Origin: Desulfovibrionaceae bacterium | GTDB taxonomy: Bacteria > Desulfobacterota > Desulfovibrionia > Desulfovibrionales > Desulfovibrionaceae | Direction: 5' to 3' | DNA: 62,895 bases | Assembly: GCA_015709205.1 (NCBI GenBank) | Contig: JACCQO010000019.1 | Location: 1-62,895 of the forward strand | Part shown: positions 1-62,895 of the stretch, piece after piece | Layout of the letters: every line of letters begins with the position of its first letter | Position numbering within the stretch: the stretch's first letter is position 1 | Translations under genes and position numbers: made by a program | The notes under the pieces: model-generated | What the model was told of the DNA's origin: nothing | What the model saw: only the letters and a program-made list of their open reading frames with translations | The model's database searches: none

Positions 1-22
1 CCCTTTTTTCGCCGAAAAAGGG
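1..22. terminator. Hairpin at window edge, probable terminator
   Basis: An inverted repeat CCCTTTTT / AAAAAGGG encloses a 6-nt loop. It probably ends a transcript that lies mostly outside the window; its orientation cannot be decided here. Confidence 0.4.
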
Positions 23-189
23 TCCTCCCCTCCCCGCCTCCCCCCAGCTCTTCGCCCCGTCCATTCCTTCATCGTCGCCGGATTATCACGGGGGTGGGGT
101 TGCCTAAAGGCGTGTGCCGGGGCTAGGCTGCGATCGATGTTTCGGGGCAGCGAAGGAACGCGCCCTCCACCTCAGACGGATCCGACGCC

Positions 190-558
190 ATGGCCAAGTA
201 CAACTGCGAAGTGATCGGGGTTTTGCAGTACAGCCCGGACATGGGCTATCACGAGCTCTACGAGATGGAGGAGCGGCTCATCGACGAGATCCACGCCATC
301 CTGGAGCATGCCGGGGCCGAGCACATCGATTTCTGGGGCACGGGCGACGCCCTGCAGTTGCAGTGCGAGCTGCAGGAGTACGACGAGCATGCCCTGGCCT
401 CGCTGAGCGACGAGATCGCGGCGGTGCTTTCGGACGACGTGGCCGGGAAGATGTGCTGCGTGGACAAGAGCCTGAGCGGGCTGAGCCTGTTCTTCCTGGC
501 CCCGGGCCGCTGGCGGCGCGAGGGGCTGGACCTGGCGGACACGCACTACCAGGGCTGA
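190..558 (+). CDS. Small acidic hypothetical protein
   Basis: A 122-residue protein that I do not recognise. It is acidic, with no signal peptide, no membrane segment and a single adjacent Cys pair (residues 94-95, MCCVD). It looks like a compact soluble alpha/beta domain. It is the only plus-strand frame here with a protein-like composition; the overlapping frames are Arg/Ala-rich shadows. It stands alone, followed by a bidirectional hairpin that separates it from the convergent tunR. A possible TTGCCT / TAGGCT promoter lies about 80 nt upstream, but the match is weak. No function can be inferred. Confidence 0.6.
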   Translation: MAKYNCEVIGVLQYSPDMGYHELYEMEERLIDEIHAILEHAGAEHIDFWGTGDALQLQCELQEYDEHALASLSDEIAAVLSDDVAGKMCCVDKSLSGLSLFFLAPGRWRREGLDLADTHYQG

Positions 559-642
559 GGTGCGGCCGGGCCGCGGCCGGGCCGGGGTTCCGGGTTCTGC
601 GCCGCAGGGCGCGCCCTTCGTCTTTGTCGCCAACGCCTCTTT

Positions 643-682
643 AAAAAAACGCGCCCGCGTCCCTTTCGGGGGAGGCGGGCGC
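643..682 (-). terminator. Bidirectional terminator between the small ORF and tunR
   Basis: The arms GCGCCCGC (651-658) and GCGGGCGC (675-682) pair perfectly, and an inner TCCC/GGGA pair extends the stem. Read on the minus strand, the hairpin is followed by seven T residues (643-650), so it is a good intrinsic terminator for tunR. On the plus strand the following T-run is weak. Confidence 0.75.
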
Positions 683-711
683 TTTCGCATTGGCGGGGCA
701 GCGGCCGGGAG

Positions 712-1896
712 CTAGCTGACGATGACGTTCATGGCCTTGAAGAACCAGACGTACTTCTTGCCCTTTTCGATGCCCAGGGACTTGCGGCTGGCCTCGGTGA
801 CCAGGGCGCAGACCGGAGTGCCGTCGTCCAGGGCGCCGCTGATTTCGGCCACGGTGCCGTCGGAGGCCACGTTGGCCACGGTGCCCACGAAGGCGTTGCG
901 CGCGCTGCTGGGCGTGGGGCCGGTGGCGGGCGCGGCCTCCAGGAGCACGAGGGTGGCCTTGATCAGGGCCGTGGCGGTGCGGCCTTCCACGAGGCCGAGT
1001 TTCTCGCGGCTTTCGTTGGTGATGATGGAGACCACTTCGTAGCCCGACGGGGTACGCAGGATGATTTCGCTGAGCAGGCCGGTGGTGGTCACCTTGACGA
1101 CAGGGCCGGTGAACGTGTTGCGTGCGCTCGTCTCCATGACGTTCTCCTTGGCGAGATGGTGTTCGATGATTGACTGTAGATCTTTTTCGGCGATTGTCAC
1201 GTAGGACGAGGCGAACTCCACGGTGCTGTGGCCGAGCAGGGCCTGCACCGCGTGCAGGGGCATGCCGCCCTGGAGCAGTTCCACGGCGCGGGAATTGCGC
1301 AGCACGCGGGGGTTGAGCATGTCCTTGGGGATGTCGCTGGCGCGGGCCTGCTCGTAGAATTTGCGGCGCACGAAGCCCTGGTCCAGGCGGAAGAGCGAAC
1401 CCGGGGCCGGGTCCTCGTCCACGCTGGCGGCCAGCCGCTCCAGGAGCCAGACCGGCAGGGGCACCTCGCGCATGTCGCCCTCGCCGTTGCCGAAGTGGGC
1501 CACGCCGCGCTTCCAGTCCACGTGCTCCTTGTCCAGGCCGAGGACCTCGCCGAGGCGCGCGCCGGTATGGCGCAGGACCCAGAAGAGCAGGACCATGCGC
1601 TCGCGCGAGCGCCGGGTGCGCCGGTCGCGCGCGGCCGTGGCCCATTTCTCGAAGGCGTGGCCCAGGCGGGCCATCTCCGCGGAGGTCAGCCGCCGCACGG
1701 AGTCGGGCACGGTGAACATGCGACAGACGCGGAAGCGTTCGCCGTCGGGCCCGGCGCAGGGGCCGTTGCCGCCGTGTCCGCCCCAGGGGCGTCCGGCGGC
1801 GTGCGCATCGCGCGCCAGGGCCGCGTCCACGTGCTCGCGCACGCGGGTCAGTTGTTCGGGCGTCATTTCCGCGATCCGTTCCAGCAGTGTCTGCAT
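712..1896 (-). CDS. tunR: TunR-type recombinase-fold/TOBE tungstate-molybdate regulator
   Basis: A 394-residue protein with a tyrosine-recombinase-like region (about 60-245) followed by two TOBE/Mop oxyanion-binding domains (about 258-325 and 332-394, both beginning SARN.F.G.V). This is the architecture of TunR, the tungstate-responsive repressor of modABC known from sulfate reducers. Of the recombinase catalytic positions, R114, R200, H223 and Y232 are present. The His of the HxxR box is Arg (R197) and the following His is Asn, so normal strand exchange is unlikely but not excluded. An AAGGA site sits 7 nt before the ATG. The gene is divergent from trmO-modBAC, across an intergenic region holding a TTTGATA...TATCAAA inverted repeat. 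Inference: it senses W/Mo through the TOBE domains and controls that operon. It is not evidence of a mobile element. Confidence 0.85.
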   Translation of the reverse strand: MQTLLERIAEMTPEQLTRVREHVDAALARDAHAAGRPWGGHGGNGPCAGPDGERFRVCRMFTVPDSVRRLTSAEMARLGHAFEKWATAARDRRTRRSRERMVLLFWVLRHTGARLGEVLGLDKEHVDWKRGVAHFGNGEGDMREVPLPVWLLERLAASVDEDPAPGSLFRLDQGFVRRKFYEQARASDIPKDMLNPRVLRNSRAVELLQGGMPLHAVQALLGHSTVEFASSYVTIAEKDLQSIIEHHLAKENVMETSARNTFTGPVVKVTTTGLLSEIILRTPSGYEVVSIITNESREKLGLVEGRTATALIKATLVLLEAAPATGPTPSSARNAFVGTVANVASDGTVAEISGALDDGTPVCALVTEASRKSLGIEKGKKYVWFFKAMNVIVS

Positions 1897-2280
1897 GTAC
1901 CCGTCCTTGGCTCCTGGCTATCCCGGCGTCCGGGCTTCCAGCGCCCGGCCGTGATTCCGGTTCTTGTCCCGCGCCGCACCCGGCCGCCGCGCGGCGGTCC
2001 GCGGCGCACGGCTCACCGCTACCCTACCTACGACGTCTTTCCGATGCAGTAAAGGCTGTATGATGTGTCACGTTGACGCCAAAAAGCGTGTGAGTAAGCA
2101 CAAAACGCTTGAACACCCGGCGGTGCACACTGTATCAGACCATTTACGAGGGAACTTTTTCGCCGCTTATCCCGGAAATGTTTTCTTTCGTGACAGACGT
2201 CGCGTTGCTGCATTTCCCCCGAGGACGATAGTGTAGTATGTTCGGACAAAAACGTACCTCCGGACGTGCTCAGGCGGACA

Positions 2281-2320
2281 TTTGATACAACATCATTTTG
2301 AAATAACAGGCTTTATCAAA
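2281..2320. promoter_or_regulatory. Inverted-repeat operator candidate (TunR) in the tunR-trmO/mod intergenic region
   Basis: Perfect 7-bp arms TTTGATA (2281-2287) and TATCAAA (2314-2320) lie 33 bp apart centre to centre, about three helical turns. They sit in an AT-rich island within the 582-bp divergent region 1897-2478, some 160 bp upstream of trmO. No coding sequence is convincing in that region. Position and symmetry suggest the binding site of the neighbouring TunR-type regulator. The assignment is inference. Confidence 0.5.
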
Positions 2321-2478
2321 CACGGAACAGCAATTGTAGAGCGCCGGGAAACGGCGCCGCGCCGCGCCGCGTCCGGCGGCATCGGCAGCGGCCCACGGAT
2401 TTCCCCGGCGCGCGCAAGGTTGCGGCGAAGCCGTCACCGGCCCCCCGCGCCGGCGCAAGCGCCATAAGGAGAAGCATC

Positions 2479-3111
2479 GTGACCATCACCTACTCGCCCA
2501 TCGGCCACTGCATCACCCCGCACAAGGAGCTCACCGGCATGCCCATCCAGCCCGTGGGCGCGCGCGGCGTCAAGGGCTGCATCCAGGTGCTCCCGCAGTA
2601 CGCCGAGGGTCTCAAGGACCTCGAAGGGTTCTCGCACGTCTTCGTGCTCTACCACCTGCACCGCGTGGAGGGGTACGACCTCATGGTCAAGCCCTTCCTG
2701 GACAACGACCTGCACGGCATCTTCGCCACGCGCTCGCCGCGGCGGCCCAACCCCATGGGGCTTTCCGTGCTGCGCATCACCGGGGTGCACGGCAACCTGG
2801 TGCGCGTGGAGGACGTGGACATGCTCGACGGCACGCCGGTCATCGACATCAAGCCGTTCGTGGCCGACTTCGACCTGCGCGGCGCGGACCGTTTCGGCTG
2901 GTTCGAGGGGCGCTCGGACAACGCCACGACCATGCGCAGCGACGACCGCTTCGTGGGACCGGGCGCGGCCCCGTCGCCCAACGGAGCCGCGCGGCCTGCT
3001 GGGCCGACGCGCGCCGCGCACCCCGCGCCGCCCGAGCCCACCGCACCCGGCGCACCCGGCCGGGCCGCGGCGCGCAAAGCCCGCACGGCGACGGAGCCTG
3101 CGGACGCATGA
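2479..3111 (+). CDS. trmO: TrmO/TsaA-family tRNA (N6-threonylcarbamoyladenosine37) methyltransferase
   Basis: A 210-residue protein of the TsaA/TrmO (UPF0066) family, which uses S-adenosylmethionine to methylate t6A37 in tRNA(Thr). Family hallmarks are visible: the N-terminal IGHCITPHKE, the central GFSHVFVLYHLHR, and ATRSPRRPNPMGLS around residues 83-97. The catalytic fold ends near residue 150 (FGWFEGRSDNA). The last 55 residues are a low-complexity Ala/Pro/Arg tail, probably disordered. The start is GTG with AAGGAG 6 nt upstream. The stop overlaps the modB start (ATGA), so the two are translationally coupled. A tRNA-modifying enzyme heading a Mo/W uptake operon is unexpected; the physiological link is unknown to me. 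Confidence 0.85.
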   Translation: MTITYSPIGHCITPHKELTGMPIQPVGARGVKGCIQVLPQYAEGLKDLEGFSHVFVLYHLHRVEGYDLMVKPFLDNDLHGIFATRSPRRPNPMGLSVLRITGVHGNLVRVEDVDMLDGTPVIDIKPFVADFDLRGADRFGWFEGRSDNATTMRSDDRFVGPGAAPSPNGAARPAGPTRAAHPAPPEPTAPGAPGRAAARKARTATEPADA

Positions 3112-3782
3112 ACCTGTTGCTGGAAGCGAATTTCCTGCAGCCGTTGCTGCTGACGTTGCGCGTGGCGGGGCTGGCCACGCTGGCCGCCCTGGTCTGCGGG
3201 GTGGCCGCGGCCTACGTGCTGGCGCGCTGGCGCTTTCCGGGCCGCGACGCGCTGGACGCGGTGCTCACCCTGCCGCTGGTCATGCCGCCCACGGTGCTCG
3301 GCTACTACCTGCTGGTGCTCATCGGGCGGCGCGGCGTGTTCGGCCAGTGGCTCAACGAGCACCTGGGCATCAGCCTGATGTTCACCTGGCAGGGCGCGGT
3401 GCTGGCCGCCACGGTGGTCTCGTTCCCGCTGGTCTTCAAGTCCGCGCGGGCGGCGCTGGAGGGCGTGGGCGCGAACTACGAGAACGCGGCGCGCACCCTG
3501 GGCGCGGGGGAGCTGGAGGTCTTTTTGCGCGTCTCCCTGCCCCTGGCCCTGCGCGGCATCCTGGCGGGCACCATGCTCGCCTTTGCCCGGGCCATGGGCG
3601 AATTCGGCGCCACGCTGATGGTCGCGGGCAACCTGCCGGGCCGCACCCAGACGCTGTCGCTGGCCGTGTACAGCGCGGTGCAGGCGGGCCAGGACTCGCT
3701 GGCCAACTGGCTGGTGCTGGTCATCTCCGTGGTCTGCGTGGCCATTCTGGTGCTCACGAGCAAATGCGTGGCCCCCAAATAA
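3108..3782 (+). CDS. modB: Molybdate/tungstate ABC transporter permease ModB
   Basis: A 224-residue inner-membrane permease of the ModB/CysW family with about five hydrophobic helices. It carries the EAA-type cytoplasmic loop that contacts the ATPase (ENAARTLGAGELEVF near residues 125-139) and the family stretch GEFGATLMVAGNLPGRTQT. It forms the channel of the ModABC importer, moving molybdate or tungstate into the cytoplasm. It overlaps trmO by 4 bp and is followed after 50 nt by modA. Which oxyanion is preferred cannot be read from the permease; a TunR-type neighbour is compatible with tungstate control. Confidence 0.93.
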   Translation: MNLLLEANFLQPLLLTLRVAGLATLAALVCGVAAAYVLARWRFPGRDALDAVLTLPLVMPPTVLGYYLLVLIGRRGVFGQWLNEHLGISLMFTWQGAVLAATVVSFPLVFKSARAALEGVGANYENAARTLGAGELEVFLRVSLPLALRGILAGTMLAFARAMGEFGATLMVAGNLPGRTQTLSLAVYSAVQAGQDSLANWLVLVISVVCVAILVLTSKCVAPK

Positions 3783-3832
3783 TTTTGCCCTTCAACAACC
3801 AACCACCGATCCACACCCCAGGAGGAACGCTC

Positions 3833-4591
3833 ATGAAACGCCTTTTCGCAACCCTGCTGCTGGCCCTGACCCTGGTCTCCGCTCTGCCGCTCGCAGCCCA
3901 GGCCGGGGAGCTGACCATCTCGGCCGCCGCCTCGCTGACCGACGCCTTCAACGACGTCAAGGCCGCCTTCGAGGCCGCCAACCCAGGCACCACGCTGACC
4001 ATGAACTACGCCTCGTCCGGCGCGCTCTACCGCCAGATCGAGCAGGGCGCCGCCGTGGACGTGTTCGCCTCGGCCAACCCCAAGTGGATGAATACCGCCG
4101 TGGAAAAGGGCTTCGTGCTCGACGGCACCGAGCGCACCTTCGCCCTGAACTCCCTGGTGCTGATCACGCCTGCCGACAACCCCGCCAAGGTCACGGGCCC
4201 CGAGAGCCTCAAGGACGCCAAGGTCGGGCGCATCGCCATCGGCACGCCCAAGACCGTGCCCGCGGGCCAGTACGCGCAGGGCTCGCTGGAGAGCCTGGGC
4301 CTGTACGCCACGCTGGAGTCCAAGTACGTGTTCGCCGAGAACGTGCGCGCCGTGCTCGACTACGTGCGCCGCGGCGAGGTGGACGCGGGCTTCGTGTACA
4401 ACACCGACGCCATCAAGGGCGGCAAGGAAGTCAAGATCGTGGCCGAGATGCCGCTGAAGAAGCCCGTGAGCTACCCCATCGCGGTGCTCAAGACCTCCGG
4501 CGACAAGAAGATGGCCCAGGCCTTCCTGGACTTCCTGGCCTCGGGCAAGGGCGCGGCCCTGCTGGAAGCCCGCGGGTTCAAGAAGCCGTAG
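3833..4591 (+). CDS. modA: Periplasmic molybdate/tungstate-binding protein ModA
   Basis: A 252-residue secreted protein with a typical signal peptide (MKRLFATLLLALTL...AQA, cleavage near residue 24). The mature part starts ELTISAAASLTDAF, the ModA signature whose Ser residues bind the oxyanion. It continues through YASSGALYRQIEQGAAVDVFASA and the C-terminal FLDFLASGKGAALL. The start is chosen at the ATG preceded by AGGAGGA; an upstream in-frame extension overlaps modB and lacks a signal sequence. It delivers oxyanion to ModB. Order modB-modA-modC is seen here. Confidence 0.93.
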   Translation: MKRLFATLLLALTLVSALPLAAQAGELTISAAASLTDAFNDVKAAFEAANPGTTLTMNYASSGALYRQIEQGAAVDVFASANPKWMNTAVEKGFVLDGTERTFALNSLVLITPADNPAKVTGPESLKDAKVGRIAIGTPKTVPAGQYAQGSLESLGLYATLESKYVFAENVRAVLDYVRRGEVDAGFVYNTDAIKGGKEVKIVAEMPLKKPVSYPIAVLKTSGDKKMAQAFLDFLASGKGAALLEARGFKKP

Positions 4592-4603
4592 CAGGAGTCG
4601 GTC

Positions 4604-5347
4604 GTGGGTTTTGAGCTGGACATCACCAAGGAACTGGTGGACCGCCGGGGGGCGCGCTTCACGCTGCACAGCCGCTTCGCCACCGAGGGCGAGCGGCTCG
4701 TGCTCTTCGGCCCCTCGGGCTCGGGCAAGACGCTCACGCTGCGCGCCATCGCCGGGCTGATGCGCCCCGACGCGGGCTACATCCGCATCAACGGGCGCAC
4801 CCTGTTCGATTCGGAACGCGGCGTGAACCTGCCGCCACGGGAGCGGCGCATCGGGCTGATCTTCCAGGACTACGCGCTCTTTCCGCACATGAGCGTGCGC
4901 GAGAACGTGGCCTTCGGGCTCAAGCGGCTGTGGCGCCGCCTGGGCCCGCAGGACCACGCCCGCGTGGAGGAGTTGCTGGAGCTCTTCGGGCTCGCGGGAG
5001 TGGCCGATTCGCACCCCGGCGAGATCTCCGGCGGGCAGCAGCAGCGCACGGCCATGGCCCGCGGCATGGCCGCCAACCCGGACCTGATGCTCCTGGACGA
5101 GCCCTTCTCGGCCCTGGACCTGCCGCTGCGCATGCGCATGCGCCAGGAACTGTCGGACACCATGCGCCAGTACCGCACGCCGCTGGTGCTGGTGACCCAC
5201 GACGCCGACGAGATGGCCTATTTCGCGGACACGGTCGTGGTCTACGCCCACGGGCGCATCACGACCATGGAAGAGGACAACGGCTCGGGCATCGACGTGG
5301 ACCGCGTGCACCGCGCCATCAAGGACGCCTACGCCGACGCCGTGTAG
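4604..5347 (+). CDS. modC: Molybdate/tungstate ABC transporter ATPase ModC, without TOBE domain
   Basis: A 247-residue ABC ATPase. It shows Walker A GPSGSGKT (near residues 36-43), a Q-loop (LIFQDYALFPHMS), the signature ISGGQQQRTAMARGMA, Walker B LMLLDEPFSALD, and the H-loop VLVTHDADEMAYF. Start is GTG with AGGAG upstream, 12 nt after modA. Canonical ModC is about 350 residues with a C-terminal TOBE/Mop regulatory domain. This protein stops soon after the ATPase core, so the oxyanion-sensing domain is missing here and sits instead, in duplicate, in TunR. It energises ModB. Confidence 0.9.
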   Translation: MGFELDITKELVDRRGARFTLHSRFATEGERLVLFGPSGSGKTLTLRAIAGLMRPDAGYIRINGRTLFDSERGVNLPPRERRIGLIFQDYALFPHMSVRENVAFGLKRLWRRLGPQDHARVEELLELFGLAGVADSHPGEISGGQQQRTAMARGMAANPDLMLLDEPFSALDLPLRMRMRQELSDTMRQYRTPLVLVTHDADEMAYFADTVVVYAHGRITTMEEDNGSGIDVDRVHRAIKDAYADAV

Positions 5348-5558
5348 TGGCGGGCCAGGCGACGGCGGCACGGAAGGACGCGAACGGCGCGGGACCAACA
5401 GCCGAACAGCCCCCTCAACCACGGCCCCCGGAACGCCGATTCCGCGGCGGTCGCGAACATCTCCCCGGCGCGGCCGACAGGCCCCGCGCCATCCGGGATT
5501 CGGCGAGCCGTCTCCCAGCCGCCGGCGGCCGCGCCCGGACAGCATCGGCAGCGCCCCA

Positions 5559-5586
5559 GCGACCCGCGCCCGCCAGCGCGGGTCGC
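5559..5586 (+). terminator. Probable terminator of trmO-modBAC
   Basis: A perfect 11-bp stem, GCGACCCGCGC / GCGCGGGTCGC, with a 6-nt loop, followed by TTCCGTTT. It lies 210 bp after modC in the 352-bp gap before the tRNA gene. I see no gene in that gap. The T-run is short, so activity may be partial. Confidence 0.5.
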
Positions 5587-5655
5587 TTCCGTTTCGGAGC
5601 GCTGCGCGCCCCGGCAGCCCCGCCAGGCGCGACGGGCCGCACTTCGCCGTACCGG

Positions 5656-5683
5656 TTGACGAATCCGGCGGGCGCATCATACA
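5656..5683 (+). promoter_or_regulatory. Sigma70-like promoter of tRNA-Leu
   Basis: TTGACG (5656-5661) and CATACA (5678-5683) are separated by 16 bp. This places transcription initiation about 10 nt before the tRNA 5' end at 5700. Confidence 0.5.
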
Positions 5684-5699
5684 CAAAAACCCCCTCCGT

Positions 5700-5786
5700 G
5701 CCCGGGTGGCGGAACTGGTAGACGCAAGGGACTTAAAATCCCTGGGTGGCGACACCATGCGGGTTCAATCCCCGCCCCGGGTACCA
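5700..5786 (+). tRNA. tRNA-Leu (anticodon TAA)
   Basis: An 87-nt class II tRNA with encoded CCA. The acceptor arm GCCCGGG pairs with CCCGGGT, ending in a G-U pair, and the discriminator base is A. The anticodon stem AGGGA/TCCCT encloses loop CTTAAAA, with TAA at 5734-5736. A variable arm (GGGTGGCGACACC region) and the T-loop GGTTCAATC follow. It decodes UUA/UUG, rare codons in such a GC-rich genome. Confidence 0.95.
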
Positions 5787-6021
5787 TGGGAAAATGCCGT
5801 GCGGCGCTCGATGCGTTGGGCGGCGTTTTATTTTTTTGTACACAACCCGACTACTGCGAACGGTTCCTTTGGAAGGAGGCATGAAGAAGATCCGCCTTGC
5901 CGGAGAAGGGCCAAGGCGCCGCTTGCCATGCCGGATTCGACTCAGTACAAATATGGAGGCCGAATGCACCGTATTGTAGGTGCTCGGCAACGGCATCCGC
6001 CCTTGTTTTCTGGAGCTACGT

Positions 6022-6909
6022 ATGGAATGGCAGCAACTCGTCGGCTTCCACGCGGTCGCCAAGCACGGCAGCTTCACCCGCGCCGCGGAGGTCACGTTCC
6101 GCACCCAGAGCGCACTCAGCCAGCAGGTCAAACGCCTGGAAGAGGAATTGAACTGCAGGCTGTTCGACCGGTTCGGCAAACAGGGATTCAACCTGACCGT
6201 GGCCGGGCACAGCCTGTTCCGGTTCGCGGAAAGCGTCCTGTTGCGGGAAAAGCAGTTCCTGGAAGAGCTGGACGAAATCAAGGGCGCCACCACCGGCAGC
6301 ATCACCATGGCCGCGCCCTTGGGGGTCATTCATTTTTTCCTGGCCGAGCCGCTGTGCGAATACAAGGTCCTGCACCCCAAGATCGACGTCTGCCTCAAGC
6401 AGAGCAGCCCGCAGGCCTGCATCGACCTCGTCCAGTCCGGCGAAATCGATTTCTGCGTGACCCACGGCTCCACCATCCCTCCGTGCCTCAAGGGCGTTCC
6501 ATGGAAGCGCGGCGAATACGTCGTCATGGTCCCAAAAGGGCACGAACTGACCAAGGAGAAGCAGGTCTCCCTGGAAATGCTCACCGCCTACCCGCTGATC
6601 CTGCCCCAAAAGGACGCCAAGTTCACCGCGCGCCTCAAGATCGACGAGAAATTCAACGAACTCGGCCTGTCCTACCGCGCGTCCCTGGAGACCACCAACA
6701 TCCTGCTCAACGCCGACTTCGTCAGTCGCGGCATGGGCATCTCCTTCGTGCTCAGCTACGACCCGATCAAGGAACTCTACGGCGACGTCATCGACTTCAT
6801 CCCCATGGACCACATCTTCGAGCCCGAGCGCATCTCCTTCGCCATGCGCAAGGACCGCTGGTTCACCCCCGCCAAATTGGAATTCCTCGAATTCATCATG
6901 ACCTTCTAG
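6022..6909 (+). CDS. LysR-family transcriptional regulator
   Basis: A 295-residue LTTR. The N-terminal winged helix (MEWQQLVGFHAVAKHGSFTRAAEVTF, then SALSQQVKRLEEEL) spans residues 1-65 and is followed by a linker helix. The effector domain from about residue 90 (GSITMAAPLGVIHFFLAEPL) has the periplasmic-binding-protein fold. The start is placed at the ATG after CTGGAG; upstream in-frame codons would add a non-homologous tail. It converges on the betC-TRAP-anSME operon, whose distal promoter region carries a T-N11-A LTTR-type box. This makes it a candidate regulator of sulfated-substrate use; the link is inference. CysB/CbbR-like regulators are the nearest look-alikes. Confidence 0.88.
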   Translation: MEWQQLVGFHAVAKHGSFTRAAEVTFRTQSALSQQVKRLEEELNCRLFDRFGKQGFNLTVAGHSLFRFAESVLLREKQFLEELDEIKGATTGSITMAAPLGVIHFFLAEPLCEYKVLHPKIDVCLKQSSPQACIDLVQSGEIDFCVTHGSTIPPCLKGVPWKRGEYVVMVPKGHELTKEKQVSLEMLTAYPLILPQKDAKFTARLKIDEKFNELGLSYRASLETTNILLNADFVSRGMGISFVLSYDPIKELYGDVIDFIPMDHIFEPERISFAMRKDRWFTPAKLEFLEFIMTF

Positions 6910-6993
6910 CCCCGGTGGCCGGAAGGAAACCACGCGACGCCACGCCACTCGCGTCCGCCTTTCGTCACGTGCGCTCCCCTTCCCGGAGCCGGA

Positions 6994-8115
6994 TCAGCCC
7001 CGCCACCTGGAGGCCAGGCCCTTGAGGGTGGGCACGGCGTGGGGCAGGAAGCGGGTCATGGATGTGCAGAAGTAGGACATCTTGAAGCCCGCGGGGTTGT
7101 TCCGGCGGTCCTTGAGACAGCCGCCGCCGCACAGGGGCAGCCACCGGCAGGCCTTGCACGTGGGGGTGAGCTGGGCCTTGGCGCCGCCGAACAGGCGTTG
7201 GCGTCTGGAATTGAACAGGTCGTGGAGGTGGTGTTCGCGGATGTTGCCCAGGTGGTGGGCGGGTTCGATGAAGAAGTCGCAGGGGTAGACGTCGCCGGTG
7301 TGCTCCACGGCCAGGTACAGGCCGCAGGTTCCGCGCGCGTCGCATTCCGGGGCGGGGTGGCCGAGAAGCGTGAAGAACAGGGTGTCGAAGAGGCGGATCG
7401 AGGTGCTGGGACGGCCGTCCTTGAAGTCGGCGCGCCAAGCGTCGAACAGGGTGCAGAGGAATTCGCCGTACGCCTCGGGGGAGACGGAGAAGTCGGTGAC
7501 GCCGCCGTTGCCGTCGGGTTCGACCACGGGGATGAACTGCATGTGGTCGAAGCCGGTTTCCTTGAGGAAGGCGTACGTTTCGGCGGCGTACGGGGCGGAG
7601 TAGGCGCTGACGCAGGCCACGGCGTTGGCCGCGACGCCCGCGCCGAGGAGCAGGCGGGCGTTGGCAGAGACGGTTCGCCAGGTGCCGCGGCCCGCCGTGT
7701 CGACGCGGTGGTGGTCGTGGACGTGCTCGTCGCCGTCCAGGGAGACGCCCACCAGGAAGTCGTTGGCCTTGAAGAAGACGGCCCAGTCCGCATCGACGAG
7801 GGTGGCGTTGGTCTGCAGGGCGTTGCTGATCCGCAGGCCGTCTCCGTAGTGCCGTTGCAGGCCCATGGCCTTTTCGAAGAACGGCAGGCCCATGAGCGTG
7901 GGCTCGCCGCCCTGCCAGATGAAGGAGAAGGCGCCGTGCGCGCGTTCCAGGGACCGGCGCGTGAGGATGGCGAGGGTTTCCTCGTCCATGCGATGCGCGC
8001 CGCGCCCGAAGAGCTCCCCCTTGCGCAGGTAGAAGCAGTAGGAACAGCGCAGGTTGCAGTCGGGACCGGCGGGCTTGACGAGCAGGCAGTTCAGGCTTTG
8101 CGGCTCTCTGAGCAT
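6994..8115 (-). CDS. Anaerobic sulfatase-maturating enzyme (radical SAM/SPASM)
   Basis: A 373-residue radical SAM protein. The Cx3Cx2C motif that binds the SAM-reducing [4Fe-4S] cluster is C20-NLR-C24-SY-C27. A SPASM domain binding two auxiliary clusters follows (CGLYLAVEHTGDVYPC, then CKACRWLPLCGGGC, then YFC near the end). anSME enzymes oxidise the active-site Cys or Ser of sulfatases to formylglycine without oxygen. The partner is evident: betC, in the same operon, has a Cys-type CAPSR site. It is the last gene of the operon. No clear ribosome site precedes the chosen ATG, so the start has moderate certainty. Confidence 0.9.
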   Translation of the reverse strand: MLREPQSLNCLLVKPAGPDCNLRCSYCFYLRKGELFGRGAHRMDEETLAILTRRSLERAHGAFSFIWQGGEPTLMGLPFFEKAMGLQRHYGDGLRISNALQTNATLVDADWAVFFKANDFLVGVSLDGDEHVHDHHRVDTAGRGTWRTVSANARLLLGAGVAANAVACVSAYSAPYAAETYAFLKETGFDHMQFIPVVEPDGNGGVTDFSVSPEAYGEFLCTLFDAWRADFKDGRPSTSIRLFDTLFFTLLGHPAPECDARGTCGLYLAVEHTGDVYPCDFFIEPAHHLGNIREHHLHDLFNSRRQRLFGGAKAQLTPTCKACRWLPLCGGGCLKDRRNNPAGFKMSYFCTSMTRFLPHAVPTLKGLASRWRG

Positions 8116-8132
8116 GGCGAAATGACGAGGGG

Positions 8133-8158
8133 CGGGGCCGCGGGCAAGCGCGGCCCCG
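8133..8158 (-). repeat. Intercistronic GC hairpin between TAXI protein and anSME genes
   Basis: CGGGGCCGCG (8133-8142) pairs perfectly with CGCGGCCCCG (8149-8158), leaving a 6-nt loop. It lies directly 3' of the binding-protein gene on the transcribed strand and has no T-run. An mRNA-stabilising or attenuating hairpin, giving more binding protein than downstream enzyme, is the likely role. Confidence 0.6.
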
Positions 8159-8196
8159 TCCTGGTGGTTATGGCTCTCCCGCGAGGAGGGAGAACA

Positions 8197-9177
8197 TTAT
8201 TGGGCGGTCTTGCGCAGGTATTCCTCGAGCCCGGGGTGCCCCTTTTCCCTGTAGTAGCGAATGGCGCCGGGATGCAGGGGGATGGACATGCTCTGCAGCG
8301 CGTTCTCGAAGGAGGTCATCTTCCAGCCGCGATGGATGGTGCCCAGGTAGTCGAGATTCTCGAAGACCATCTTCATCAGGGTGTAGACGAGCTCCTCGGA
8401 GACGTCGGCACGGGCCACGAAGCTGTGGCGGTAGGCCAGCGACCTGATGGGCTTGTCCTGGTAGGGGTAGAGGTTCGCGGGCAGGTCGGCCAGGAAGTAG
8501 ATCGGGTTCGTGGCGAGGAGCCCGGCGAGCTTCTGTTCGTCGGCCGCGATCCAGCGCAGGGGCCGCGACTGGGCCAGGTCCATCAGCGGGGACAGCGGGA
8601 TGCCGCCGAACCACATGGCGGCGTCGAGCTGGCCGTTCTTCATCTTCTCGGCCATTTCCGGCAGCGTCTCCGAGAACGCCGTGAAGTCGTTGGTGGACAT
8701 GCCGTAGGCGCCCAGGAAGTTCATGGAGTCGTTGCGCGACAGGGCGCCCGGAGGGCCGACGCCGATGCGCTGCCCCTTGAAGTCCTCGGGGGTATGGATC
8801 TTGGAATCCGCCAGCACGGGGATCTGCTGGAAGGCGATCTGGTGCGAGAACATGCCCAGCACGGGGACCTTCTTGCCCTCGTACTTGCCCTTGCCGTCGT
8901 AGGCGTCGCGGGCGGCGTTGGGCGCGGTGAAGGCGAACTCGATCTCCCCCTGGCCCAGCAGGAACAGGTTGTGGATCCCGCCCTTGGTGGCCTCGATGGT
9001 GATGTCGATGTCCGGGTACTGCTTGTGGGCCACGTCGGACAGGCCCGCCCCCATGGTGTACAGGGCCATGCCCACGGGGTTGGCTCCCACGGAAATGTAT
9101 TCCTTGGCGAGCGCGGCCGGAGCGGCGACACAGAGGACGAGTAGCGCAGTGAACAGGGTCTTGATCAACGATTGCAT
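8197..9177 (-). CDS. TAXI-family TRAP transporter solute-binding protein
   Basis: A 326-residue periplasmic protein with a clear signal peptide (MQSLIKTLFTALLVLCVAAPAALA). The mature part begins YISVGANPVGMALYTMGAGLSD, typical of the TAXI class of TRAP binding proteins. It ends with a TRAP-like C-terminal helix (ALQSMSIPLHPGAIRYYREKG). GGAGGA precedes the ATG by 4 nt. It sits 12 nt after the fused TRAP permease gene. It captures the substrate for that permease; the surrounding choline-sulfatase and maturase suggest a sulfate ester such as choline-O-sulfate. The few TAXI ligands I know of are dicarboxylates or amino acids, so this would be a new ligand class. Confidence 0.88.
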   Translation of the reverse strand: MQSLIKTLFTALLVLCVAAPAALAKEYISVGANPVGMALYTMGAGLSDVAHKQYPDIDITIEATKGGIHNLFLLGQGEIEFAFTAPNAARDAYDGKGKYEGKKVPVLGMFSHQIAFQQIPVLADSKIHTPEDFKGQRIGVGPPGALSRNDSMNFLGAYGMSTNDFTAFSETLPEMAEKMKNGQLDAAMWFGGIPLSPLMDLAQSRPLRWIAADEQKLAGLLATNPIYFLADLPANLYPYQDKPIRSLAYRHSFVARADVSEELVYTLMKMVFENLDYLGTIHRGWKMTSFENALQSMSIPLHPGAIRYYREKGHPGLEEYLRKTAQ

Positions 9178-9189
9178 GATTCCTCCAGA

Positions 9190-11175
9190 CTAGTTGGATT
9201 CGCTGTTTACCACGACGGCGACGTTGTTGACTGAGCGCTTGACGCCCAGGATATGGACAGCGGTTGTGCCCGCGAGCAGCGCAAGCCCCGCGAGGTCGGT
9301 CAGGCCCTCGGGGTAGACCAGCATCAGCGAGGAGATGAGGAACAGGAGGCGCTGCCAGAGGGGACAGGGCCCCTTGCCGTGGCCCACCACGGCCACGGCA
9401 AGGGCGACGATGCCCGTGATGGCGGTGGCCGTGGACAGCAACACCTGCCAGGCCGTCCCGATGTTCACCAGGGCCGGGCCGTACACGAACATGAACGGCA
9501 CGATGTAGGTGGCGATGCCGATGAAGCAGGCCTTGAAGCCGACCTTGTTCGGGTCCGAGCCGGAAATGCCCGCGGCGGCGTAGGCGGCCAGGGCCACCGG
9601 CGGCGTCACGGCCGAGATGATGCCGTAGTAGAAGATGAACATGTGCGCGGCCACCACGGGGACGCCGGTCTGCACCAGGGCGGGCGCGACCAGGGTGGCG
9701 AGCAGGATGTAGGCCGGGGCGGTGGGCAGCCCCATGCCGAGCACCAGCGAGGCGACCATGGTCAGGACCAGGAGCATGAACTGCGAGCCGCCGGCCAGGT
9801 CGATGAGCAGCACCGAGAGCTTGAGGGGCAGCCCGGTGACGGTCACCGCGCCGATGACGATGCCCGCACAGGCGCAGGCGGCGGTGACGGGCATCATGTT
9901 CAGGGCGCCCGCCTTGAGGCAGGCGAGGACCTTGGCGGGGGTGAGCCAGGTGACCTTGCGGGCGTAGCTGATGAGGATGGTGCCCACGATGGTCCAGAAG
10001 CCGACGTACATGGGCGAGTAGTTCTTCATCAGCAGATAGATGAGCGCGATGAGCGGCAGGAACAGGTGCACGCCCTCGAACACCTTGGATTTCCTGGGCA
10101 GGGAGGCGGTGTCCATGGGCTTGATGCACAGGCGTTTGGCCTCGAAGTGCACCATGCAGAACAGGGACACGTAAAAGAGGAGCGCCGGAATGCTGGCCGA
10201 TATGGCGATGTCCACGTAGGGGATGCCCGTCATCTCCGCCATGAGGAAGGCGGCCGCGCCCATGATGGGCGGCGCGATCTGGCCGCCCGACGAGGCCACG
10301 GCCTCCACGGCGGCCGCGAAGGCCCTGTCGTAGCCGGTCTTGATCATCAGCGGGATGGTCAGGTTGCCGGTGGTGACCACGTTGGCCACGGTGGACCCGG
10401 AGATGGTGCCCATGAGCCCGCTGGCCACCACGGCGGCCTTGGCCGGCCCGCCGCAGGAGCGCGCGGTGAGCAGTTGGGCGAAGTCCACGAAGTATTTGGA
10501 GCCGCCCGACTTGTCCAGGAAGGTCCCGAAGAGGATGAACAGGGCGATGACCGTGGCGCACACGCCCAGGGGCACGCCCATGATGCCCGACTGGGTCTGG
10601 TACATCTGGTACGAGATGCGGGCGATGGAATAGCCCCGGTGCTCCAGGATGCCGGGCAGGCTGCGGCCGAAATAGGCGTAGAGCAGCGCCGCGACGCAGA
10701 TGAGGACCAGCGGCAGGCCGACCACGCGACGCACGGTTTCGAGCAGCAGGAGCGTGGTGATGCAGCCCAGCACGATCCCGAATGTCGTGGCCTGGCCGCC
10801 GAGGTTGGCGATCTCCTCGTAGTGCAGGGCCAGGTACAGGCCGGGGAGCACGGCCAGCGCGGCCAGGACGAGGTCGTAGAGGGGGACGCGGTTCTTTATG
10901 CACGAGATGCCGCGCCGCGCCGAGACGGTGAGGAAGACCAGCACCATCACGAAGGAGAGGTGCACGCTGCGCTGGATGAGCGCGGTGAGCACGCCGAAGC
11001 AGCCCGTGTAGAGGTGGAACAGCGACATGGCCACCGCGACGAGGGTCACGATGGCGCCAACGGCCTTGGCGGGCACCGGATACATGACGATGTCGCGCAG
11101 CGTCCGCTTGCCGTCGATACGGGGGGGCGGCGTGTCCCGCACCTCGGCCGTCGAGTAGTCGACACACTCAGACAT
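9190..11175 (-). CDS. TRAP transporter permease, fused small and large membrane subunits
   Basis: A 661-residue, highly hydrophobic protein with a DctQ-like four-helix N-terminal part (about residues 35-150) joined to a DctM-like large part. This is the fused arrangement usual for TAXI systems. Family patches are visible: GLMGTISGSTVANVVTTGNLTIPLMIKTGY, then SSGGQIAPPIMGAAAFLMAE, then GLPTAPAY, and ITPPVALAAYAAAGI-like AVTPPVALAAYAAAGI. It uses a sodium or proton gradient to import the ligand bound by the TAXI protein encoded 12 nt downstream. The gene lies after betC, across a long hairpin. Confidence 0.92.
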   Translation of the reverse strand: MSECVDYSTAEVRDTPPPRIDGKRTLRDIVMYPVPAKAVGAIVTLVAVAMSLFHLYTGCFGVLTALIQRSVHLSFVMVLVFLTVSARRGISCIKNRVPLYDLVLAALAVLPGLYLALHYEEIANLGGQATTFGIVLGCITTLLLLETVRRVVGLPLVLICVAALLYAYFGRSLPGILEHRGYSIARISYQMYQTQSGIMGVPLGVCATVIALFILFGTFLDKSGGSKYFVDFAQLLTARSCGGPAKAAVVASGLMGTISGSTVANVVTTGNLTIPLMIKTGYDRAFAAAVEAVASSGGQIAPPIMGAAAFLMAEMTGIPYVDIAISASIPALLFYVSLFCMVHFEAKRLCIKPMDTASLPRKSKVFEGVHLFLPLIALIYLLMKNYSPMYVGFWTIVGTILISYARKVTWLTPAKVLACLKAGALNMMPVTAACACAGIVIGAVTVTGLPLKLSVLLIDLAGGSQFMLLVLTMVASLVLGMGLPTAPAYILLATLVAPALVQTGVPVVAAHMFIFYYGIISAVTPPVALAAYAAAGISGSDPNKVGFKACFIGIATYIVPFMFVYGPALVNIGTAWQVLLSTATAITGIVALAVAVVGHGKGPCPLWQRLLFLISSLMLVYPEGLTDLAGLALLAGTTAVHILGVKRSVNNVAVVVNSESN

Positions 11176-11203
11176 AGGAAACTCCCATGGATCCCGTTCA
11201 GTC

Positions 11204-11244
11204 CTGCGCCGGGATGCGTGCGGGACGCACGCATCCCGGCGCAG
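11204..11244 (-). repeat. Perfect 19-bp intra-operon stem-loop after betC
   Basis: The arms 11204-11222 and 11226-11244 are perfectly complementary over 19 bp, with loop GGA. The hairpin occupies most of the 80-bp gap between the betC stop and the TRAP permease start. No T-run follows. A processing, stabilising or partial-termination element is likely. Confidence 0.75.
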
Positions 11245-11255
11245 GGCGTTGTCCC

Positions 11256-12800
11256 TTATTTGAAGGCGCCGTCATCCTTGCTGCGGGGCAACCGTGCGTA
11301 CGCCTTGGTCTGGATGGCCCCGGCCTTGCGCACGTAGCGCCTGTCGTCGTCGTCGAAGATCCTGTAGGCCCAGGTCGGCTCGCAATCCGTGGCGTCCCGG
11401 ATAAAAAGCCGGTCCTTCTGGCTGTCCTTGATGGTCGCAGCGAGGGTGGCGGGGTTCCAGCCGTTCAGGCATACGGCCTTCAGTTCGTCGCGGATCGCGG
11501 CGTAGGCGGGCGCCTCGGCCACGTTCACCAGTTCGTCGGGGTCACGGGCCAGATCGTAGACGAGATCCGGGTGCCCGTGGGTGTAGATGTACTTGATATC
11601 GCCCCGGCGCACCATGCGGCAGGGGGCGCACGCCCCCTCTCCGGTGTACTCGCAGATGACCGTATCGTCCCGCCCGGGGTCCGCGCCCTCGGTCAGGAAG
11701 CGCCACAGGCTGCGGCCGTCGAAGGCCTTGACCGGCCGGGGGCCGTCGCCGCCGGTGACGATGTCCAGGACCGTGGGGGCCAGGTCCACCAGCGAGACGT
11801 TCCGGGCGATGCGGCCGGGCTTGAACGTGCCTGGCCAGTGGAAGATGTAGGGCACCCTGGCGGACCATTCGTAGAAGAGCTGCTTGTACCACTGGCCGCG
11901 CTCGCCGAGCATGTCGCCGTGGTCCGAGGTGAAGATGATGGCGGTGTTCTCGTAGAGGCCACAGTCCTTGAGCGCCTGGAGGATGTTGCCCACCTTCTCG
12001 TCCAAGGTGCTGACCATGCCGTAGTAGGCGTGGCGGGCGTTCTTGATCTGGTCCTCGGTGGGCGTGTCCAGGTCGCCCGCGTGGGCGTGGTAGATCCAGC
12101 GGCTCATCTCGTCCATGTCCTCTTCGGCCATGGCCGGGACCGTGGGCAGGTCGATATCGTCGTGCTCGTAGAGGTCCCAATACTCGGGCCGGGTGACGAA
12201 CGGCGAATGGGGCTGGGTGAAGGAGATGGTCAGGAAGAAGGGCCGCTCCTCGTAGCGCGCCAGATCGAAGATCTTGCGCACGCCGAAGTACTCGACCTCG
12301 TCGTCATAGTCGATCTGCAGGCTGCGCAGGCAGGTGCCGGCCTGGGTGATGCCCGAAAGGTTGATGCCCGTGGGGCGGTCGCCGAGTCCCTTTTCCCAGT
12401 CCGGGGCCCAGGCGTAGTTGGAAGGATAGATGTCGGTGGTCAGCCGCTGCTCGTAGCCGTGGAGCTGGTCCGGGCCCACGAAGTGCATCTTGCCGCACAG
12501 GGCGGTGCAGTATCCCATCCCGCGCAGGTAGTGCATGAGCGTGGGGGTGCTGGACAGGGCCTCGGTGGCGTTGTCCCACACGCCGATGCTGTTGGCGAAG
12601 CGGCCGGACAGCATGGACATGCGCGAGGGCGCGCACAGGGGGAAGTTGCAATAGGCGTTCTCGAACACCACGCCTTCTTCGGCGAGCCTGGTGATGTTCG
12701 GGGCCTTGACGACCTCGTGCCCGTAGGAAGGCAGCACCTTGGCCGTCATCTGATCCACCTGGATCAACAGGACATTGGGTTTTCTGGTCTCATCAGCCAT
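11256..12800 (-). CDS. betC: Choline-sulfatase, Cys-type
   Basis: A 514-residue alkaline-phosphatase-superfamily sulfatase. The N-terminal metal site is VLLIQVDQM. The signature is C56-A-P-S-R60, whose Cys must be converted to formylglycine. BetC-type blocks follow: CGKMHFVGPDQLHGYEQRL then TTDIYPSNYAWAPDW, PFFLTISFTQPHSPF, the second metal motif FTSDHGDMLGERGQWYK, and a C-terminal choline-sulfatase extension. It hydrolyses choline-O-sulfate to choline and sulfate. No signal peptide is seen, so it acts in the cytoplasm after import, consistent with the TRAP genes downstream. It is the first gene of the operon and has AAGGAGAT before the ATG. The freed sulfate is an electron acceptor for a sulfate reducer; choline could be cleaved elsewhere. 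Confidence 0.92.
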   Translation of the reverse strand: MADETRKPNVLLIQVDQMTAKVLPSYGHEVVKAPNITRLAEEGVVFENAYCNFPLCAPSRMSMLSGRFANSIGVWDNATEALSSTPTLMHYLRGMGYCTALCGKMHFVGPDQLHGYEQRLTTDIYPSNYAWAPDWEKGLGDRPTGINLSGITQAGTCLRSLQIDYDDEVEYFGVRKIFDLARYEERPFFLTISFTQPHSPFVTRPEYWDLYEHDDIDLPTVPAMAEEDMDEMSRWIYHAHAGDLDTPTEDQIKNARHAYYGMVSTLDEKVGNILQALKDCGLYENTAIIFTSDHGDMLGERGQWYKQLFYEWSARVPYIFHWPGTFKPGRIARNVSLVDLAPTVLDIVTGGDGPRPVKAFDGRSLWRFLTEGADPGRDDTVICEYTGEGACAPCRMVRRGDIKYIYTHGHPDLVYDLARDPDELVNVAEAPAYAAIRDELKAVCLNGWNPATLAATIKDSQKDRLFIRDATDCEPTWAYRIFDDDDRRYVRKAGAIQTKAYARLPRSKDDGAFK

Positions 12801-12902
12801 GCGGGTCTATCTCCTTCATCGTCGCCATGGGGTTGCCGGTGGCGCGCCCATGCGTGTTCCATGTTTCACAATACCTATAGGCGCCGAAAGGGTTCGTGGG
12901 AA

Positions 12903-12927
12903 ATTACAAGTCGTAATATTCGATATT
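12903..12927. promoter_or_regulatory. LysR-type operator candidate upstream of betC
   Basis: ATTAC-n5-GTAAT (12903-12917) contains the T-N11-A pattern of LTTR boxes. A second arm pair AATAT-n3-ATATT (12915-12927) overlaps it. Together they form an AT-rich island about 100-125 bp upstream of the betC start. The 619-bp gap 12801-13419 holds this site and the terminator of the upstream kinase operon; I see no gene in it. Confidence 0.5.
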
Positions 12928-13270
12928 AGCGCGAGAGCCGGTCCCTTTCCGGGCGCGACGCGGCAGGGACGTCCAGGGGCAGCCGAGGGACGTGCAGGCA
13001 TCTTGCCCGGGGGCACGCCGCGCCTGCCGGTGGCACGCTCGCGTCGAGGGCGGCCGGAATCGGTCGTGATGGGCGTCTTCGGCGGATGTGCAGGAATGGG
13101 CGAGACCGGATGACGTTGCGGCAATTGCGCCTGCGGATTGATCAAGCCCGAGCCAGCCGCACGGCACGGAGAATGCCGAAGGCAGGATTTCCGGAAAATC
13201 GTGCGCCGAGGCGAACGCATCCCGCGCGCCTGGCGGGTTCGCGGTGGGAGCGCCCCTTCGCCGCCCCGTC

Positions 13271-13305
13271 CGAAAAACGCCCACGGCCTCGCGGCCATGG
13301 GCGTT
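13271..13305 (-). terminator. Intrinsic terminator of the SBP-kinase operon
   Basis: AACGCCCACGGCC (13276-13288) pairs with GGCCATGGGCGTT (13293-13305), with one G-U pair and a 4-nt loop. On the minus strand the stem is followed by TTTTTC. It lies 115 bp beyond the hybrid-kinase stop codon. Confidence 0.75.
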
Positions 13306-13419
13306 GTCGTTGACCGGGGCAGGCGTCCGGCCGGGCGGCGACACCGCACGGGCCGGCCTGCCATCCTATAAATTATTCCATTTTATCGGGGAGGGGGAGG
13401 GGATCATGCCCCGCTCCGC

Positions 13420-15489
<2,070 letters not shown>

Positions 15490-15496
15490 GCCCGCC

Positions 15497-15937
15497 TCAA
15501 GCCGAGGGCAACTTGACCACGGTGAACCAGAAATCCTCGATGGACCGCACGACCTTGATGAACTGCTCGAAATCGACCGGTTTGGTTATGTAGCAATTCA
15601 CGTGGCTGTTGTAGGCCCGCTCGATGTCCTCCTGGGCGTCGGAAGTGGTCAGCACCACCACCGGGATGCTGCGCAGGTCCGGGTCGGCCTTGACCGCCGC
15701 CAGCACCTCCCGGCCGTCCATGCGCGGCAGGTTCAGGTCGAGCAGGATGATGTCCGGCCTCGGGTCCTGGCCGTGCCCGCCCCTGCGCTGCAGGACATCC
15801 ATGGCCTCGACGCCGTCCTGGGCCACGTTGAGACTGAAATGGACCTTGGCGTCCTTGAGCGCCTCCCGGGCCAAGAGCACGTCGTCGGGATTGTCTTCGA
15901 CCATCAATACCTGAATGGGCTTCACTGCGCTGGCCAC
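15497..15937 (-). CDS. Single-domain response regulator (Rcp1-like)
   Basis: A 146-residue receiver with VEDNPDD acidic pocket, phosphoacceptor D67 ([12 protein letters not shown]), the T/S position ([10 protein letters not shown]) and K in ITKPVD. The long insertion after the first helices and the C-terminal FWF.VVKLP are typical of the Rcp1-like receivers paired with phytochrome-class kinases. The start is GTG, decided by AAGGAGG 8 nt upstream, which overlaps the end of the kinase gene. It is likely the direct phosphate acceptor from that kinase and a relay to the hybrid kinase downstream. Confidence 0.9.
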
Positions 15938-15940
15938 TGC

Positions 15941-17779
15941 CTATCCTCCTTGGGTCAAGGTGAAGTGAAAGCTCGTCCCCTGCCCCGGCGAACTTTCCAG
16001 CCAGATGCGGCCGTAGTGCCTTTCGACGATCCGCTTGCAGACGGACAGGCCGATGCCGGTTCCTTCGTACTGCCCCCGGGAATGGAGCCTCTGGAACAGG
16101 CCGAAAATGCGCCCCGCATACTGCGGCTCGATGCCGATGCCGTTGTCGCCCACGGTGAGCTCCCAGGAACTTCCCTCGCCCTTTGCCGCCCCCACCGTGA
16201 TGACGGGGCTGCGCCCCGCGGGCTGGAACTTGATCCCGTTGCCGATGAGGTTCTGGAACAATTGCACCATCTGGGAATGGTCGCCGTAGATCCTGGGGAG
16301 GTCGGCCCGTTCCACGCGCGCCCCGCTCTCCAGGATGGCCTGCCCCAGGTTTTCCAGGGCCTCGTCCAACACCGCGTTCAGGTCCACGGACCCGAAGGCC
16401 TGCCCCTTGGTGTGCACCCGGGAATAGGTCAGGAGCCCCCGGATGAGCGACCGCATCCGTTCCGCCCCGTTGATGGTGGCCTGGATGAAGCGCCCCCCGT
16501 CCTCGTCCATCTTGTCCTGGTAGCGCCGCTCGATGAGCTGCAGGTAGCTGACGATGATGCGCAGAGGCTCCTGGAGGTCGTGGGAGGCCACGTAGGCGAA
16601 CTGCTCCAGTTCCTCGTTGGAACGCTTGAGCTTTTCCGTCTGCGCGGCCAGGGATGCCTCGGCCCGTTCCCGCTCCTCGATTTCCTGGTGCAGTTCCTCG
16701 GTGCTCCGCTCCAGGTTCGCGGCCATGTCGTTGAAGGTCGCGGCCAGTTGGGCGATCTCGTCCCTGCCCGCCACCACGGCCCGCTGGTCCAAAACGCCGT
16801 TGCCGAATGCCGTGGCCGCCACGGCCAGACGCCCGAGCCGGTCGGTGATGTTTCTGGCCAAAAGAAAAGACAGGCCGCCCGCCAGCAGGAGCACCCCCAG
16901 GGTCGCGACCAGCAGGCCGTTGCGCAACCGGTAGCCGGTGCCCATGACCTCGGACATGCGCTGGCTGATGATCAACCGCCAGCCGAGGGCCGCCGCGGAG
17001 CCGTCCCCGGTGAAGGGATAGCTCACCAGCAGCCTGTCCCGGCCGTTCAGGTTGATCTGCCGCACCTCCGGTTCCCTGCCGAGCCCCTTGAAGAACGGCT
17101 CGCGGGAACGGTCCTCCAGGTACCGGAACAATCGGGAGGAATAGAGAAGCCGGCCCTGTTCGTTGATCAGCTCGATGAAGGTGGACGGGTACTGCTTGGT
17201 CCGGAACCCGGTATCGCGCACCAGGGCGGTGACGGACAACACTGCCCAGATGACCCCGGTGGTTTCCCCCTGTCCGTTCCGCAGGGCGCTGGCCAGCACC
17301 ACGCCGTACGTGTCCGTGTGCTCGCGATAGGCCAGCGGAGCCAGGCATTGGCCGGTCGCCAGGACTTCCCGCCACCAGGCCTGCCCAGCGATCTCCGGAT
17401 GGTCGCGGCCCGTGCTCGACGCCACCTGTCGCCCATTGACGTCGGCGACCGAGACCTCTTCATAGATCCTGTCGCCCCTGCGTAATTCGAAATAGTCCAG
17501 AAAGGTCTTGCGCAGGAGCGGACCGAGCTCCCGGAAGTCGCCGCGCCTCTGGATTTTGTCGCCCAGGCCGGTGGCCACGGCGAACAGGTCCATGTCCTGC
17601 CGGAAGACATCGATGTTGGCCTGCGTCCGTTTGACGATGCGCTCGGCCAGCAGCAGGGAGTCCTTGGCGATCTGGTCCCGGTACGCGGCGGAATACAACC
17701 AGATGGCCGTGAAGGCGCAGGCCACGAGCAGGCACACCAGCAGGGCGCTGATCAAGCCAAGGCGGAATCCGACTCGCAT
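15941..17779 (-). CDS. Membrane sensor histidine kinase, dCache-like sensor, HAMP, HisKA, HATPase
   Basis: A 612-residue protein. TM1 at about 8-28 is followed by a long periplasmic sensor (about 30-275, dCache-like, with helix-rich start and two PAS-like halves). TM2 at about 283-305 leads into a HAMP domain, a coiled coil, HisKA of the phytochrome type (YVASHDLQEPLR, H400) and HATPase (NLIGNGIKF, DNGIGIE, GTGIGLSVCKRI). Its start is 1 nt after the stop of the lipoprotein gene. The periplasmic domain could read ligand occupancy of that lipoprotein. The following receiver is the likely phosphate target. Confidence 0.9.
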   Translation of the reverse strand: MRVGFRLGLISALLVCLLVACAFTAIWLYSAAYRDQIAKDSLLLAERIVKRTQANIDVFRQDMDLFAVATGLGDKIQRRGDFRELGPLLRKTFLDYFELRRGDRIYEEVSVADVNGRQVASSTGRDHPEIAGQAWWREVLATGQCLAPLAYREHTDTYGVVLASALRNGQGETTGVIWAVLSVTALVRDTGFRTKQYPSTFIELINEQGRLLYSSRLFRYLEDRSREPFFKGLGREPEVRQINLNGRDRLLVSYPFTGDGSAAALGWRLIISQRMSEVMGTGYRLRNGLLVATLGVLLLAGGLSFLLARNITDRLGRLAVAATAFGNGVLDQRAVVAGRDEIAQLAATFNDMAANLERSTEELHQEIEERERAEASLAAQTEKLKRSNEELEQFAYVASHDLQEPLRIIVSYLQLIERRYQDKMDEDGGRFIQATINGAERMRSLIRGLLTYSRVHTKGQAFGSVDLNAVLDEALENLGQAILESGARVERADLPRIYGDHSQMVQLFQNLIGNGIKFQPAGRSPVITVGAAKGEGSSWELTVGDNGIGIEPQYAGRIFGLFQRLHSRGQYEGTGIGLSVCKRIVERHYGRIWLESSPGQGTSFHFTLTQGG

Positions 17780-17780
17780 G

Positions 17781-18908
17781 TCACTGCCCCATGTAGATCA
17801 GGTTTCCGTCTTCCACCTGGGCGGAATACAGGGGGAAGCCCATGTCGTGGCCGCCCGGTTCGGGGGAGACGTCTCCGAACAGGCCGGGGTACACGAACCC
17901 CTCCTCGAAGCCGCGCTTGAAGGCCGCCGGGGTCGGCTCCACGCGCCGGACCAGCTCGGCGGTGAGCATGACCACCTCGTAGCCGATGGCCGAGAAGTAG
18001 CTGAACGGGCTGTCGTACCGTGCGGCATACGCCCTTCCGACCTCCCTGGGATAAGGCCGCCTGACGTTGTATATCTGCGGCGTGTCCACATAGACGCCCT
18101 GGGCGGCGGGCATGGCCATGATGGACGGCAGGGCCGCTCCGCTGGTGGCCAGGATCGCGCCCGGGTAGCCCTCGCCCTTCAGGGCGGTAAAGGCGTCCGC
18201 GAAGTGGCTGCCCATGCCCGCGATCAAGATGCCCTGGCCGTCCGACACGGGCGCCAGGAGCTTGCGGAAATCGACGTGCCCCGTCCCCATGGGCACCCCC
18301 CGAACCTGGACGTGGTTGCCGGACAGGGCCTGCCCCAGGGACTGAAACAGGGAACGGCCGTAGATGGTGTCCACGTAGGCCACGGCCAGATCCTTGAGCC
18401 GCAGTTGCAGGACCAGGGCCTTCAGGGACCGCACGTGCGCGCCCACGTCCGGCCAGTAGCGAAAGACCCAGGGATGCCCCCGGGTGGCGCCCCGGGACGC
18501 GGTGCAGATCGCCAGCAAGGGCGCCTGGTGCCGGTCCGCCTCGTCCGCCAGGGCCTGGATGATGTGGCTGTAGGCGGCAAAGGTGACCAGCGGGGCGTGC
18601 TCCTCCAGGAGCCGCAGGTACTCCTGCCTGGCCAGATCGGGCTCGGAGCGGGTATCCCGGATTTCCAAACGGACCGCGCGGCCCCGGATGCCGCCCTGGC
18701 GGTTCAGGGCCTCCACGGCGAGCTGCATGCCCCGGCGCGTGTCCCCGCCATCCGGGGTGGCCTGCCCGTCGATCACCAGCGGCAGCAGCGCCGCGAGCAC
18801 GACCTCCCGCTTCTCGCCGCAACCCGCGAGCAACACCGCCCCCAGGACGCAGGCCAGCAGAAATCCCCCCGGCCGGAGTGCACGACACATCGGGCAGCCT
18901 GCGCTCAT
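17781..18908 (-). CDS. Branched-chain-amino-acid-type substrate-binding lipoprotein coupled to a kinase
   Basis: A 375-residue protein of the Peripla_BP_6/LivJ class. A signal sequence ends in lipobox LLAGC (near residues 27-31), so it should be a lipoprotein. The core has VLAALLPLVIDG, GMQLAVEALNRQGGIRGR and PLVTFAAYSHIIQAL. The start is taken at the ATG preceded by GGGAGGA; the frame is open 25 codons further but with no ribosome site. No ABC permease or ATPase genes adjoin it. Instead it is followed after 1 nt by a sensor kinase, implying a sensing rather than transport role, as with TorT- or LuxP-type periplasmic co-sensors. Confidence 0.85.
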   Translation of the reverse strand: MSAGCPMCRALRPGGFLLACVLGAVLLAGCGEKREVVLAALLPLVIDGQATPDGGDTRRGMQLAVEALNRQGGIRGRAVRLEIRDTRSEPDLARQEYLRLLEEHAPLVTFAAYSHIIQALADEADRHQAPLLAICTASRGATRGHPWVFRYWPDVGAHVRSLKALVLQLRLKDLAVAYVDTIYGRSLFQSLGQALSGNHVQVRGVPMGTGHVDFRKLLAPVSDGQGILIAGMGSHFADAFTALKGEGYPGAILATSGAALPSIMAMPAAQGVYVDTPQIYNVRRPYPREVGRAYAARYDSPFSYFSAIGYEVVMLTAELVRRVEPTPAAFKRGFEEGFVYPGLFGDVSPEPGGHDMGFPLYSAQVEDGNLIYMGQ

Positions 18909-19651
18909 CGGTATCCTCCCGGATGACGGAATACGGGACACGGCCCACCGCCCCACCTTGACCACAGGCTGCAGAAAACGCACGGCCCCCGTACATTATA
19001 TTTTCTTGCCGGCCGCGCCCGGGCGCGGCTTCGGGCGCGACCGGGCGCGCAGCGCCGCCTTCCGCCGCTCCACTGGCGCACGGGCCGGGGGCTCCGGCGG
19101 GCCGCATTGCCGCCACGCCGAAGGGGCTGCGGCCCCTGCGCCGCCGGTGCCTGTGCGGCCGAACGGAGTGCGTTACCGGCCGCCGGCGAAAACCCGGCAT
19201 TGAGCGTGCGACCATGCGCTACTGCTGCACCGACTCTCCTGAAATACCTAGGGGAATGCACCTGGGGAGGGGGAAGGGCGAACGGCGCCCTTGCGGCAAC
19301 GTTGTTGCCGGTATCCGGAAACCTTGGGGCTGGGCACGGCGGCAGAACGCCGCGAACCGACTCCTGGGCGCGCAGGGCCCAACGCCGGACAACGGCCCGG
19401 CCGTGAGGTTCGCGCTGGACGCGGCGGTCGGCGGCTACGGCTGCTGGCGACGGTGCGCGAGAGCGCCCGCAGGCCCTCCCGGCGCTGGCGTGCCTGCCGT
19501 GCGCGGGCCCGACGCGGACGCCCTTACGCGCCGCTTCATCGGCGAAGACGCGCGCGGCGGTGGCGGCGGGCCGGGCAGCCGATCGGGCCGCACGCCCTTC
19601 GCGTCCAGGAGAGCGGACGGGCGATGGCGCAAGGCAGGCCGCCGACGGCCC
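18909..19651. other. 743-bp region without a convincing gene
   Basis: GC-rich, low-complexity sequence between the end of the DUF4197 gene and the start of the lipoprotein gene, both on the minus strand. It should contain the terminator of the former and the promoter of the latter. No strong hairpin plus T-run and no clear promoter is seen. The frames that are open here have shadow-like Arg/Ala/Gly composition. Confidence 0.5.
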
Positions 19652-20401
19652 TTAATTCCCGAACACCTTCTTGAGCAGGTCCGTGGTCCGGGCCAGCGGG
19701 TTGCTGCGGATCTCCTTTTCCTCCTGCGCGATCATGTGGAACAGGCCGTCCAAGCCCTTGTCCGTCACATAGCCGTCCAGATCGGCTTCCGTCAGCCCCG
19801 CCATCCGCGCCACAGGCGCGGCCTGCGCCGTCATCGCCTTGTAGGATCGCGTCACGCCGACGCTGTCGGTCGCCTTGTCCACCAGCGGCAGGAATTTCTC
19901 GCGGAGCGTCGCGCGCGTCTTGCCCTCGAAGTATTGCGTGGCCGCGTCGTCGGCCCCGTCGAGAATCTTTTGCGCGTCCTCGAAGGTCATCTCCTGCACC
20001 GCGGTCACGAACACGTCCTTGGCATACGGCACGGCCTGCTCCGCCGCCCGGTTCATGCTCGTGACGAACTCGTCCGCCAGTTCCGAACGGCCCACGAGCC
20101 GCAAGCCCTTTTCCACGGTGAGCAGGCTGTCGGGGACCGGGATCTTCACCGCGCTGTTCCCCAGGAACCCGTCCGTGCGGCCGAGGCTGCCGATGGCCTG
20201 GCCGACCGCCTTGGACAGGGCCTCCTTCAGCCCGGAAACGATCTCCGTCTGCGACAGCGCCCCGGACGACGTGGTCTTCTGCGCGACCTCTTCCGCCGCG
20301 GAGCGGAGCTTGTCCATGAATCCCGCGTTCGCGGCGGGGGGCAGGGAGAGCAGCAGGACCGGCAGCAGGACGACTATCGCGAACATCCGCGTCTTGTGCA
20401 T
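19652..20401 (-). CDS. DUF4197 family exported protein
   Basis: A 249-residue protein with a signal peptide (MHKTRMFAIVVLLPVLLLSL...ANA). The mature part matches my recollection of DUF4197: ALSQTEIVSGLKEALSKAV, KIPVPDSLLTVEKGLRLVG, FVTSMNRAAEQAVPYAKDVF, and a C-terminal LDGLFHMIAQEEKEIRSNP. GGAGG precedes the ATG. It is helical and probably periplasmic; function is unknown. It is transcribed alone, between two signalling loci, with no evident operon partner. Confidence 0.8.
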   Translation of the reverse strand: MHKTRMFAIVVLLPVLLLSLPPAANAGFMDKLRSAAEEVAQKTTSSGALSQTEIVSGLKEALSKAVGQAIGSLGRTDGFLGNSAVKIPVPDSLLTVEKGLRLVGRSELADEFVTSMNRAAEQAVPYAKDVFVTAVQEMTFEDAQKILDGADDAATQYFEGKTRATLREKFLPLVDKATDSVGVTRSYKAMTAQAAPVARMAGLTEADLDGYVTDKGLDGLFHMIAQEEKEIRSNPLARTTDLLKKVFGN

Positions 20402-20584
20402 GGAGCGCCTCCGAAAAGGAAAGGGGAATGGGGAAGGAGATCCTACAGGAAATCGGGAGGGGTTGAAAGAAAGCGGAGGGCCGGAAGGCGGATGGGCGCC
20501 GGGGGCATTCCCCGGGCCGGGCGGCCTGCACGGGCCGCGGCGCAGGGGCGCGCCTTGCCCTCCGCTCCCCGGCGGCCCGGCGGG

Positions 20585-22774
20585 CTACGCCGACGCCCCT
20601 GCCGCCCTGGCCAGCACGGTGCGCAGGCCCTCGACGTCCACGGGCTTGGCGAGGTAGCCGTCCATGCCGGCGGCGAGAAATTTCTCCTTGTCCCCCACCA
20701 TGGCGTACGCCGTCATGGCGATGATGGGGATGCGCCTGTGCCGCTCCCCGGCCTCGCCGCTGCGAATACGCTTCGTGGCCTCCACCCCGTCCATGACCGG
20801 CAGTTGCACGTCCATCAGGATGAGGTCGAACGATCGTCCGCGCAAAACCTCCAAGGCCTTTTGCCCATCGACCGCCGCCACCACCTCGTGCCCGAGGTGC
20901 TTGACGACCTTGTCGGCGGTGAGGCGGTTGACGGCATCGTCTTCGACGACGAGCACCCGCAGCGAGGGGACGGTTCCGGGGTCCTCGGCGGATCGCGCGG
21001 GTTCGGGCGCACCGCCCGAAGCGTCGTCCGGCAGGCCGAAGGGAATGCTGATGTAAAAGGTCGATCCGGAGCCTTCCTCGCTTGCGACCGCGACCTCCCC
21101 GCCCAGCAGCGTGCTGAGGCGCTTTGCGATCGCCAGCCCCAACCCGGCCCCCTGGTGCCGACGGGAATAGCCTGCATCCATCTGGGTAAACGGCGTGAAC
21201 AGGGTGCCGAGCGCCTGGTCGTTGATGCCGATCCCGGTATCCGCGACGGTGAACAGCACGCGGCGCTCCTGTGGTCGTGTCGGCGGCAGGAGGTGGGCCT
21301 CGACCTCGATGGAGCCCCGGCTGGTGAACTTGATGGCGTTGCCCACGATGTTGCTGAGCACCTGCTGCAAACGGGGGCCGTCGCCGAGCAGCCTGGGGGG
21401 GATGTCGGGGTGCATATGCACCTGGAAGTCCAGCCCCTTCTCCTTGGCGCTCGGCCCGAAAAGCTGGGCAATGGCGTCGAGGGCGTCCCGCACGTCGAAG
21501 ACCTCCCGAACGATCTCGACCTTGTTCGCTTCCACCCTGGAGAGGTCGAGAATGTCGGAAAGGAGCCGGGTCAGGCGGTTGCTGGACTGGAAGGCGGTCT
21601 CGACGTAGAGCGTCTGCTCTCCGGTAAGCGGGGTCGTCTGCAGGAGCTGGAGCATGCCCATGATGCCGTTGAGCGGGGTGCGGATTTCGTGGCTCATATT
21701 GGCCAGAAACTCGGATTTGGCCCGGCTGGCGGCCTCGGCGGCATTTTTTGCGCTCTTCAGGACTTCCTCGCTCTGCCGGAGCTCCTTCGTGCGTGCGGCG
21801 ACCTGGCGCTGCAAGGAACGATTGAAGATCGTCACCCCGACGAGCAGGAGCAGGACGAGCACGAAGAAAGACGTGATGGCCGTCAGATTGCGTTCGAAAA
21901 AGCCCGGCGCGTGTTCGAGATTGATCCGCACCCACTTGTTGTAGATGGCCTGCCGTTCGTCCTTGCCGATGGTGGCGAGCACCTTGTCGAGCATCGGGCC
22001 GAGCGGGGCCTTTTGCTTGTTGACGGCGAAACGCAGGTCCCAGTGATAATCCAGTTCGGTTTCGTACCTGAGGTTGGTAATGCCGTATTTGTCGATGAGA
22101 TAACTGGCCAGCATATAATCCACGATCGCCCCGTCGGCCGCGCCCGCCGACACCTTCAGCAGGACCGTCAGGTCATCGCCGCAGTGGACGATCCTGGCGC
22201 CGGGATATCTGTTTTTCACATAGTCCAGGCTGGAATACCCCTCGACTCCGGCAATCGTCATGGCATTGAGGGCAGCCAGGGACTGCAGGGGCGGGCTCGT
22301 CGTCCTGGTCAAGACGGCGATCCGCGTCCGGAGAAAGGGCTCGGTGAAGACGAGGACCTTCTTGCGTGCTTCGGTCTCCTGGCAGGCGCCGACAAGGTCG
22401 TACTCGCCGGTCATCAGGCCATGATAGAAGCTGTCCCAGCCGTCGTAATAGACGCGTCTGAAGCCGATACCGAGCTTTTTTTCGAATATCTTGACGTAAT
22501 CGGAGACGATCCCCTTGTGCTTCCCGTCCTCCATGTAGTCGCCCGGCGGCCAGTTCGGATTCGGTCCGTACCGGATGGCGTCCCTGTTGGCATCGAGCCA
22601 GGCGATCTCTTCCGGAGTCAGGCCAAGCGCCGGGTCGGGGGTGACGGCCATTGCCGGCACCAGGCTCCCCATCAGCACGGCGCACGAAAGCAGCAGCAGT
22701 GCACAAAGCCTTGTGCGCCACAACGGCAGGCAGCGACTGCGAGCATCGCTGATCGGCGTTTCCATGAGCCGCAT
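20585..22774 (-). CDS. Hybrid sensor kinase with periplasmic SBP_bac_3 domain
   Basis: A 729-residue protein. A signal/TM segment near residues 17-40 is followed by an amino-acid-binding-type periplasmic domain (about 45-285, with [22 protein letters not shown] and [14 protein letters not shown]), then TM (about 300-322), coiled coil, HisKA (H362 in [10 protein letters not shown]), HATPase ([27 protein letters not shown]) and a receiver (D655 in [11 protein letters not shown]). This is the BvgS/EvgS-like layout without an HPt. The start is taken at the ATG after GGGGGAA; a GTG 20 codons upstream is less supported. The substrate and the final response regulator are unknown. Confidence 0.9.
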
Positions 22775-23558
22775 CGGTTCCCCCGCCCAACCTGAGGATA
22801 CACCGGCCCGACATCGCCGGTTCTCATGGATCACTCTAGCAGAGTCTCCAGCCGCATCAAGTCAAAGGCCGACCATGTTTCACTGCTCCGATGGAAAATC
22901 GCGGTCTCGCACCCATAGCATCGGAGTTGCACCATACGGGCCTAGCCTCCCTCCAGACGCCCAACGGATGCGTCGGCCCGTCGCACCTCCCGATCCGCCG
23001 CTCGCGCCCGCCGTACACGCGGCATCGCGTATCGAGTATAGGGTTGCCGTCCCCACGGAAACCGCGTCGCCTCGGCGGCAACGTCAGACCGCATGCGCCG
23101 CCACCGCACCGCGGACCGGGGCGCTCCGTTCCGCGTGCGATCACGGCGGGTTGGCGTGAAACGGAGCGGTTCGGTGGGGTATAGACGCGCCGAAAAACAA
23201 GGAAAACAGCACGATGCGGGCGCAAATGCTTGACTTGGATGTGACGACGAGGTTACGGAAAATGCTTCCAGGCACGGCATACGTCGCACCGGCCACCTCT
23301 TTGGGGAGAGCGGCCGGCGAAATGCGCAACGGCCATGCCGTGCCGGCATGGAGCACCAACGACGCGCACACGTGCACAGCAGCATCGGCAACAACGGGAC
23401 GCCGCACCCATGGTGCGGCTCTGCTTTTTTGCACTGCTCGTCTTTTGCACAGGTCGCTTTTCATGGCCAATGACGCGTGGCCCCGGACGGCCATGCTCGG
23501 AGCGGATTCAGGTTGTGTCCCGGGCCGCCAGGCCCAACCACTTTCCAGGAGGAACCGT
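22775..23558. other. 784-bp divergent region and dctP leader
   Basis: This lies between a minus-strand hybrid kinase and plus-strand dctP. The first 400 bp are GC-rich with no convincing gene. The distal part contains TTGACT (23230-23235) with TTACGG 17 bp later, a possible promoter for the dct operon. A terminator-like hairpin follows at 23401-23430. In-frame upstream extension of dctP to 23214 is open but carries no signal peptide and is rejected. Confidence 0.45.
23401..23430 (+). terminator. Terminator-like hairpin in the dctP leader
   Basis: GCCGCACC (23401-23408) and GGTGCGGC (23412-23419) pair perfectly around loop CAT. They are followed by TCTGC and six T residues ending at 23430. 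The hairpin lies about 130 nt upstream of the dctP start on the same strand. It could be an attenuator of dctPQM-abgA or the 3' end of a small RNA starting near 23265. Confidence 0.6.
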
Positions 23559-24602
23559 ATGCGACGTTTGACGACATTGCTGCTTGCCCTGTGTCTGGTC
23601 GTCGGCATGACCGCCATGGCCGACGCCAAGACCCATCAGCTCACCTTCGCCACCAACTGCCCGGAAAACACCATGCGCGGCGAGGCCGAAAAACAGTTCC
23701 TGGAGGAGCTGGAGAAGCTGAGCAACGGGAAGATCAAGGTCACCGCCTATTGGGCCGACACCCTGGTCAAGGGCAAGGAGATCCTCAAGAGCGTGCAGGA
23801 CGGCGTGGTCGACCTGGGCTTCATCAACGTCAACTACTATCCCAAGCGGCTGCTGCTCAACGGCGCGACCGGCCTGCTCGAGGAAGGGCCCACCAAGTAC
23901 GAGAACATGATCGGCGTCTACCGCAAGATCTACGACACCGTGCCCGAGCTGACCCAGGAGTTCCTGAAGTACAACCAGCGCCCGGTCTACATCTATTCCG
24001 CGCTGCCCTATTCCTTCAGCACCAAGGAGCCCCTGACGAGCTTCGACCAGCTCAAGGGCATGAAGGCGCGCTCCTCGGGCCGCTGGAAGCTGGCCGACCT
24101 GTCGGCCATCGGCGCGGTGCCCACCTCCGTGGCCTTCAGCGAGTGCTACATGGCCCTGCAAACCGGCACCATCGACACCGTGCTGACCAACGTGGACGCC
24201 CAGAGCCGCGCCAAGCTGTACGAAGTGGCCCCCAACATCATGGTCATCAAGCAGATGTGGCTGGCCCTGCCCTTCATGATCACCATGAACGAGAAGAAGT
24301 TCCAGGCCCTGCCCGACGACCTCAAGGCCGCGGTGCGGCAGGCCAACGTGAACGCGGTCAAGCGCTTCACCGAGTACTATCCCAAGAGCCTGGAGGCCGA
24401 GATCAAGGGCATGGAGGCCAAGGGCGTGAAGTTCACCTACGCCACGGCCGCGGACATGAAGAAGTGGATGTCCCTGCCGACGATCAAGGGCAACGAGGCG
24501 ACCTGGGTCAAGGAAGTGACCGAGGCCGGCGCCCCGAACGCCCAGAAGATCCTGGACGCCATCATCGCCATCGACAACGAGTTCCTCGCCAAGGAAAACT
24601 AA
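23559..24602 (+). CDS. dctP: TRAP transporter solute-binding protein DctP
   Basis: A 347-residue periplasmic protein with a signal peptide (MRRLTTLLLALCLVVGMTAMADA). It shows the DctP-family features: FATNCPENTMRGEAEKQFLEELEKLSNGKI, then a C-terminal PF[MI]ITMNEKKFQALPDDLKAAVRQA block, and the Arg in MKARSSGRWKL that usually contacts the ligand carboxylate. The start is chosen at the ATG after AGGAGGA. dctQ, dctM and an M20 amidohydrolase gene follow. The cognate ligand is therefore probably a carboxylate-bearing amide that the hydrolase then cleaves. Confidence 0.93.
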   Translation: MRRLTTLLLALCLVVGMTAMADAKTHQLTFATNCPENTMRGEAEKQFLEELEKLSNGKIKVTAYWADTLVKGKEILKSVQDGVVDLGFINVNYYPKRLLLNGATGLLEEGPTKYENMIGVYRKIYDTVPELTQEFLKYNQRPVYIYSALPYSFSTKEPLTSFDQLKGMKARSSGRWKLADLSAIGAVPTSVAFSECYMALQTGTIDTVLTNVDAQSRAKLYEVAPNIMVIKQMWLALPFMITMNEKKFQALPDDLKAAVRQANVNAVKRFTEYYPKSLEAEIKGMEAKGVKFTYATAADMKKWMSLPTIKGNEATWVKEVTEAGAPNAQKILDAIIAIDNEFLAKEN

Positions 24603-24608
24603 CCCTTC

Positions 24609-24637
24609 CGGCGGCGCCGGCCCGGCCGGCGCCGCCG
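24609..24637 (+). repeat. Perfect 29-bp GC palindrome between dctP and dctQ
   Basis: A 14-nt arm (24609-24622) is mirrored exactly by 24624-24637 around a single central C. In RNA this is a very stable hairpin just after the binding-protein gene. It probably stabilises or terminates most transcripts so that DctP exceeds DctQM. Confidence 0.7.
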
Positions 24638-24656
24638 CTCCAAAAGGTGTGCCTGC

Positions 24657-25130
24657 GTGACAAGCCTGCTGAAATACCTCAACAAGATCTGCGCGGAAAT
24701 CTGCGGCTGGATGCTCAGCGTGGTCATGATCCTGCTGCTCGTCGACGTGATCTGCCGGACCATCTCCAAGCCGGTCATGGGCGTGGCCGAACTGGCCATG
24801 TTCGTGATGATCGGCACCGTGTACGCCGGGCTGGCCAACTGCGAGATGAAGCACGGCCACGTGCGCGTCGATTTCTTCCTCGACAGGCTGCCGCCCCGGC
24901 TGCGGCACGGCATCGACATCGCCATCTACGTCGTGGCCGCCGTCGTCATCGCCGCCACGGCCTGGACCATGTGCGACAACGCCTGGTCCTCCTTCGTGGA
25001 CCGCGAGGGCATCGCCGGGGCCATCAACTACCCGCTCTATCCGGTCAAGTTCGTCATGTCCGTCGGCATGATCCTGTATTTCATCCAGCTGGTGCTCAAC
25101 CTGATCGCCATGGTCAGGAAGGCCGACTAG
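24657..25130 (+). CDS. dctQ: TRAP transporter small permease DctQ
   Basis: A 157-residue membrane protein with four predicted helices. The family features are LLVDVICRTISKPVMGVAELAMFVMIGTVY and the conserved MKHGHVRVDFFLDRLP near residues 63-80. The start is GTG. The small subunit supports the large DctM subunit in gradient-driven import. It lies between dctP (54 nt upstream, across the palindrome) and dctM (55 nt downstream). Confidence 0.92.
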   Translation: MTSLLKYLNKICAEICGWMLSVVMILLLVDVICRTISKPVMGVAELAMFVMIGTVYAGLANCEMKHGHVRVDFFLDRLPPRLRHGIDIAIYVVAAVVIAATAWTMCDNAWSSFVDREGIAGAINYPLYPVKFVMSVGMILYFIQLVLNLIAMVRKAD

Positions 25131-25185
25131 CCCGGCCGCGTTCCGGCTGGAAGGGCGCACGGCCGCGCCCGGAGGTTGCGTTCAC

Positions 25186-26496
25186 ATGGATTTCACTCTG
25201 ATCGGGATTCTGGGCATCGTCGCCCTGCTGGTGATGCTCTTCCTCGGCCTGCACATGGCCCTCGACTTCATCCTCGTCGGCCTCGTCGGCCTGACGGTGA
25301 TCATCAACTTCCCGGCCGCCATGTCGCTGCTGGGCGAGACCCTGTACAACGCCATCGCCTCGCCCACCTTCTGCGTGCTGCCGCTGTTCATCCTCATGGG
25401 CGCGTTCGCCTCGCGCGGCGGGTTCGCGGAGCTGGCCTACACCAACGTGCACACCATCTGCGCGCGCCTGCCCGGAGCCCTGGCCATCGCCACCTCCTTC
25501 GGCTGCGCGGTCTTCGCCTCCATCTGCGGCTCGACCATCGCCACGGCGACCATCTTCGGCCGCCTGGCCTACCCCGAGATGCAGCGCTACAACTACGACA
25601 AGAGCTTCTCCCTGGGGGCCATCGCCTGCTCGGGCAGCTTCGCCTGCATGATCCCGCCCAGCGGCATGTTCATCCTCTTCGCCATCTTCACGGACCAGTC
25701 CGTGGGCAAGCTCTTCCTGGCGGGCATCCTGCCGGGCATCGTCACGGCCATCGTCTACGCGACGAGCATGTACCTGCGCGCCAAGATGCACCCCAAACTC
25801 GCGCCCATCCACGCCGAGGAGCTCAAGGTCACGCCCCGGCAGCGGGTCAAGGCGGGCTTCATGCTCTGGCCCATCCTGCTCCTGGCCGCGCTGGTCATCG
25901 GCGGCATCTACAGCGGCATGTTCACGGCCAACGAGGCGGGCGCCGTGGGCGCGTTCGGCGCGCTGATCTTCGGCGTGATCTACGGCCGCCTGCGCCGGAT
26001 CGAGCCCATCCGCGGCGCGCTGCGCGAGACCGCCAGCACCACGGCCATGCTCTTCTTCATCATCATCGCGGCCATGTACTTCAGCCGTTTCCTGACCGTG
26101 ACGCGCATCCCCACGGACCTGGCCAACTTCCTGGCCTCCTGGCACGTGCACCGGCACATCGTCTTCGCCGCGGTCATCGGGGTCTGGTTCTTCCTGGGCA
26201 TGATCATCTACCAGGCCGCGGTCTTCGCGCTGACCCTGCCGATCATCTTCCCGGTGCTGGTCAGCCTGGGCTACGACCCCATCTGGATCTGCGTGGTGGC
26301 CATGAAGCTCAACGAGATCGCCGGGATCACCCCGCCCGTGGGCATCAACGCCTTCGCCCTGGCCGGGACTACGGACAGCCGCGTGGAGGACGTCTTCAAG
26401 GGCGTGCTGCCCTTCATCCTCTGCGACCTCATCGTCATCGTGATGCTCTTCCTGTGGCCGGGGATGGCGACCTTCCTGCCCAACCACATGTTCTGA
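25186..26496 (+). CDS. dctM: TRAP transporter large permease DctM
   Basis: A 436-residue, 11-12 helix protein of the DctM/IT superfamily. It carries the discontinuous substrate-path motifs FGCAVFASICGSTIATATIFGRLAYPEM, then GSFACMIPPSGMFILFAIFTDQSVGKLFLAG, then ITPPVGINAFAL. It transports the ligand handed over by DctP, driven by a sodium or proton gradient. ATG is preceded by a weak GGAGG. It is followed after a hairpin by the amidohydrolase gene. Confidence 0.93.
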   Translation: MDFTLIGILGIVALLVMLFLGLHMALDFILVGLVGLTVIINFPAAMSLLGETLYNAIASPTFCVLPLFILMGAFASRGGFAELAYTNVHTICARLPGALAIATSFGCAVFASICGSTIATATIFGRLAYPEMQRYNYDKSFSLGAIACSGSFACMIPPSGMFILFAIFTDQSVGKLFLAGILPGIVTAIVYATSMYLRAKMHPKLAPIHAEELKVTPRQRVKAGFMLWPILLLAALVIGGIYSGMFTANEAGAVGAFGALIFGVIYGRLRRIEPIRGALRETASTTAMLFFIIIAAMYFSRFLTVTRIPTDLANFLASWHVHRHIVFAAVIGVWFFLGMIIYQAAVFALTLPIIFPVLVSLGYDPIWICVVAMKLNEIAGITPPVGINAFALAGTTDSRVEDVFKGVLPFILCDLIVIVMLFLWPGMATFLPNHMF

Positions 26497-26500
26497 CGGA

Positions 26501-26550
26501 CCGGGCCGGCGTCGCGCGGACTCCCGCAGCCCCCGCGGACGCCGGCCCGG
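26501..26550 (+). repeat. Intercistronic hairpin between dctM and abgA-like gene
   Basis: A 13-bp perfect stem joins CCGGGCCGGCGTC (26501-26513) to GACGCCGGCCCGG (26538-26550), with a secondary pairing inside the loop. No T-run follows. This is the second intercistronic hairpin in this operon. Confidence 0.6.
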
Positions 26551-26569
26551 CCAAACCCCCGGAGCCCCC

Positions 26570-27883
26570 ATGGCCGAGACCATCCACGACATGCTGCGCG
26601 AACTGGAGCCGGAGATCATCGGCTGGCGGCGCACCCTGCACGCCCACGCCGAAAGCGGCTGGACCGAATTCTGGACCACCGCCTTCCTGGCCGAGGCGCT
26701 CGGCCGGGCCGGATTCCACCTGAAGATGGGCGCGGAGATATTGGACGGCCCCTCGCGCATGGGCGTGCCGGAGGACGCCGTGCTGGAGGCCGCGGCGCGC
26801 CGCGCCGTGGACCAGGGGGCCGACCCGAAGCTGGTGGAGCGCATGCGCGGCGGGTTCACCGGCCTGGTGGCGGACCTCAGGCCCGAACCCGCGCCGACCA
26901 TCGCCCTGCGCTTCGACATCGACGCCCTGCCCATGGAGGAAAGCGGTGCCGCCGAGCACCGCCCGGCGCGCGAGGACTTCGCCTCGCGCAACGCGGGCCA
27001 GTGCCACGCCTGCGGCCACGACGGCCACGGGGCCATCGGCCTGGCCGTGGCCCTGATTCTCCGGCGGCTGGCCGAGCGCATACCCGGTAACGTGCGGCTC
27101 ATCTTCCAGCCCGCCGAGGAGGGCGTGCGCGGCGCGCTGCCCATGGTCCGCGCGGGCGTGGTGGACGGCATCCGCGCCTTCATCGCCTGCCACCTGGGCT
27201 TCCGGGCCCTGCACACCGGCGAGCTCATCCTCGGCCTCAGGGACTTCCTGGCCACCAGCAAGTTCGACGCCACCTACACCGGCGTGCCGTCCCACGCCGG
27301 GGCCTTTCCCGAGCAGGGCAGGAACGCGCTGCTCGCGGCCGCGACCGCGGCCCTGAACCTGCACGCCATCCCGCGCCACTCGGCCGGGGCCACGCGCATC
27401 ACCGTGGGCCGGCTGGAGGCGGGCGAGGGCCGCAACATCATCCCGGCCCGCGCCGTCATGCGCATCGAGACCCGGGGCGCGACCACGGAGCTCAACGACT
27501 CCATGTACGCCCGCGCCCAGCGCGTGCTGGAGCACGCGGCCGGGATGTACGACGTGGGCTTCGAGAACCGCGTGATGGGCGGCTGCTCCGGCGCCCGGTG
27601 CGATCCGGCCATGGTCGAGGTCCTGCGCCGCGCCGCGGCGGACATGCCCTTCTTCCGGCCGGAGCTGATCCGCGACGGCGTGCACTTCGGGGCCAGCGAC
27701 GACGTGAGCGAGTTCATGAGCGCGGTGCAGGCCCAGGGGGGCGCGGCCACCTACGCCATGATCGGCACCGAGCTGGCCGCCGGGCACCACAACGGCCGCT
27801 TCGACTTCAACGAGGCCGTCCTCGCGCCCGCGGCCGAGCTGCTGGTGCGCGCCGTGCTGGCGCTCTCCGCCGCCCGGGCCTGA
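26570..27883 (+). CDS. abgA: M20 amidohydrolase, AbgA-like (aminobenzoyl-glutamate hydrolase A type)
   Basis: A 437-residue M20-family metallopeptidase whose length and sequence follow AbgA closely: WRRTLHAHAESGWTEFWTTAFLAE, SRMGVPEDAVLE, FTGLVADL, NAGQCHACGHDGHGAIGL, LIFQPAEEGVRGALPMV, FDATYTGVPSHAGAFPEQGRNALL and the C-terminal GTELAAGHHNGRFDFNE. Metal ligands include the Cys/His of CHACGHDGH and the EE pair. E. coli AbgA works with AbgB; no abgB is present here. It sits with dctPQM, so it presumably cleaves an imported amide conjugate such as an N-acyl amino acid or aminobenzoyl-glutamate. The exact substrate is open. Confidence 0.88.
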   Translation: MAETIHDMLRELEPEIIGWRRTLHAHAESGWTEFWTTAFLAEALGRAGFHLKMGAEILDGPSRMGVPEDAVLEAAARRAVDQGADPKLVERMRGGFTGLVADLRPEPAPTIALRFDIDALPMEESGAAEHRPAREDFASRNAGQCHACGHDGHGAIGLAVALILRRLAERIPGNVRLIFQPAEEGVRGALPMVRAGVVDGIRAFIACHLGFRALHTGELILGLRDFLATSKFDATYTGVPSHAGAFPEQGRNALLAAATAALNLHAIPRHSAGATRITVGRLEAGEGRNIIPARAVMRIETRGATTELNDSMYARAQRVLEHAAGMYDVGFENRVMGGCSGARCDPAMVEVLRRAAADMPFFRPELIRDGVHFGASDDVSEFMSAVQAQGGAATYAMIGTELAAGHHNGRFDFNEAVLAPAAELLVRAVLALSAARA

Positions 27884-27905
27884 ACCCCGCCCCCCCCCCA
27901 GCGAC

Positions 27906-27939
27906 GCCAAAAGAAACGCCCATGGGCGTCTCTTTTGGC
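27906..27939 (+). terminator. Terminator of dctPQM-abgA
   Basis: A 17-bp stem with a single mismatch pairs GCCAAAAGA... (27906-27922) with ...TCTTTTGGC (27923-27939). The TTTT tract lies within the 3' arm. It follows the abgA stop by 23 bp. Confidence 0.7.
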
Positions 27940-28088
27940 CCGGCCCTTGCGCCGCGCGCGTCTTTCCCCTCTTCCGCACCGCTTCCCCGCGCCTTCCCGC
28001 ACTCCGCACCGCGCCGGCACCGCCGACAGCGCGCGCGGCCGCAGCCACGGGGGCCGCGGCCACGCCCAGTGGCACGCCGGGGTCCGTA

Positions 28089-28123
28089 AAATAGCGCTTG
28101 CTATTTGGATAGCAACTGTTATT
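28089..28123. promoter_or_regulatory. Tandem palindromic operator upstream of the first tetR
   Basis: AAATAGC-GCTT-GCTATTT (28089-28106) is a perfect 7-4-7 palindrome. An imperfect copy, GATAGC-AACT-GTTATT (28108-28123), lies 18 bp on. Both sit within 60 bp of the tetR start, in an AT island of otherwise GC-rich sequence. A TetR autoregulatory operator is the natural reading. Confidence 0.65.
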
Positions 28124-28143
28124 CCCTGGTGACGGAGGATGCG

Positions 28144-28797
28144 ATGCGACGATTGACCCGAAAAGACAGCCAGGAGAATACCCGCGAACGCCTGTTGGCC
28201 GCGGCCCGACGCGAAATCGTCGCACACGGCGTGGAGGCCGCCACCGTCCGCAGCATCGCCGAGGCGGCGGGGTTCACCATGGGCGCCTTCTACTCCAACT
28301 TCGCCAGCAAGGACGCCATGCTGCTGGAACTGGCGAAACGCCACTTGGACGACAAGGTCCGCCAACTGCACGACATCGTCGCAACGCCGTCGGACGGCGA
28401 GCGCGACGAGATCATCGAAAACATCGCGCACTGGCTGCGCGCCCTGCTGCAGAACAAGAAACTGTCCGCCATGGAAGTCGAATTCAACCTCTACGCAAGG
28501 CGCAACGCGTCCTTCCGCGAGGGGTTCCTGCAGGGGCACCGGGAGCGGCTGGCCGCCCTGAGCGACGACATCCGCATCCTGTACGAACGCAAGGGGCTGC
28601 GCCCCACGTTCGAGCCCCTGCAGTTGGCCACGGGGTTCGCGGCCCTGTGGAACGGCTTCGCGCTCCAGGGCGCCGTTGCCGACATCGAATCCCCGGACCG
28701 GATCGTGCTCGCCTTTCTCCGGGCGCTGCTCGACAGTTCCGCCCCCATAGGCGTCGCGACCCCGTGCGCCCGGACCGCATCACGGCAATCACCATGA
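28144..28797 (+). CDS. TetR-family regulator of an RND efflux operon
   Basis: A 217-residue protein. The N-terminal helix-turn-helix (RERLLAAARREIVAHGVEAATVRSIAEAAGFTMGAFYSNFASKDAML, residues about 14-60) is typical of TetR/AcrR. The C-terminal ligand domain is helical. The start is placed at the ATG 5 nt after GGAGG. Its stop overlaps the MFP start (ATGA), so regulator and pump are one operon, with paired palindromes in front. It probably represses the operon until an effluxed compound binds. Confidence 0.88.
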   Translation: MRRLTRKDSQENTRERLLAAARREIVAHGVEAATVRSIAEAAGFTMGAFYSNFASKDAMLLELAKRHLDDKVRQLHDIVATPSDGERDEIIENIAHWLRALLQNKKLSAMEVEFNLYARRNASFREGFLQGHRERLAALSDDIRILYERKGLRPTFEPLQLATGFAALWNGFALQGAVADIESPDRIVLAFLRALLDSSAPIGVATPCARTASRQSP

Positions 28798-29900
28798 ACA
28801 ACGTTTCCCGATCCTTGCCCGCCGTGCTCCGGCTCCCCATGGTTGCGTTGCTGCTGGCCGCTGCGGCATTGCCCGCGGCCTGCACCGGCAATGATAAACC
28901 GACGGAACCGGCCATCCGGCCGGTCCGGGTCGTCCGCGTGGAACAAGGCTACGTGGGCGATTCGATCCTCCTGACCGGCCATCTCCGGGCGCGGGACGAA
29001 ACCCGCCTCGCCTTCCGCCTCGCCGGAAAGCTGATCGCCCGGCCCGTCGACGTGGGCGACGAGGTCGGGGCCGGACAGGTCGTGGCTCGCCTCGACGACG
29101 TCATCGAGCGCAACGCCAAGGCCGAGGCCGAGGCCGACCTGGCCGCGGCCCGCGCCACGCTGGAGCAGGTCAAGCTGACGGAAAAACGGACCCGGGCCCT
29201 GCTCAAGGGGGACGCGGTGTCGCAGTCCGACTACGACGACGCGCTGCGCCAATTGCGCACGGCCCAGGCCAAGGTGGACGTGGCCCGGGCCGGCCTGCAC
29301 TCCGCCGAGGAGCAGTTGGGCTATACGGTCCTGAAGGCCGACGCCGACGGCGTGATCACGGAAAAGGGCGCGGAACCGGGCGAGGTCGTCGCCGCGGGCC
29401 AGACGGTCGTGGTCCTGGCCGGCCGCCAGGGCCGGGACGCGATTTTCGGCATGCCCGCCGCGACGCTGCGCCAGGAGCCTGCAAAGGGCCAGGAGGTCGA
29501 AGTCCGGCTGACGGACAATCCCGAGATCAAGGCCCTCGGCCGGGTGCGCGAAATCTCGCCGCAGGCGGACGCCGCCACCCGGACGTTCCAGGTCAAGGTC
29601 GCGCTGGCGGACCCGCCGCGGGGGATGTTCCTCGGCTCCACGGTCGTCGGCCGGTTCGCGCTCCAAGGCGGCGCGTTCATCGAGCTCCCGGCTGCGGCGC
29701 TGTCCATGGCGCAGGGCGCGGCCTCCGTCTGGGTCGTGGACCCCGCGACGCACCAGGTCCACGCGCGCGCCGTGACCGTCGAACGCTACACGCCGGAGAC
29801 CGTGATTCTTTCCCAAGGACTGCAGGCCGACGAACTGGTCGTCACGGCCGGCGTCCAGGACCTGTACGAAGGCCGGACGGTGCGGCTCCTGGACAACTGA
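28794..29900 (+). CDS. RND efflux membrane fusion lipoprotein
   Basis: A 368-residue periplasmic adaptor. A signal peptide ends in a lipobox-like LPAAC, giving a probable lipid anchor near residue 27. Family segments are visible: the lipoyl half-motifs around VRVVRVEQGYVGDSILLTGHLRARDETRLAFRLAGKL and VLKADADGVITEKGAEPGEVVAAGQ, an alpha-hairpin between them, and a beta-barrel (GRVREISPQADAATRTFQVKV). It joins the inner-membrane pump (next gene, 1 nt downstream) to an outer-membrane channel. No channel gene is present here. Confidence 0.9.
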   Translation: MNNVSRSLPAVLRLPMVALLLAAAALPAACTGNDKPTEPAIRPVRVVRVEQGYVGDSILLTGHLRARDETRLAFRLAGKLIARPVDVGDEVGAGQVVARLDDVIERNAKAEAEADLAAARATLEQVKLTEKRTRALLKGDAVSQSDYDDALRQLRTAQAKVDVARAGLHSAEEQLGYTVLKADADGVITEKGAEPGEVVAAGQTVVVLAGRQGRDAIFGMPAATLRQEPAKGQEVEVRLTDNPEIKALGRVREISPQADAATRTFQVKVALADPPRGMFLGSTVVGRFALQGGAFIELPAAALSMAQGAASVWVVDPATHQVHARAVTVERYTPETVILSQGLQADELVVTAGVQDLYEGRTVRLLDN

Positions 29901-29901
29901 C

Positions 29902-32900
29902 ATGGCCGGCAATCTCTCCGCCTGGGCGATTCGCCACAAATCGCTCGTCATCTACTGCATGCTCATGAGCGTCGTCGCCGGGGCCTACTCGTACCTGAAC
30001 CTCGGGCGCAACGAGGACCCGACGTTCACCATCAAGACCATGGTCGTCCAGACCTATTGGCCGGGTGCGACGCAGGACGAGACCATGCTTCAGGTGACCG
30101 ACCGGATCGAAAAGAAGCTCCAGGAGACGCCGTACCTGGACGACCTGAAGAGCTACACCACGGCCGGGGAATCGACCGTCTTCGTCACGCTCAGGAACGT
30201 GATCCCCAAGGCCGAGGTCAAGGACGTCTGGTACCAGGTGCGCAAGAAGGTCGGGGACATCCGGCACACGCTGCCGCAGGATATCGAAGGCCCGTTCTTC
30301 GACGACGAGTTCGACGACACCTACGGCATCATCTACGGCTTCACGGCGGACGGTTTTACCCACCGCGAGCTGCGCGACTACGTGGAAAAGGCCCGCACGC
30401 GGCTGCTGCGGGTGCCGGACGTGTCCAAGATCGAGGTGCTCGGCGCGCAGGACGAGCGCATCTACGTGGAGTTCTCCACGCGGCGGCTGGCCGAGCTGGG
30501 GCTGGACCGCGCGGCGCTGCTCAAGGCCATTGCGGCGCAGAACGCGGTGGCCCCGTCCGGAACCATCCAGACCGAGGGCGAATCCATCCTCGTGCGGGTT
30601 TCCGGCAAGATCCGCTCGGAAAAGGACCTGCGCGCGATCAACTTCGCGGTCGGCGGCGTGATGCTGCGCCTGAGCGACATCGCCACGATCCGGCGCGGCT
30701 ACGCCGATCCACCCCAACCCCTGTTCCGCGTCAACGGCAAAAACGCCCTCGGCCTGGCCATCGCCATGCGCTCGGACGGCGACGTCCTGGCCCTGGAAAA
30801 GAACCTGGCCGCCGCCGTCCAACGCATCAAGGCCGACCTGCCCGTGGGCATCGAGGCCACCCTCGTCGCCAACCAGCCCAAGGTCGTGCGCGAGGCCGTG
30901 CACGGCTTCATGAAGGCCCTTTGGGAGGCGGTGGCCATCGTGCTGGGCATCAGCTTCATCAGCCTGGGGTTGCGCGCGGGCTGGGTTGTGGCGCTTTCCA
31001 TCCCGCTCGTGCTGGCCACGGTCTTCGTGGCCATGGACGTCGCGTCCATCGCCCTGCAGCGCGTCTCGCTGGGTGCGCTGATCATCGCCCTGGGCCTGCT
31101 CGTGGACGACGCCATGATCACCATCGAGAGCATGATCACCAAGCTGGAGGAAGGCTGGGAAAAGCCCCGCGCCGCCTCGTTCGCCTATACCTCCACGGCC
31201 TTTCCCATGCTCACCGGAACCGTGGTCACCATGCTCGGGTTCGTGCCCATCGGCTTCGCCAGGAGCTCGGCCGGCGAATACACCTTCTCGCTCTTCGCGG
31301 TGGTCTCCATCGCCCTGCTCATTTCCTGGATCGTGGCCGTGGTCTTCTCCCCGCTGCTCGGCACAATGATCCTCGGTTCGAAGATCAAGAAGGGCCGGGC
31401 CACGTCCGGCAGGGTCATGGCCGCGTTCCGCGGGCTGCTGCTGTTCTCCATGCGCCACGCAAAAACCACGATCCTCGCGACGCTCGCGCTGTTCGGGCTC
31501 GCGCTGGCGCTGACGCCGCTCGTGCCCAAGCAGTTCTTCCCCTCCTCGGACCGCCCCGAGCTGATGGTCGATCTGCGGCTGCGGCAAAACGCATCGATCT
31601 ACGCCACGGACAAGGCTTCCCAGCGCCTCGACGCGCTCCTGCGCGCCGATCCCGACATCGACCACTGGAGTTCCTACGTCGGCCGCGGGGCGATCCGCTT
31701 CTACCTCCCGCTGGACGTGCAGCTGGCCAACGACTTCTTCACCGAAACCGTCATCGTGGCCAAGAGCACCGAGGCCCGCGAGCGCGTCCGCAAGCGGCTG
31801 GAAGCGGCGCTGGACACGTCCTTCCCCGAGGTGGACGCCCGCGTCTTCCCGCTGGAGCTGGGCCCGCCGGTCGGCTGGCCGGTGCAGTACCGCGTCAGCG
31901 GCGAATCGCCGACCACGGTCCGGGAGATCGCCAACCGGGTCGCCCAGGTGATGGGCGCGAGCCCGGACCTCCAGAAGGTCAGCTTCAACTGGATGGAGCC
32001 GACGCGCAGGCTGCGGATCCGCGTCGACCAGGACCAGGCCCGGCTGTTGGGACTCAGTTCGTCGGACGTGGCCACGATGCTCTACGCGGCGCTCTCGGGC
32101 ATCACGGTGACCCGGGTGCGCGACGACATCTACCTGATCGACGTGGTCGCACGCGCCGAGGACGCCGAGCGCGCCTCGCTGGATACGATCCGCACGCTGG
32201 AGCTGCCGCTGGCCAACGGCCGCACGGTGCCGCTATCGGAACTGGCCGCCGTGGACTACGGGCAGGCGCTGCCCCTGGTCTGGCGCAGGGACCGGCTGCC
32301 GACCCTGACCGTCCAGGCGGACGTGGTCGGCGCGGTGATGCCCGACACGGCGGTGGAGCATCTGCGGCCGAAGATGGAGCGGCTGCGCCGGGAACTGCCG
32401 CCGGGCTACCGCATCGCGGACGGCGGCAGCGTGGAGGAAAGCGCCAAGTCCGAGGCCTCGGTCGTCGCGGTCTTTCCGATCATGCTCATCCTCATGCTCA
32501 CGGTGCTCATGATCCAGCTGCAGAGCTTCCACCACCTCTTCCTGGTCTGCAGCGTCGCGCCCCTCGGGCTGGTCGGCGTGGTCCTGGCGCTGCTGGCCAC
32601 GCACCAGCCCATGGGCTTCGTGGCGCTGCTGGGCGTGGTCGCCCTGATCGGCATGATCATCCGCAATTCGGTCATCCTGGTCCACCAGATCGAGGTGGAG
32701 AAGAACGCGGGCAAGTCGCCCTGGGACGCCGTCGTGGCCGCGACGCTGCTGCGCTTCCGGCCGATCATGCTCACGGCCATGGCCGCGATCCTGGGCATGC
32801 TGCCCATCGCGCCCACCGTCTTCTGGGGGCCCATGGCCAACGCCATCATGGGCGGGCTCGCCGGGGCCACGCTGCTCACGCTGCTCTTCCTGCCCTCGCT

Positions 32901-32955
32901 CTACGTGACCTGGTTCCGCATTCGCGAGCCCGCCGCCCCCCACGCCGCGCCATAG
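29902..32955 (+). CDS. RND efflux permease (AcrB/HAE superfamily)
   Basis: A 1017-residue, 12-helix proton-driven pump. TM1 is followed by a large periplasmic loop (YLNLGRNEDPTFTIKTMVVQTYWPGATQDE). The TM4 motif LGLLVDDAMITIESM (near residues 395-409) carries the paired Asp used in proton relay. A second loop and TM10-12 (LLGVVALIGMIIRNSVILVHQIE) follow. The sequence diverges from classical AcrB and resembles the uncharacterised short HAE group often found with lipoprotein adaptors. The operon ends convergently with a second RND gene. The substrate is unknown. Confidence 0.93.
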   Translation: MAGNLSAWAIRHKSLVIYCMLMSVVAGAYSYLNLGRNEDPTFTIKTMVVQTYWPGATQDETMLQVTDRIEKKLQETPYLDDLKSYTTAGESTVFVTLRNVIPKAEVKDVWYQVRKKVGDIRHTLPQDIEGPFFDDEFDDTYGIIYGFTADGFTHRELRDYVEKARTRLLRVPDVSKIEVLGAQDERIYVEFSTRRLAELGLDRAALLKAIAAQNAVAPSGTIQTEGESILVRVSGKIRSEKDLRAINFAVGGVMLRLSDIATIRRGYADPPQPLFRVNGKNALGLAIAMRSDGDVLALEKNLAAAVQRIKADLPVGIEATLVANQPKVVREAVHGFMKALWEAVAIVLGISFISLGLRAGWVVALSIPLVLATVFVAMDVASIALQRVSLGALIIALGLLVDDAMITIESMITKLEEGWEKPRAASFAYTSTAFPMLTGTVVTMLGFVPIGFARSSAGEYTFSLFAVVSIALLISWIVAVVFSPLLGTMILGSKIKKGRATSGRVMAAFRGLLLFSMRHAKTTILATLALFGLALALTPLVPKQFFPSSDRPELMVDLRLRQNASIYATDKASQRLDALLRADPDIDHWSSYVGRGAIRFYLPLDVQLANDFFTETVIVAKSTEARERVRKRLEAALDTSFPEVDARVFPLELGPPVGWPVQYRVSGESPTTVREIANRVAQVMGASPDLQKVSFNWMEPTRRLRIRVDQDQARLLGLSSSDVATMLYAALSGITVTRVRDDIYLIDVVARAEDAERASLDTIRTLELPLANGRTVPLSELAAVDYGQALPLVWRRDRLPTLTVQADVVGAVMPDTAVEHLRPKMERLRRELPPGYRIADGGSVEESAKSEASVVAVFPIMLILMLTVLMIQLQSFHHLFLVCSVAPLGLVGVVLALLATHQPMGFVALLGVVALIGMIIRNSVILVHQIEVEKNAGKSPWDAVVAATLLRFRPIMLTAMAAILGMLPIAPTVFWGPMANAIMGGLAGATLLTLLFLPSLYVTWFRIREPAAPHAAP

Positions 32956-33013
32956 CCCGCCCCGATCCCGGGGCTCCGGCTCATTCCCGCGCGGCCCGTT
33001 TCCGAGGCCCCGC

Positions 33014-36000
33014 CTAGGCCGGCGCGTCCTCGTCATTGCCGCTCGGCTTGAACTTGAAGACGCGCCGCAGCCCCACGTAGAGCAGGGGGATGAAGAAGAC
33101 CCCGAGCACCGTGGCCGCGATCATGCCGCCCATGACGCCGATGCCCACGGAGTTCTGCGCGCCGGAGCCCGCGCCCGAGGCCACGGCCAGGGGCGAGACG
33201 CCGAGGATGAAGGCGAAGGAGGTCATCAGGATCGGCCGGAGCCTGAGGCGCGCGGCCGTGAGCGTGGCCTCCACCACCCCGGCCCCGGCCTCCTGCTGGG
33301 CCACGGCGAACTCCACAATGAGGATGGCGTTCTTGGCGGCCAGGCCGATGGTCGTGAGCAGGCCGACCTTGAAGTACACGTCGTTGGTCTGGCCGAAGAG
33401 GCTCGCGGCGAACAGCGCGCCGAAGATGCCCACGGGCACCGCGAGGATGACCGCGAAGGGGATCGACCAGCTCTCGTACAGGGCCGCGAGGCAGAGGAAG
33501 ACCACGAGCACGGAGAGGGCGTAGAGCGGCGCGGCCTGGTTGCCGGAGAGTTCCTCCTGGGCCGAAAGGCCGGTCCACTGCAGGTTGAAGCCCGCGGGCA
33601 GTCGGGCGACGAGGCGCTCGATCTCGCGCATGGCGTCGCCGGAGCTGACGCTCTGGGCGGCCTGCCCCTGGATCTCCATGGCCGAGGAACCGTTGTAGCG
33701 CTCCAGGCGCGGGGAGTCGTAGGTCCAGCGGCCCGAGGCGAAGGAGGAGAACGGCACCATGGACCCGGCGCCGTTGCGCACGTACCAGCGGTTCACGTCC
33801 TCGGGCTGCATGCGGAAGTCCTTGTCGCCCTGCAGGTAGACCGGCTTGACGCGGCCGCGGTCGATGAAGTCGTTGACGTAGTCGCTGCCCCAGGCCGTGG
33901 CCAGGGTCGTGTTGATGTCCGCGAAGGAGAGCCCCAGGGCGCTGGCCTTCTCCTGGTCGATGTCGATGTGGTACTGGGGCTCGTCCTCCTGGCCGTTGGG
34001 CCGGGTGTTGGCCAGCAGCGGGCTCTGCGCGGCCATGCCCAGGAGCTGGTTGCGCACCTCGGTCAGCCGCGCGTGCCCGGCCCCGTTGATGTCCTGCAGG
34101 TAGAAGTCGAAGCCGTTGGAGGTGCCCATGCCGTGGATGGCGGGCGGGGCCAGGGTGAAGATGCGGGCCTGCTTCATCTGCGAGAAGGCGCGCATGGCCC
34201 GCCCGGCCACGGCCTGGGCCGAAAGGGCGGCCGAATGGCGTTCGTCGAAGGGCTTGAGCCGGATGAAGGCGATGCCCACGTTCTGGCCCGCGCCGCTGAA
34301 GCTGAAGCCCAGGGTGCTGAACACGCCCTCCACGGCGTCCTTCTCCTGGGTCAGGAAGTAGTCGCGGACCTTGTCCATGGCCCGGGAGGTGCGCTCCTGG
34401 GTCGCGCCCACGGGCAGCTGCACGCTGGTGATCAGGATGCCCTGGTCCTCCACCGGGAGGAAGGAGCTCGGCAGGCGCACGAACAGCCAGCCCATGGCCA
34501 CCGCAAGCGCCAGGAAGACCAGCAGGAAGCGGCCCGTGCGGCGCAGCATCCAGGCCGTGCCGGAGCAGTAGGCGTCGGTGCTGCGGTCGAAGACGCGGTT
34601 GAACCAGCCGAAGAACCCGCGCTGGCTGGCGTGGTTTTTTTTGGCCGGGCGCAGGATCGAGGCGCACAGCGCCGGGGTCAGGATCAGCGCCACCAGGACC
34701 GAGAGGATCATGGCCGAGACGATGGTCACGGAGAACTGACGGTAGATGACGCCCACGGACCCGCCGAAGAAGGCCATGGGCACGAAGACCGCGGAGAGCA
34801 CCGTGGCGATGCCCACCAGGGCCCCGGAGATCTCCTTCATGGACTTGCGCGTGGCCGCGCGCGGGGAGAGCCCCTCCTCGGCCATGACGCGCTCCACGTT
34901 CTCGACCACCACGATGGCGTCGTCCACGAGCAGGCCGATGGCCAGGACCATGGCGAACATGGTCAGGGTGTTGATGGAGTAGCCCGCCACCGAGAGCACC
35001 GCGAAGGTGCCGAGCAGGACCACGGGCACGGCGATGGTCGGGATGAAGGTGGCCCGGATGTTCTGCAGAAAGACGAGCATCACCAGGAAGACCAGCACCA
35101 CGGCCTCGATCAGCGTCTCCACCACGTCGCGGATGGAGAGCTTGACGAAGGGCGTGGTGTCGTAGGGATAGACGACCGTAAGCCCCTTGGGCAGGGTCGA
35201 GGAGAGCTTGGCGATGGTGTTTTCCACGGCCTCGGCGGTCTGGATGGCGTTGGCCCCGGTGGCCAGCTTGATGGCCAGGCCCGCGGCGGGCTTGCCGTTG
35301 TATTCGGCGCTCGTGGTGTAGCTCTCGGCGGCCAGCTCCACGTCGGCCACGTCGCGGATGCGCACCACCGAGCCGTCCGAGGCGCTCTTGAGGATGATGT
35401 CGCGGAACTGCTCCGGGGTCTGCAGACGGCTGCGCGCGGTGACGATGGCGTTGAGCTGCTGGCCCTTGCGCGCGGGCAGCCCGCCGAGCTGGCCCGCGGC
35501 GATCTGGGTGTTCTGGGCCTGGATGGCCGTGGCCACGTCGCCGGGCATCAGCGAATACTCGGCGAGCTTGTCCGGATTGAGCCAGATGCGCATGGCGTAG
35601 GCCGAGGCGAAGAGCTGGGTGTCGCCCACGCCCTCCACGCGCTTGAGGGTGTCGTTGAGCGAGCTGTCCACGTAATCGGCGATGTCCACCGAGGACATGG
35701 AGCCGTCCGAGGAGACGAAGCCGATGACCATCAGGAAGCTGGCCGTGGACTTGGTCACGCTCAGGCCGTTGCTCTGGACCACGTCGGGCAGCTGCGAGGT
35801 GACCTGCTGCAGCTTGTTCTGCACCTGCATCTGGGCCACGTCGGGGTCCGCGGCGTTGGTGAAGGTCAGGCTGATGTCCGTCGACCCGGTGGAGGTCGAG
35901 GTCGAGGTCATGTAGTCGAGGTTGTCGATGCCGGTCATGCCCTGCTCGATGACCTTGGTCACCGAATTCTCCACGGTCTGGGCGTCCGCGCCGGGATAGG

Positions 36001-36142
36001 TGGCGCTGACGCTCACGGTGGTCGGCGCGATGTCCGGGTATTGCGAGATCGACAGCGTGTTCAGGGCCAGCAGCCCCGCGAGCATGATGACGATGGCGAT
36101 GACCCAGGCGAAGATGGGCCGCCGGATGAAGAATTCCGACAT
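33014..36142 (-). CDS. RND multidrug efflux permease, HAE1 (AcrB/MexB type)
   Basis: A 1042-residue AcrB-family pump. It begins [23 protein letters not shown] and has [32 protein letters not shown], the TM4 relay motif [34 protein letters not shown], and a closing TM block with [14 protein letters not shown]. This is the classical broad-substrate exporter layout. It forms an operon with the adaptor gene upstream (6-nt gap) and converges with the other RND operon. No TolC-type gene adjoins either system, so both must use a channel encoded elsewhere. Confidence 0.96.
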
Positions 36143-36148
36143 GGGGGC

Positions 36149-37423
36149 CTACCCTTCCTTGACGGCCGGGACGGCGGAGCCGGTGTCGCCACCGGCCTGC
36201 AGCGGATGGAGCTCGCCCGTGGCGTCGTCCACGACCATGGCCGTGGGCGCGACCTTCTGCCCCACGCTCACGAACTGCGACCCCTTGACCACGACGCGGT
36301 CGCCGTCCTCCAGGCCGGTATCCACCAGCCAGGAATTGCCCACGTTCTGGCGTACCGCGAGGATCCGCTCCCGCACCGTGTCGTTTTGGTCCACGAGCAG
36401 GACCACGGGCTCGCCCTTGGTGTTCCGGCTCACGGCCCGCTGCGGCACCAGAAAGCAGTCGTCCACCACGCCCTGCTTGACGATGGCGCGCACGTACATG
36501 CCCGGCAGGAGCAGCCGGTCCGGGTTGGGGAACTCGGCGCGCAGGGTGTAGGTGCCCATGCCCTGGTCCACGTTGGCCTCGGCGAACTCCAGGGTCCCCT
36601 CCAGGGGGTAGAGCGTGCCGTTCTCCAGCTTCAGCCGCACGCCGATCTTGGGCCCGAGCGTGGTCATCCGCCCGGAGGCGATGGCCTGGCGCAGGTCCAG
36701 GAAGCTGTTGCTCGACTGGGTCAGGTCCACGTTGACCGGATCGAGGCTGCGGATGGTCGTCAGCGCCGTGGCCTGGTTGGCGGTCACCAGCGCGCCCGGG
36801 GTCAGGGCGGACTTGTCGATCCGCCCGCTGATGGGCGCCTTGATCGCGGTGTAGCCGAGGTTGATGCGCGCGGTCTCCACTGCGGCCGTGGCCGCGGCCA
36901 CCGCGGCCCTGTCCTCCTCGAAGGTGGCCTTGGCGTCCTCGTAGTCCTGCTTGCTGATGGCCCCGTGGCGGATGAGCTCGGCGTAGCGCTTGGCCTTGCT
37001 CTCCGAGCTGGGCAGCGCGGCCTGGGCCTGCTGCAGCGCGGCCACGGCGTTGTCATAGGCGGCCTGGTAGGTCGCGGGGTCGATGCGGTAGAGCACGTCC
37101 CCGGCCTTGACCTCGCTGCCCTCGCGGAAGAGCCGCTCGCGGATGATGCCGTCCACCTGCGGGCGCACCTCGGCCACCAGCGAGGCCGAGGTCCGGCCCG
37201 GCAGTTCGGTGGTCAGAACCACGGATTGGCGGTGCAGCGTGACCACTCCGACCTCCACCGGCGCGGCCGGGACCTGGGCCTGCGACGTCTTCTCGTCGCA
37301 GCCCGGGAGAACGGCCAGGACCAGCAGGCACAGGCAGGCCGCCAACAGGGCCGCGACCCTGGCACATGCAGGGCCACGAACGGGGCCACGGGCCGATATG
37401 TCATGCAATTCATTGATGTACAA
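36149..37423 (-). CDS. RND efflux membrane fusion lipoprotein (AcrA/MexA type)
   Basis: A 424-residue adaptor with signal sequence and lipobox (LAVLPGC). AcrA-family blocks are PVEVGVVTLHRQSVVLTTELPGRTSA, VRPQVDGIIRERLFREGSEVKAGDVLYRIDPATYQAAYDNA, TAIKAPISGRIDKSALTPGALV and FLVPQRAVSRNTKGEP. The start is taken at TTG 37423, because AAGGAGG lies 8 nt before it. An in-frame ATG 12 codons upstream has no ribosome site and lies inside the operator region. It partners the HAE1 pump downstream. Confidence 0.9.
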   Translation of the reverse strand: MYINELHDISARGPVRGPACARVAALLAACLCLLVLAVLPGCDEKTSQAQVPAAPVEVGVVTLHRQSVVLTTELPGRTSASLVAEVRPQVDGIIRERLFREGSEVKAGDVLYRIDPATYQAAYDNAVAALQQAQAALPSSESKAKRYAELIRHGAISKQDYEDAKATFEEDRAAVAAATAAVETARINLGYTAIKAPISGRIDKSALTPGALVTANQATALTTIRSLDPVNVDLTQSSNSFLDLRQAIASGRMTTLGPKIGVRLKLENGTLYPLEGTLEFAEANVDQGMGTYTLRAEFPNPDRLLLPGMYVRAIVKQGVVDDCFLVPQRAVSRNTKGEPVVLLVDQNDTVRERILAVRQNVGNSWLVDTGLEDGDRVVVKGSQFVSVGQKVAPTAMVVDDATGELHPLQAGGDTGSAVPAVKEG

Positions 37424-37457
37424 TTTTGAATCCTCCTTGACACGCCGAAGCGTCGTC

Positions 37458-37490
37458 ATTTACGGTACTCGCCAGTACCTCTATTTACGG
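37458..37490. promoter_or_regulatory. Operator between MFP/RND operon and divergent tetR
   Basis: GGTACT-CGCC-AGTACC (37464-37479) is a perfect 6-4-6 palindrome. It is flanked by direct repeats ATTTACGG at 37458-37465 and 37483-37490. It lies in the 121-bp divergent gap, so binding of the adjacent TetR protein would control both directions. Confidence 0.7.
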
Positions 37491-37544
37491 CATGCCCCGA
37501 TGTCAAGCCAAGGAAGTGTAAAAATCACGTTACGAGGAGGCGAC

Positions 37545-38189
37545 ATGGGAAAGGAGACCGCGAAGCCGCGCCGGGGACGACCCAAGACCATGCCCGACGA
37601 GCAGCGCCGGGCCGAGATCCTCGCCACGGCGGAAGAGATCTTCGTGCGCAAGGGGTACGGGGGGACGTCCACCGACGAGATCGCCGCGCGCTGCCGCATC
37701 TCCAAGCAGACCCTGTACCGCCTCTTCCCCGGCAAGCAGGACCTCTTCGTGGCCATGGCCCAGGCCCACAGCGCGCGGATGATCGACCTCGCGGCGGACT
37801 ACGACGACCTGCCGCTCGACGAGGCCCTGGCGAAAATCTTCATGATCGAGCTGGACCAGCGGGCCTACGAGGTGCGCGCCACCTTCCTGCGCGCCCTGTT
37901 CACGGAATCCCTCCAGCACCCCGAATTCCAGGACTCCCTGAAGCGCCGCGCGGGCGCCAGGACGCGCGCCGAGCTCACGGCCTGGCTGGACCGGCAGTGC
38001 CGCAAGCGGGGCCTGACCATCGCGGACACGGCCAGCGCGGCCCACATGCTCATGGACGTGTTCACCGGCTCGGTCATCTTCGACGCCGTGGGCGGATTCG
38101 GCTGGTCCGGCCTGGCCGAGCGCAGCGCCCACTTCCGCCAGTGCATCGCCATCGTGCTGCGCGGCATCGCGCCCGTCCCGGCCCGCTGA
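37545..38189 (+). CDS. TetR-family repressor divergent from RND operon
   Basis: A 214-residue regulator. A basic N-terminal arm (PRRGRPKTMP) precedes the TetR helix-turn-helix (RAEILATAEEIFVRKGYGGTSTDEIAARCRISKQTLYRLFPGKQDLFVAM, about 22-70). The helical C-terminal domain belongs to the AcrR-like C-terminal class (HMLMDVFTGSVIFDAVGG). GAGGAGG precedes the ATG. The position, divergent from the AcrAB-type genes with a palindrome between, indicates a local repressor of that pump. Confidence 0.9.
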   Translation: MGKETAKPRRGRPKTMPDEQRRAEILATAEEIFVRKGYGGTSTDEIAARCRISKQTLYRLFPGKQDLFVAMAQAHSARMIDLAADYDDLPLDEALAKIFMIELDQRAYEVRATFLRALFTESLQHPEFQDSLKRRAGARTRAELTAWLDRQCRKRGLTIADTASAAHMLMDVFTGSVIFDAVGGFGWSGLAERSAHFRQCIAIVLRGIAPVPAR

Positions 38190-38228
38190 CGTCCGCCCCG
38201 GTCCGCCGACCGGCTTCCGCCCGGCGCG

Positions 38229-39368
38229 TCATTCCCACCAGCGCGAAAACGACTGCCTCTCGTCGGCCAGGTCCACCACCTCGCCGATCCTCGGGGTGAG
38301 CAGTCGGTAGGGCTTGTCCCGGCTCGCCGCGACAAAGCGCCGGAAAGGATCGTCCCAGGAGTGGAAGGCGATGCTGAACTTGCCCGCGTGCGACGGCAAC
38401 GCGGCCCGCGCGCGCAGGTCCACGGCCGCCTGCGCGGACCGCTCGGGCGCCATGTGCACGCCCGGCCAGGCGTCGGCGTACTGCCCGCTGTCCAGCAGGG
38501 CGACGTCGAAGCCGCCGAACCGCTCGCCCAATTCCTTGAAGTGCGGCCCGTAGCCGCTGTCCCCGCTGTAGAAGACGCTGCGCTTCGGCGTGAGCAGCGC
38601 GAAGGAGGCCCAGAGGGTCTTGTTCCGGTCCAGCCAGCGGCCGGAAAAGTGGCGCGCGGTGAGCACGTGCACCGTGAGCGCGTCGTCCGGCGCGCCCCTC
38701 TCCAGGCGCACCGCCTCGTCCCAGTCCGCCTCGCGGACCATGGATTCCGGGAAGCCCCAGCGGGCGAAGTGCTCGCCCACGCCGAGCCCCGTGACCACCT
38801 GCCGGACGCGGGGCCGCAGCGCGGTCACGGTGGCGTGGTCCAGATGATCCCAGTGGTCGTGGGAGACGAGCAGGAGGTCGATCTCCGGCATGTCCGCGGC
38901 CGTGTAGGGGTTGGCGCCCTCGAAGGCCCGGGTGCTGAAGAACACGGGCGAGGCGTAGGCGCTGAAGACCGGATCGATCAGGATGGTCCGCCCGCCGAGC
39001 TGGAGAAACCAGGAGGAGTGCCCGAGCCAGACGAGCAGGTCCCTGCCCTTGTCCAGGGCCTTGAGGTCCGTTTTGACCACGGGCACGGGGCCGGGCGGCG
39101 TGGGATTCTCGCGCGGCTGGAAGAAGAATTTGGCGAAGGCCCGCAGGGCCGACCCGCCCTGCGCGCGCCGCCGGATGGGCACGCGGTTGCGGAACGCGCC
39201 GTCGCGCCAATTGGGAGAACGCTGGACCTTGGCCAGCCGGTCCCCCTGGGGGAGGCGGCCGAACTTTTCCTGGCGCGGGAACAGGTTCCCGGCAACGACC
39301 AGGAGGACGGCCAAGAAGGCGATAAGGGCGACGCTGACGAGCATGATCTTGCGGAGTCTCTTCTTCAT
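38229..39368 (-). CDS. Metallo-beta-lactamase-fold hydrolase, UlaG/NAPE-PLD-like
   Basis: A 379-residue protein with one N-terminal membrane anchor (residues about 8-28). The MBL fold carries WLGHSSWFLQLGGRTILIDPVFS and the zinc motif SHDHWDHLD, with later metal residues in SGDSGYGPHF and SHAGKFSIAFHSWDDP. The layout resembles bacterial members related to N-acyl-phosphatidylethanolamine phospholipase D. The probable location is the periplasmic face of the inner membrane. A lipid or phosphodiester substrate is possible, but there is no direct evidence. It precedes no obvious partner; the cupin gene next to it is 46 nt away on the same strand. Confidence 0.82.
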   Translation of the reverse strand: MKKRLRKIMLVSVALIAFLAVLLVVAGNLFPRQEKFGRLPQGDRLAKVQRSPNWRDGAFRNRVPIRRRAQGGSALRAFAKFFFQPRENPTPPGPVPVVKTDLKALDKGRDLLVWLGHSSWFLQLGGRTILIDPVFSAYASPVFFSTRAFEGANPYTAADMPEIDLLLVSHDHWDHLDHATVTALRPRVRQVVTGLGVGEHFARWGFPESMVREADWDEAVRLERGAPDDALTVHVLTARHFSGRWLDRNKTLWASFALLTPKRSVFYSGDSGYGPHFKELGERFGGFDVALLDSGQYADAWPGVHMAPERSAQAAVDLRARAALPSHAGKFSIAFHSWDDPFRRFVAASRDKPYRLLTPRIGEVVDLADERQSFSRWWE

Positions 39369-39414
39369 GGGAGGGGGAAGATGGGCAGGACGGGGTGCGG
39401 AAACGGCGCGGCCC

Positions 39415-39813
39415 TCAGCCCGCGTACTGGGCGTCGCCGACCTTTTCCAGCCACTCGCCGGTGGAGCCGCCGAGGCGCTCCTGAATGGCGATGTGCGTCA
39501 TGGCCTCGGCGGGCGACGCGCCGTGCCAGTGCTTTTCTCCCGGGGCGAAGAGGACCACGTCGCCGGGCCGGATCTCCTCCACGGGGCCGCCCTCCCGCTG
39601 GGCGCGGCCGCGGCCCGAGAGCACGATCAGGGTCTGGCCGAGCGGGTGCGTGTGCCACGCGGTGCGCGCGCCGGGCTGGAACGTGACCCGGGCCCCGGTC
39701 GCGCGGGAGGGTTCCTCGGGCTCCATGAAGAGCGGCTCCACCCGGACCGCGCCGGTGAACCAGGCCTCCGGGCCGACCGTGGCGGGCTGGGAGCCGTTGC
39801 GTTTGATTTCCAT
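39415..39813 (-). CDS. Small cupin-domain protein
   Basis: A 132-residue single cupin. Motif 1 is TAWHTHPLGQTLIVLSGRGRAQREG and motif 2 is PGDVVLFAPGEKHWHGASP, giving the His and Glu/Gln metal ligands. Proteins of this type (carboxymuconolactone decarboxylase-associated or hydroxynitrile-lyase-like cupins) bind Mn, Fe or Zn. GGAG precedes the ATG. It is co-oriented with the alcohol dehydrogenase upstream and the MBL hydrolase downstream, possibly one transcript. The substrate is unknown. Confidence 0.85.
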   Translation of the reverse strand: MEIKRNGSQPATVGPEAWFTGAVRVEPLFMEPEEPSRATGARVTFQPGARTAWHTHPLGQTLIVLSGRGRAQREGGPVEEIRPGDVVLFAPGEKHWHGASPAEAMTHIAIQERLGGSTGEWLEKVGDAQYAG

Positions 39814-39919
39814 GTCGTTTGCTCCTTTTTTTCCGATCCGCGACCGATTCGGGGCCAGGACGCCGCCCCGGCCGCCCCCAGGGGGCAGGGAGGCGCGGGG
39901 CGGCGCGGGCCGGATGCGG

Positions 39920-41107
39920 CTACAGAGCGGCGCGCAGCACCGCGACGATGTCGTCCCTGGTCAGGGCCGGGCGGCCCGGCAGGTTGCCGTCCGCGTCGCG
40001 GACCACGAGCAGCGTATCCTCGGCGTAGCGCTCCAGCAGTCCCTCGCCGATGCCGATCTCCGAGAGCCGGGTCGGGCAGCCGATGGAGCGCAGAAAGGCC
40101 TCGAAGCGGTCGATGCCGTCAAGGGCGCAGGCCAGGTCGTCCGACCCCTTGGGGGCCAGGCCGAGGACGCGCTCGGCGAACTGCGTGAAGCGCCCGGTGC
40201 GCGCCCTGGCGGCGAAGCGCATCCAGGCCGGGTTGACCACGGCCAGCCCCGCGCCGTGGGTCACGTCGTGGTGCGCGGAAAGGGTGTGCTCGATCATGTG
40301 CACCGGGGCCATGCCCTGGGTGCCGACCTGGACCCAGCCGTTGAGGGCCACCAGCGCTGCCCACTGCACCTGGGCGCGCGCCTCGACGTCGCTTCCGTCG
40401 GCCACGGCCCGGGGGCCCCACTCCATGGCCGTGAGGATCACGCCCTCGGCGAAGCGGTCCTGGATGGGCGTGCCGCCGATGCCGTTGAAGTAGGACTCGG
40501 TCACGTGGGTGATCAGGTCGCAGACGCCGTAGGCCGTCTGGTCCCTGGGCACGGACACGGTCAGCTCGGGGTCCACGATGGCCGTGCGGGGATAGAGCAC
40601 CGGGCTCTTGACGAAGGACTTCACCGTGGTCCGCTCGTTGGTGATCACCGCGCCGCCGTTGGACTCCGACCCGGTGGCCGCCAGGGTCGGCACCGTGACC
40701 ACGGGCAGCGCCGCGGCCGGGGCCACGACCCTGTCCTGCCCGTGCGGGAAGAAGTCCCAGGGGTCGCCGTCGTACACGGCCGCGGCGGCGATGGCCTTGG
40801 CCGCGTCCATGGTGCTGCCCCCGCCGATGGCCACGACCACGTCGCAGCCCTGCTCGCGCACGATCTGCGCGCCGCGCTCCACCGAGGAGATGCGCGGGTT
40901 GGGCTCCACGCCCGCGCATTCGGCCATGCCCACGCCCGCTCCGGCCAGGGAGGCCGCGGCGCGGCCGAAGGTCCCGTTGCGCTTGACGCTGCCGCCGCCC
41001 GTGACCACCAGGGCCTTGCCGCCGCATCCGGCGACGACCTCGCCCAGCCGGGCCAGGGTTCCCGCGCCGAAGATCAACCGTGTGGGGTTCTGGAATTCGA
41101 AGTTCAT
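39920..41107 (-). CDS. Iron-containing alcohol dehydrogenase (YqhD/BdhA-like)
   Basis: A 395-residue group III alcohol dehydrogenase. The nucleotide-binding part has LIFGAGTLARLGEVV and GGGSTMDAAKAIAAAA. The metal site residues lie in DLITHVTESYF and MIEHTLSAHHDVTHGAGLAVV. It reduces aldehydes or oxidises alcohols with NAD(P)H; YqhD/BdhA-type enzymes act on butyraldehyde and other toxic aldehydes. The start is taken at the ATG after AAGGAGAT; the longer frame has no ribosome site. Confidence 0.9.
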   Translation of the reverse strand: MNFEFQNPTRLIFGAGTLARLGEVVAGCGGKALVVTGGGSVKRNGTFGRAAASLAGAGVGMAECAGVEPNPRISSVERGAQIVREQGCDVVVAIGGGSTMDAAKAIAAAAVYDGDPWDFFPHGQDRVVAPAAALPVVTVPTLAATGSESNGGAVITNERTTVKSFVKSPVLYPRTAIVDPELTVSVPRDQTAYGVCDLITHVTESYFNGIGGTPIQDRFAEGVILTAMEWGPRAVADGSDVEARAQVQWAALVALNGWVQVGTQGMAPVHMIEHTLSAHHDVTHGAGLAVVNPAWMRFAARARTGRFTQFAERVLGLAPKGSDDLACALDGIDRFEAFLRSIGCPTRLSEIGIGEGLLERYAEDTLLVVRDADGNLPGRPALTRDDIVAVLRAAL

Positions 41108-41432
41108 GAATATCTCCTTGTGCAACGACTTGTCTGAAAGTCCGGGGGCACCCGCGTGGGAGCCCAGGCTTGGCCGGGGGCCGCACACGGCGATTCCTGT
41201 CCCGGCTTCGTTCTATACGCCCCGCGAACGCGAAAGGCATGGGCCGATCCTCTCGCATTCTTGTCCGATCCTGCAAAAATCCATCGCGCGCCTCCCGAGG
41301 TCGCACGGTCCGTCAGGCTCGGCGAACCGCACGGGACAACGTTCCGCCCGCCTGGGCCTTGCCCTGGCCGGGCGAACCGGCTAGGCTCCGCACTCCCTGT
41401 ATTCATTGCAGAATACCACCCAAGGAGCCGCC
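41108..41432. other. 325-bp divergent intergenic region
   Basis: Lies between the minus-strand dehydrogenase and the plus-strand MFS gene. It should hold both promoters. I see no strong palindrome, no consensus promoter and no convincing gene. Confidence 0.45.
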
Positions 41433-42614
41433 ATGACCACCCCCCCTGCGCCGCCCGGAACGCCCTTCGCCCGGGCCATGCCCGCCCTGCTGCTGATCAG
41501 CTCGGTCTTTTTCTTCAACTTCCTCGCGCGCATCATTCTCGGTCCGCTCATGCCCGTCGTCGAAACCGACCTGGGCCTCGGCCACGGCGGCGCGGGGCGC
41601 ATCTTCCTGTGCATCGGCCTGGGCAACGCCGCCGGGCTCCTCCTTTCCGGCCTGGCCTCCTCCCGCCTCGGCCACCGCACGACCATCGCGCTCTCGGCCA
41701 TGGCCGCCGGGGTCGCGGCCCTGCTCGCCGCAGGGGCCCTGCATCCCCTCTGGTTCCGCCTGGCCCTGGCCGGGATCGGGGCCTCGGCGGGCATCTACCT
41801 GCCCTCGGGCATCGCCTCGCTGCTCTCGGCCGTGCGCCCCCAGGACGCGGGCAAGGGCGTGGCCGTGCACGAAATGGCCCCCAACCTGGCCTTCATCGCG
41901 GCCCCGCTGCTGGCCGAGGCCGGGCTGGCCCTGGCGGGCTGGCGGCCGGTCCTGGTCGCGCTCGGGATCGGGCAGCTGGCCCTGGGCCTCGTCTTCCTGC
42001 GCCGCAGCGCCACCACCCGGGCCCCGGGGCGGCCCCTGTCGCTCCGCTTCCTGGCCGAGGTCGCCCGGCGGCCCGCCTTCCTGCTGCTGGCCGCGCTCTT
42101 CTGCCTGGCCGCGGCCGGGAGCTTTTCGCCCTATTCCATGCTCACCCTCTACCTCACGGACATGGGCCGCCCCCGGCCCGAGGTCAACCAGTTGCTTTCC
42201 CTGTCGCGCGTGCTGGCCTTCTGCATGCCCTTCGCCGCCGGGGTGCTGGTGGACCGCATCGGCCCCCGGCCCGTGGCAGCCATGGCCTTCGCCTGCAACG
42301 GCCTGGTCCTGGCCGGGCTGGCCCTGGCCTCGGGCACGGCCCTGACCGCGCTGGTGGTCGCCCAGCCCATGCTGGCCATGCTCTTCTACCCGGCCGGATT
42401 CGCCGCGCTGGGCCGCCTGTTCACCCCGCAGTCCCGCAGCGCCGCGGTCTCGCTGATCACGCCGCTGTCCATCCTCTGCGGGGTCGGGCTGGTGCCGCTG
42501 GCCATGGGTTTGCTCGGCGAGGCCGGGATGTTCCGCGCAGCCTACGGCCTGGTGGCCGGGCTGTGCCTGGCGGGCGCGCCGCTCGCCCTGCTCCTGCGGC
42601 TGCCGGACGACTGA
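41433..42614 (+). CDS. Major facilitator superfamily transporter
   Basis: A 393-residue, 12-helix MFS carrier. The typical loop 2-3 motif is present (GLASSRLGHRTTIALS), and there is a similar element after helix 8 (GVLVDRIGPRPVAAM). AAGGAG precedes the ATG at 41433; an in-frame extension of nine codons has no signal. Substrate is not deducible. It lies just upstream of the aspA promoter and is probably transcribed separately. Confidence 0.85.
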   Translation: MTTPPAPPGTPFARAMPALLLISSVFFFNFLARIILGPLMPVVETDLGLGHGGAGRIFLCIGLGNAAGLLLSGLASSRLGHRTTIALSAMAAGVAALLAAGALHPLWFRLALAGIGASAGIYLPSGIASLLSAVRPQDAGKGVAVHEMAPNLAFIAAPLLAEAGLALAGWRPVLVALGIGQLALGLVFLRRSATTRAPGRPLSLRFLAEVARRPAFLLLAALFCLAAAGSFSPYSMLTLYLTDMGRPRPEVNQLLSLSRVLAFCMPFAAGVLVDRIGPRPVAAMAFACNGLVLAGLALASGTALTALVVAQPMLAMLFYPAGFAALGRLFTPQSRSAAVSLITPLSILCGVGLVPLAMGLLGEAGMFRAAYGLVAGLCLAGAPLALLLRLPDD

Positions 42615-42648
42615 TTTTTTTGGGCGCTCTGGTAGCACGATTTTTTGT

Positions 42649-42704
42649 TTCGTCATGTACGAATGCCACGCCATCTTGACATGAGGTGCAGCCGGGACTA
42701 GTCC
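42649..42704 (+). promoter_or_regulatory. aspA-hydF promoter with palindrome
   Basis: A perfect -35 box TTGACA (42676-42681) is followed after 17 bp by TAGTCC, a poor -10. Just upstream is TTCGT-CATGT-ACGAA (42649-42663), a 5-5-5 inverted repeat. The 9-mer GTAGCACGA at 42632-42640 recurs at 54685-54693, beside the promoter of the converging nif/hyp-like operon. Confidence 0.5.
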
Positions 42705-42792
42705 AGACCAGGAACAATCCCTGCGGGGAAAGCCGGTTGCGGAGCCGCGGCAAGCCCGCGCCCCGCGCCGCCCCCGGAGCAAGGAGATCGCC

Positions 42793-44343
42793 ATGCCGCA
42801 CCGACCGGGCCCCCCGCCCGATGCGCCGACAGGCTCGCCGCCCGCCCCCGCCCCGGCTCCGGTCCGGTCCGATCCGAACGCCGGGCCGCAACGGACCGAA
42901 ACGGACGCCCTGGGCGAGCGCCGCGTCCCGGTGGACGCCTACTGGGGCATCCACACCCTGCGCGCCCTGGAGAACTTTCCCCTGACCGGCCAGCGCTGGC
43001 CCGCGGAATTCCTCACGGCCCTGGCCCAGGTCAAGCGCGCCTGCGCCGAGGCCAACGCGGCCGTGGGCGCGCTCGACGAGTCCGTGGCCACGGCCATCCA
43101 GGGGGCCTGCCGGGAGATGGAGGACGGGACCCTGCACGAACACATGGTCGTGGACCCGCTCCAGGGCGGCGCGGGCACCTCCACGAACATGAACCTCAAC
43201 GAGGTCCTTGCCAACCGGGCCAATGAACTGCTCGGCGGCCGCCGGGGCGACTACGCGCCGGTGCACCCCCTGCGCCACGTCAACCTGCACCAGTCCACCA
43301 ACGACGTCTTTCCCACGGCGGTCAAGGTCGCGGGCCTGGCCCTGCTCAAGGAGCTGGAGGCCAACCTGGCCCGGCTGCAGGAGACCATGCAGCGCAAGGA
43401 ACAGGAGTTCGCCGACGTGCTCAAGGTGGCCCGCACCCAGTTACGCGACGCCGTGCCCATGACCCTGGGCATGGAGTTCGGGGCCTTCGCCGAAGCCCTG
43501 GCCCGCGACCGCTGGCGCGTGTTCAAGGCCCGCGAGCGCATCAAGCAGGTCAACCTGGGCGGCACGGCCGTGGGCACGGGGCTGGGCGCGCCGCGCGGCT
43601 ACATCCTGCGCGTGGTCGAGCACCTCAAGGGCATCACCGGGCTGCCCGTGTCCCGGTCGGAGAACCTGGTGGACGCCACCCAGAACGTGGACTGCTTCGC
43701 CGAGGCCATGGGCATCCTCACGGCCCTGGCCGCCAACCTGCTGAAGATCGCCAACGACCTGCGCCTGCTGGCCAGCGGGCCGGACTGCGGCCTGGGCGAG
43801 ATCGCCCTGCCGCCGCTGCAGGCCGGGTCCAGCGTCATGGCCGGAAAGATCAACCCGGTGCTGCCCGAGGCCGTGGCCCAGGCAGCGCTCAGGGTCATGG
43901 GCGCGGGCCAGACCGTGACCCTGTGCGCCGGCATGGGCCAGCTGGACCTCAACCACCTCCTGCCCCTGCTGGCCCACGAGTTCCTGGGGGCTCTCGGCCT
44001 GCTGCGCAACGCGACGGACGTCTTCGAGCGCAGGTGCGTGCGCGGCGTCGCGGCCCGGGCCGAACGCTGCCGCGAGCTGGTGGAGCGCAGCAAGGCCCTG
44101 GCCACCGTGCTGGTGCCGCCCCTGGGCTACGACGCGGTGGAGGCCGTGGTCCGCCGGGCCGAGGCCACCGGAGCCTCCGTGACCCAAACCGTGCTGGACA
44201 TGGGCATCGCCGACGCGGCGACCATCCGTGAACTGCTCTCGCCCAAACGCATGCGCAAGCTCGGGTTCACGGACGGCGAATACGACGGGCTGCGCGCGCC
44301 GTCCCAAGGCGCGCGGCCGGACCGGGACCCGGAAAAGGACTGA
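42793..44343 (+). CDS. aspA: Aspartate ammonia-lyase
   Basis: A 516-residue fumarase/aspartase-family enzyme that converts L-aspartate to fumarate and ammonium. After a Pro-rich 35-residue N-terminal extension the fold begins RTETDALGERRVPVDAYWGIHTLRALENF. It carries the substrate loop GGAGTSTNMNLNEVLANRA, LHQSTNDVFPTAVKVA and the catalytic signature GSSVMAGKINPVLPE near residue 344. AAGGAGA precedes the ATG. hydF follows after 90 nt. Aspartase genes recur beside hydE/hydF/hydG in other genomes, and ammonium is a nitrogen source for the dithiomethylamine bridge of the H-cluster. A role in supplying ammonium is therefore plausible; the distinction from a catabolic aspartase rests on context. 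Confidence 0.92.
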   Translation: MPHRPGPPPDAPTGSPPAPAPAPVRSDPNAGPQRTETDALGERRVPVDAYWGIHTLRALENFPLTGQRWPAEFLTALAQVKRACAEANAAVGALDESVATAIQGACREMEDGTLHEHMVVDPLQGGAGTSTNMNLNEVLANRANELLGGRRGDYAPVHPLRHVNLHQSTNDVFPTAVKVAGLALLKELEANLARLQETMQRKEQEFADVLKVARTQLRDAVPMTLGMEFGAFAEALARDRWRVFKARERIKQVNLGGTAVGTGLGAPRGYILRVVEHLKGITGLPVSRSENLVDATQNVDCFAEAMGILTALAANLLKIANDLRLLASGPDCGLGEIALPPLQAGSSVMAGKINPVLPEAVAQAALRVMGAGQTVTLCAGMGQLDLNHLLPLLAHEFLGALGLLRNATDVFERRCVRGVAARAERCRELVERSKALATVLVPPLGYDAVEAVVRRAEATGASVTQTVLDMGIADAATIRELLSPKRMRKLGFTDGEYDGLRAPSQGARPDRDPEKD

Positions 44344-44433
44344 ACGCCAGAGCGGCCCGGCCCAGGGGGCGGTCCGCCGCCACCGAAACGGGGTTCGCCC
44401 CGAAGCCCCAGGGGACACCCCAAAGGAGCAGCC

Positions 44434-45642
44434 ATGCAGGACGCGCCGCGCGGCGTTCGACTGGTCATCGCCATCGCCGGACCGAGGAATGCGGGAAAGT
44501 CGTCGCTGATCAACGCGATCACCGGCCAGGACATCGCCATCGTCTCCGAGACCCCGGGCACGACCACCGACCCGGTGGCCAAGCCCTACGAACTGCTGCC
44601 CCTGGGGCCCGTGACCTTCTACGACACGGCCGGGCTGGACGACGAGGGCGAGCTGGGGGCCCTGCGCATCAAGGCCACGCGCAAGGTCCTGCTGCGCGCA
44701 GACCTCTGCGTGCTGGTCTGCGGCGAGGGCGGCCTGGGCGCGGCCGAACAGCGCCTGCTGGACGAGCTCAAGGAGTTGGACCTGCCCGTGGCCGTGGCCG
44801 CCAACAAGGCCGACCTGCGGCCGCCCCGGCCCGGGGACGAGGAATTCTGCCGGGAGCGCGGGCTGCCCTTCCTGCCGGTCTCGGCCCGCACCGGCCAGGG
44901 CGTGGACGAGCTCAAGCGCACCCTGGTGGCCATGGCCCCGCCCGAATACCGGCAGGAGCCGCCCCTGGTGGGCGACTGCATCGGCGAGGGCGACCTCGTG
45001 CTCTGCGTGGTGCCCATCGACCTGGCCGCGCCCAAGGGCCGCCTGATCCTGCCCCAGGTGCAGGTCCTGCGCGACATCCTGGACAGCGACGGGCTGGGCA
45101 TGGTCGTGAAGGAACGCGAGATCGAGGCGGCGCTGGCGGGATTGGCGCGGCCGCCCGCCCTGGTGGTCACGGATTCGCAGGTGGTGCTCAAGGTGGCCGG
45201 GGACGTGCCCGAGTCCGTGCCCCTGACGACCTTTTCCACGCTCTTCGCGCGCTACAAGGGCGACCTGGCCGAGTTGGCCGCCGGGGCCGCGACCATCGAC
45301 CGCCTCCAGGACGGCGACCGCGTGCTGGTGGCCGAGGCCTGCTCGCACCACCCGGTGGCCGACGACATCGGCCGGGTCAAGATTCCGCGTTGGTTCGCCC
45401 AGTACACGGGCAAGGAGTTGCGCTTCGAGTTCTACGCCGGGCACGACTTTCCCGAAAATCTGGAGGGGTTCAGCCTGGCCGTGCACTGCGGGGCCTGCAT
45501 GCTCAACCGCACCGAGATGCTCCGGCGCATCAAGGAATGCCGCCGCCGGGGCGTGCCCATCACCAACTACGGCGTGGCCATCTCCAAGGTCCAGGGCCTG
45601 CTCGACCGCGTCCTGCGTCCCTTCGGCCTGAATCGGACCTGA
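44434..45642 (+). CDS. hydF: [FeFe]-hydrogenase H-cluster maturation GTPase HydF
   Basis: A 402-residue scaffold and GTPase. The GTPase domain has P-loop GPRNAGKSS (16-24), a switch region PGTTTDPVAK, DTAGLDD and NKAD. The dimerisation domain follows. The C-terminal cluster domain has the HydF iron-sulfur ligands C303-S-H-H306 and C352-x-x-C355. HydF carries the 2Fe precursor built by HydE and HydG to HydA. hydA, hydG and a canonical hydE are absent from the window. HydF instead sits tail to tail with HypE, separated by a bidirectional terminator, so association with the neighbouring nitrogenase-like operon must be considered. Confidence 0.95.
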   Translation: MQDAPRGVRLVIAIAGPRNAGKSSLINAITGQDIAIVSETPGTTTDPVAKPYELLPLGPVTFYDTAGLDDEGELGALRIKATRKVLLRADLCVLVCGEGGLGAAEQRLLDELKELDLPVAVAANKADLRPPRPGDEEFCRERGLPFLPVSARTGQGVDELKRTLVAMAPPEYRQEPPLVGDCIGEGDLVLCVVPIDLAAPKGRLILPQVQVLRDILDSDGLGMVVKEREIEAALAGLARPPALVVTDSQVVLKVAGDVPESVPLTTFSTLFARYKGDLAELAAGAATIDRLQDGDRVLVAEACSHHPVADDIGRVKIPRWFAQYTGKELRFEFYAGHDFPENLEGFSLAVHCGACMLNRTEMLRRIKECRRRGVPITNYGVAISKVQGLLDRVLRPFGLNRT

Positions 45643-45680
45643 GCCCCCCCGCCGCAGGCGCAAAAAAAGTTTAGGAGAGC

Positions 45681-45710
45681 CCAGAGAACCCTTTTCAAAG
45701 GGTTCTCTGG
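45681..45710. terminator. Bidirectional terminator between hydF and hypE
   Basis: A perfect 14-nt inverted repeat CCAGAGAACCCTTT / AAAGGGTTCTCTGG has a 2-nt centre. It separates the convergent hydF and hypE genes. The sequence resembles the hairpin at the end of the window (62853-62895). Confidence 0.8.
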
Positions 45711-45760
45711 CCGCCGGAGGCGCCCCTGCAGCGAGCAGCCGCCGGAGGCCTTCCCGGCTC

Positions 45761-46765
45761 CTAGCAGATGCGCGGCAGCTGTTCGCCTTCGAGCATGTTC
45801 AGCAGCCGCTTGCCGCCCAGCCGGGTGACGAGCGTGACCCGGCCCGCGGCCGCGTCGGTGACCGAGCCCACGCGGCGGGCGTCGCGGCCGAGTTCGTCCG
45901 CGCGCAGGATCGCCAGGGCCTCCTCGGCCCGGGCTTCGGGCAGGATGCACAGGAACTTGCCCTCGTTGGCCAGGTAGAGCGGATCGAGCCCGAGCACCGA
46001 GCAGCCGCCCGCGACCTCGGGCCGCACCGGAATGGCGTCCTCCTCGATCTCGCAGCAGACCCCGGAACTCTGGGCGATCTCGTTGAGCGTGGTGGCCAGG
46101 CCACCCCGGGTGGGGTCGCGGAGCACGTGGATCTCCGGGATGGCGCGCACCAGCCGCACCAGCAGATGGTTCAGGGCCGCGGAGTCGGACCGGACCTTGG
46201 CTTCGAAATCGAGCCCCGCGCGCGCGCCGAGCACGGTCAGGCCGTGGTCGCCCATGGTCCCGCTGACCAGCACCGCGTCGCCGGGCCGGGCCGCGTCGCC
46301 GCTGGGGGCCGGGTCCGCCACGATCTCGCCCAGGCCGGTGGTGTTGATGAAGATCTTGTCCACCGCGCCCCGGGGCACCACCTTGGTGTCGCCGGTGACG
46401 ATGCGCACGTCGGCGTGGCGCGCCGCGCGGCCCATGGATTCCACGATGCGCTCCAGGTCGGCCATGGGCAGCCCCTCCTCGATGATGAAGCCGCAGGAGA
46501 GGTATCTGGGCACCGCGCCGAGCATGGCCACGTCGTTGACCGTGCCGTGCACGGCCAGGGAGCCGATGTCGCCGCCGGGGAAAAAGATCGGGTCCACGGT
46601 GAAGGAGTCCGTGGACATGGCCATGCGCCCGGCGCAGCGCACTTCGGCCGCGTCGTTGAGGCGGTTGAGCTCCGCGTTGGAAAAATGGGTGACGAACAGT
46701 TCGGCCACCAGCCGCTGGGAGGCCTTGCCGCCGGAACCGAAGTCGAGAAGCACCTTGTCGATCAT
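45761..46765 (-). CDS. hypE: [NiFe]-hydrogenase maturation protein HypE
   Basis: A 334-residue PurM-like ATPase. The start DKVLLDFGSGGKASQRLVAELF and the inner VVPRGAVDKIFINTTGLGEI are family features. It ends in the obligatory PRIC, whose Cys receives a carbamoyl group from HypF and is dehydrated to a thiocyanate, the source of the CN ligands. The intact tail argues for function. It begins 3 nt after hypD, as the last gene of the eight-gene operon. HypF, HypA and HypB are not encoded here. Confidence 0.96.
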   Translation of the reverse strand: MIDKVLLDFGSGGKASQRLVAELFVTHFSNAELNRLNDAAEVRCAGRMAMSTDSFTVDPIFFPGGDIGSLAVHGTVNDVAMLGAVPRYLSCGFIIEEGLPMADLERIVESMGRAARHADVRIVTGDTKVVPRGAVDKIFINTTGLGEIVADPAPSGDAARPGDAVLVSGTMGDHGLTVLGARAGLDFEAKVRSDSAALNHLLVRLVRAIPEIHVLRDPTRGGLATTLNEIAQSSGVCCEIEEDAIPVRPEVAGGCSVLGLDPLYLANEGKFLCILPEARAEEALAILRADELGRDARRVGSVTDAAAGRVTLVTRLGGKRLLNMLEGEQLPRIC

Positions 46766-46768
46766 TCC

Positions 46769-47908
46769 TTACTCCACCTGGTATTTATAGTAGGCGGCGC
46801 AACTGCCCTCGGTGGAGACCATGCACGGCCCCACGGGGGCCGCCGGGGTGCAGGCCTTCTTGAACAGGGGGCACTGGTCCGGCCGGATGCGGCCCCGGAG
46901 CACGTCGCCGCAGCGGCAGCCCGGCAGAGGCGGGGTTTCGCCGATGGTCAGGCCGAATTCGCGCAGGGCGTCGAATTCCTCGAATTCGGGGCGGATTTTC
47001 AGGCCGCTGGACGGAATGCGCCCCATGCCGCGCCACAGGGCGTCGCAGGGCTCGAACACCGTGTCCATGACCTCCAGGGCCTTGGGGTTGCCCTCGTCGC
47101 GCACCACGCGCGTGTAGTTGTTGGCCACCCGGGCCTCGCCGCGGCTGCGCCAGCGGACCATCTGCAGCAGGGACTGAAGGATGTCCGCGGGCTCGAACCC
47201 GGTGACGACGGCGCTCTTGCCGAACCGCTCGGCAAGGGGCGCGTAGGGCGCAACGCCGATGACCGCGGAGACGTGGCCGGGCAGGATGAAGCCGTCGATA
47301 CGCGCATCCGGGTCGGCCATCAGGGCCTCCAGGGCCGGGGGCACGGTCTTGTGGAAGCACAGGATGCGCAGGTTGCGCACCCCCTGGGCGCGGGCCATGA
47401 GCACGGTGGCCGCGATGGTCGGGGCCGTGGTCTCGAAGCCCACGCCGATGAAGACCACCAGGTCGTCGGGATGTTCCCGGGCCAGGCGCAGGGTGTCGGC
47501 GGGCGAATAGACCACCTTGACCCGCGCGCCGTCGGCCACGGCCTTCTTGAGGTTGCGCCCCTTGTGCCCGGGCACGCGCATCAGGTCGCCGAAGGTGGCC
47601 AGGACGACCCGCTCGCGCGCGGCCAGGTCCAGGAAGGCGTTGACCTCGGACTCGTGGGTCACGCAGACCGGACAGCCCGGGCCGCTGAGGTGCACGACGC
47701 CCTCGGGCAGCAGGGAACGCAGCCCGCTGCGGAAGATGGCCACGGTGTGCGTGCCGCAGACCTCCATGAAGCGCAGCTCCCGGTCCAGTTCGCGTTCCAG
47801 CCGGACGAGCAGTCCGCGGCACAGTTCGGGGTCGCGGAAGCCCTCCAGCAGATCGAGGGTTTCCCGGGTCGCCATGGCGTCCGGGGTCCCCAGGGGTTCC
47901 GGAGTCAT
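46769..47908 (-). CDS. hypD: [NiFe]-hydrogenase maturation protein HypD
   Basis: A 379-residue iron-sulfur protein that with HypC assembles the Fe(CN)2CO unit. Visible hallmarks are FMEVCGTHTVAIFRSGLR, the redox motif GPGCPVCVT, VGFETTAPTIA, HVSAVIG and the C-terminal four-cysteine region with CRCGDVL, QCPLF and GPCMVSTEGSCAAYYKY. Start could be 47908 or an internal Met 11 codons later; both leave the fold intact. It is tightly spaced with hypC (4 nt) and hypE. Confidence 0.96.
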   Translation of the reverse strand: MTPEPLGTPDAMATRETLDLLEGFRDPELCRGLLVRLERELDRELRFMEVCGTHTVAIFRSGLRSLLPEGVVHLSGPGCPVCVTHESEVNAFLDLAARERVVLATFGDLMRVPGHKGRNLKKAVADGARVKVVYSPADTLRLAREHPDDLVVFIGVGFETTAPTIAATVLMARAQGVRNLRILCFHKTVPPALEALMADPDARIDGFILPGHVSAVIGVAPYAPLAERFGKSAVVTGFEPADILQSLLQMVRWRSRGEARVANNYTRVVRDEGNPKALEVMDTVFEPCDALWRGMGRIPSSGLKIRPEFEEFDALREFGLTIGETPPLPGCRCGDVLRGRIRPDQCPLFKKACTPAAPVGPCMVSTEGSCAAYYKYQVE

Positions 47909-47912
47909 GGCG

Positions 47913-48158
47913 TCACCCTTCCGTGCCCGTGCCGCCGATACAGTGCGCGTCGCCCAGGGCGCGCAGGCTTTCCTCGGCCTGGGCGCGGTCCAGGACGCGC
48001 AGGGCGAACCCGGCGTGGATGATCAGGAATTCGCCCGGGCGCGGCGGCTCGGGCAGGAGCATCAGCGAGGCCTTGATCGTGGTCTGCCCGCGGTCCACCC
48101 GGCAGGTGGCCACGTCGCCCTGGATGCTGAGAATTTCGGCGGGAACGGCGAGACACAT
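47913..48158 (-). CDS. hypC: [NiFe]-hydrogenase maturation chaperone HypC/HybG
   Basis: An 81-residue chaperone starting MCLAVPAEI; Cys2 is the essential residue that holds the Fe(CN)2CO moiety and contacts the hydrogenase large subunit. Typical features are IIHAGFALRVLD near residues 46-57. An AGGGGAGGA site precedes the ATG. It follows the NifD/N-like gene by 70 nt, a gap with a GGCGCG/CGCGCC hairpin. A large-subunit-like client is encoded in the same operon. Confidence 0.95.
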   Translation of the reverse strand: MCLAVPAEILSIQGDVATCRVDRGQTTIKASLMLLPEPPRPGEFLIIHAGFALRVLDRAQAEESLRALGDAHCIGGTGTEG

Positions 48159-48228
48159 GGTATCCTCCCCTCTGCGCGGCCGCTGGGGCCGCTGGTTGAC
48201 CGGCGCGAAAGCGCGCCGCCCGGCGGCC

Positions 48229-49443
48229 TCAAGCGTGCAGCAGGTGCCCGGCCAGATAGTCGTAGCCCGCGTCCACGGCGTATTCGTAGGCCATGTCCCA
48301 GTGGATGCGGGCGCTCATGGCGATGTGCGGCAGGGGCACGAAGGCGGCCCGGCCGCGCAGCAGGGCCCTGTAGCAGGGATCGGCCACAATCAGGTCCACG
48401 TCCGGATCGTTCATCAATTCGGCGATGCGGCCCTCCTCGTCCGTGTCCAGGTCGCCCGCCTCGCGCGCGGCCAGAACCCCGAGGCACCCCTCGCCCTGGC
48501 GGAACAGCGCGTCGCCGGGGCTGACCGAAACCACGTCCACGCGGTCCACGCCGAAGTCGTGGCGCAGGCAGTGGCGCAGCCCGTGCCCGAGCACGGGTTC
48601 GCCGACGACCAGGGCGTGCCTGTGCGGCGCGGGGCGGTCGGGCGCGGGCACGGGTCGGTCGGACGCGGAGGCCTCGCCGCGCAGCAGGGCCAGAAAGGCT
48701 TCGCGCCCGGCCCGGCCCACGGGCATGCCCACGGCATAGGGAATGCCGTAGTCGGCGAACATCCGCCGGGCCAGGGCCAGCCCGCTGGTGGAGACCACGG
48801 CGTTGACCGCGGCCCCCGGGGCGCGGCGCACGCCCGACAGGGGGTCGGCCTGCCCGGGCCGGGACGCGGAGAACACGGCCACGGGCTCGAACCCGCCCGT
48901 GCGCAGGGCCCCGAGCAGGGGCTCGATGTGGACCTCCTTGCCCGTGGACAGGTGGATGGCCCCGAGCACGTTGATCCCGTTGGCGACCTTGGGCGCGTCC
49001 GGGTCCATGAACTTGTCGGCCAGGGCCAGCAGCGCCTTGGACGCGCCCTCGGCATAGGGCTCGGACCCGGCCGTGGGGACCATGAACACCGGCATGTTCG
49101 TGCGCGCCTCGATGGTCCGGGCGAACCCCTTGAGGTCCGTGCCGATGATCTCGGAGATGGGCGTGCCGGACAGGGCCACGAAGCGGCGCTCGAGCCCCTT
49201 GGCCGTCTGCACGATGTTGTCGATGAACTTGGCGTCGTTGCCCAGGATCACGTCCATTTCCAGGAGCCCGGCGCCCACCACCGTGGCCGGGCCGCGGTAC
49301 CAGCGCGGCTCGTCCTCGATGTTGATGTGCCAGGCCCCGCCGGCCGGGCCGTAGATGACCACCAGGCCGTCGAAGTCGTAGAGCGCCGAGCTGACGCCGA
49401 AGTAGCCCGTGGCCAGGGGAAGCAGGTGGTGGTATTCTTTCAT
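48229..49443 (-). CDS. NifD/NifN-like nitrogenase-superfamily component 1 protein lacking cluster cysteines
   Basis: A 404-residue protein of the oxidoreductase nitrogenase component 1 family. The N-terminal half shows VVIYGPAGGAWHINIE, TVVGAGLLEMDVILGND and FVALSGTPISEIIGTDLKG, matching GPxGC, ILG and the C..E.IGDD segment of NifD/K/E/N. Both Cys ligand positions are Gly here (G36 and G93), and residues 1-110 contain no Cys. In the DPOR pair BchN/BchB three Cys come from one subunit and one Asp from the other; a similar asymmetric cluster is possible with its partner encoded upstream. The linker around residues 270-285 is Pro-rich. AAAGGA precedes the ATG. It is about 80-120 residues shorter than NifD. 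Confidence 0.82.
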   Translation of the reverse strand: MKEYHHLLPLATGYFGVSSALYDFDGLVVIYGPAGGAWHINIEDEPRWYRGPATVVGAGLLEMDVILGNDAKFIDNIVQTAKGLERRFVALSGTPISEIIGTDLKGFARTIEARTNMPVFMVPTAGSEPYAEGASKALLALADKFMDPDAPKVANGINVLGAIHLSTGKEVHIEPLLGALRTGGFEPVAVFSASRPGQADPLSGVRRAPGAAVNAVVSTSGLALARRMFADYGIPYAVGMPVGRAGREAFLALLRGEASASDRPVPAPDRPAPHRHALVVGEPVLGHGLRHCLRHDFGVDRVDVVSVSPGDALFRQGEGCLGVLAAREAGDLDTDEEGRIAELMNDPDVDLIVADPCYRALLRGRAAFVPLPHIAMSARIHWDMAYEYAVDAGYDYLAGHLLHA

Positions 49444-49505
49444 GGAATGTCCTTTTGCATGGCTCTGTTGCGGGGCGCGTTCCGGTCGCGGGGCGCGCCG
49501 ACGGG

Positions 49506-50804
49506 CTAGATCAGGAAGTTGTGGCCGTAGATCCAGTCGTAGTTGCTCACCGGACGTTCCAGGGCCTCGCGGGTCCGCTCCAGCATCCAGAGCGTGGCCT
49601 CGTAGCCGTACTTCTGCTCCTGGTAGCGCGACAGGGGCACGTTGGCCGCGTTCACGCAGTAGATGCCCGCGTCCACGCCGTAGGCCACCTGCACGTGGTC
49701 GAAGTCCCCGGTGCGGCCGCACAGGGCCGGGTGCGAGGCGTTGTAGACCGGGATCTCCGGCCGGACCTTGCGCAGTCGCTCGATGAGCTCCCATTCGTAG
49801 GGCTTGATGGTCCCCCGGGCGAAGAGGGCCTGCACGTCGATCCCCTCGCGGACCAGGAACAGGGCCAGTTCGAAGGGGCTGCCGTTGATGGCGCAGCCCA
49901 CGGCCACGGACTTGCCGCGCAGGACGTCGAGCATGGGCCCGGCCGCCTCGCGCGCCGCCGCCTCGCGCGCCGCCACGTCCAGTTCCCGGCCCACGGCCCG
50001 GGCGATCCTGGCGTAGTTCTCGCGGATGGCCTCGAACCCGTAGGACGTGGGCGCGAAGCAGGAGGGGATGTCCATCTCCGCAACCATCTTCCCGTTCAGC
50101 CCGTTGGCCAGGGGATGCAGGACCACGGAGGCCCGCGCGTCGGCCATGGCCGAGAACTCCTTGAGGTCCCGGCACAGGGGAATCTGCAGGATGCGGCGCA
50201 CGCCCGCGCCGCGCAGCACCTGGTAGAGCTCGCCGGAGTCGGACAGGGGCATGAAGGTGCCCAGCAGGTTGACCGTGTCCGCGTCCGGCGTGCGCGACTC
50301 GTGCCTGAGAAAGTCGAAGAACGCGGTGTAGGCCGAGGTGAAGGGCGAGTCCTTGAGCCCGATGGTGATCGGGGCCATGGCCCCGAGGATGACGCGCCGC
50401 CCGGTGGCCGCCTCCAGCCGGTTGATGACCCCGGTGAAGTCCGTGCCCAGGATGTAGTCCGGGCAACCCACGATCAGGAAGATGACCTTCTCGTCGCGCC
50501 GGGACGCGATGTCCAGGACGCCCTGTTCCACCTTTTGCAGGTGGTTGCCCAGGGTCATGTCCAGTTCGGAGACGCAGAGCATGTGGAAGCGCTCGGTGAA
50601 GCCCCGGGCGTGGGCCATGAAGGCCGAATGGCGCAGGCAGGCCGAGGGCCCGGCCATGACCGCCAGGGATTCGGGCAGCAGCAGGCAGGTCTCGATGACC
50701 CCCCAGCCCGCCAGGTTGGGCCCCACGCCCTCCAGCGGGGCGAAGGGGAAGTCCGCCTTTTGGCGCAGGTCCGCGATCTTGATGCGCGCGTGATCCAGGT
50801 CCAT
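49506..50804 (-). CDS. NifK/NifE-like nitrogenase-superfamily component 1 protein with three candidate cluster cysteines
   Basis: A 432-residue nitrogenase component 1 homologue. Candidate cluster ligands are C40 (VIETCLLLPES), C56 (GPSACLRHSAF) and C114 (IVGCPDYILGTD). The C56-C114 spacing of 58 equals the NifK C95-C153 spacing. The rest is the expected three Rossmann-like domains (VINRLEAATGRRVI, VAVGCAINGSPFELALFL). GGAGGA lies 7 nt before the ATG. It probably pairs with the Cys-poor partner encoded 62 nt downstream and is reduced by the NifH-like protein encoded 18 nt upstream. NifB and other FeMo-co genes are not in the window, so this is not N2 fixation machinery on present evidence. 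Confidence 0.85.
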   Translation of the reverse strand: MDLDHARIKIADLRQKADFPFAPLEGVGPNLAGWGVIETCLLLPESLAVMAGPSACLRHSAFMAHARGFTERFHMLCVSELDMTLGNHLQKVEQGVLDIASRRDEKVIFLIVGCPDYILGTDFTGVINRLEAATGRRVILGAMAPITIGLKDSPFTSAYTAFFDFLRHESRTPDADTVNLLGTFMPLSDSGELYQVLRGAGVRRILQIPLCRDLKEFSAMADARASVVLHPLANGLNGKMVAEMDIPSCFAPTSYGFEAIRENYARIARAVGRELDVAAREAAAREAAGPMLDVLRGKSVAVGCAINGSPFELALFLVREGIDVQALFARGTIKPYEWELIERLRKVRPEIPVYNASHPALCGRTGDFDHVQVAYGVDAGIYCVNAANVPLSRYQEQKYGYEATLWMLERTREALERPVSNYDWIYGHNFLI

Positions 50805-50822
50805 GCGGCTATCCTCCGTGGC

Positions 50823-51590
50823 TCAGGCGGCGTTGCGTTCGGCCGCGAAGTTGACGATGGTCCCGGCCAGGTCGAAGAAGCGGGCCGAGGTGGGCAGCGT
50901 CGGGTCGCCCTCCACGATGGTCCTGCCCTGTTCCTCGAAGGCGTGGATGGCCGTGTCGCGCGGGATCACGCCCACGACCTCGGTCCGCATCTCGGCGGCG
51001 AAGTCCCGCACGCGCTCCACCTCGTCGGCCATGTCGCGGCAGTTGAGGATCAGCCCGCCCAGCTCCGCGTAGTTGCGGTCCGCGAAGTTGCGCAGGGCCA
51101 GGATGATGTTCCGGGCCGCGAGCAGGGCCATCTTCTCGCCCGAGGTCACGATGCAGACCTTGTCCGCGAACCCCTCGCGCATGGGCACGGCGATGCCGCC
51201 GCAGACGATGTCGGCCAGGATGTCGTAGAGCACCACGTCCGGCTGGTAGGCCTCGTAGGCGCCCATCTCGTCGAGCAGTTCGAAGGCCGTGAGCATGCCC
51301 CGGCCGAAACAGCCCACGCCCGGGGTGGGCCCGCCCACCTCCATGCAGACCACGTTGCCGAACCCGCGCCGGGCGATCTGCTCCAGGCTGTCCGGGCGGC
51401 CCTTTTCCTGCAGGTATTGCAGAATGGGCGGCGGCGGAGTGCCGCCGAGCAGGTTGATGGTCGAGTCGGTCTTGGGATCGCACCCCAGCTGCATGACGTT
51501 GTACCCCCGGGTGCCCAACGCGGCGGAGATGCCCGAGGTCACCGTGGACTTGCCGATGCCGCCCTTGCCGTAGATGGCTACCTTGATCAA
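50823..51590 (-). CDS. NifH-like ATP-dependent iron-protein reductase
   Basis: A 255-residue NifH/BchL/CfbC-class ATPase, shorter than the usual 270-295. It has the P-loop GKGGIGKST (8-16), CDPKTDST, cluster ligands C94 (GGPTPGVGCFGRG) and C130 (DILADIVCGGIAVPMR), and R97 at the NifH ADP-ribosylation position. It would form a homodimer bridging one [4Fe-4S] cluster and deliver electrons with ATP hydrolysis. The start is TTG, overlapping the TGA of the upstream gene (TTGA), with AGGGGGAA as ribosome site. The longer frame reads through the HydE-like gene and is a shadow. Confidence 0.93.
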   Translation of the reverse strand: MIKVAIYGKGGIGKSTVTSGISAALGTRGYNVMQLGCDPKTDSTINLLGGTPPPPILQYLQEKGRPDSLEQIARRGFGNVVCMEVGGPTPGVGCFGRGMLTAFELLDEMGAYEAYQPDVVLYDILADIVCGGIAVPMREGFADKVCIVTSGEKMALLAARNIILALRNFADRNYAELGGLILNCRDMADEVERVRDFAAEMRTEVVGVIPRDTAIHAFEEQGRTIVEGDPTLPTSARFFDLAGTIVNFAAERNAA

Positions 51591-52612
51591 ATCGCTTCCC
51601 CCTGCATTTTGAGTGAATGGCCCTTGCCCGGGTTCACGGTTCTTCCGGCGCGCTCGAGCACGCGCCGAGCCTCGTCCACGGACACGTAGCGCTTGTTCGT
51701 GGTGATCTGGAACTCGTATTCGATCTTGTCCTTCCTGCTCTGCAGGAACGGATTGCAGTTGGGCATGAGCACGTTGGCCCCGCCCTGGGTCAGGGCGCGG
51801 AACTGCCCCTCGTCCGGGTCCAGGGTGGCCACGGTGTTGGCCGCGGCCATGTGCGTGTTCCCGGTGACCAGGCGCGTCAGGGCGAAGACCCGGAGCATGA
51901 GCTCGACGTCTCCGGCGGGCTCGTCCCTGAGCGGGGTCTGGGCGTGGGGAATGAACGGGCCGATGTTGATCATGTCCGGCTGGAAGTCCTGGAAAAAAAG
52001 CACGTCCGCGCAAAGGTCCTCCAGGGTCTGGCCCGGCAGCCCCACGATGTTGCCCACGCCCACCTGGAAACCCAGCTCGCGCAGTTCGCGGATGGCCGCC
52101 AGCCGGTCCTCGAGCTTCAGGCCCGGGCGCATGCGCGCGTACAGTTCCGGGTTCATGGTCTCGTGCTTCATCAGGTAGCGCTCGGCCCCGGCGGCGCGGA
52201 AGGCGCGCAGGTCCTCGCGGGAGCGCCGCCCCAGGCTCAGGGTGATGGCCACGTCCGCCCCGTCGAGAATGCGCTCGATGATCGAGCAGAGCATTTCCCG
52301 GGTGTAGTGCGGATCCTCGCCGGACTGCAGGACCACGGTGCGGAGCCCGGCCTCGGCGATGGCCAGGGCCGTGTCCACGATCTCGTCCTCGCTCATGCGG
52401 AACCGCTCGCAGCGGTCGTTGTCGCGCATCAGGCCGCAGTAGAGGTCGTTGCAGCGGCAGTGGTTGGCGAAATGGACCACCCCGCGCAGCTGCGCCGCGT
52501 CGCCCACCCGGTCGCGGCGCACCCGGTCGGCCTCGGCGAAGAGGGCCGCCTGGTTGTCCGCGTCGCGGAGCGCGTCGAGAATGTCTTCCCGTTGCAGATG
52601 TTGCATGGTCAT
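51587..52612 (-). CDS. HydE-like radical SAM protein with atypical CxCx4C cluster motif
   Basis: A 341-residue protein strongly resembling HydE: DRVRRDRVGDAAQLRGVVHFANH, TVVLQSGEDPHYTREML, TLSLGRRSREDLRAFRAAGA, MKHETMNPELYARM, VGNIVGLPGQTLEDL, MINIGPFIPHAQTPL. The radical SAM cluster motif reads C52-R-C54-N-D56-L-Y-C59. The central Cys of the usual Cx3Cx2C is Asp56, with an extra Cys at 54. In HydE the motif is strictly Cx3Cx2C, and HmdB uses Cx5Cx2C. Either cluster ligation is different or the protein no longer does SAM chemistry. The start may be 52612 or 52606. It lies 17 nt after the large-subunit-like gene and is translationally coupled to the NifH-like gene. Confidence 0.88.
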   Translation of the reverse strand: MTMQHLQREDILDALRDADNQAALFAEADRVRRDRVGDAAQLRGVVHFANHCRCNDLYCGLMRDNDRCERFRMSEDEIVDTALAIAEAGLRTVVLQSGEDPHYTREMLCSIIERILDGADVAITLSLGRRSREDLRAFRAAGAERYLMKHETMNPELYARMRPGLKLEDRLAAIRELRELGFQVGVGNIVGLPGQTLEDLCADVLFFQDFQPDMINIGPFIPHAQTPLRDEPAGDVELMLRVFALTRLVTGNTHMAAANTVATLDPDEGQFRALTQGGANVLMPNCNPFLQSRKDKIEYEFQITTNKRYVSVDEARRVLERAGRTVNPGKGHSLKMQGEAI

Positions 52613-52629
52613 GCGTTTCCCCCTGGCCG

Positions 52630-54351
52630 TTACGTGGCGTCCACCAGGATCGTGCGGCCGGTGTTCGTGTCCTCCACCACAAGGTGGCAACCGTTGCAGG
52701 GATCGAAGGCGTGCACCGTGCGCAGGACCTCCAGGGGATGGCCGGGATCGGCCACGGCCGTGCCCAGCAGGGCCTGCTCCAGGGGGCCGCGCACTCCCTG
52801 CGCGTCGCGCGGGGAGAAATTCCACAGCGAGGGGATCAGGTAGTCGTGGTCCGCGATGCGTCCGTCCTCCATGCGCACGGAGTGCAGCAGCGCGCCCCGG
52901 GGCACCTCCACCCGGCCCAGGCCCAGGCCCGAGGAAGGCAGCCGGACCTCGGTGCGCAGCGGCGCGCCGCCGCGCAGGGTCCGCTCCAGCTCGTCCAGCC
53001 AGTCCAGGGCCGCCCGGGCCAGCACCGCCGCCTCCACGCCCCGGGCCAGGAGACGCCCCAGGGTGGAGTTCATGGCCGCCGGGGCCAGCCCGCAGTTCTC
53101 CAGGCTGGCCTGCAGGATTTCGTGGACCGGCTCGCGGCCCAGGGCCCAGGCCCCCATGAGCCGGGCCAGGGGACCCGCCTCGCACGGGGTCGCGCCGAGG
53201 CGCGGCGCGCTCAGCCAGGCGAAATCGCCCTGGCCCCAGCGAAACTCCAGGCCCGTGGCGTCCGGGCGCAGCCGGTAGCGGTCGCGCTCCCCGGGGCTCC
53301 AGCGCGGCTCGCGCTCCTCGCGGATCGGGCCGTCCGCCGCGCGCACGTTCCAGCCCGCGGCGTTCCCCGCTCCGGCGGCGCGGCCCGGTCCGTCCGGCGC
53401 CGGGGCGGCGACCCCACCGGGAAAGAGCGTTCCCTCGCCCGCGGGGTGCGCGTAGTCGCCCCAGCTCAGGAAGGAGCCGCCGCGCCCGATCTCCGCCCAG
53501 TGGGCGTGGGCCCGGGCCAACCGCTCCAGGTCGGGCAGCAGGGCGCGCGCCACGAATTCGCGGCAGCGCAGCACATGGACGCGCACCTGGTCGCGCACCC
53601 GCGCGCCCAGGTCCATGCCCTCGGGCAGCCCGCCCAGGCTGTAGGCCGCGAAGCCCTGGGGGCCGCAGTCCAGCAGGGCCAGGGCCGCGTTGATCGCGGC
53701 TCCGGCCTGGAGCGCCTCCAGGCCGTGCGCGTGCAGCAGCAGGTGCAGTTCGTCCGGGCCGTGGCGGTCGGGATGGGGTCCGGCCCCGCCGCCGATGGCC
53801 TGGGCCCCCTGCTCGCGGACCAGGGTTTGCAGCCGGGCCTGGACACTGCGCAAGCTCTCCGCGCCGCCCGTGGCTCCGCCCGGAGCGCCGGCGGCGGCCA
53901 GCCGGGCGGCGCGGGCCGGATCGGCGCGCAGCGCCGCGTCCAGGCAGGCCCAGTCGGAAAGATGGAATTGGTAGACGTGGAGCAGTTGCTCCTGGATACA
54001 GCGCAGGGCCTGGACCAGGCTGCGCACCAGCAGCGCGCCGCGCGGCACGGCCACGCCCGCCAGGTCCTCCACGGCGCGCACCGCGGCCAGGGCGTGGCCG
54101 TCGTTGCAGAGGCAGTGCGCCTGCTGCGCAAAGCGGGGGTTGCCCTGCTCGTCCAGCCCGCCGCGCAGGAGCACGTTCATGTTGCGCAGCATCCGCCCGG
54201 TGCTCCAGGCCTCGTCCACGCGCCCGTCCACCAGGCGCACGCCGATGACGAAGGTGTTTCCCGGGCAGGGGATTTCCCGGCGCGGAGCGCCCTGGTCCGG
54301 CCCTCCGGCAGCGGGGGTGGGGGCGGGGTGCGCCTTGTCCACTTGCATCAT
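52630..54351 (-). CDS. Orphan [NiFe]-hydrogenase large-subunit-like protein with altered metal motifs
   Basis: A 573-residue homologue of hydrogenase large subunits (NiFeSe_Hases family): FVIGVRLVDGRVDEAWSTGRM, HALAAVRAVEDLAGV, EQLLHVYQFHLSDW, and C-terminal FDPCNGC. The N-terminal metal motif normally written RICGVC is A-H79-C80-L-C82-N, so one Cys position is His and the spacing is CxC. The C-terminal pair C552/C555 is kept. The His/Arg after which maturation proteases cut (DPCxxCxxH) is Val, and the 18-residue tail has no canonical cleavage site. No small-subunit gene is present. Start is at MM (54351 or 54348) after GGAG; the upstream in-frame sequence lacks homology. It is the first gene of the operon and a probable client of HypCDE, either as an enzyme or as a cofactor scaffold. 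Confidence 0.82.
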   Translation of the reverse strand: MMQVDKAHPAPTPAAGGPDQGAPRREIPCPGNTFVIGVRLVDGRVDEAWSTGRMLRNMNVLLRGGLDEQGNPRFAQQAHCLCNDGHALAAVRAVEDLAGVAVPRGALLVRSLVQALRCIQEQLLHVYQFHLSDWACLDAALRADPARAARLAAAGAPGGATGGAESLRSVQARLQTLVREQGAQAIGGGAGPHPDRHGPDELHLLLHAHGLEALQAGAAINAALALLDCGPQGFAAYSLGGLPEGMDLGARVRDQVRVHVLRCREFVARALLPDLERLARAHAHWAEIGRGGSFLSWGDYAHPAGEGTLFPGGVAAPAPDGPGRAAGAGNAAGWNVRAADGPIREEREPRWSPGERDRYRLRPDATGLEFRWGQGDFAWLSAPRLGATPCEAGPLARLMGAWALGREPVHEILQASLENCGLAPAAMNSTLGRLLARGVEAAVLARAALDWLDELERTLRGGAPLRTEVRLPSSGLGLGRVEVPRGALLHSVRMEDGRIADHDYLIPSLWNFSPRDAQGVRGPLEQALLGTAVADPGHPLEVLRTVHAFDPCNGCHLVVEDTNTGRTILVDAT

Positions 54352-54649
54352 GACACTCCGATAGGTTGCACGTCCGGGAAACACGCCGTCCGCGGCAGGG
54401 CCGCCCAGGCCGCACCGCCGTACCGGGTTGCCCCGAACTGCCCTGGCCGCGGACAGCGGAACGGCGTGCGTTGCTCCGAAGCGTTGATTGCGCTGCTCCT
54501 CGACAGGACCGCCTCGGCAGGCCGGGGCGGCGAAGGAGGACAAAGGCCGGGACGCGCAGGCAGAAAGACCGACACGTCGCGGAACGCTCGCCGTCACGTT
54601 CGGTCTCTTCCTTCCCGCAAGCTGCGCTCACTACGTCTATGGGGAGGTC
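54352..54649 (-). other. Long 5' leader of the nitrogenase/hydrogenase-like operon
   Basis: About 290 nt separate the predicted start of transcription from the first start codon. The leader is GC-rich and could fold extensively. I do not recognise a known riboswitch. The in-frame extension of the first gene to 54597 has no homology, and no other short gene is convincing. Confidence 0.4.
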
Positions 54650-54678
54650 AAGGTAGGCTTCTCAGTAACACATGTCAA
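54650..54678 (-). promoter_or_regulatory. Promoter of the nitrogenase/hydrogenase-like operon
   Basis: On the minus strand, TTGACA (54673-54678) and TACCTT (54650-54655) are spaced by exactly 17 bp. The region lies in one of the few AT-rich islands of the area. GTAG-n9-CTAC (54685-54701) is directly upstream. Transcription would begin near 54643. Confidence 0.6.
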
Positions 54679-54922
54679 TAATCTGTAGCACGAAATACTA
54701 CCAAAATGGTCTTTTTGGCATATTGATGCAACACGTCGCCACCAAAAAAGGAATTTCGTGGCATCCGGCGGTGCCTGCGGGAGGGGAATCCGGCCACCCG
54801 GGGGCGGCCGATGTCCGGCGCACGGCGCTGGTGGGGATGCGCGGGAGGAGGGGCCGGGGTCGAAGGCGACCGGTCCGCCACCGGGCCGATGGCGGACGCC
54901 GCCGGACCGCCCGCACCGGTCC

Positions 54923-54958
54923 GGCCGGAACGCGGGCCGGAACGCGGGCCGGAACGCG
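54923..54958. repeat. Three tandem copies of a 12-bp unit
   Basis: GGCCGGAACGCG is repeated three times without change, followed by a partial copy. It lies in the non-coding 373-bp gap between the GGDEF gene and the operon promoter. Probably a slippage-prone simple repeat. Confidence 0.8.
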
Positions 54959-55051
54959 GGCCAGGCAAAGGGGGACGAACCGGGAGCGAACCGGGGCCGG
55001 AGGCCGACCGTCCGGGGCCCGCCGGGCGGCGCGGGCCGCCCCGGAGGCCGG

Positions 55052-55963
55052 TCAGTCGGCGGTCTGCACGCAGTTGCCGCCCAGGGACTTGGCCTTGTAG
55101 AGGGCCTGGTCCACGCGGCGGAAGAGCTCGTCGCCGTCCTCGGTGCCCGTGAATTCGGCCACGCCGAAGCTGGCGGAGAGGCGGCCCGCCGTGGGGAAGA
55201 CACAGTCCTGGATCTGCCGGCGCAGCTTTTCGGCCAGGAGCCGGGCCCCCTGCAGATCCGTCTCGGGCGTGAAGACGACGAACTCCTCGCCGCCCCAGCG
55301 GCCGATGGTGTCCGCGGAGCGACAGTGGGCCGCAAGGATCCGGGCGAACTGCACCAGGGTCTCGTCGCCCACCTGGTGGCCGTAGGTGTCGTTGATGGTC
55401 TTGAACTTGTCGATGTCCAACAGCACCAGGGACATGGGGCGGCCGTAGCGCACGGCCCGGACCATCTCCTCCCGGCCGATCTCGTCCAGCCGCATGCGGT
55501 TGCAGAGCCCGGTGAGCTTGTCCGTCACGGACAGCCGCTCCAGCTCCCTGGTCTTCATGGCCAGCTCGGCGTGCGCCTCGGCCAACCGGTTCTGGGTCTC
55601 CTTCAGTTCGGTCACGTCCACGGCGATGGAACACTTCACCGTGCGTCCGTCCGGCCAGACCAGGGCCTTTTCCTGCATCTGGTACCAGCGGTCGTCAAAG
55701 GCGTTGAAGTGTTCGAAGATCAGGGTGCTGCCGTTGGGATAGCCCTCCTTGCTGACGAGCTCGCCCAGCTTGCAGTGCAGGCACGGGGCATCCTCCTCGT
55801 AGATGGCCCGGTGGCAGACCTGGCCGGTGAGGTCGCCGCGGGAATCGGAAAACGCCCGGTTGACGAAGACGATCTCGTAGGTGCGCACGTCCACGACGTA
55901 GGTGTTGTACGGGATGACGTCGTACAGCGACTCGAACAAAAGTTTTTCGTTGATCACTTTCAT
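55052..55963 (-). CDS. PAS-GGDEF diguanylate cyclase
   Basis: A 303-residue soluble protein. The N-terminal PAS domain (about 8-125) contains the cysteine pattern VCHRAIYEEDAPCLHCKLGE. A short coiled coil (about 115-140) leads to the GGDEF domain (about 140-300), with active-site GGEEF at 224-228 and DIDKFKTINDTYGH binding GTP. It makes c-di-GMP. The ATG overlaps the stop of the CheY-like gene by 4 bp (ATGA), so the two are translationally coupled. It is the terminal gene of the kinase-CheX-CheY-GGDEF operon and the likely output. The inhibitory RxxD site is not obvious. Confidence 0.92.
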   Translation of the reverse strand: MKVINEKLLFESLYDVIPYNTYVVDVRTYEIVFVNRAFSDSRGDLTGQVCHRAIYEEDAPCLHCKLGELVSKEGYPNGSTLIFEHFNAFDDRWYQMQEKALVWPDGRTVKCSIAVDVTELKETQNRLAEAHAELAMKTRELERLSVTDKLTGLCNRMRLDEIGREEMVRAVRYGRPMSLVLLDIDKFKTINDTYGHQVGDETLVQFARILAAHCRSADTIGRWGGEEFVVFTPETDLQGARLLAEKLRRQIQDCVFPTAGRLSASFGVAEFTGTEDGDELFRRVDQALYKAKSLGGNCVQTAD

Positions 55964-56343
55964 GACAGAAACTTTTCCACGATCTTGTCGATGGTTTCCT
56001 GCAGCCGTTCGCTCTTCACCGGCTTGAGCACGTAGCCCTTTGCGCCCGCATCGATGGCGTCCATGACCATCTGTTCCTGGCCGTGCGACGTGACCATGAC
56101 GATCAATGCATCGCCGTCTTCCGCAAGAATGCGCCGCGTCGCCTCTATGCCGTCCATGTCGGGCATGGTGATGTCCATCGTCACCAGGTCGGGCTTCTCG
56201 GCCCTGTAGGCGGTGACGGCGTCGGTACCCGTCTTTGCCGAGCAGGTGACCTTGTGGCCCAGTTCCTCGAGCATCTTGGTGAGCTTCTTCAGCGTGATGG
56301 AAGAGTCGTCCACCACCATGACGTTGAGCTTTCTGCCGTTCAT
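55960..56343 (-). CDS. CheY-like single-domain response regulator
   Basis: A 127-residue receiver. The acidic pocket is VDD at 11-13, the phosphoacceptor is D57 (VTMDITMPDMDG), the switch Ser is in VMVTSHGQ and the Lys in VLKPVK. It resembles CheY-type proteins (SSITLKKLTKML). Between a CheX-like phosphatase gene and a GGDEF gene to which it is coupled by overlap, it probably relays signal from the CheA-like kinase encoded upstream. Confidence 0.93.
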   Translation of the reverse strand: MNGRKLNVMVVDDSSITLKKLTKMLEELGHKVTCSAKTGTDAVTAYRAEKPDLVTMDITMPDMDGIEATRRILAEDGDALIVMVTSHGQEQMVMDAIDAGAKGYVLKPVKSERLQETIDKIVEKFLS

Positions 56344-56354
56344 GGCACATATCC

Positions 56355-56867
56355 TTATATGTAGTTGAGTTTGCCGTCAAAAAGGTCCTTGGGCCCCACG
56401 CAGAAGACCAACATGCGCCCGTGGTCGGTGGTCAGGGCCGCCTGGTAGAAATTCACGGCCTTCTTGCGGGTGATGCTCTTGGCCTCCTTGAGGACCACGG
56501 GCGGCGAGAGGTTGATGAGCACGCCGGAGTCGGCGAAGTCCGCCGTGGCGTTGCCGACCACGATGTTGACCACGTCGCCGGCCGTCTCCTCCATGCCCTC
56601 GTCGCGTTCGTCCTCGGCGATGTCCAGGTCGCCGGCATAGCCCTCGAAGATCTTCTCGATGAGCGGCGCCTCGAAGCTGACGCCCACGTACATATTGATG
56701 TTGCCGCCCACGTTGAGCAGGGCCGTGGTGTGGTTCAGCTCCAGGCGGTGGATGCTGTTCATCTCGTACTCGATCCCGGAAACCGTCACGCCCGATTCCT
56801 CGGCCAGGAACGTGGTGGTGCGCTCGGCCAGGACCTGCATGATTCTTGTGACGTCGATCTTGCCCAC
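56355..56867 (-). CDS. CheX-like chemotaxis phosphatase family protein
   Basis: A 170-residue protein of the CheC/CheX/FliY phosphatase superfamily. The central DERDEGMEETAGDVVNIVVGNATADFAD contains the E-x2-N pattern of the CheX active site (near residues 90-117). The fold is alpha/beta with LSPPVVLKEAKSI toward the C-terminus. The start is GTG at 56867, because AAAGGAGA lies 7 nt upstream; an ATG nine codons earlier lacks a site. It would dephosphorylate the CheY-like protein encoded next to it. Confidence 0.85.
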   Translation of the reverse strand: MGKIDVTRIMQVLAERTTTFLAEESGVTVSGIEYEMNSIHRLELNHTTALLNVGGNINMYVGVSFEAPLIEKIFEGYAGDLDIAEDERDEGMEETAGDVVNIVVGNATADFADSGVLINLSPPVVLKEAKSITRKKAVNFYQAALTTDHGRMLVFCVGPKDLFDGKLNYI

Positions 56868-56931
56868 AGGCGTCTCCTTTGGTTCGCAACTCATGAAACG
56901 GATACGTCCCGCGCGCGGCCGCGGCCGCGCC

Positions 56932-59900
56932 TCACTCCTTCGGTCCCGATTCCCGGTCCGCCCGACCCGCCCCATTCGCACGGTCCGCCCCATTCGCACG
57001 GTCCTCGTGGCCCGCACGGTCCTCGCGGTCTCCATCCGGCCTGGGCAGGATGAAGAAAAAGCCCGTGCCCCGGCCCGGGGTCGAAACGACCCGCACCGAG
57101 CCGCCCAGGCGGCGGACCCCGTCCATGACCGCGAACAGGCCCACGCCCCGGCCGGACAGGGTGTCCGCGCTGCGCTGCGTGGTGGTCCCGCGCGCGAACA
57201 CGAGGTCCAGGTCCGCCTCGTCCTCGCCCGTGGGCGTCAGGCCCATCTCCCGGGCCTTGGCGCGCAGGGCGCCGACGTCGATGCCCCGGCCGTCGTCCTG
57301 CACCGCGATCAGCAGGCTTTCGCCCCGGTCCTCCACGCGGCAGGCGATGCGCCCGGCCTCGGGCTTGCCCGCCTCCAGCCGCTGGTCCGGATCCTCCACG
57401 CCGTGCACCACCGCGTTGCGGAACACGTGCACCAGCGCGGCGACCAGCGGCGCGTAGACCTCGGGAGCGACCGGCACCGCGTCACCCTCCACGGCAAACG
57501 GCTCCACGAGCTTGCCCGTGCGCTCGGCCAGCTTGCGCACGGCCTCGGAATAGGGCGCGAGCATGTCGCGGATGTCGCGCCGCCGCAGGCGGCGCACCTC
57601 GCGCAGCAGTTCGCGCTCCCGCGGCCCGAGCCCGATCTCCTCGGCGCGTGCCGCAAGATCCTCGGCCAGCCGCTCCAGGCGCAGGACCAGCTCCACGGGC
57701 GCGGCCACCTGCCGGGCGCGGGCGAAGAACCCTTCCCCCAGGGCCTGGCGCACGATGGCGAGGTCCGCCTCCAGGGCCGCGCCGCAGCCGCATTCCTCCC
57801 AGGCGGCCGCGAACCGTTCCCGGTCCGTGCGCGCCCCCTCGGCCTGCCACCGGGCCAGGGCGGCCTCCAGCTCGTGCAGCGCCCCGGGCGCGTGGATGAA
57901 GTCCAGCTGCAGCAGGAGCCCCTTGAAGGTGTGCACGTGGCGGTAGAGGCCGGGCAGATCCCAGCCGCCGTCCGCGTCCGGCCCGTCAGACCCACTGGGT
58001 CCGTCAGGCCCACTGGGCCCATCGGGCCCGTCCGTTCCGCCCTCGCCGCGCACCCGGGTCCGCTCGAAGCGGCCGAAGGCCTCGAGCACGCCGAAGAAGT
58101 CGTCCCGGTCGCGCACCGCGGCGACGATCAGGGCCAGCCGGTTGCGCTCCCGCGCCACCTCGGCCTCCAGGTCGCACCTGTCGGTCACGTCCGTGAGCAC
58201 GAGCATGAGCCGCGCGTCTTCCAGAAGCCGGTACTCCGCGTCCACCTGCTTGCCGCGCAGCACGAAGCGCCGGGGCATGAGCGAGAGGAAGAGGCCGCGC
58301 TTGTAGTCGTCCGGCTCGGCCAGGATGCGCCGCACGTTCCGGCCGAACCGCTCCGCCCCGAGCGCGTCGTCCGGGTGGAGCAGCGCGCCGATGTCCGCGC
58401 CCGCGGCGGGCCTGCCGAAGAGCCGCGCGCATTCCCGGGAAAGCTCCGGCTCCACCACGCCGTCGGCCGCAAAGGAGAGGAAACCCTGGCCCGAGTTGTC
58501 CAGCAGGGCGGAGATCTTGGCGTTGGCCCGGTTCAGGCCCGCGTTGGCCAGGGCCACGCGCTGGTTCAGGCGCACGAGCTTGCGGTTCCAGTAGAAGATG
58601 ACCCCCAGGATCAGCGCCGCCCCGGCCAGCACCTTCCAGAACAGGTCGTAGTCGAAGCCGTGCTCGAAGGTGATGGAGATCCAGCGCGAAAAGATGTCGC
58701 GGCGCTCCTTTTCCGAAAGCGAGGCCACGGCCATGTCGAAGATCTGGGCCAGCAGGGGGTTCTCCGGGTTCACGCCCACGGCCAGGGACTGGTCCATGTC
58801 CAGCTTGCCCGCGACCTTCAGGTCGGAAAAGCGGTTCTGGCCGATGGCGTAGCTGATGGAGGCCAGGGTGTCCACGAAGGCGTCGATCTCCCTGTTGCGC
58901 ACCATGCGCAGCCCCTGGGCCACGCCGTCCGTCTCCACCAGCTCCACGTCCGGATGCTCGCGGCGGATCTCCTCGGTCCAGGCCTGCCCGCGCACCGCGC
59001 CCACGCGCTTGCCCGCCAGGGCGGCGATGTCGGAGAGAAACGCCGTGTCCTGCAGCGTGGCCGCGACCACGGGGAAGTTGAGATAGGGCCGGGTGAAGGC
59101 GACGGTCTTGCGCAACGCCTCGGTGGGCGGGATGTCGGGAATGATGTCGCAGCGCCCGGCCTCCAGGTTCGCCAGGCTCTCCTCCCAGGTCCGCGTGGGC
59201 ACGAGCCGGAGGTCCACGCCGATGCGCTCGCCCATGCGCCGCACGTAGTCCGCGGCCATGCCCTCGAACTCGCCCCCGGCGTTGATGCGCCCGAAGGGCA
59301 TCCAGTCCGGGTGCACGCACATGCGCACCACGCCGAGCCGCCCGAGCATCTCCTGCTCCGAGGGGGTCAAGGGGATGTACTTGTTGTCGATGCGGTCCGC
59401 GGAGAGCCACTTCTGGCGGATCTCGGACATCTGCCGCTCGCCGACCGTGGCCATGGCCTTGGACAGGATGCGGGCCAGCATGGGCCGCCCCTTGCTCACG
59501 CCGAAGCGGATGTTCACCGTGGGAAAGTGCTTGCTGTCCACCAGGGCCCGGGTCTGCAGATTGAGCAGAAAATGCTTGCGGATCAGGTAGTTCTGCACGG
59601 GCAGGCTGCCCACGGCCGCATCGGCCTCGCCCGTGGCCACGGCCTTGAGGCAGCCCAGGGTGTCCGGCGGGGTCAGGACCTTGATGTTCGGGTAGTTGGC
59701 CCGGACGACGTGTTCCGTGAAAAAGCCCTTGGGCACGGCCACGGTGCGCCCGGCCAGGCTCGCCAGGGTCGGGGCCCCGGGCTCGCTGTCGCGGAAGACC
59801 ACGCCGTGCACCAGGGTGGCGTAGGGCGCGGTGAAGATCGTGTAGGGCTCGCGCGCCGGGGTGATGGCCATGTTCATGAGCACGTCCAGGGTCCGCTCGC

Positions 59901-60357
59901 GCAGCATCCGCTCGAACTCGTCCCACGTGGGCCCGCTCACGTACTTGACCCTGAGCCCGGCCATGCGCGCGAGCATGCTCATGTAGTCCACGGAATACCC
60001 CTGGGGCAGGCCGTTCACGTTGAAGTTGAACGGCGGCCAGTCGGCCTCGTTGGAGGCCGTGAACACGGGATTCTCGCGGACGTAGCGCCGCTCCTCGGGC
60101 GTGAGGTTCAGGTGCGCGCCGCCGGTTTCCGCGACCCCGGCCGAGGCTTCGGGCGCGGCCCCGATCTCGGGCGCGGGCGCAGCCCCGGTCGCGCTCGCGG
60201 GCGCGGCCTCGGGCGCGTGGGCAGCAAGCGCATTGCCCGGCAGCGTGATGCCCAGGAACGCGATGGCCAGCGCGATGCCCAGAAGCGCAACGCCCAACAG
60301 CGCGATGCGCCGGACGGCAGTACGGCGGGCGCCCAGGAACAAGACCTTTGCTTTCAT
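56932..60357 (-). CDS. Membrane sensor kinase with two SBP_bac_3 domains, PAS, HPt and CheA-like ATPase
   Basis: An 1141-residue protein. A signal/TM segment (about 18-45) is followed by two tandem amino-acid-binding-type domains (about 88-325 and 338-580), TM (about 605-622), a PAS-like region (about 640-765), then an HPt-like domain with H809 in HTFKG and a CheA-type ATPase (VFRNAVVHGVEDP, QDDGRGID, SGRGVGLFAVMDGVRRLGG). No HisKA H-box is present, so phosphotransfer should start from the HPt histidine, as in CheA. A Gly-Pro-Asp/Ser repeat linker lies near 775-795, and the last 30 residues are an Asp-Arg-Ala-Asn/Gly repeat. It heads the operon with CheX-, CheY- and GGDEF-type genes. Confidence 0.88.
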   Translation of the reverse strand: MKAKVLFLGARRTAVRRIALLGVALLGIALAIAFLGITLPGNALAAHAPEAAPASATGAAPAPEIGAAPEASAGVAETGGAHLNLTPEERRYVRENPVFTASNEADWPPFNFNVNGLPQGYSVDYMSMLARMAGLRVKYVSGPTWDEFERMLRERTLDVLMNMAITPAREPYTIFTAPYATLVHGVVFRDSEPGAPTLASLAGRTVAVPKGFFTEHVVRANYPNIKVLTPPDTLGCLKAVATGEADAAVGSLPVQNYLIRKHFLLNLQTRALVDSKHFPTVNIRFGVSKGRPMLARILSKAMATVGERQMSEIRQKWLSADRIDNKYIPLTPSEQEMLGRLGVVRMCVHPDWMPFGRINAGGEFEGMAADYVRRMGERIGVDLRLVPTRTWEESLANLEAGRCDIIPDIPPTEALRKTVAFTRPYLNFPVVAATLQDTAFLSDIAALAGKRVGAVRGQAWTEEIRREHPDVELVETDGVAQGLRMVRNREIDAFVDTLASISYAIGQNRFSDLKVAGKLDMDQSLAVGVNPENPLLAQIFDMAVASLSEKERRDIFSRWISITFEHGFDYDLFWKVLAGAALILGVIFYWNRKLVRLNQRVALANAGLNRANAKISALLDNSGQGFLSFAADGVVEPELSRECARLFGRPAAGADIGALLHPDDALGAERFGRNVRRILAEPDDYKRGLFLSLMPRRFVLRGKQVDAEYRLLEDARLMLVLTDVTDRCDLEAEVARERNRLALIVAAVRDRDDFFGVLEAFGRFERTRVRGEGGTDGPDGPSGPDGPSGSDGPDADGGWDLPGLYRHVHTFKGLLLQLDFIHAPGALHELEAALARWQAEGARTDRERFAAAWEECGCGAALEADLAIVRQALGEGFFARARQVAAPVELVLRLERLAEDLAARAEEIGLGPRERELLREVRRLRRRDIRDMLAPYSEAVRKLAERTGKLVEPFAVEGDAVPVAPEVYAPLVAALVHVFRNAVVHGVEDPDQRLEAGKPEAGRIACRVEDRGESLLIAVQDDGRGIDVGALRAKAREMGLTPTGEDEADLDLVFARGTTTQRSADTLSGRGVGLFAVMDGVRRLGGSVRVVSTPGRGTGFFFILPRPDGDREDRAGHEDRANGADRANGAGRADRESGPKE

Positions 60358-60962
60358 GACTGCAACCTGCGTAAACGTATTCCGCCCCGGGCCGGGGATG
60401 GCCCGCGCGGATCAAGGATGGCCGGAAACGGCGCGAACGGAGCGGGCACGGCCGAACGTGCCGCGCGCGATCAGGGGTTCCCGTCGGAATCCGGAATGGC
60501 GATGGTCCGTATCTGCGGTCCCCCCCCGGGGAACGCGCCCTGGGACGCTATCCTAAGAAATCCTAATCAAACAGTACGACGCCACTCTAGCCTCGGGCCC
60601 GGGTTCGATCAAGCCCAAGGCCAGCGCCGAGACGAGGAAATCATCCGCGGCAAGCCCGTGGGCGGAAGCCCGGCCGCGTTCCCCGCGCGTGGCGCAGGCC
60701 GTCCCTCCGGCCCCCCGGTCTCCCGCAGCCCCGCGCACCGGAGCCGCGAACCTGCGCGGCGGCGAGGCCGGAACCATTTGACGGACGCGCCCCGCGGCGG
60801 TACATCGCATAGACCGTGGGCGATCCGGGGGGCACGCCCCAACATCCCGCCGCGAAACGAATTCTTCCGCACGCAGTCCGGCGGCCGCACCAGGGCCCGC
60901 GTCCGCCGCATGCCAACCGCCCCGTACCGCCCGGCCCGGCAGCGCAGCGCCCCGATCCGTCT
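60358..60962. other. 605-bp divergent region with a direct-repeat site
   Basis: Lies between the minus-strand kinase gene and the plus-strand permease gene. Mostly GC-rich with no convincing gene. At 60550-60566 the 7-mer ATCCTAA occurs twice in tandem with a 10-bp period, in the only AT-rich stretch. This pattern fits two protomers of a DNA-binding protein on one face of the helix. Confidence 0.45.
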
Positions 60963-61694
60963 ATGGAAATCTACCTGATCATGACCGGCATCGGCTTTCT
61001 CGCCGGGGGGCTCCAGGGCCTCACGGGCTTCGGCACCGTGATGGTCGCCCTGCCCCTGCTCTCCATGGTCGTGGACATCAAGACCGCCGTGCCGCTCATC
61101 GCCCTGCTCGGCCTGTTCATCAACGGCCTGCAGGCCGCCCAGCTGCGCAAACAGGCCGACTGGCGGCCGCTCGTGCCCGTGCTGCTCGGCTCGCTCCTGG
61201 GCATTCCGGCGGGCGCGCGGCTCCTCAAGATCGTGCCCTCGGCCTGGCTGCAGGCCTTCTTCGGCCTGATCCTGCTCGGCTTCGTGGCCTTCTCGCTCAC
61301 GGCCGCGCCCGAAAAGCGCCCCCTGAAGACGCGCTGGGCCTGGCTCGCGGGCATCCTTTCCGGCGTGCTCGGCGGCAGCATCGGGGCCAACGGCCCGCCG
61401 GTGATCGTCTACGCCACCCTGGGCCCGTGGAACAAGGTCCAGATAAAGGCCATGCTGGTCTCCTACCTGGCCGCCAACTTCGTCCTGCTCTGCGCCTACT
61501 ACGGCTTCACGGGCGTCTTCACCCTGCGGATCGCGACCTTTTTCGGCGCGACCATGCCCGGCACCGTGCTCGGCATCCTGGCCGGAACCATGGTTTCGGC
61601 GCGCGTGGGCGAGGGCCAGTTCCGCCTGCTCGTGCTCCTGGTGCTCCTCGTGCTCGGGGCCACGCTGATCTCCAAAAGCCTCGGCGCGGCCTGA
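60963..61694 (+). CDS. TauE/SafE (TSUP) family permease
   Basis: A 243-residue membrane protein with seven to eight helices. The two TSUP repeats are visible: GFLAGGLQGLTGFGTVMVALPLL (about 9-31) and GILSGVLGGSIGANGPPVIVYA (about 132-153). The family exports sulfite, sulfoacetate or other organosulfur anions; the ligand here is unknown. The start codon ATG at 60963 has no clear ribosome site, but upstream in-frame sequence is not hydrophobic and lacks homology. Confidence 0.88.
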   Translation: MEIYLIMTGIGFLAGGLQGLTGFGTVMVALPLLSMVVDIKTAVPLIALLGLFINGLQAAQLRKQADWRPLVPVLLGSLLGIPAGARLLKIVPSAWLQAFFGLILLGFVAFSLTAAPEKRPLKTRWAWLAGILSGVLGGSIGANGPPVIVYATLGPWNKVQIKAMLVSYLAANFVLLCAYYGFTGVFTLRIATFFGATMPGTVLGILAGTMVSARVGEGQFRLLVLLVLLVLGATLISKSLGAA

Positions 61695-61841
61695 TTTCCG
61701 GAAGCCGCCCCTCGCCGTTTCCCGAAAGCGCCTTATCTGTGGTAGGAAAGCGATGCGCCCCCGGCGTCCGGGCATCCGCCGCCGGGTGGAACGCGTAGCG
61801 CCTTCAGCCACCCCAACGCTCCACCAGCAAGGAGGCTCGGC

Positions 61842-62819
61842 ATGACCAAAGCCATAGTGATGCACGCCACCGGCGGCCCCGAAGTGCTCTCCTGGGAGGG
61901 CTTCGACCCCGGCCGCCCCGGCCCCGGAGAGGCGCTCGTGCGCCACGAGGCCGTGGGCCTCAACTTCATCGACGTCTACCACCGCACCGGGCTCTATCCC
62001 GTTGCCGCGCTGCCCGCCGTGCCCGGCCTGGAGGGCGCGGGCGTCATTCAGGAGCTGGGCGAGGGCGTGGCCGACCTCGCGGTCGGCGACCGCGTGGCCT
62101 ACGCCGGGGTGCCCATGGGCGCCTATGCCGAGGTGCGCCGCATCCCCGCGCACCGGCTCGTCAAGCTCCCCGACGCCATCACCGCGCGCCAGGCCGCGAG
62201 CATGATGCTCCAGGGCATGACCGCCCGCTACCTGATCAAGGGCTGCTACAAGGTCACGCCCCAAAGCACGATCCTGGTGCACGCGGCCTCGGGCGGCGTG
62301 GGCACCATCCTGACCCAGTGGGCCCGGCACATCGGGGCCACGGTCATCGGCACCGTGGGCAGCGAGGAAAAGGCCGCCGCGGCCCGCGAAAACGGCTGCG
62401 ACCACACCATCCTCTACCGCGAACGCGACTTCGTGGCCGACGTGCGCGAGATCACCGGCGGCCGGGGCGTGGACGCGGTCTACGACTCCGTGGGCCAGGC
62501 CACGTTCCTCAAGTCCCTGGACTGCCTGCGGCCCATGGGCATCCTGGTCAGCTTCGGCCAGTCCTCGGGCTCCGTGGGCCCGCTGGACGTGGGGTTGCTC
62601 GCGGCCAAGGGCTCGCTCTTCCTGACCCGGCCGAGCCTCATGGAGTACACCAGAAAGCGCGAAGACCTGCTCGCCCACGCCCGCGACCTCTTCGAGGTGG
62701 TGGAAAACGGGGCCGTGCGCCTGCGCATCCGCCAGGAATACCCCCTGCGCGAAGCCGCCCGCGCCCACACGGACCTGGAGGCCCGCAAGACCAGCGGCAG
62801 CTCGGTGCTCATCCCGTAG
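61842..62819 (+). CDS. qorA: NADPH:quinone oxidoreductase, QOR type
   Basis: A 325-residue zinc-free medium-chain dehydrogenase/reductase. The N-terminal catalytic part has GPEVLSWEGFDPGRPGPGEALVRHEAVGLNFIDVYHRTGLYP. The Rossmann domain has VHAASGGVGTILTQWAR (about 146-162) and GRGVDAVYDSVGQATFLKSLDCL. The sequence follows E. coli QorA. It reduces quinones using NADPH in the cytoplasm. AAGGAGG precedes the ATG. It ends just before a strong hairpin. Confidence 0.92.
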   Translation: MTKAIVMHATGGPEVLSWEGFDPGRPGPGEALVRHEAVGLNFIDVYHRTGLYPVAALPAVPGLEGAGVIQELGEGVADLAVGDRVAYAGVPMGAYAEVRRIPAHRLVKLPDAITARQAASMMLQGMTARYLIKGCYKVTPQSTILVHAASGGVGTILTQWARHIGATVIGTVGSEEKAAAARENGCDHTILYRERDFVADVREITGGRGVDAVYDSVGQATFLKSLDCLRPMGILVSFGQSSGSVGPLDVGLLAAKGSLFLTRPSLMEYTRKREDLLAHARDLFEVVENGAVRLRIRQEYPLREAARAHTDLEARKTSGSSVLIP

Positions 62820-62852
62820 CCGGGAAAGACAAAGAGCCGGGGGAGGGGCGGG

Positions 62853-62895
62853 GGAGGAAGAGGGAACCCTTTGAAAAGGGGTTCCCTCTTCCTCC
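62853..62895 (+). terminator. Strong hairpin terminator after qorA
   Basis: A perfect 17-bp stem (62853-62869 with 62879-62895) encloses a 9-nt loop rich in T and A. It begins 33 bp after the qorA stop and runs to the window edge, so any T-run is not visible. It shares the GAACCCTTT core with the terminator at 45681-45710. Confidence 0.75.

Follow-up and report, generated by a model that had tools for sequence, protein, structure and literature searches.

A hydE*-nflHDK operon that appears to assemble the [FeFe]-hydrogenase H-cluster without HydG

In the described pathway, the H-cluster of [FeFe]-hydrogenase (HydA) is matured by HydE, HydF and HydG, and the textbook account, as given in the sources cited here, makes tyrosine cleaved by HydG the sole source of its CO and cyanide (PMC3105041; PMC12752695). 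According to the second of these sources, maturation in vitro can do without HydG and HydE when synthetic [2Fe]E is supplied (PMC12752695). The other described systems with which the locus presented here can be compared are HypCDEF of [NiFe]-hydrogenase, the NifEN/NifH maturase, in which a NifH-driven NifDK-like pair serves the assembly of another enzyme's metallocofactor, and the reductases DPOR (BchLNB), CfbCD and Mar, which have a NifH-type ATPase and a NifD/NifK-like pair. The DPOR cluster is a single [4Fe-4S] for which one subunit supplies three Cys, the remaining ligand not being a Cys, and the large subunit of [NiFe]-hydrogenase is defined by the motifs RxCGxC and DPCxxCxxH/R, with four Cys in all.

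The stretch of DNA analysed (the window) comprises 62,895 nucleotides of contig JACCQO010000019.1 from a Desulfovibrionaceae bacterium. A sequence-only reading had described an eight-gene operon on its minus strand, with gaps of -4 to 70 nt, that converges on aspA-hydF; coordinates and family profiles bear out all eight genes and the spacing (a 4-nt overlap up to 70 nt), and the aspA-type gene and hydF do lie convergent with the operon, downstream of it.

54351-52630, minus strand: LSU-like, a [NiFe]-hydrogenase large-subunit-like protein, 573 aa (PF00374, 289.6 bits)
52612-51587, minus strand: hydE*, HydE-like, 341 aa (TIGR03956, 270.6 bits, cut-off 254.6)
51590-50823, minus strand: nflH, NifH-type ATPase, 255 aa, with a TTG start that overlaps the hydE* stop (PF00142, 251.2 bits)
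50804-49506, minus strand: nflD, NifD-like, 432 aa (PF00148, 91.1 bits)
49443-48229, minus strand: nflK, NifK-like, 404 aa (PF00148, 78.5 bits)
48158-47913, minus strand: hypC, 81 aa, N-terminus MCLAVP (TIGR00074, 61.3 bits, cut-off 48)
47908-46769, minus strand: hypD, 379 aa (TIGR00075, 432 bits, over cut-off)
46765-45761, minus strand: hypE, 334 aa, C-terminus PRIC (TIGR02124, 438.8 bits, over cut-off)
45661-45710, minus strand: inverted repeat then T-run between the converging operons, a putative terminator-like element read from the sequence
44434-45642, plus strand: hydF, H-cluster scaffold GTPase (TIGR03918, 543.3 bits)
42793-44343, plus strand: aspA-type ammonia-lyase (NF008909, 608 bits, cut-off 510)

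The aspA-type gene, whose true start is probably internal to the called ORF, falls under the TIGR00839 aspA equivalog cut-off (493 versus 681 bits); an association of aspA with hyd genes is described, such genes being usual hyd neighbours (PMC11736057). The hydF of the window is the sole HydF match in its own genome (G000). By gene content and family profiles the window operon has no [NiFe] small subunit gene beside the LSU-like gene, and neither it nor the operon of the Desulfofervidaceae genome G192 has HypA or HypB genes. The characteristic Hyp motifs are all present in the window (CGTH and GPGCPVC in HypD, MCLAVP in HypC, and PRIC, with its C-terminal Cys, at the end of HypE), and its HypD is one of two copies in the genome, the other being at G000:C93.

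The earlier reading had made its case depend on finding the neighbourhood elsewhere, and the core hydE*-nflHDK is indeed present in 15 distinct genomes. The order LSU-HydE*-NflH-NflD-NflK is repeated in all seven of the other loci first found, with proteins 40-87% identical to those of the window, in three later Desulfovibrionaceae loci (G504, G508, G510), and in a further one (G509) whose LSU is truncated by a contig end; since it recurs in other genomes, the gene order of the window is not due to chance. LSU-like heads the core in 12/12 Desulfovibrionaceae loci and, when the operon itself is looked at, is absent from both Desulfofervidaceae operons visible whole, namely G192 (hydA-hydB-TM1266-like-hypE-hypC-aspA-hydF-hydE*-nflHDK-hypF-hypD) and G224 (hydA-hydB-TM1266-like-aspA-hydF-hydE*-nflHDK-hypF). 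Other layouts are those of G061 (aspA-hydF-LSU-hydE*-nflHDK-hypC-hydA-hydB) and of G466, a separate divergent case (hydA-hydB-TM1266-like-hydE-hydF-two nflHDK sets-hypF). HypF is encoded in the G192, G224 and G466 operons, and hyp genes adjoin the core in 11/15 loci; because the operon HypD copies do not form one clade, hyp genes joined the operon more than once. The common core is thus hydE*-nflHDK, to which LSU and hypCDE are lineage-variable additions, and its steady partner is the set of [FeFe]-hydrogenase genes.

HydA is encoded in 15/15 operon genomes, with H-cluster motifs in all 17 HydA loci tested across them, and hydB adjoins hydA in each of 15 loci tested (13 genomes). HydF is present in 14/14 operon genomes looked at (8/8 among relatives, plus G504, G508, G510, G224, G192 and G513, where hydF is cut by a contig end), a count that leaves out G509. 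HydG is missing, by the TIGR03955 cut-off, from 12/15 operon genomes, among them the single-contig genomes G069 (99% complete) and G048 (100%) and the window's own genome (98.4%), and is present in three (G058, G065, G504); HydE and HydG were counted at E <= 1e-40 (1e-20 in one HydG search), a threshold that a very divergent enzyme could escape. Among the 35 genomes with HydA and HydF matches in a set of 120 relatives, the window's own genome included, HydG exceeded the cut-off in 2/8 with the operon versus 24/27 without it (Fisher p = 0.0012, kinship ignored). G069 is colinear with its congener G504 at the hyd locus, except that the hydE and hydG stretches are gone (974 bp versus ~181 for the former, 1408 bp versus 157 for the latter), and hydG of G024 is truncated to its N-terminal third. 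Because HydA and HydF are steady partners and HydG is so often missing, the product is most likely the known H-cluster, reached by an undescribed route. The end product put forward in the sequence-only reading, with the orphan large subunit at the centre of a new metallocofactor or reductase, finds no support, LSU being absent from two whole operons and HydA and HydF being constant partners. Its idea of a CO/CN-ligated iron holds up, and the hyp genes, rather than serving only an unrelated hydrogenase, are located inside [FeFe]-hydrogenase operons.

HydE* passes the TIGR03956 cut-off for HydE and lacks the radical-SAM motif CX3CX2C, which all ten canonical HydE rows have; instead, 15/15 HydE* rows read CX3DX2C, with D56 aligned to the middle motif Cys of the solved HydE 5few. 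In 10/12 HydG-less operon genomes no HydE other than HydE* was found, the other two (G024 and G048) retaining canonical HydE besides HydE*, and each of the three HydG-positive operon genomes has a second HydE. Since mutations of the motif cysteines of a Clostridium HydE are described as impairing maturation (PMC9431212), HydE* may not act as HydE does.

The P-loop GKGGIGKST and C94/C130 of NflH are invariant in 8/8 rows. NflH lies under the NCBIfam cut-offs for CfbC (269.3 versus 402), BchL (167.4 versus 345) and BchX (149 versus 331), as well as under that of the NifH model, and its operon rows form their own supported group in a tree, distinct from the included rows of NifH, Mar-type and BchL proteins (a CfbC row was absent), so that the tree comparison proposed in the earlier reading places it outside these known clades. 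The NflD/K-type models were missed by wide margins (BchN 44.1 versus 420; BchY 31.5 versus 425; CfbD 24 versus 268), as was the NifE model (26 and 42 bits versus 505). Among solved structures, those nearest in sequence to NflD are 9d9u and 9fmg; for NflH it is 9fmg, which we take to be the Mar complex. In NflD, C56 and C114 align with NifD cysteines, the third NifD position being outside the alignment, and are invariant in 14/14 rows; further Cys occur at C77 (11 rows) and C115 (3 rows). The NifD cofactor-Cys position is Leu, Val or Ile, beside an invariant His230, a placement uncertain by one residue owing to a one-column alignment gap. The NflK residues that correspond to NflD C56 and C114 are Gly and Pro, and no Cys is conserved in those regions (8 rows, one of which, L017, has a lone Cys nearby); aligning NflK directly with NifK yielded nothing usable. 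Ligation of a P-cluster by three Cys per subunit, as in Nif and Mar, is not found in NflD and NflK, a paucity of conserved cysteines shared with DPOR. NflHDK nevertheless differs from DPOR, CfbCD and Mar in lying under the curated cut-offs tested, in having conserved cluster Cys in NflD only, and in being linked to hydrogenase maturation.

In an alignment with 3cus, a [NiFe] large subunit, LSU-like retains C82, C552, C555, the Arg of PRG (R485) and the Pro-Ser pair (507-508), all invariant in 11/11 rows, and we presume for these pocket residues the functional roles assigned to them. The first Cys of RxCGxC is lost and the second retained, the DPCxxC pair is kept, and the final His position of DPCxxCxxH/R is Val or Leu in 5/8 rows and Arg in 3/8, which leaves the full four-Cys motif set of [NiFe] large subunits incomplete. 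LSU-like is a probable scaffold or carrier of Fe(CN)x(CO)y.

Judging from genome comparison, we consider it highly probable that the operon serves as a HydG-independent maturation module for the H-cluster, in place of HydG; the genomes support its replacing HydG, and usually canonical HydE too, where HydA, HydB and HydF are kept. In the scheme that we propose, HypE/HypF and HypC-HypD would make Fe(CN)2(CO) from carbamoyl phosphate, as they do for [NiFe]-hydrogenase, and in Desulfovibrionaceae the LSU-like scaffold, its pocket kept and its nickel-only cysteine lost, would hold this unit. NflH and NflDK, as an ATP-driven two-component reductase, would then reduce it to a low-valent state and/or give CO, yielding an Fe(CO)x(CN) synthon and standing in both for HydG and for the reduction that the HydE radical performs elsewhere. 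HydE*, with Asp for the middle Cys, would join two such units into a [2Fe] precursor, which HydF, with AspA-derived ammonia, would complete and load into HydA. Fe(CN)2CO has one CN per iron too many for the H-cluster, and extra chemistry is therefore needed. That the steps from scaffold to HydE* run in exactly this form is doubtful. The balance is even on the broader claim of a second, chemically independent H-cluster biosynthesis, with Hyp-derived cyanide and first CO instead of tyrosine, NflHDK redox in place of radical SAM, a HydE* that works with no canonical radical-SAM cluster, and an iron-carbonyl-cyanide carrier in the form of a retired [NiFe] large subunit.

A narrower role for NflH and NflDK can also be entertained, in which they act as a CO synthase, turning CO2 into CO and giving only extra CO, while Hyp gives cyanide and the iron unit is built on HydE*. 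The NifH and VnfH of A. vinelandii are described as converting CO2 to CO, with a yield raised by ATP (PMC9571451), the P-loop and the two cluster cysteines are intact in NflH, and the passage from Fe(CN)2CO to [Fe2(SH)2(CN)2(CO)4] would take more CO; however, the mean column identity of NflD (74%, 14 rows) and NflK (77%, 8 rows) goes beyond what NflH alone would need, and we regard this as a tentative possibility. It is hardly credible that NflHDK belongs with the tetrapyrrole-type or methylthio-alkane reductases and has no hydrogenase role, a reading to which the closest solved sequences lend themselves, given that the BchLNXY, CfbC/CfbD and Nif cut-offs are missed, that NflH stands apart in the tree, and that Mar cluster cysteines described for that enzyme have no counterpart in NflK (PMC12552129).

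An enzyme encoded elsewhere and not recognised as such might instead carry out the HydG reaction, or free cellular CO and cyanide might suffice, with the operon modifying, repairing or protecting the H-cluster. G011, G034 and G042, relatives that do not carry the operon, have no HydG and yet keep HydA, HydE and HydF, operon and HydG coexist in three genomes, and HydF expressed with HydE and no HydG is described as activating HydA to ~1%, and more with CO or cyanide (PMC9431212). Against this stand the absence of HydG from three differently built hyd loci with the operon (G069, G024, G048), the ten genomes in which HydE* is the sole HydE found, and the hypE, hypC, hypF and hypD genes inside the G192 hyd operon, which point to ligand synthesis; we therefore think it improbable. 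Slightly less probable still is the view that NflHDK, HydE* and HypCDE exist to mature LSU-like, making this protein the final product (a new enzyme or cofactor protein), with hydF/aspA nearby by accident: the leading position of LSU-like in the Desulfovibrionaceae loci and its kept Fe pocket residues would fit, but both whole Desulfofervidaceae operons pair hydE*-nflHDK with [FeFe]-hydrogenase genes and no LSU-like, loss of HydG and HydE goes together with operon presence, and the window operon is without a small subunit gene.

The module that we favour shares HydA, HydB, HydF and AspA, a HydE homologue and presumably its destination with the HydE-HydF-HydG pathway, and departs from it in the frequent lack of HydG, the missing middle radical-SAM Cys, and the addition of NflHDK, Hyp and, in one family, LSU-like. 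With HypCDEF it has in common intact HypC/D/E motifs, HypF in three operons and an Fe(CN)2CO pocket in LSU-like; here, however, the hyp genes sit beside [FeFe]-hydrogenase genes and LSU-like is one Ni ligand short. NflHDK would resemble the NifEN/NifH maturase in serving the cofactor of another enzyme, the target cofactor being a different one. Our literature search found no description of a hydE*-nflHDK system, in keeping with the earlier claim that no described system has this gene set.

Overall, H-cluster assembly by this operon appears to be an undescribed route, in which genome comparison suggests the replacement of HydG and the chemistry would be as proposed above. It might bear on the acetogenic Clostridium genomes described as having HydE, HydF and HypCDEF with no clear HydG, for which atypical HydG-like candidates are listed (PMC9431212). 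If true, a natural HydG-free route would break the single-source rule, and the maturation of [NiFe]- and [FeFe]-hydrogenases would not be separate; it would also mean a new function for a nitrogenase-like enzyme and a second way to produce active [FeFe]-hydrogenase in the laboratory. Nif, Hyp and Hyd, the three great metallocofactor assembly systems, would then converge in one pathway.

All eight genes named by the sequence-only reading lie on the minus strand between 45761 and 54351 of the window, with gaps of between -4 nt (an overlap) and 70 nt, and their names agree with Pfam and NCBIfam assignments. The product resembling a [NiFe]-hydrogenase large subunit (LSU-like) matches PF00374 at 289.6 bits in Pfam, the HydE homologue, here called HydE*, matches NCBIfam TIGR03956 at 270.6 bits against a cut-off of 254.6, the NifD/NifK-type pair, NflD and NflK, matches PF00148 at 91.1 and 78.5 bits, and the remaining products are a NifH-type ATPase (NflH), HypC, HypD and HypE. 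An aspA-type gene and hydF face the operon, and between the converging operons, at 45661-45710, an inverted repeat with a T-run can be seen by eye and is probably a terminator. The window is an entire contig of a 4.25-Mb genome (G000) with a completeness of 98.4%. The gene set had been read as a new metallocofactor or reductase around an orphan LSU-like protein; genome comparison instead favours a new route to a known active site over a new enzyme, and the operon would stand in for HydG during maturation of the [FeFe]-hydrogenase H-cluster.

NflD was found in eight of 120 relatives, the window's own genome counted. A scan of named genomes returned nine loci, three of which belong to the already known G020, G024 and G061 while six are new; it was a single pass with two short peptides as the query, so distant members will have been missed. 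A profile search at the level of the phylum (395 genomes), which is the whole sample beyond near relatives, gave seven matches, one of them, G466, a divergent relative. With G224 and G192 recognized as the genomes of L058 and L059, each genome counted once and G466 left out, the total is 15 operon genomes:

Desulfovibrionaceae, 12 genomes: G000, G020, G024, G048, G058, G061, G065, G069, G504, G508, G509, G510
Desulfofervidaceae: G224, G192
Desulfobacterales: G513
New loci of the named-genome scan: L052, L053 and L057 (Desulfovibrionaceae), L058 and L059 (Desulfofervidaceae), L060 (Desulfobacterales)

Every operon genome has a HydA match over the cut-off (15/15), and the H-cluster motifs of HydA, TSCCP, MPC and CPGGC, are present in all 17 HydA loci examined, which together span the 15 genomes. 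A gene that we call hydB adjoins hydA at 15 of 15 loci tested, in 13 genomes including G466. HydG is over the cut-off in only three operon genomes, G058, G065 and G504; in the other 12, profile searches of the assemblies, several of which derive from metagenomes, found none over the cut-off. The sole HydE found by such searches is HydE* in G000, G020, G061, G069, G508, G509, G510, G224, G192 and G513, while G024 and G048 have a second HydE and no HydG over the cut-off, and the three genomes with HydG have a second HydE as well. Of the 120 relatives, 35 gave matches to both HydA and HydF under the thresholds applied; two of the eight that carry the operon and 24 of the 27 that lack it have HydG over the cut-off (Fisher p = 0.0012, a value that ignores kinship). 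G011, G034 and G042 have neither the operon nor HydG over the cut-off, though HydA, HydE and HydF are present; within 10-17 kb around their hydE-hydF no HydG or Nfl genes were found, which may reflect gaps in the assemblies or a further route. Eleven relatives (G002, G013, G027, G044, G045, G054, G056, G060, G070, G110 and G119) have HydA over the cut-off and no HydF match at E <= 1e-30.

The gene order LSU-hydE*-nflH-nflD-nflK is present in all 12 Desulfovibrionaceae loci, the LSU gene of G509 being truncated at a contig end. Next to the core of hydE* and nflHDK lie at least one hyp gene at 11 of the 15 loci (the exceptions are G024, G048, G058 and G065) and hydF with aspA at seven (G000, G020, G061, G508, G510, G224 and G192); in G513, hydF is at the end of one contig and hydE* at the start of another. 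Both hydA and hydB are near the core in G061, G508, G224 and G192, the last of which has a single run of hydA-hydB-TM1266-like-hypE-hypC-aspA-hydF-hydE*-nflH-nflD-nflK-hypF-hypD, with hydG and an LSU-like gene both missing from the run itself. The small TM1266-like gene recurs by hydrogenase or maturation genes (L104, the G192 locus, 12146-12448; L098, the G466 locus, 13344-13655; L101, 10788-11102).

Loss of the canonical genes can be seen at the locus itself. G041, G504 and G069 belong to the same genus; hydA-hydF-hydE-aspA-hydG are clustered in G041 and G504, of which G504 additionally has the operon, and the hyd locus of G069, on one contig, aligns with that of G504 at 72-86% identity, with the hydE stretch shortened from 974 to about 181 bp, the hydG stretch from 1408 to 157 bp, and the operon elsewhere in the genome. 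A 37-residue match in G069 was rejected as a relic of hydG, the matched DNA being upstream of the hydG start. In G024, hydG is reduced to about its N-terminal third, a fragment of genuine HydG sequence with stops after it, and G048 keeps hydF-hydE-aspA-hydA on one contig with hydG gone. The simplest history is that the operon was gained, both systems were kept for a period, and hydG was then lost, with hydE afterwards. What counts against such a one-way history is the nflH of G504 (L107, about 8278-9041), a genome that also keeps hydE and hydG: it is matched as two pieces that overlap but differ in reading frame, and may be broken.

Most of HydE* can be aligned with the solved HydE 5few, which we take to be that of T. 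maritima, and QSGED, TLSLG, GPFIPH and MPN are retained, with D56 at the position of the middle motif cysteine. CX3DX2C is present in 15 of 15 HydE* rows, against CX3CX2C in 10 of 10 rows of canonical HydE drawn from the same genome group; a 100/100 branch separates the two, and the HydE* motif holds no further invariant cysteine. This pattern would imply either an Asp-ligated cluster or loss of the radical step. Because mutation of conserved motif cysteines in Clostridium HydE led to defective maturation, according to the part of PMC9431212 drawn on here, HydE* is unlikely to act exactly like HydE.

NflH retains the P-loop and both cluster cysteines. In a tree whose reference rows were NifH, one chain that is presumably Mar-type (9fmg), BchL and BchX, with G504 NflH and CfbC absent, the 14 operon NflH proteins form a 98/96 group that two G466 NflH join at 95/86; the deeper forks are weak, and the placement of BchX, on a very long branch, is meaningless. 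Two NflD cysteines, C56 and C114, align with cysteines of NifD, and a third is at position 77 in 11 rows and at 115 in the other three, suggesting a single small cluster, one ligand of which has moved. In NflK the residues corresponding to C56 and C114 are Gly and Pro, no conserved Cys lies near them, and direct comparison of NflK with NifK gave no usable alignment. At the position of the NifD cofactor Cys, NflD most probably has Leu, Val or Ile; the invariant His230 was rejected as a substitute for that ligand, the Cys being likelier at 229, to which His230 is only adjacent. Given these cysteine patterns, no P-cluster and no cofactor of the nitrogenase type would be expected in NflDK, for which a DPOR-like architecture appears to fit best. 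A related nflH-nflD-nflK set, followed by an iron-type ABC transporter, lies on the Treponema saccharophilum plasmid pTS1 (L163, 14220-20516), with annotated hyd and hyp genes absent over about 14 kb on each side of nflHDK, and serves as an outgroup. A plasmid origin was rejected; among plasmid records, NflD was matched solely in pTS1.

The LSU-like gene, on which the reading of a new enzyme centred, is not universal among operon loci. Compared with the [NiFe]-hydrogenase chain 3cus, its product keeps the second Cys of RxCGxC (C82) and both Cys of DPCxxC (C552 and C555); C82 and C555 presumably bridge the Ni and Fe atoms. In RxCGxC the first Cys, a terminal Ni ligand, is not conserved, position 79 being occupied by H, A, S or C, and there is a new invariant C80. 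R485 and S508, which we take to be the Arg and Ser holding the cyanides, are invariant across 11 rows, the final His position is Val or Leu in five of eight rows and Arg in three, and the window protein has an 18-residue tail after C555. We infer that the protein could hold Fe(CN)2CO but would have no normal Ni site. The idea that G509 and G510 have hyp genes and no other [NiFe]-type subunit was dropped, as another G510 protein has an RxCGxC-type motif. Other PF00374 matches occur in the Desulfofervidaceae genomes, and an LSU-like copy may be among them.

The motifs of HypC, HypD and HypE in the window are intact. HypD is matched in all 15 genomes (14 over the cut-off, with a fragment in G513), a second copy is present in G000, G020, G069, G504, G192 and G508, and the HypD copies of the operons fall into more than one clade. 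The hyp genes are thereby shown not to be an old fixed part of the operon, and their repeated recruitment argues for a functional link. The divergent G466 (L098, 2181-15389) has hydA-hydB-TM1266-like-hydE-hydF-nflH-nflD-nflK-nflH-nflD-nflK-hypF, in which HydE has the canonical CX3CX2C and the Nfl proteins share about 22-52% identity with their window counterparts; its HydG, located elsewhere, is barely over the cut-off (325.6 versus 312.15 bits). This arrangement resembles an independent or ancestral form of the system and provides a second instance of Nfl and Hyp genes within an [FeFe]-hydrogenase operon.

In the portions of PMC12752695 and PMC11736057 used here, tyrosine is the starting material from which HydG builds Fe(II)(CN)(CO)2(Cys), HydE takes this product down to Fe(I) and couples two such units, and both enzymes can be replaced by synthetic [Fe2(SH)2(CO)4(CN)2]; excerpts of PMC11736057 add that the bridging amine can come via aspartate ammonia-lyase, and of PMC9571451 that CO2 can be reduced to CO with NifH proteins. 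Replacing HydG would require a cyanide source, a CO source and a reductant. The Hyp proteins would supply cyanide and one CO, NflHDK would be the obvious choice as reductant and may also provide CO, and HydE* would be left for the joining step. Replacement of HydG by the operon is supported by the genomes and is very likely; each chemical step is deduced, and the exact chemistry is a tentative proposal that may well prove different. With HydF and a HydE homologue retained, the system could on a stricter view be regarded as a variant of H-cluster maturation.

A search of open-licence papers found no description of this gene set or of HydG-free maturation, and no described maturation system is known to join these parts or to work without HydG. 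The sections of PMC9431212 drawn on here report that five of eight acetogenic Clostridium have no detectable HydG, four of these having HypCDEF without HypAB, and that HydF made with HydE alone gives about 1% activation; the authors' explanations there are atypical HydG-like candidates or the use of free CO and cyanide. As far as those sections go, the puzzle of acetogenic Clostridium that have HydE, HydF and HypCDEF and no clear HydG might fit the route proposed here.
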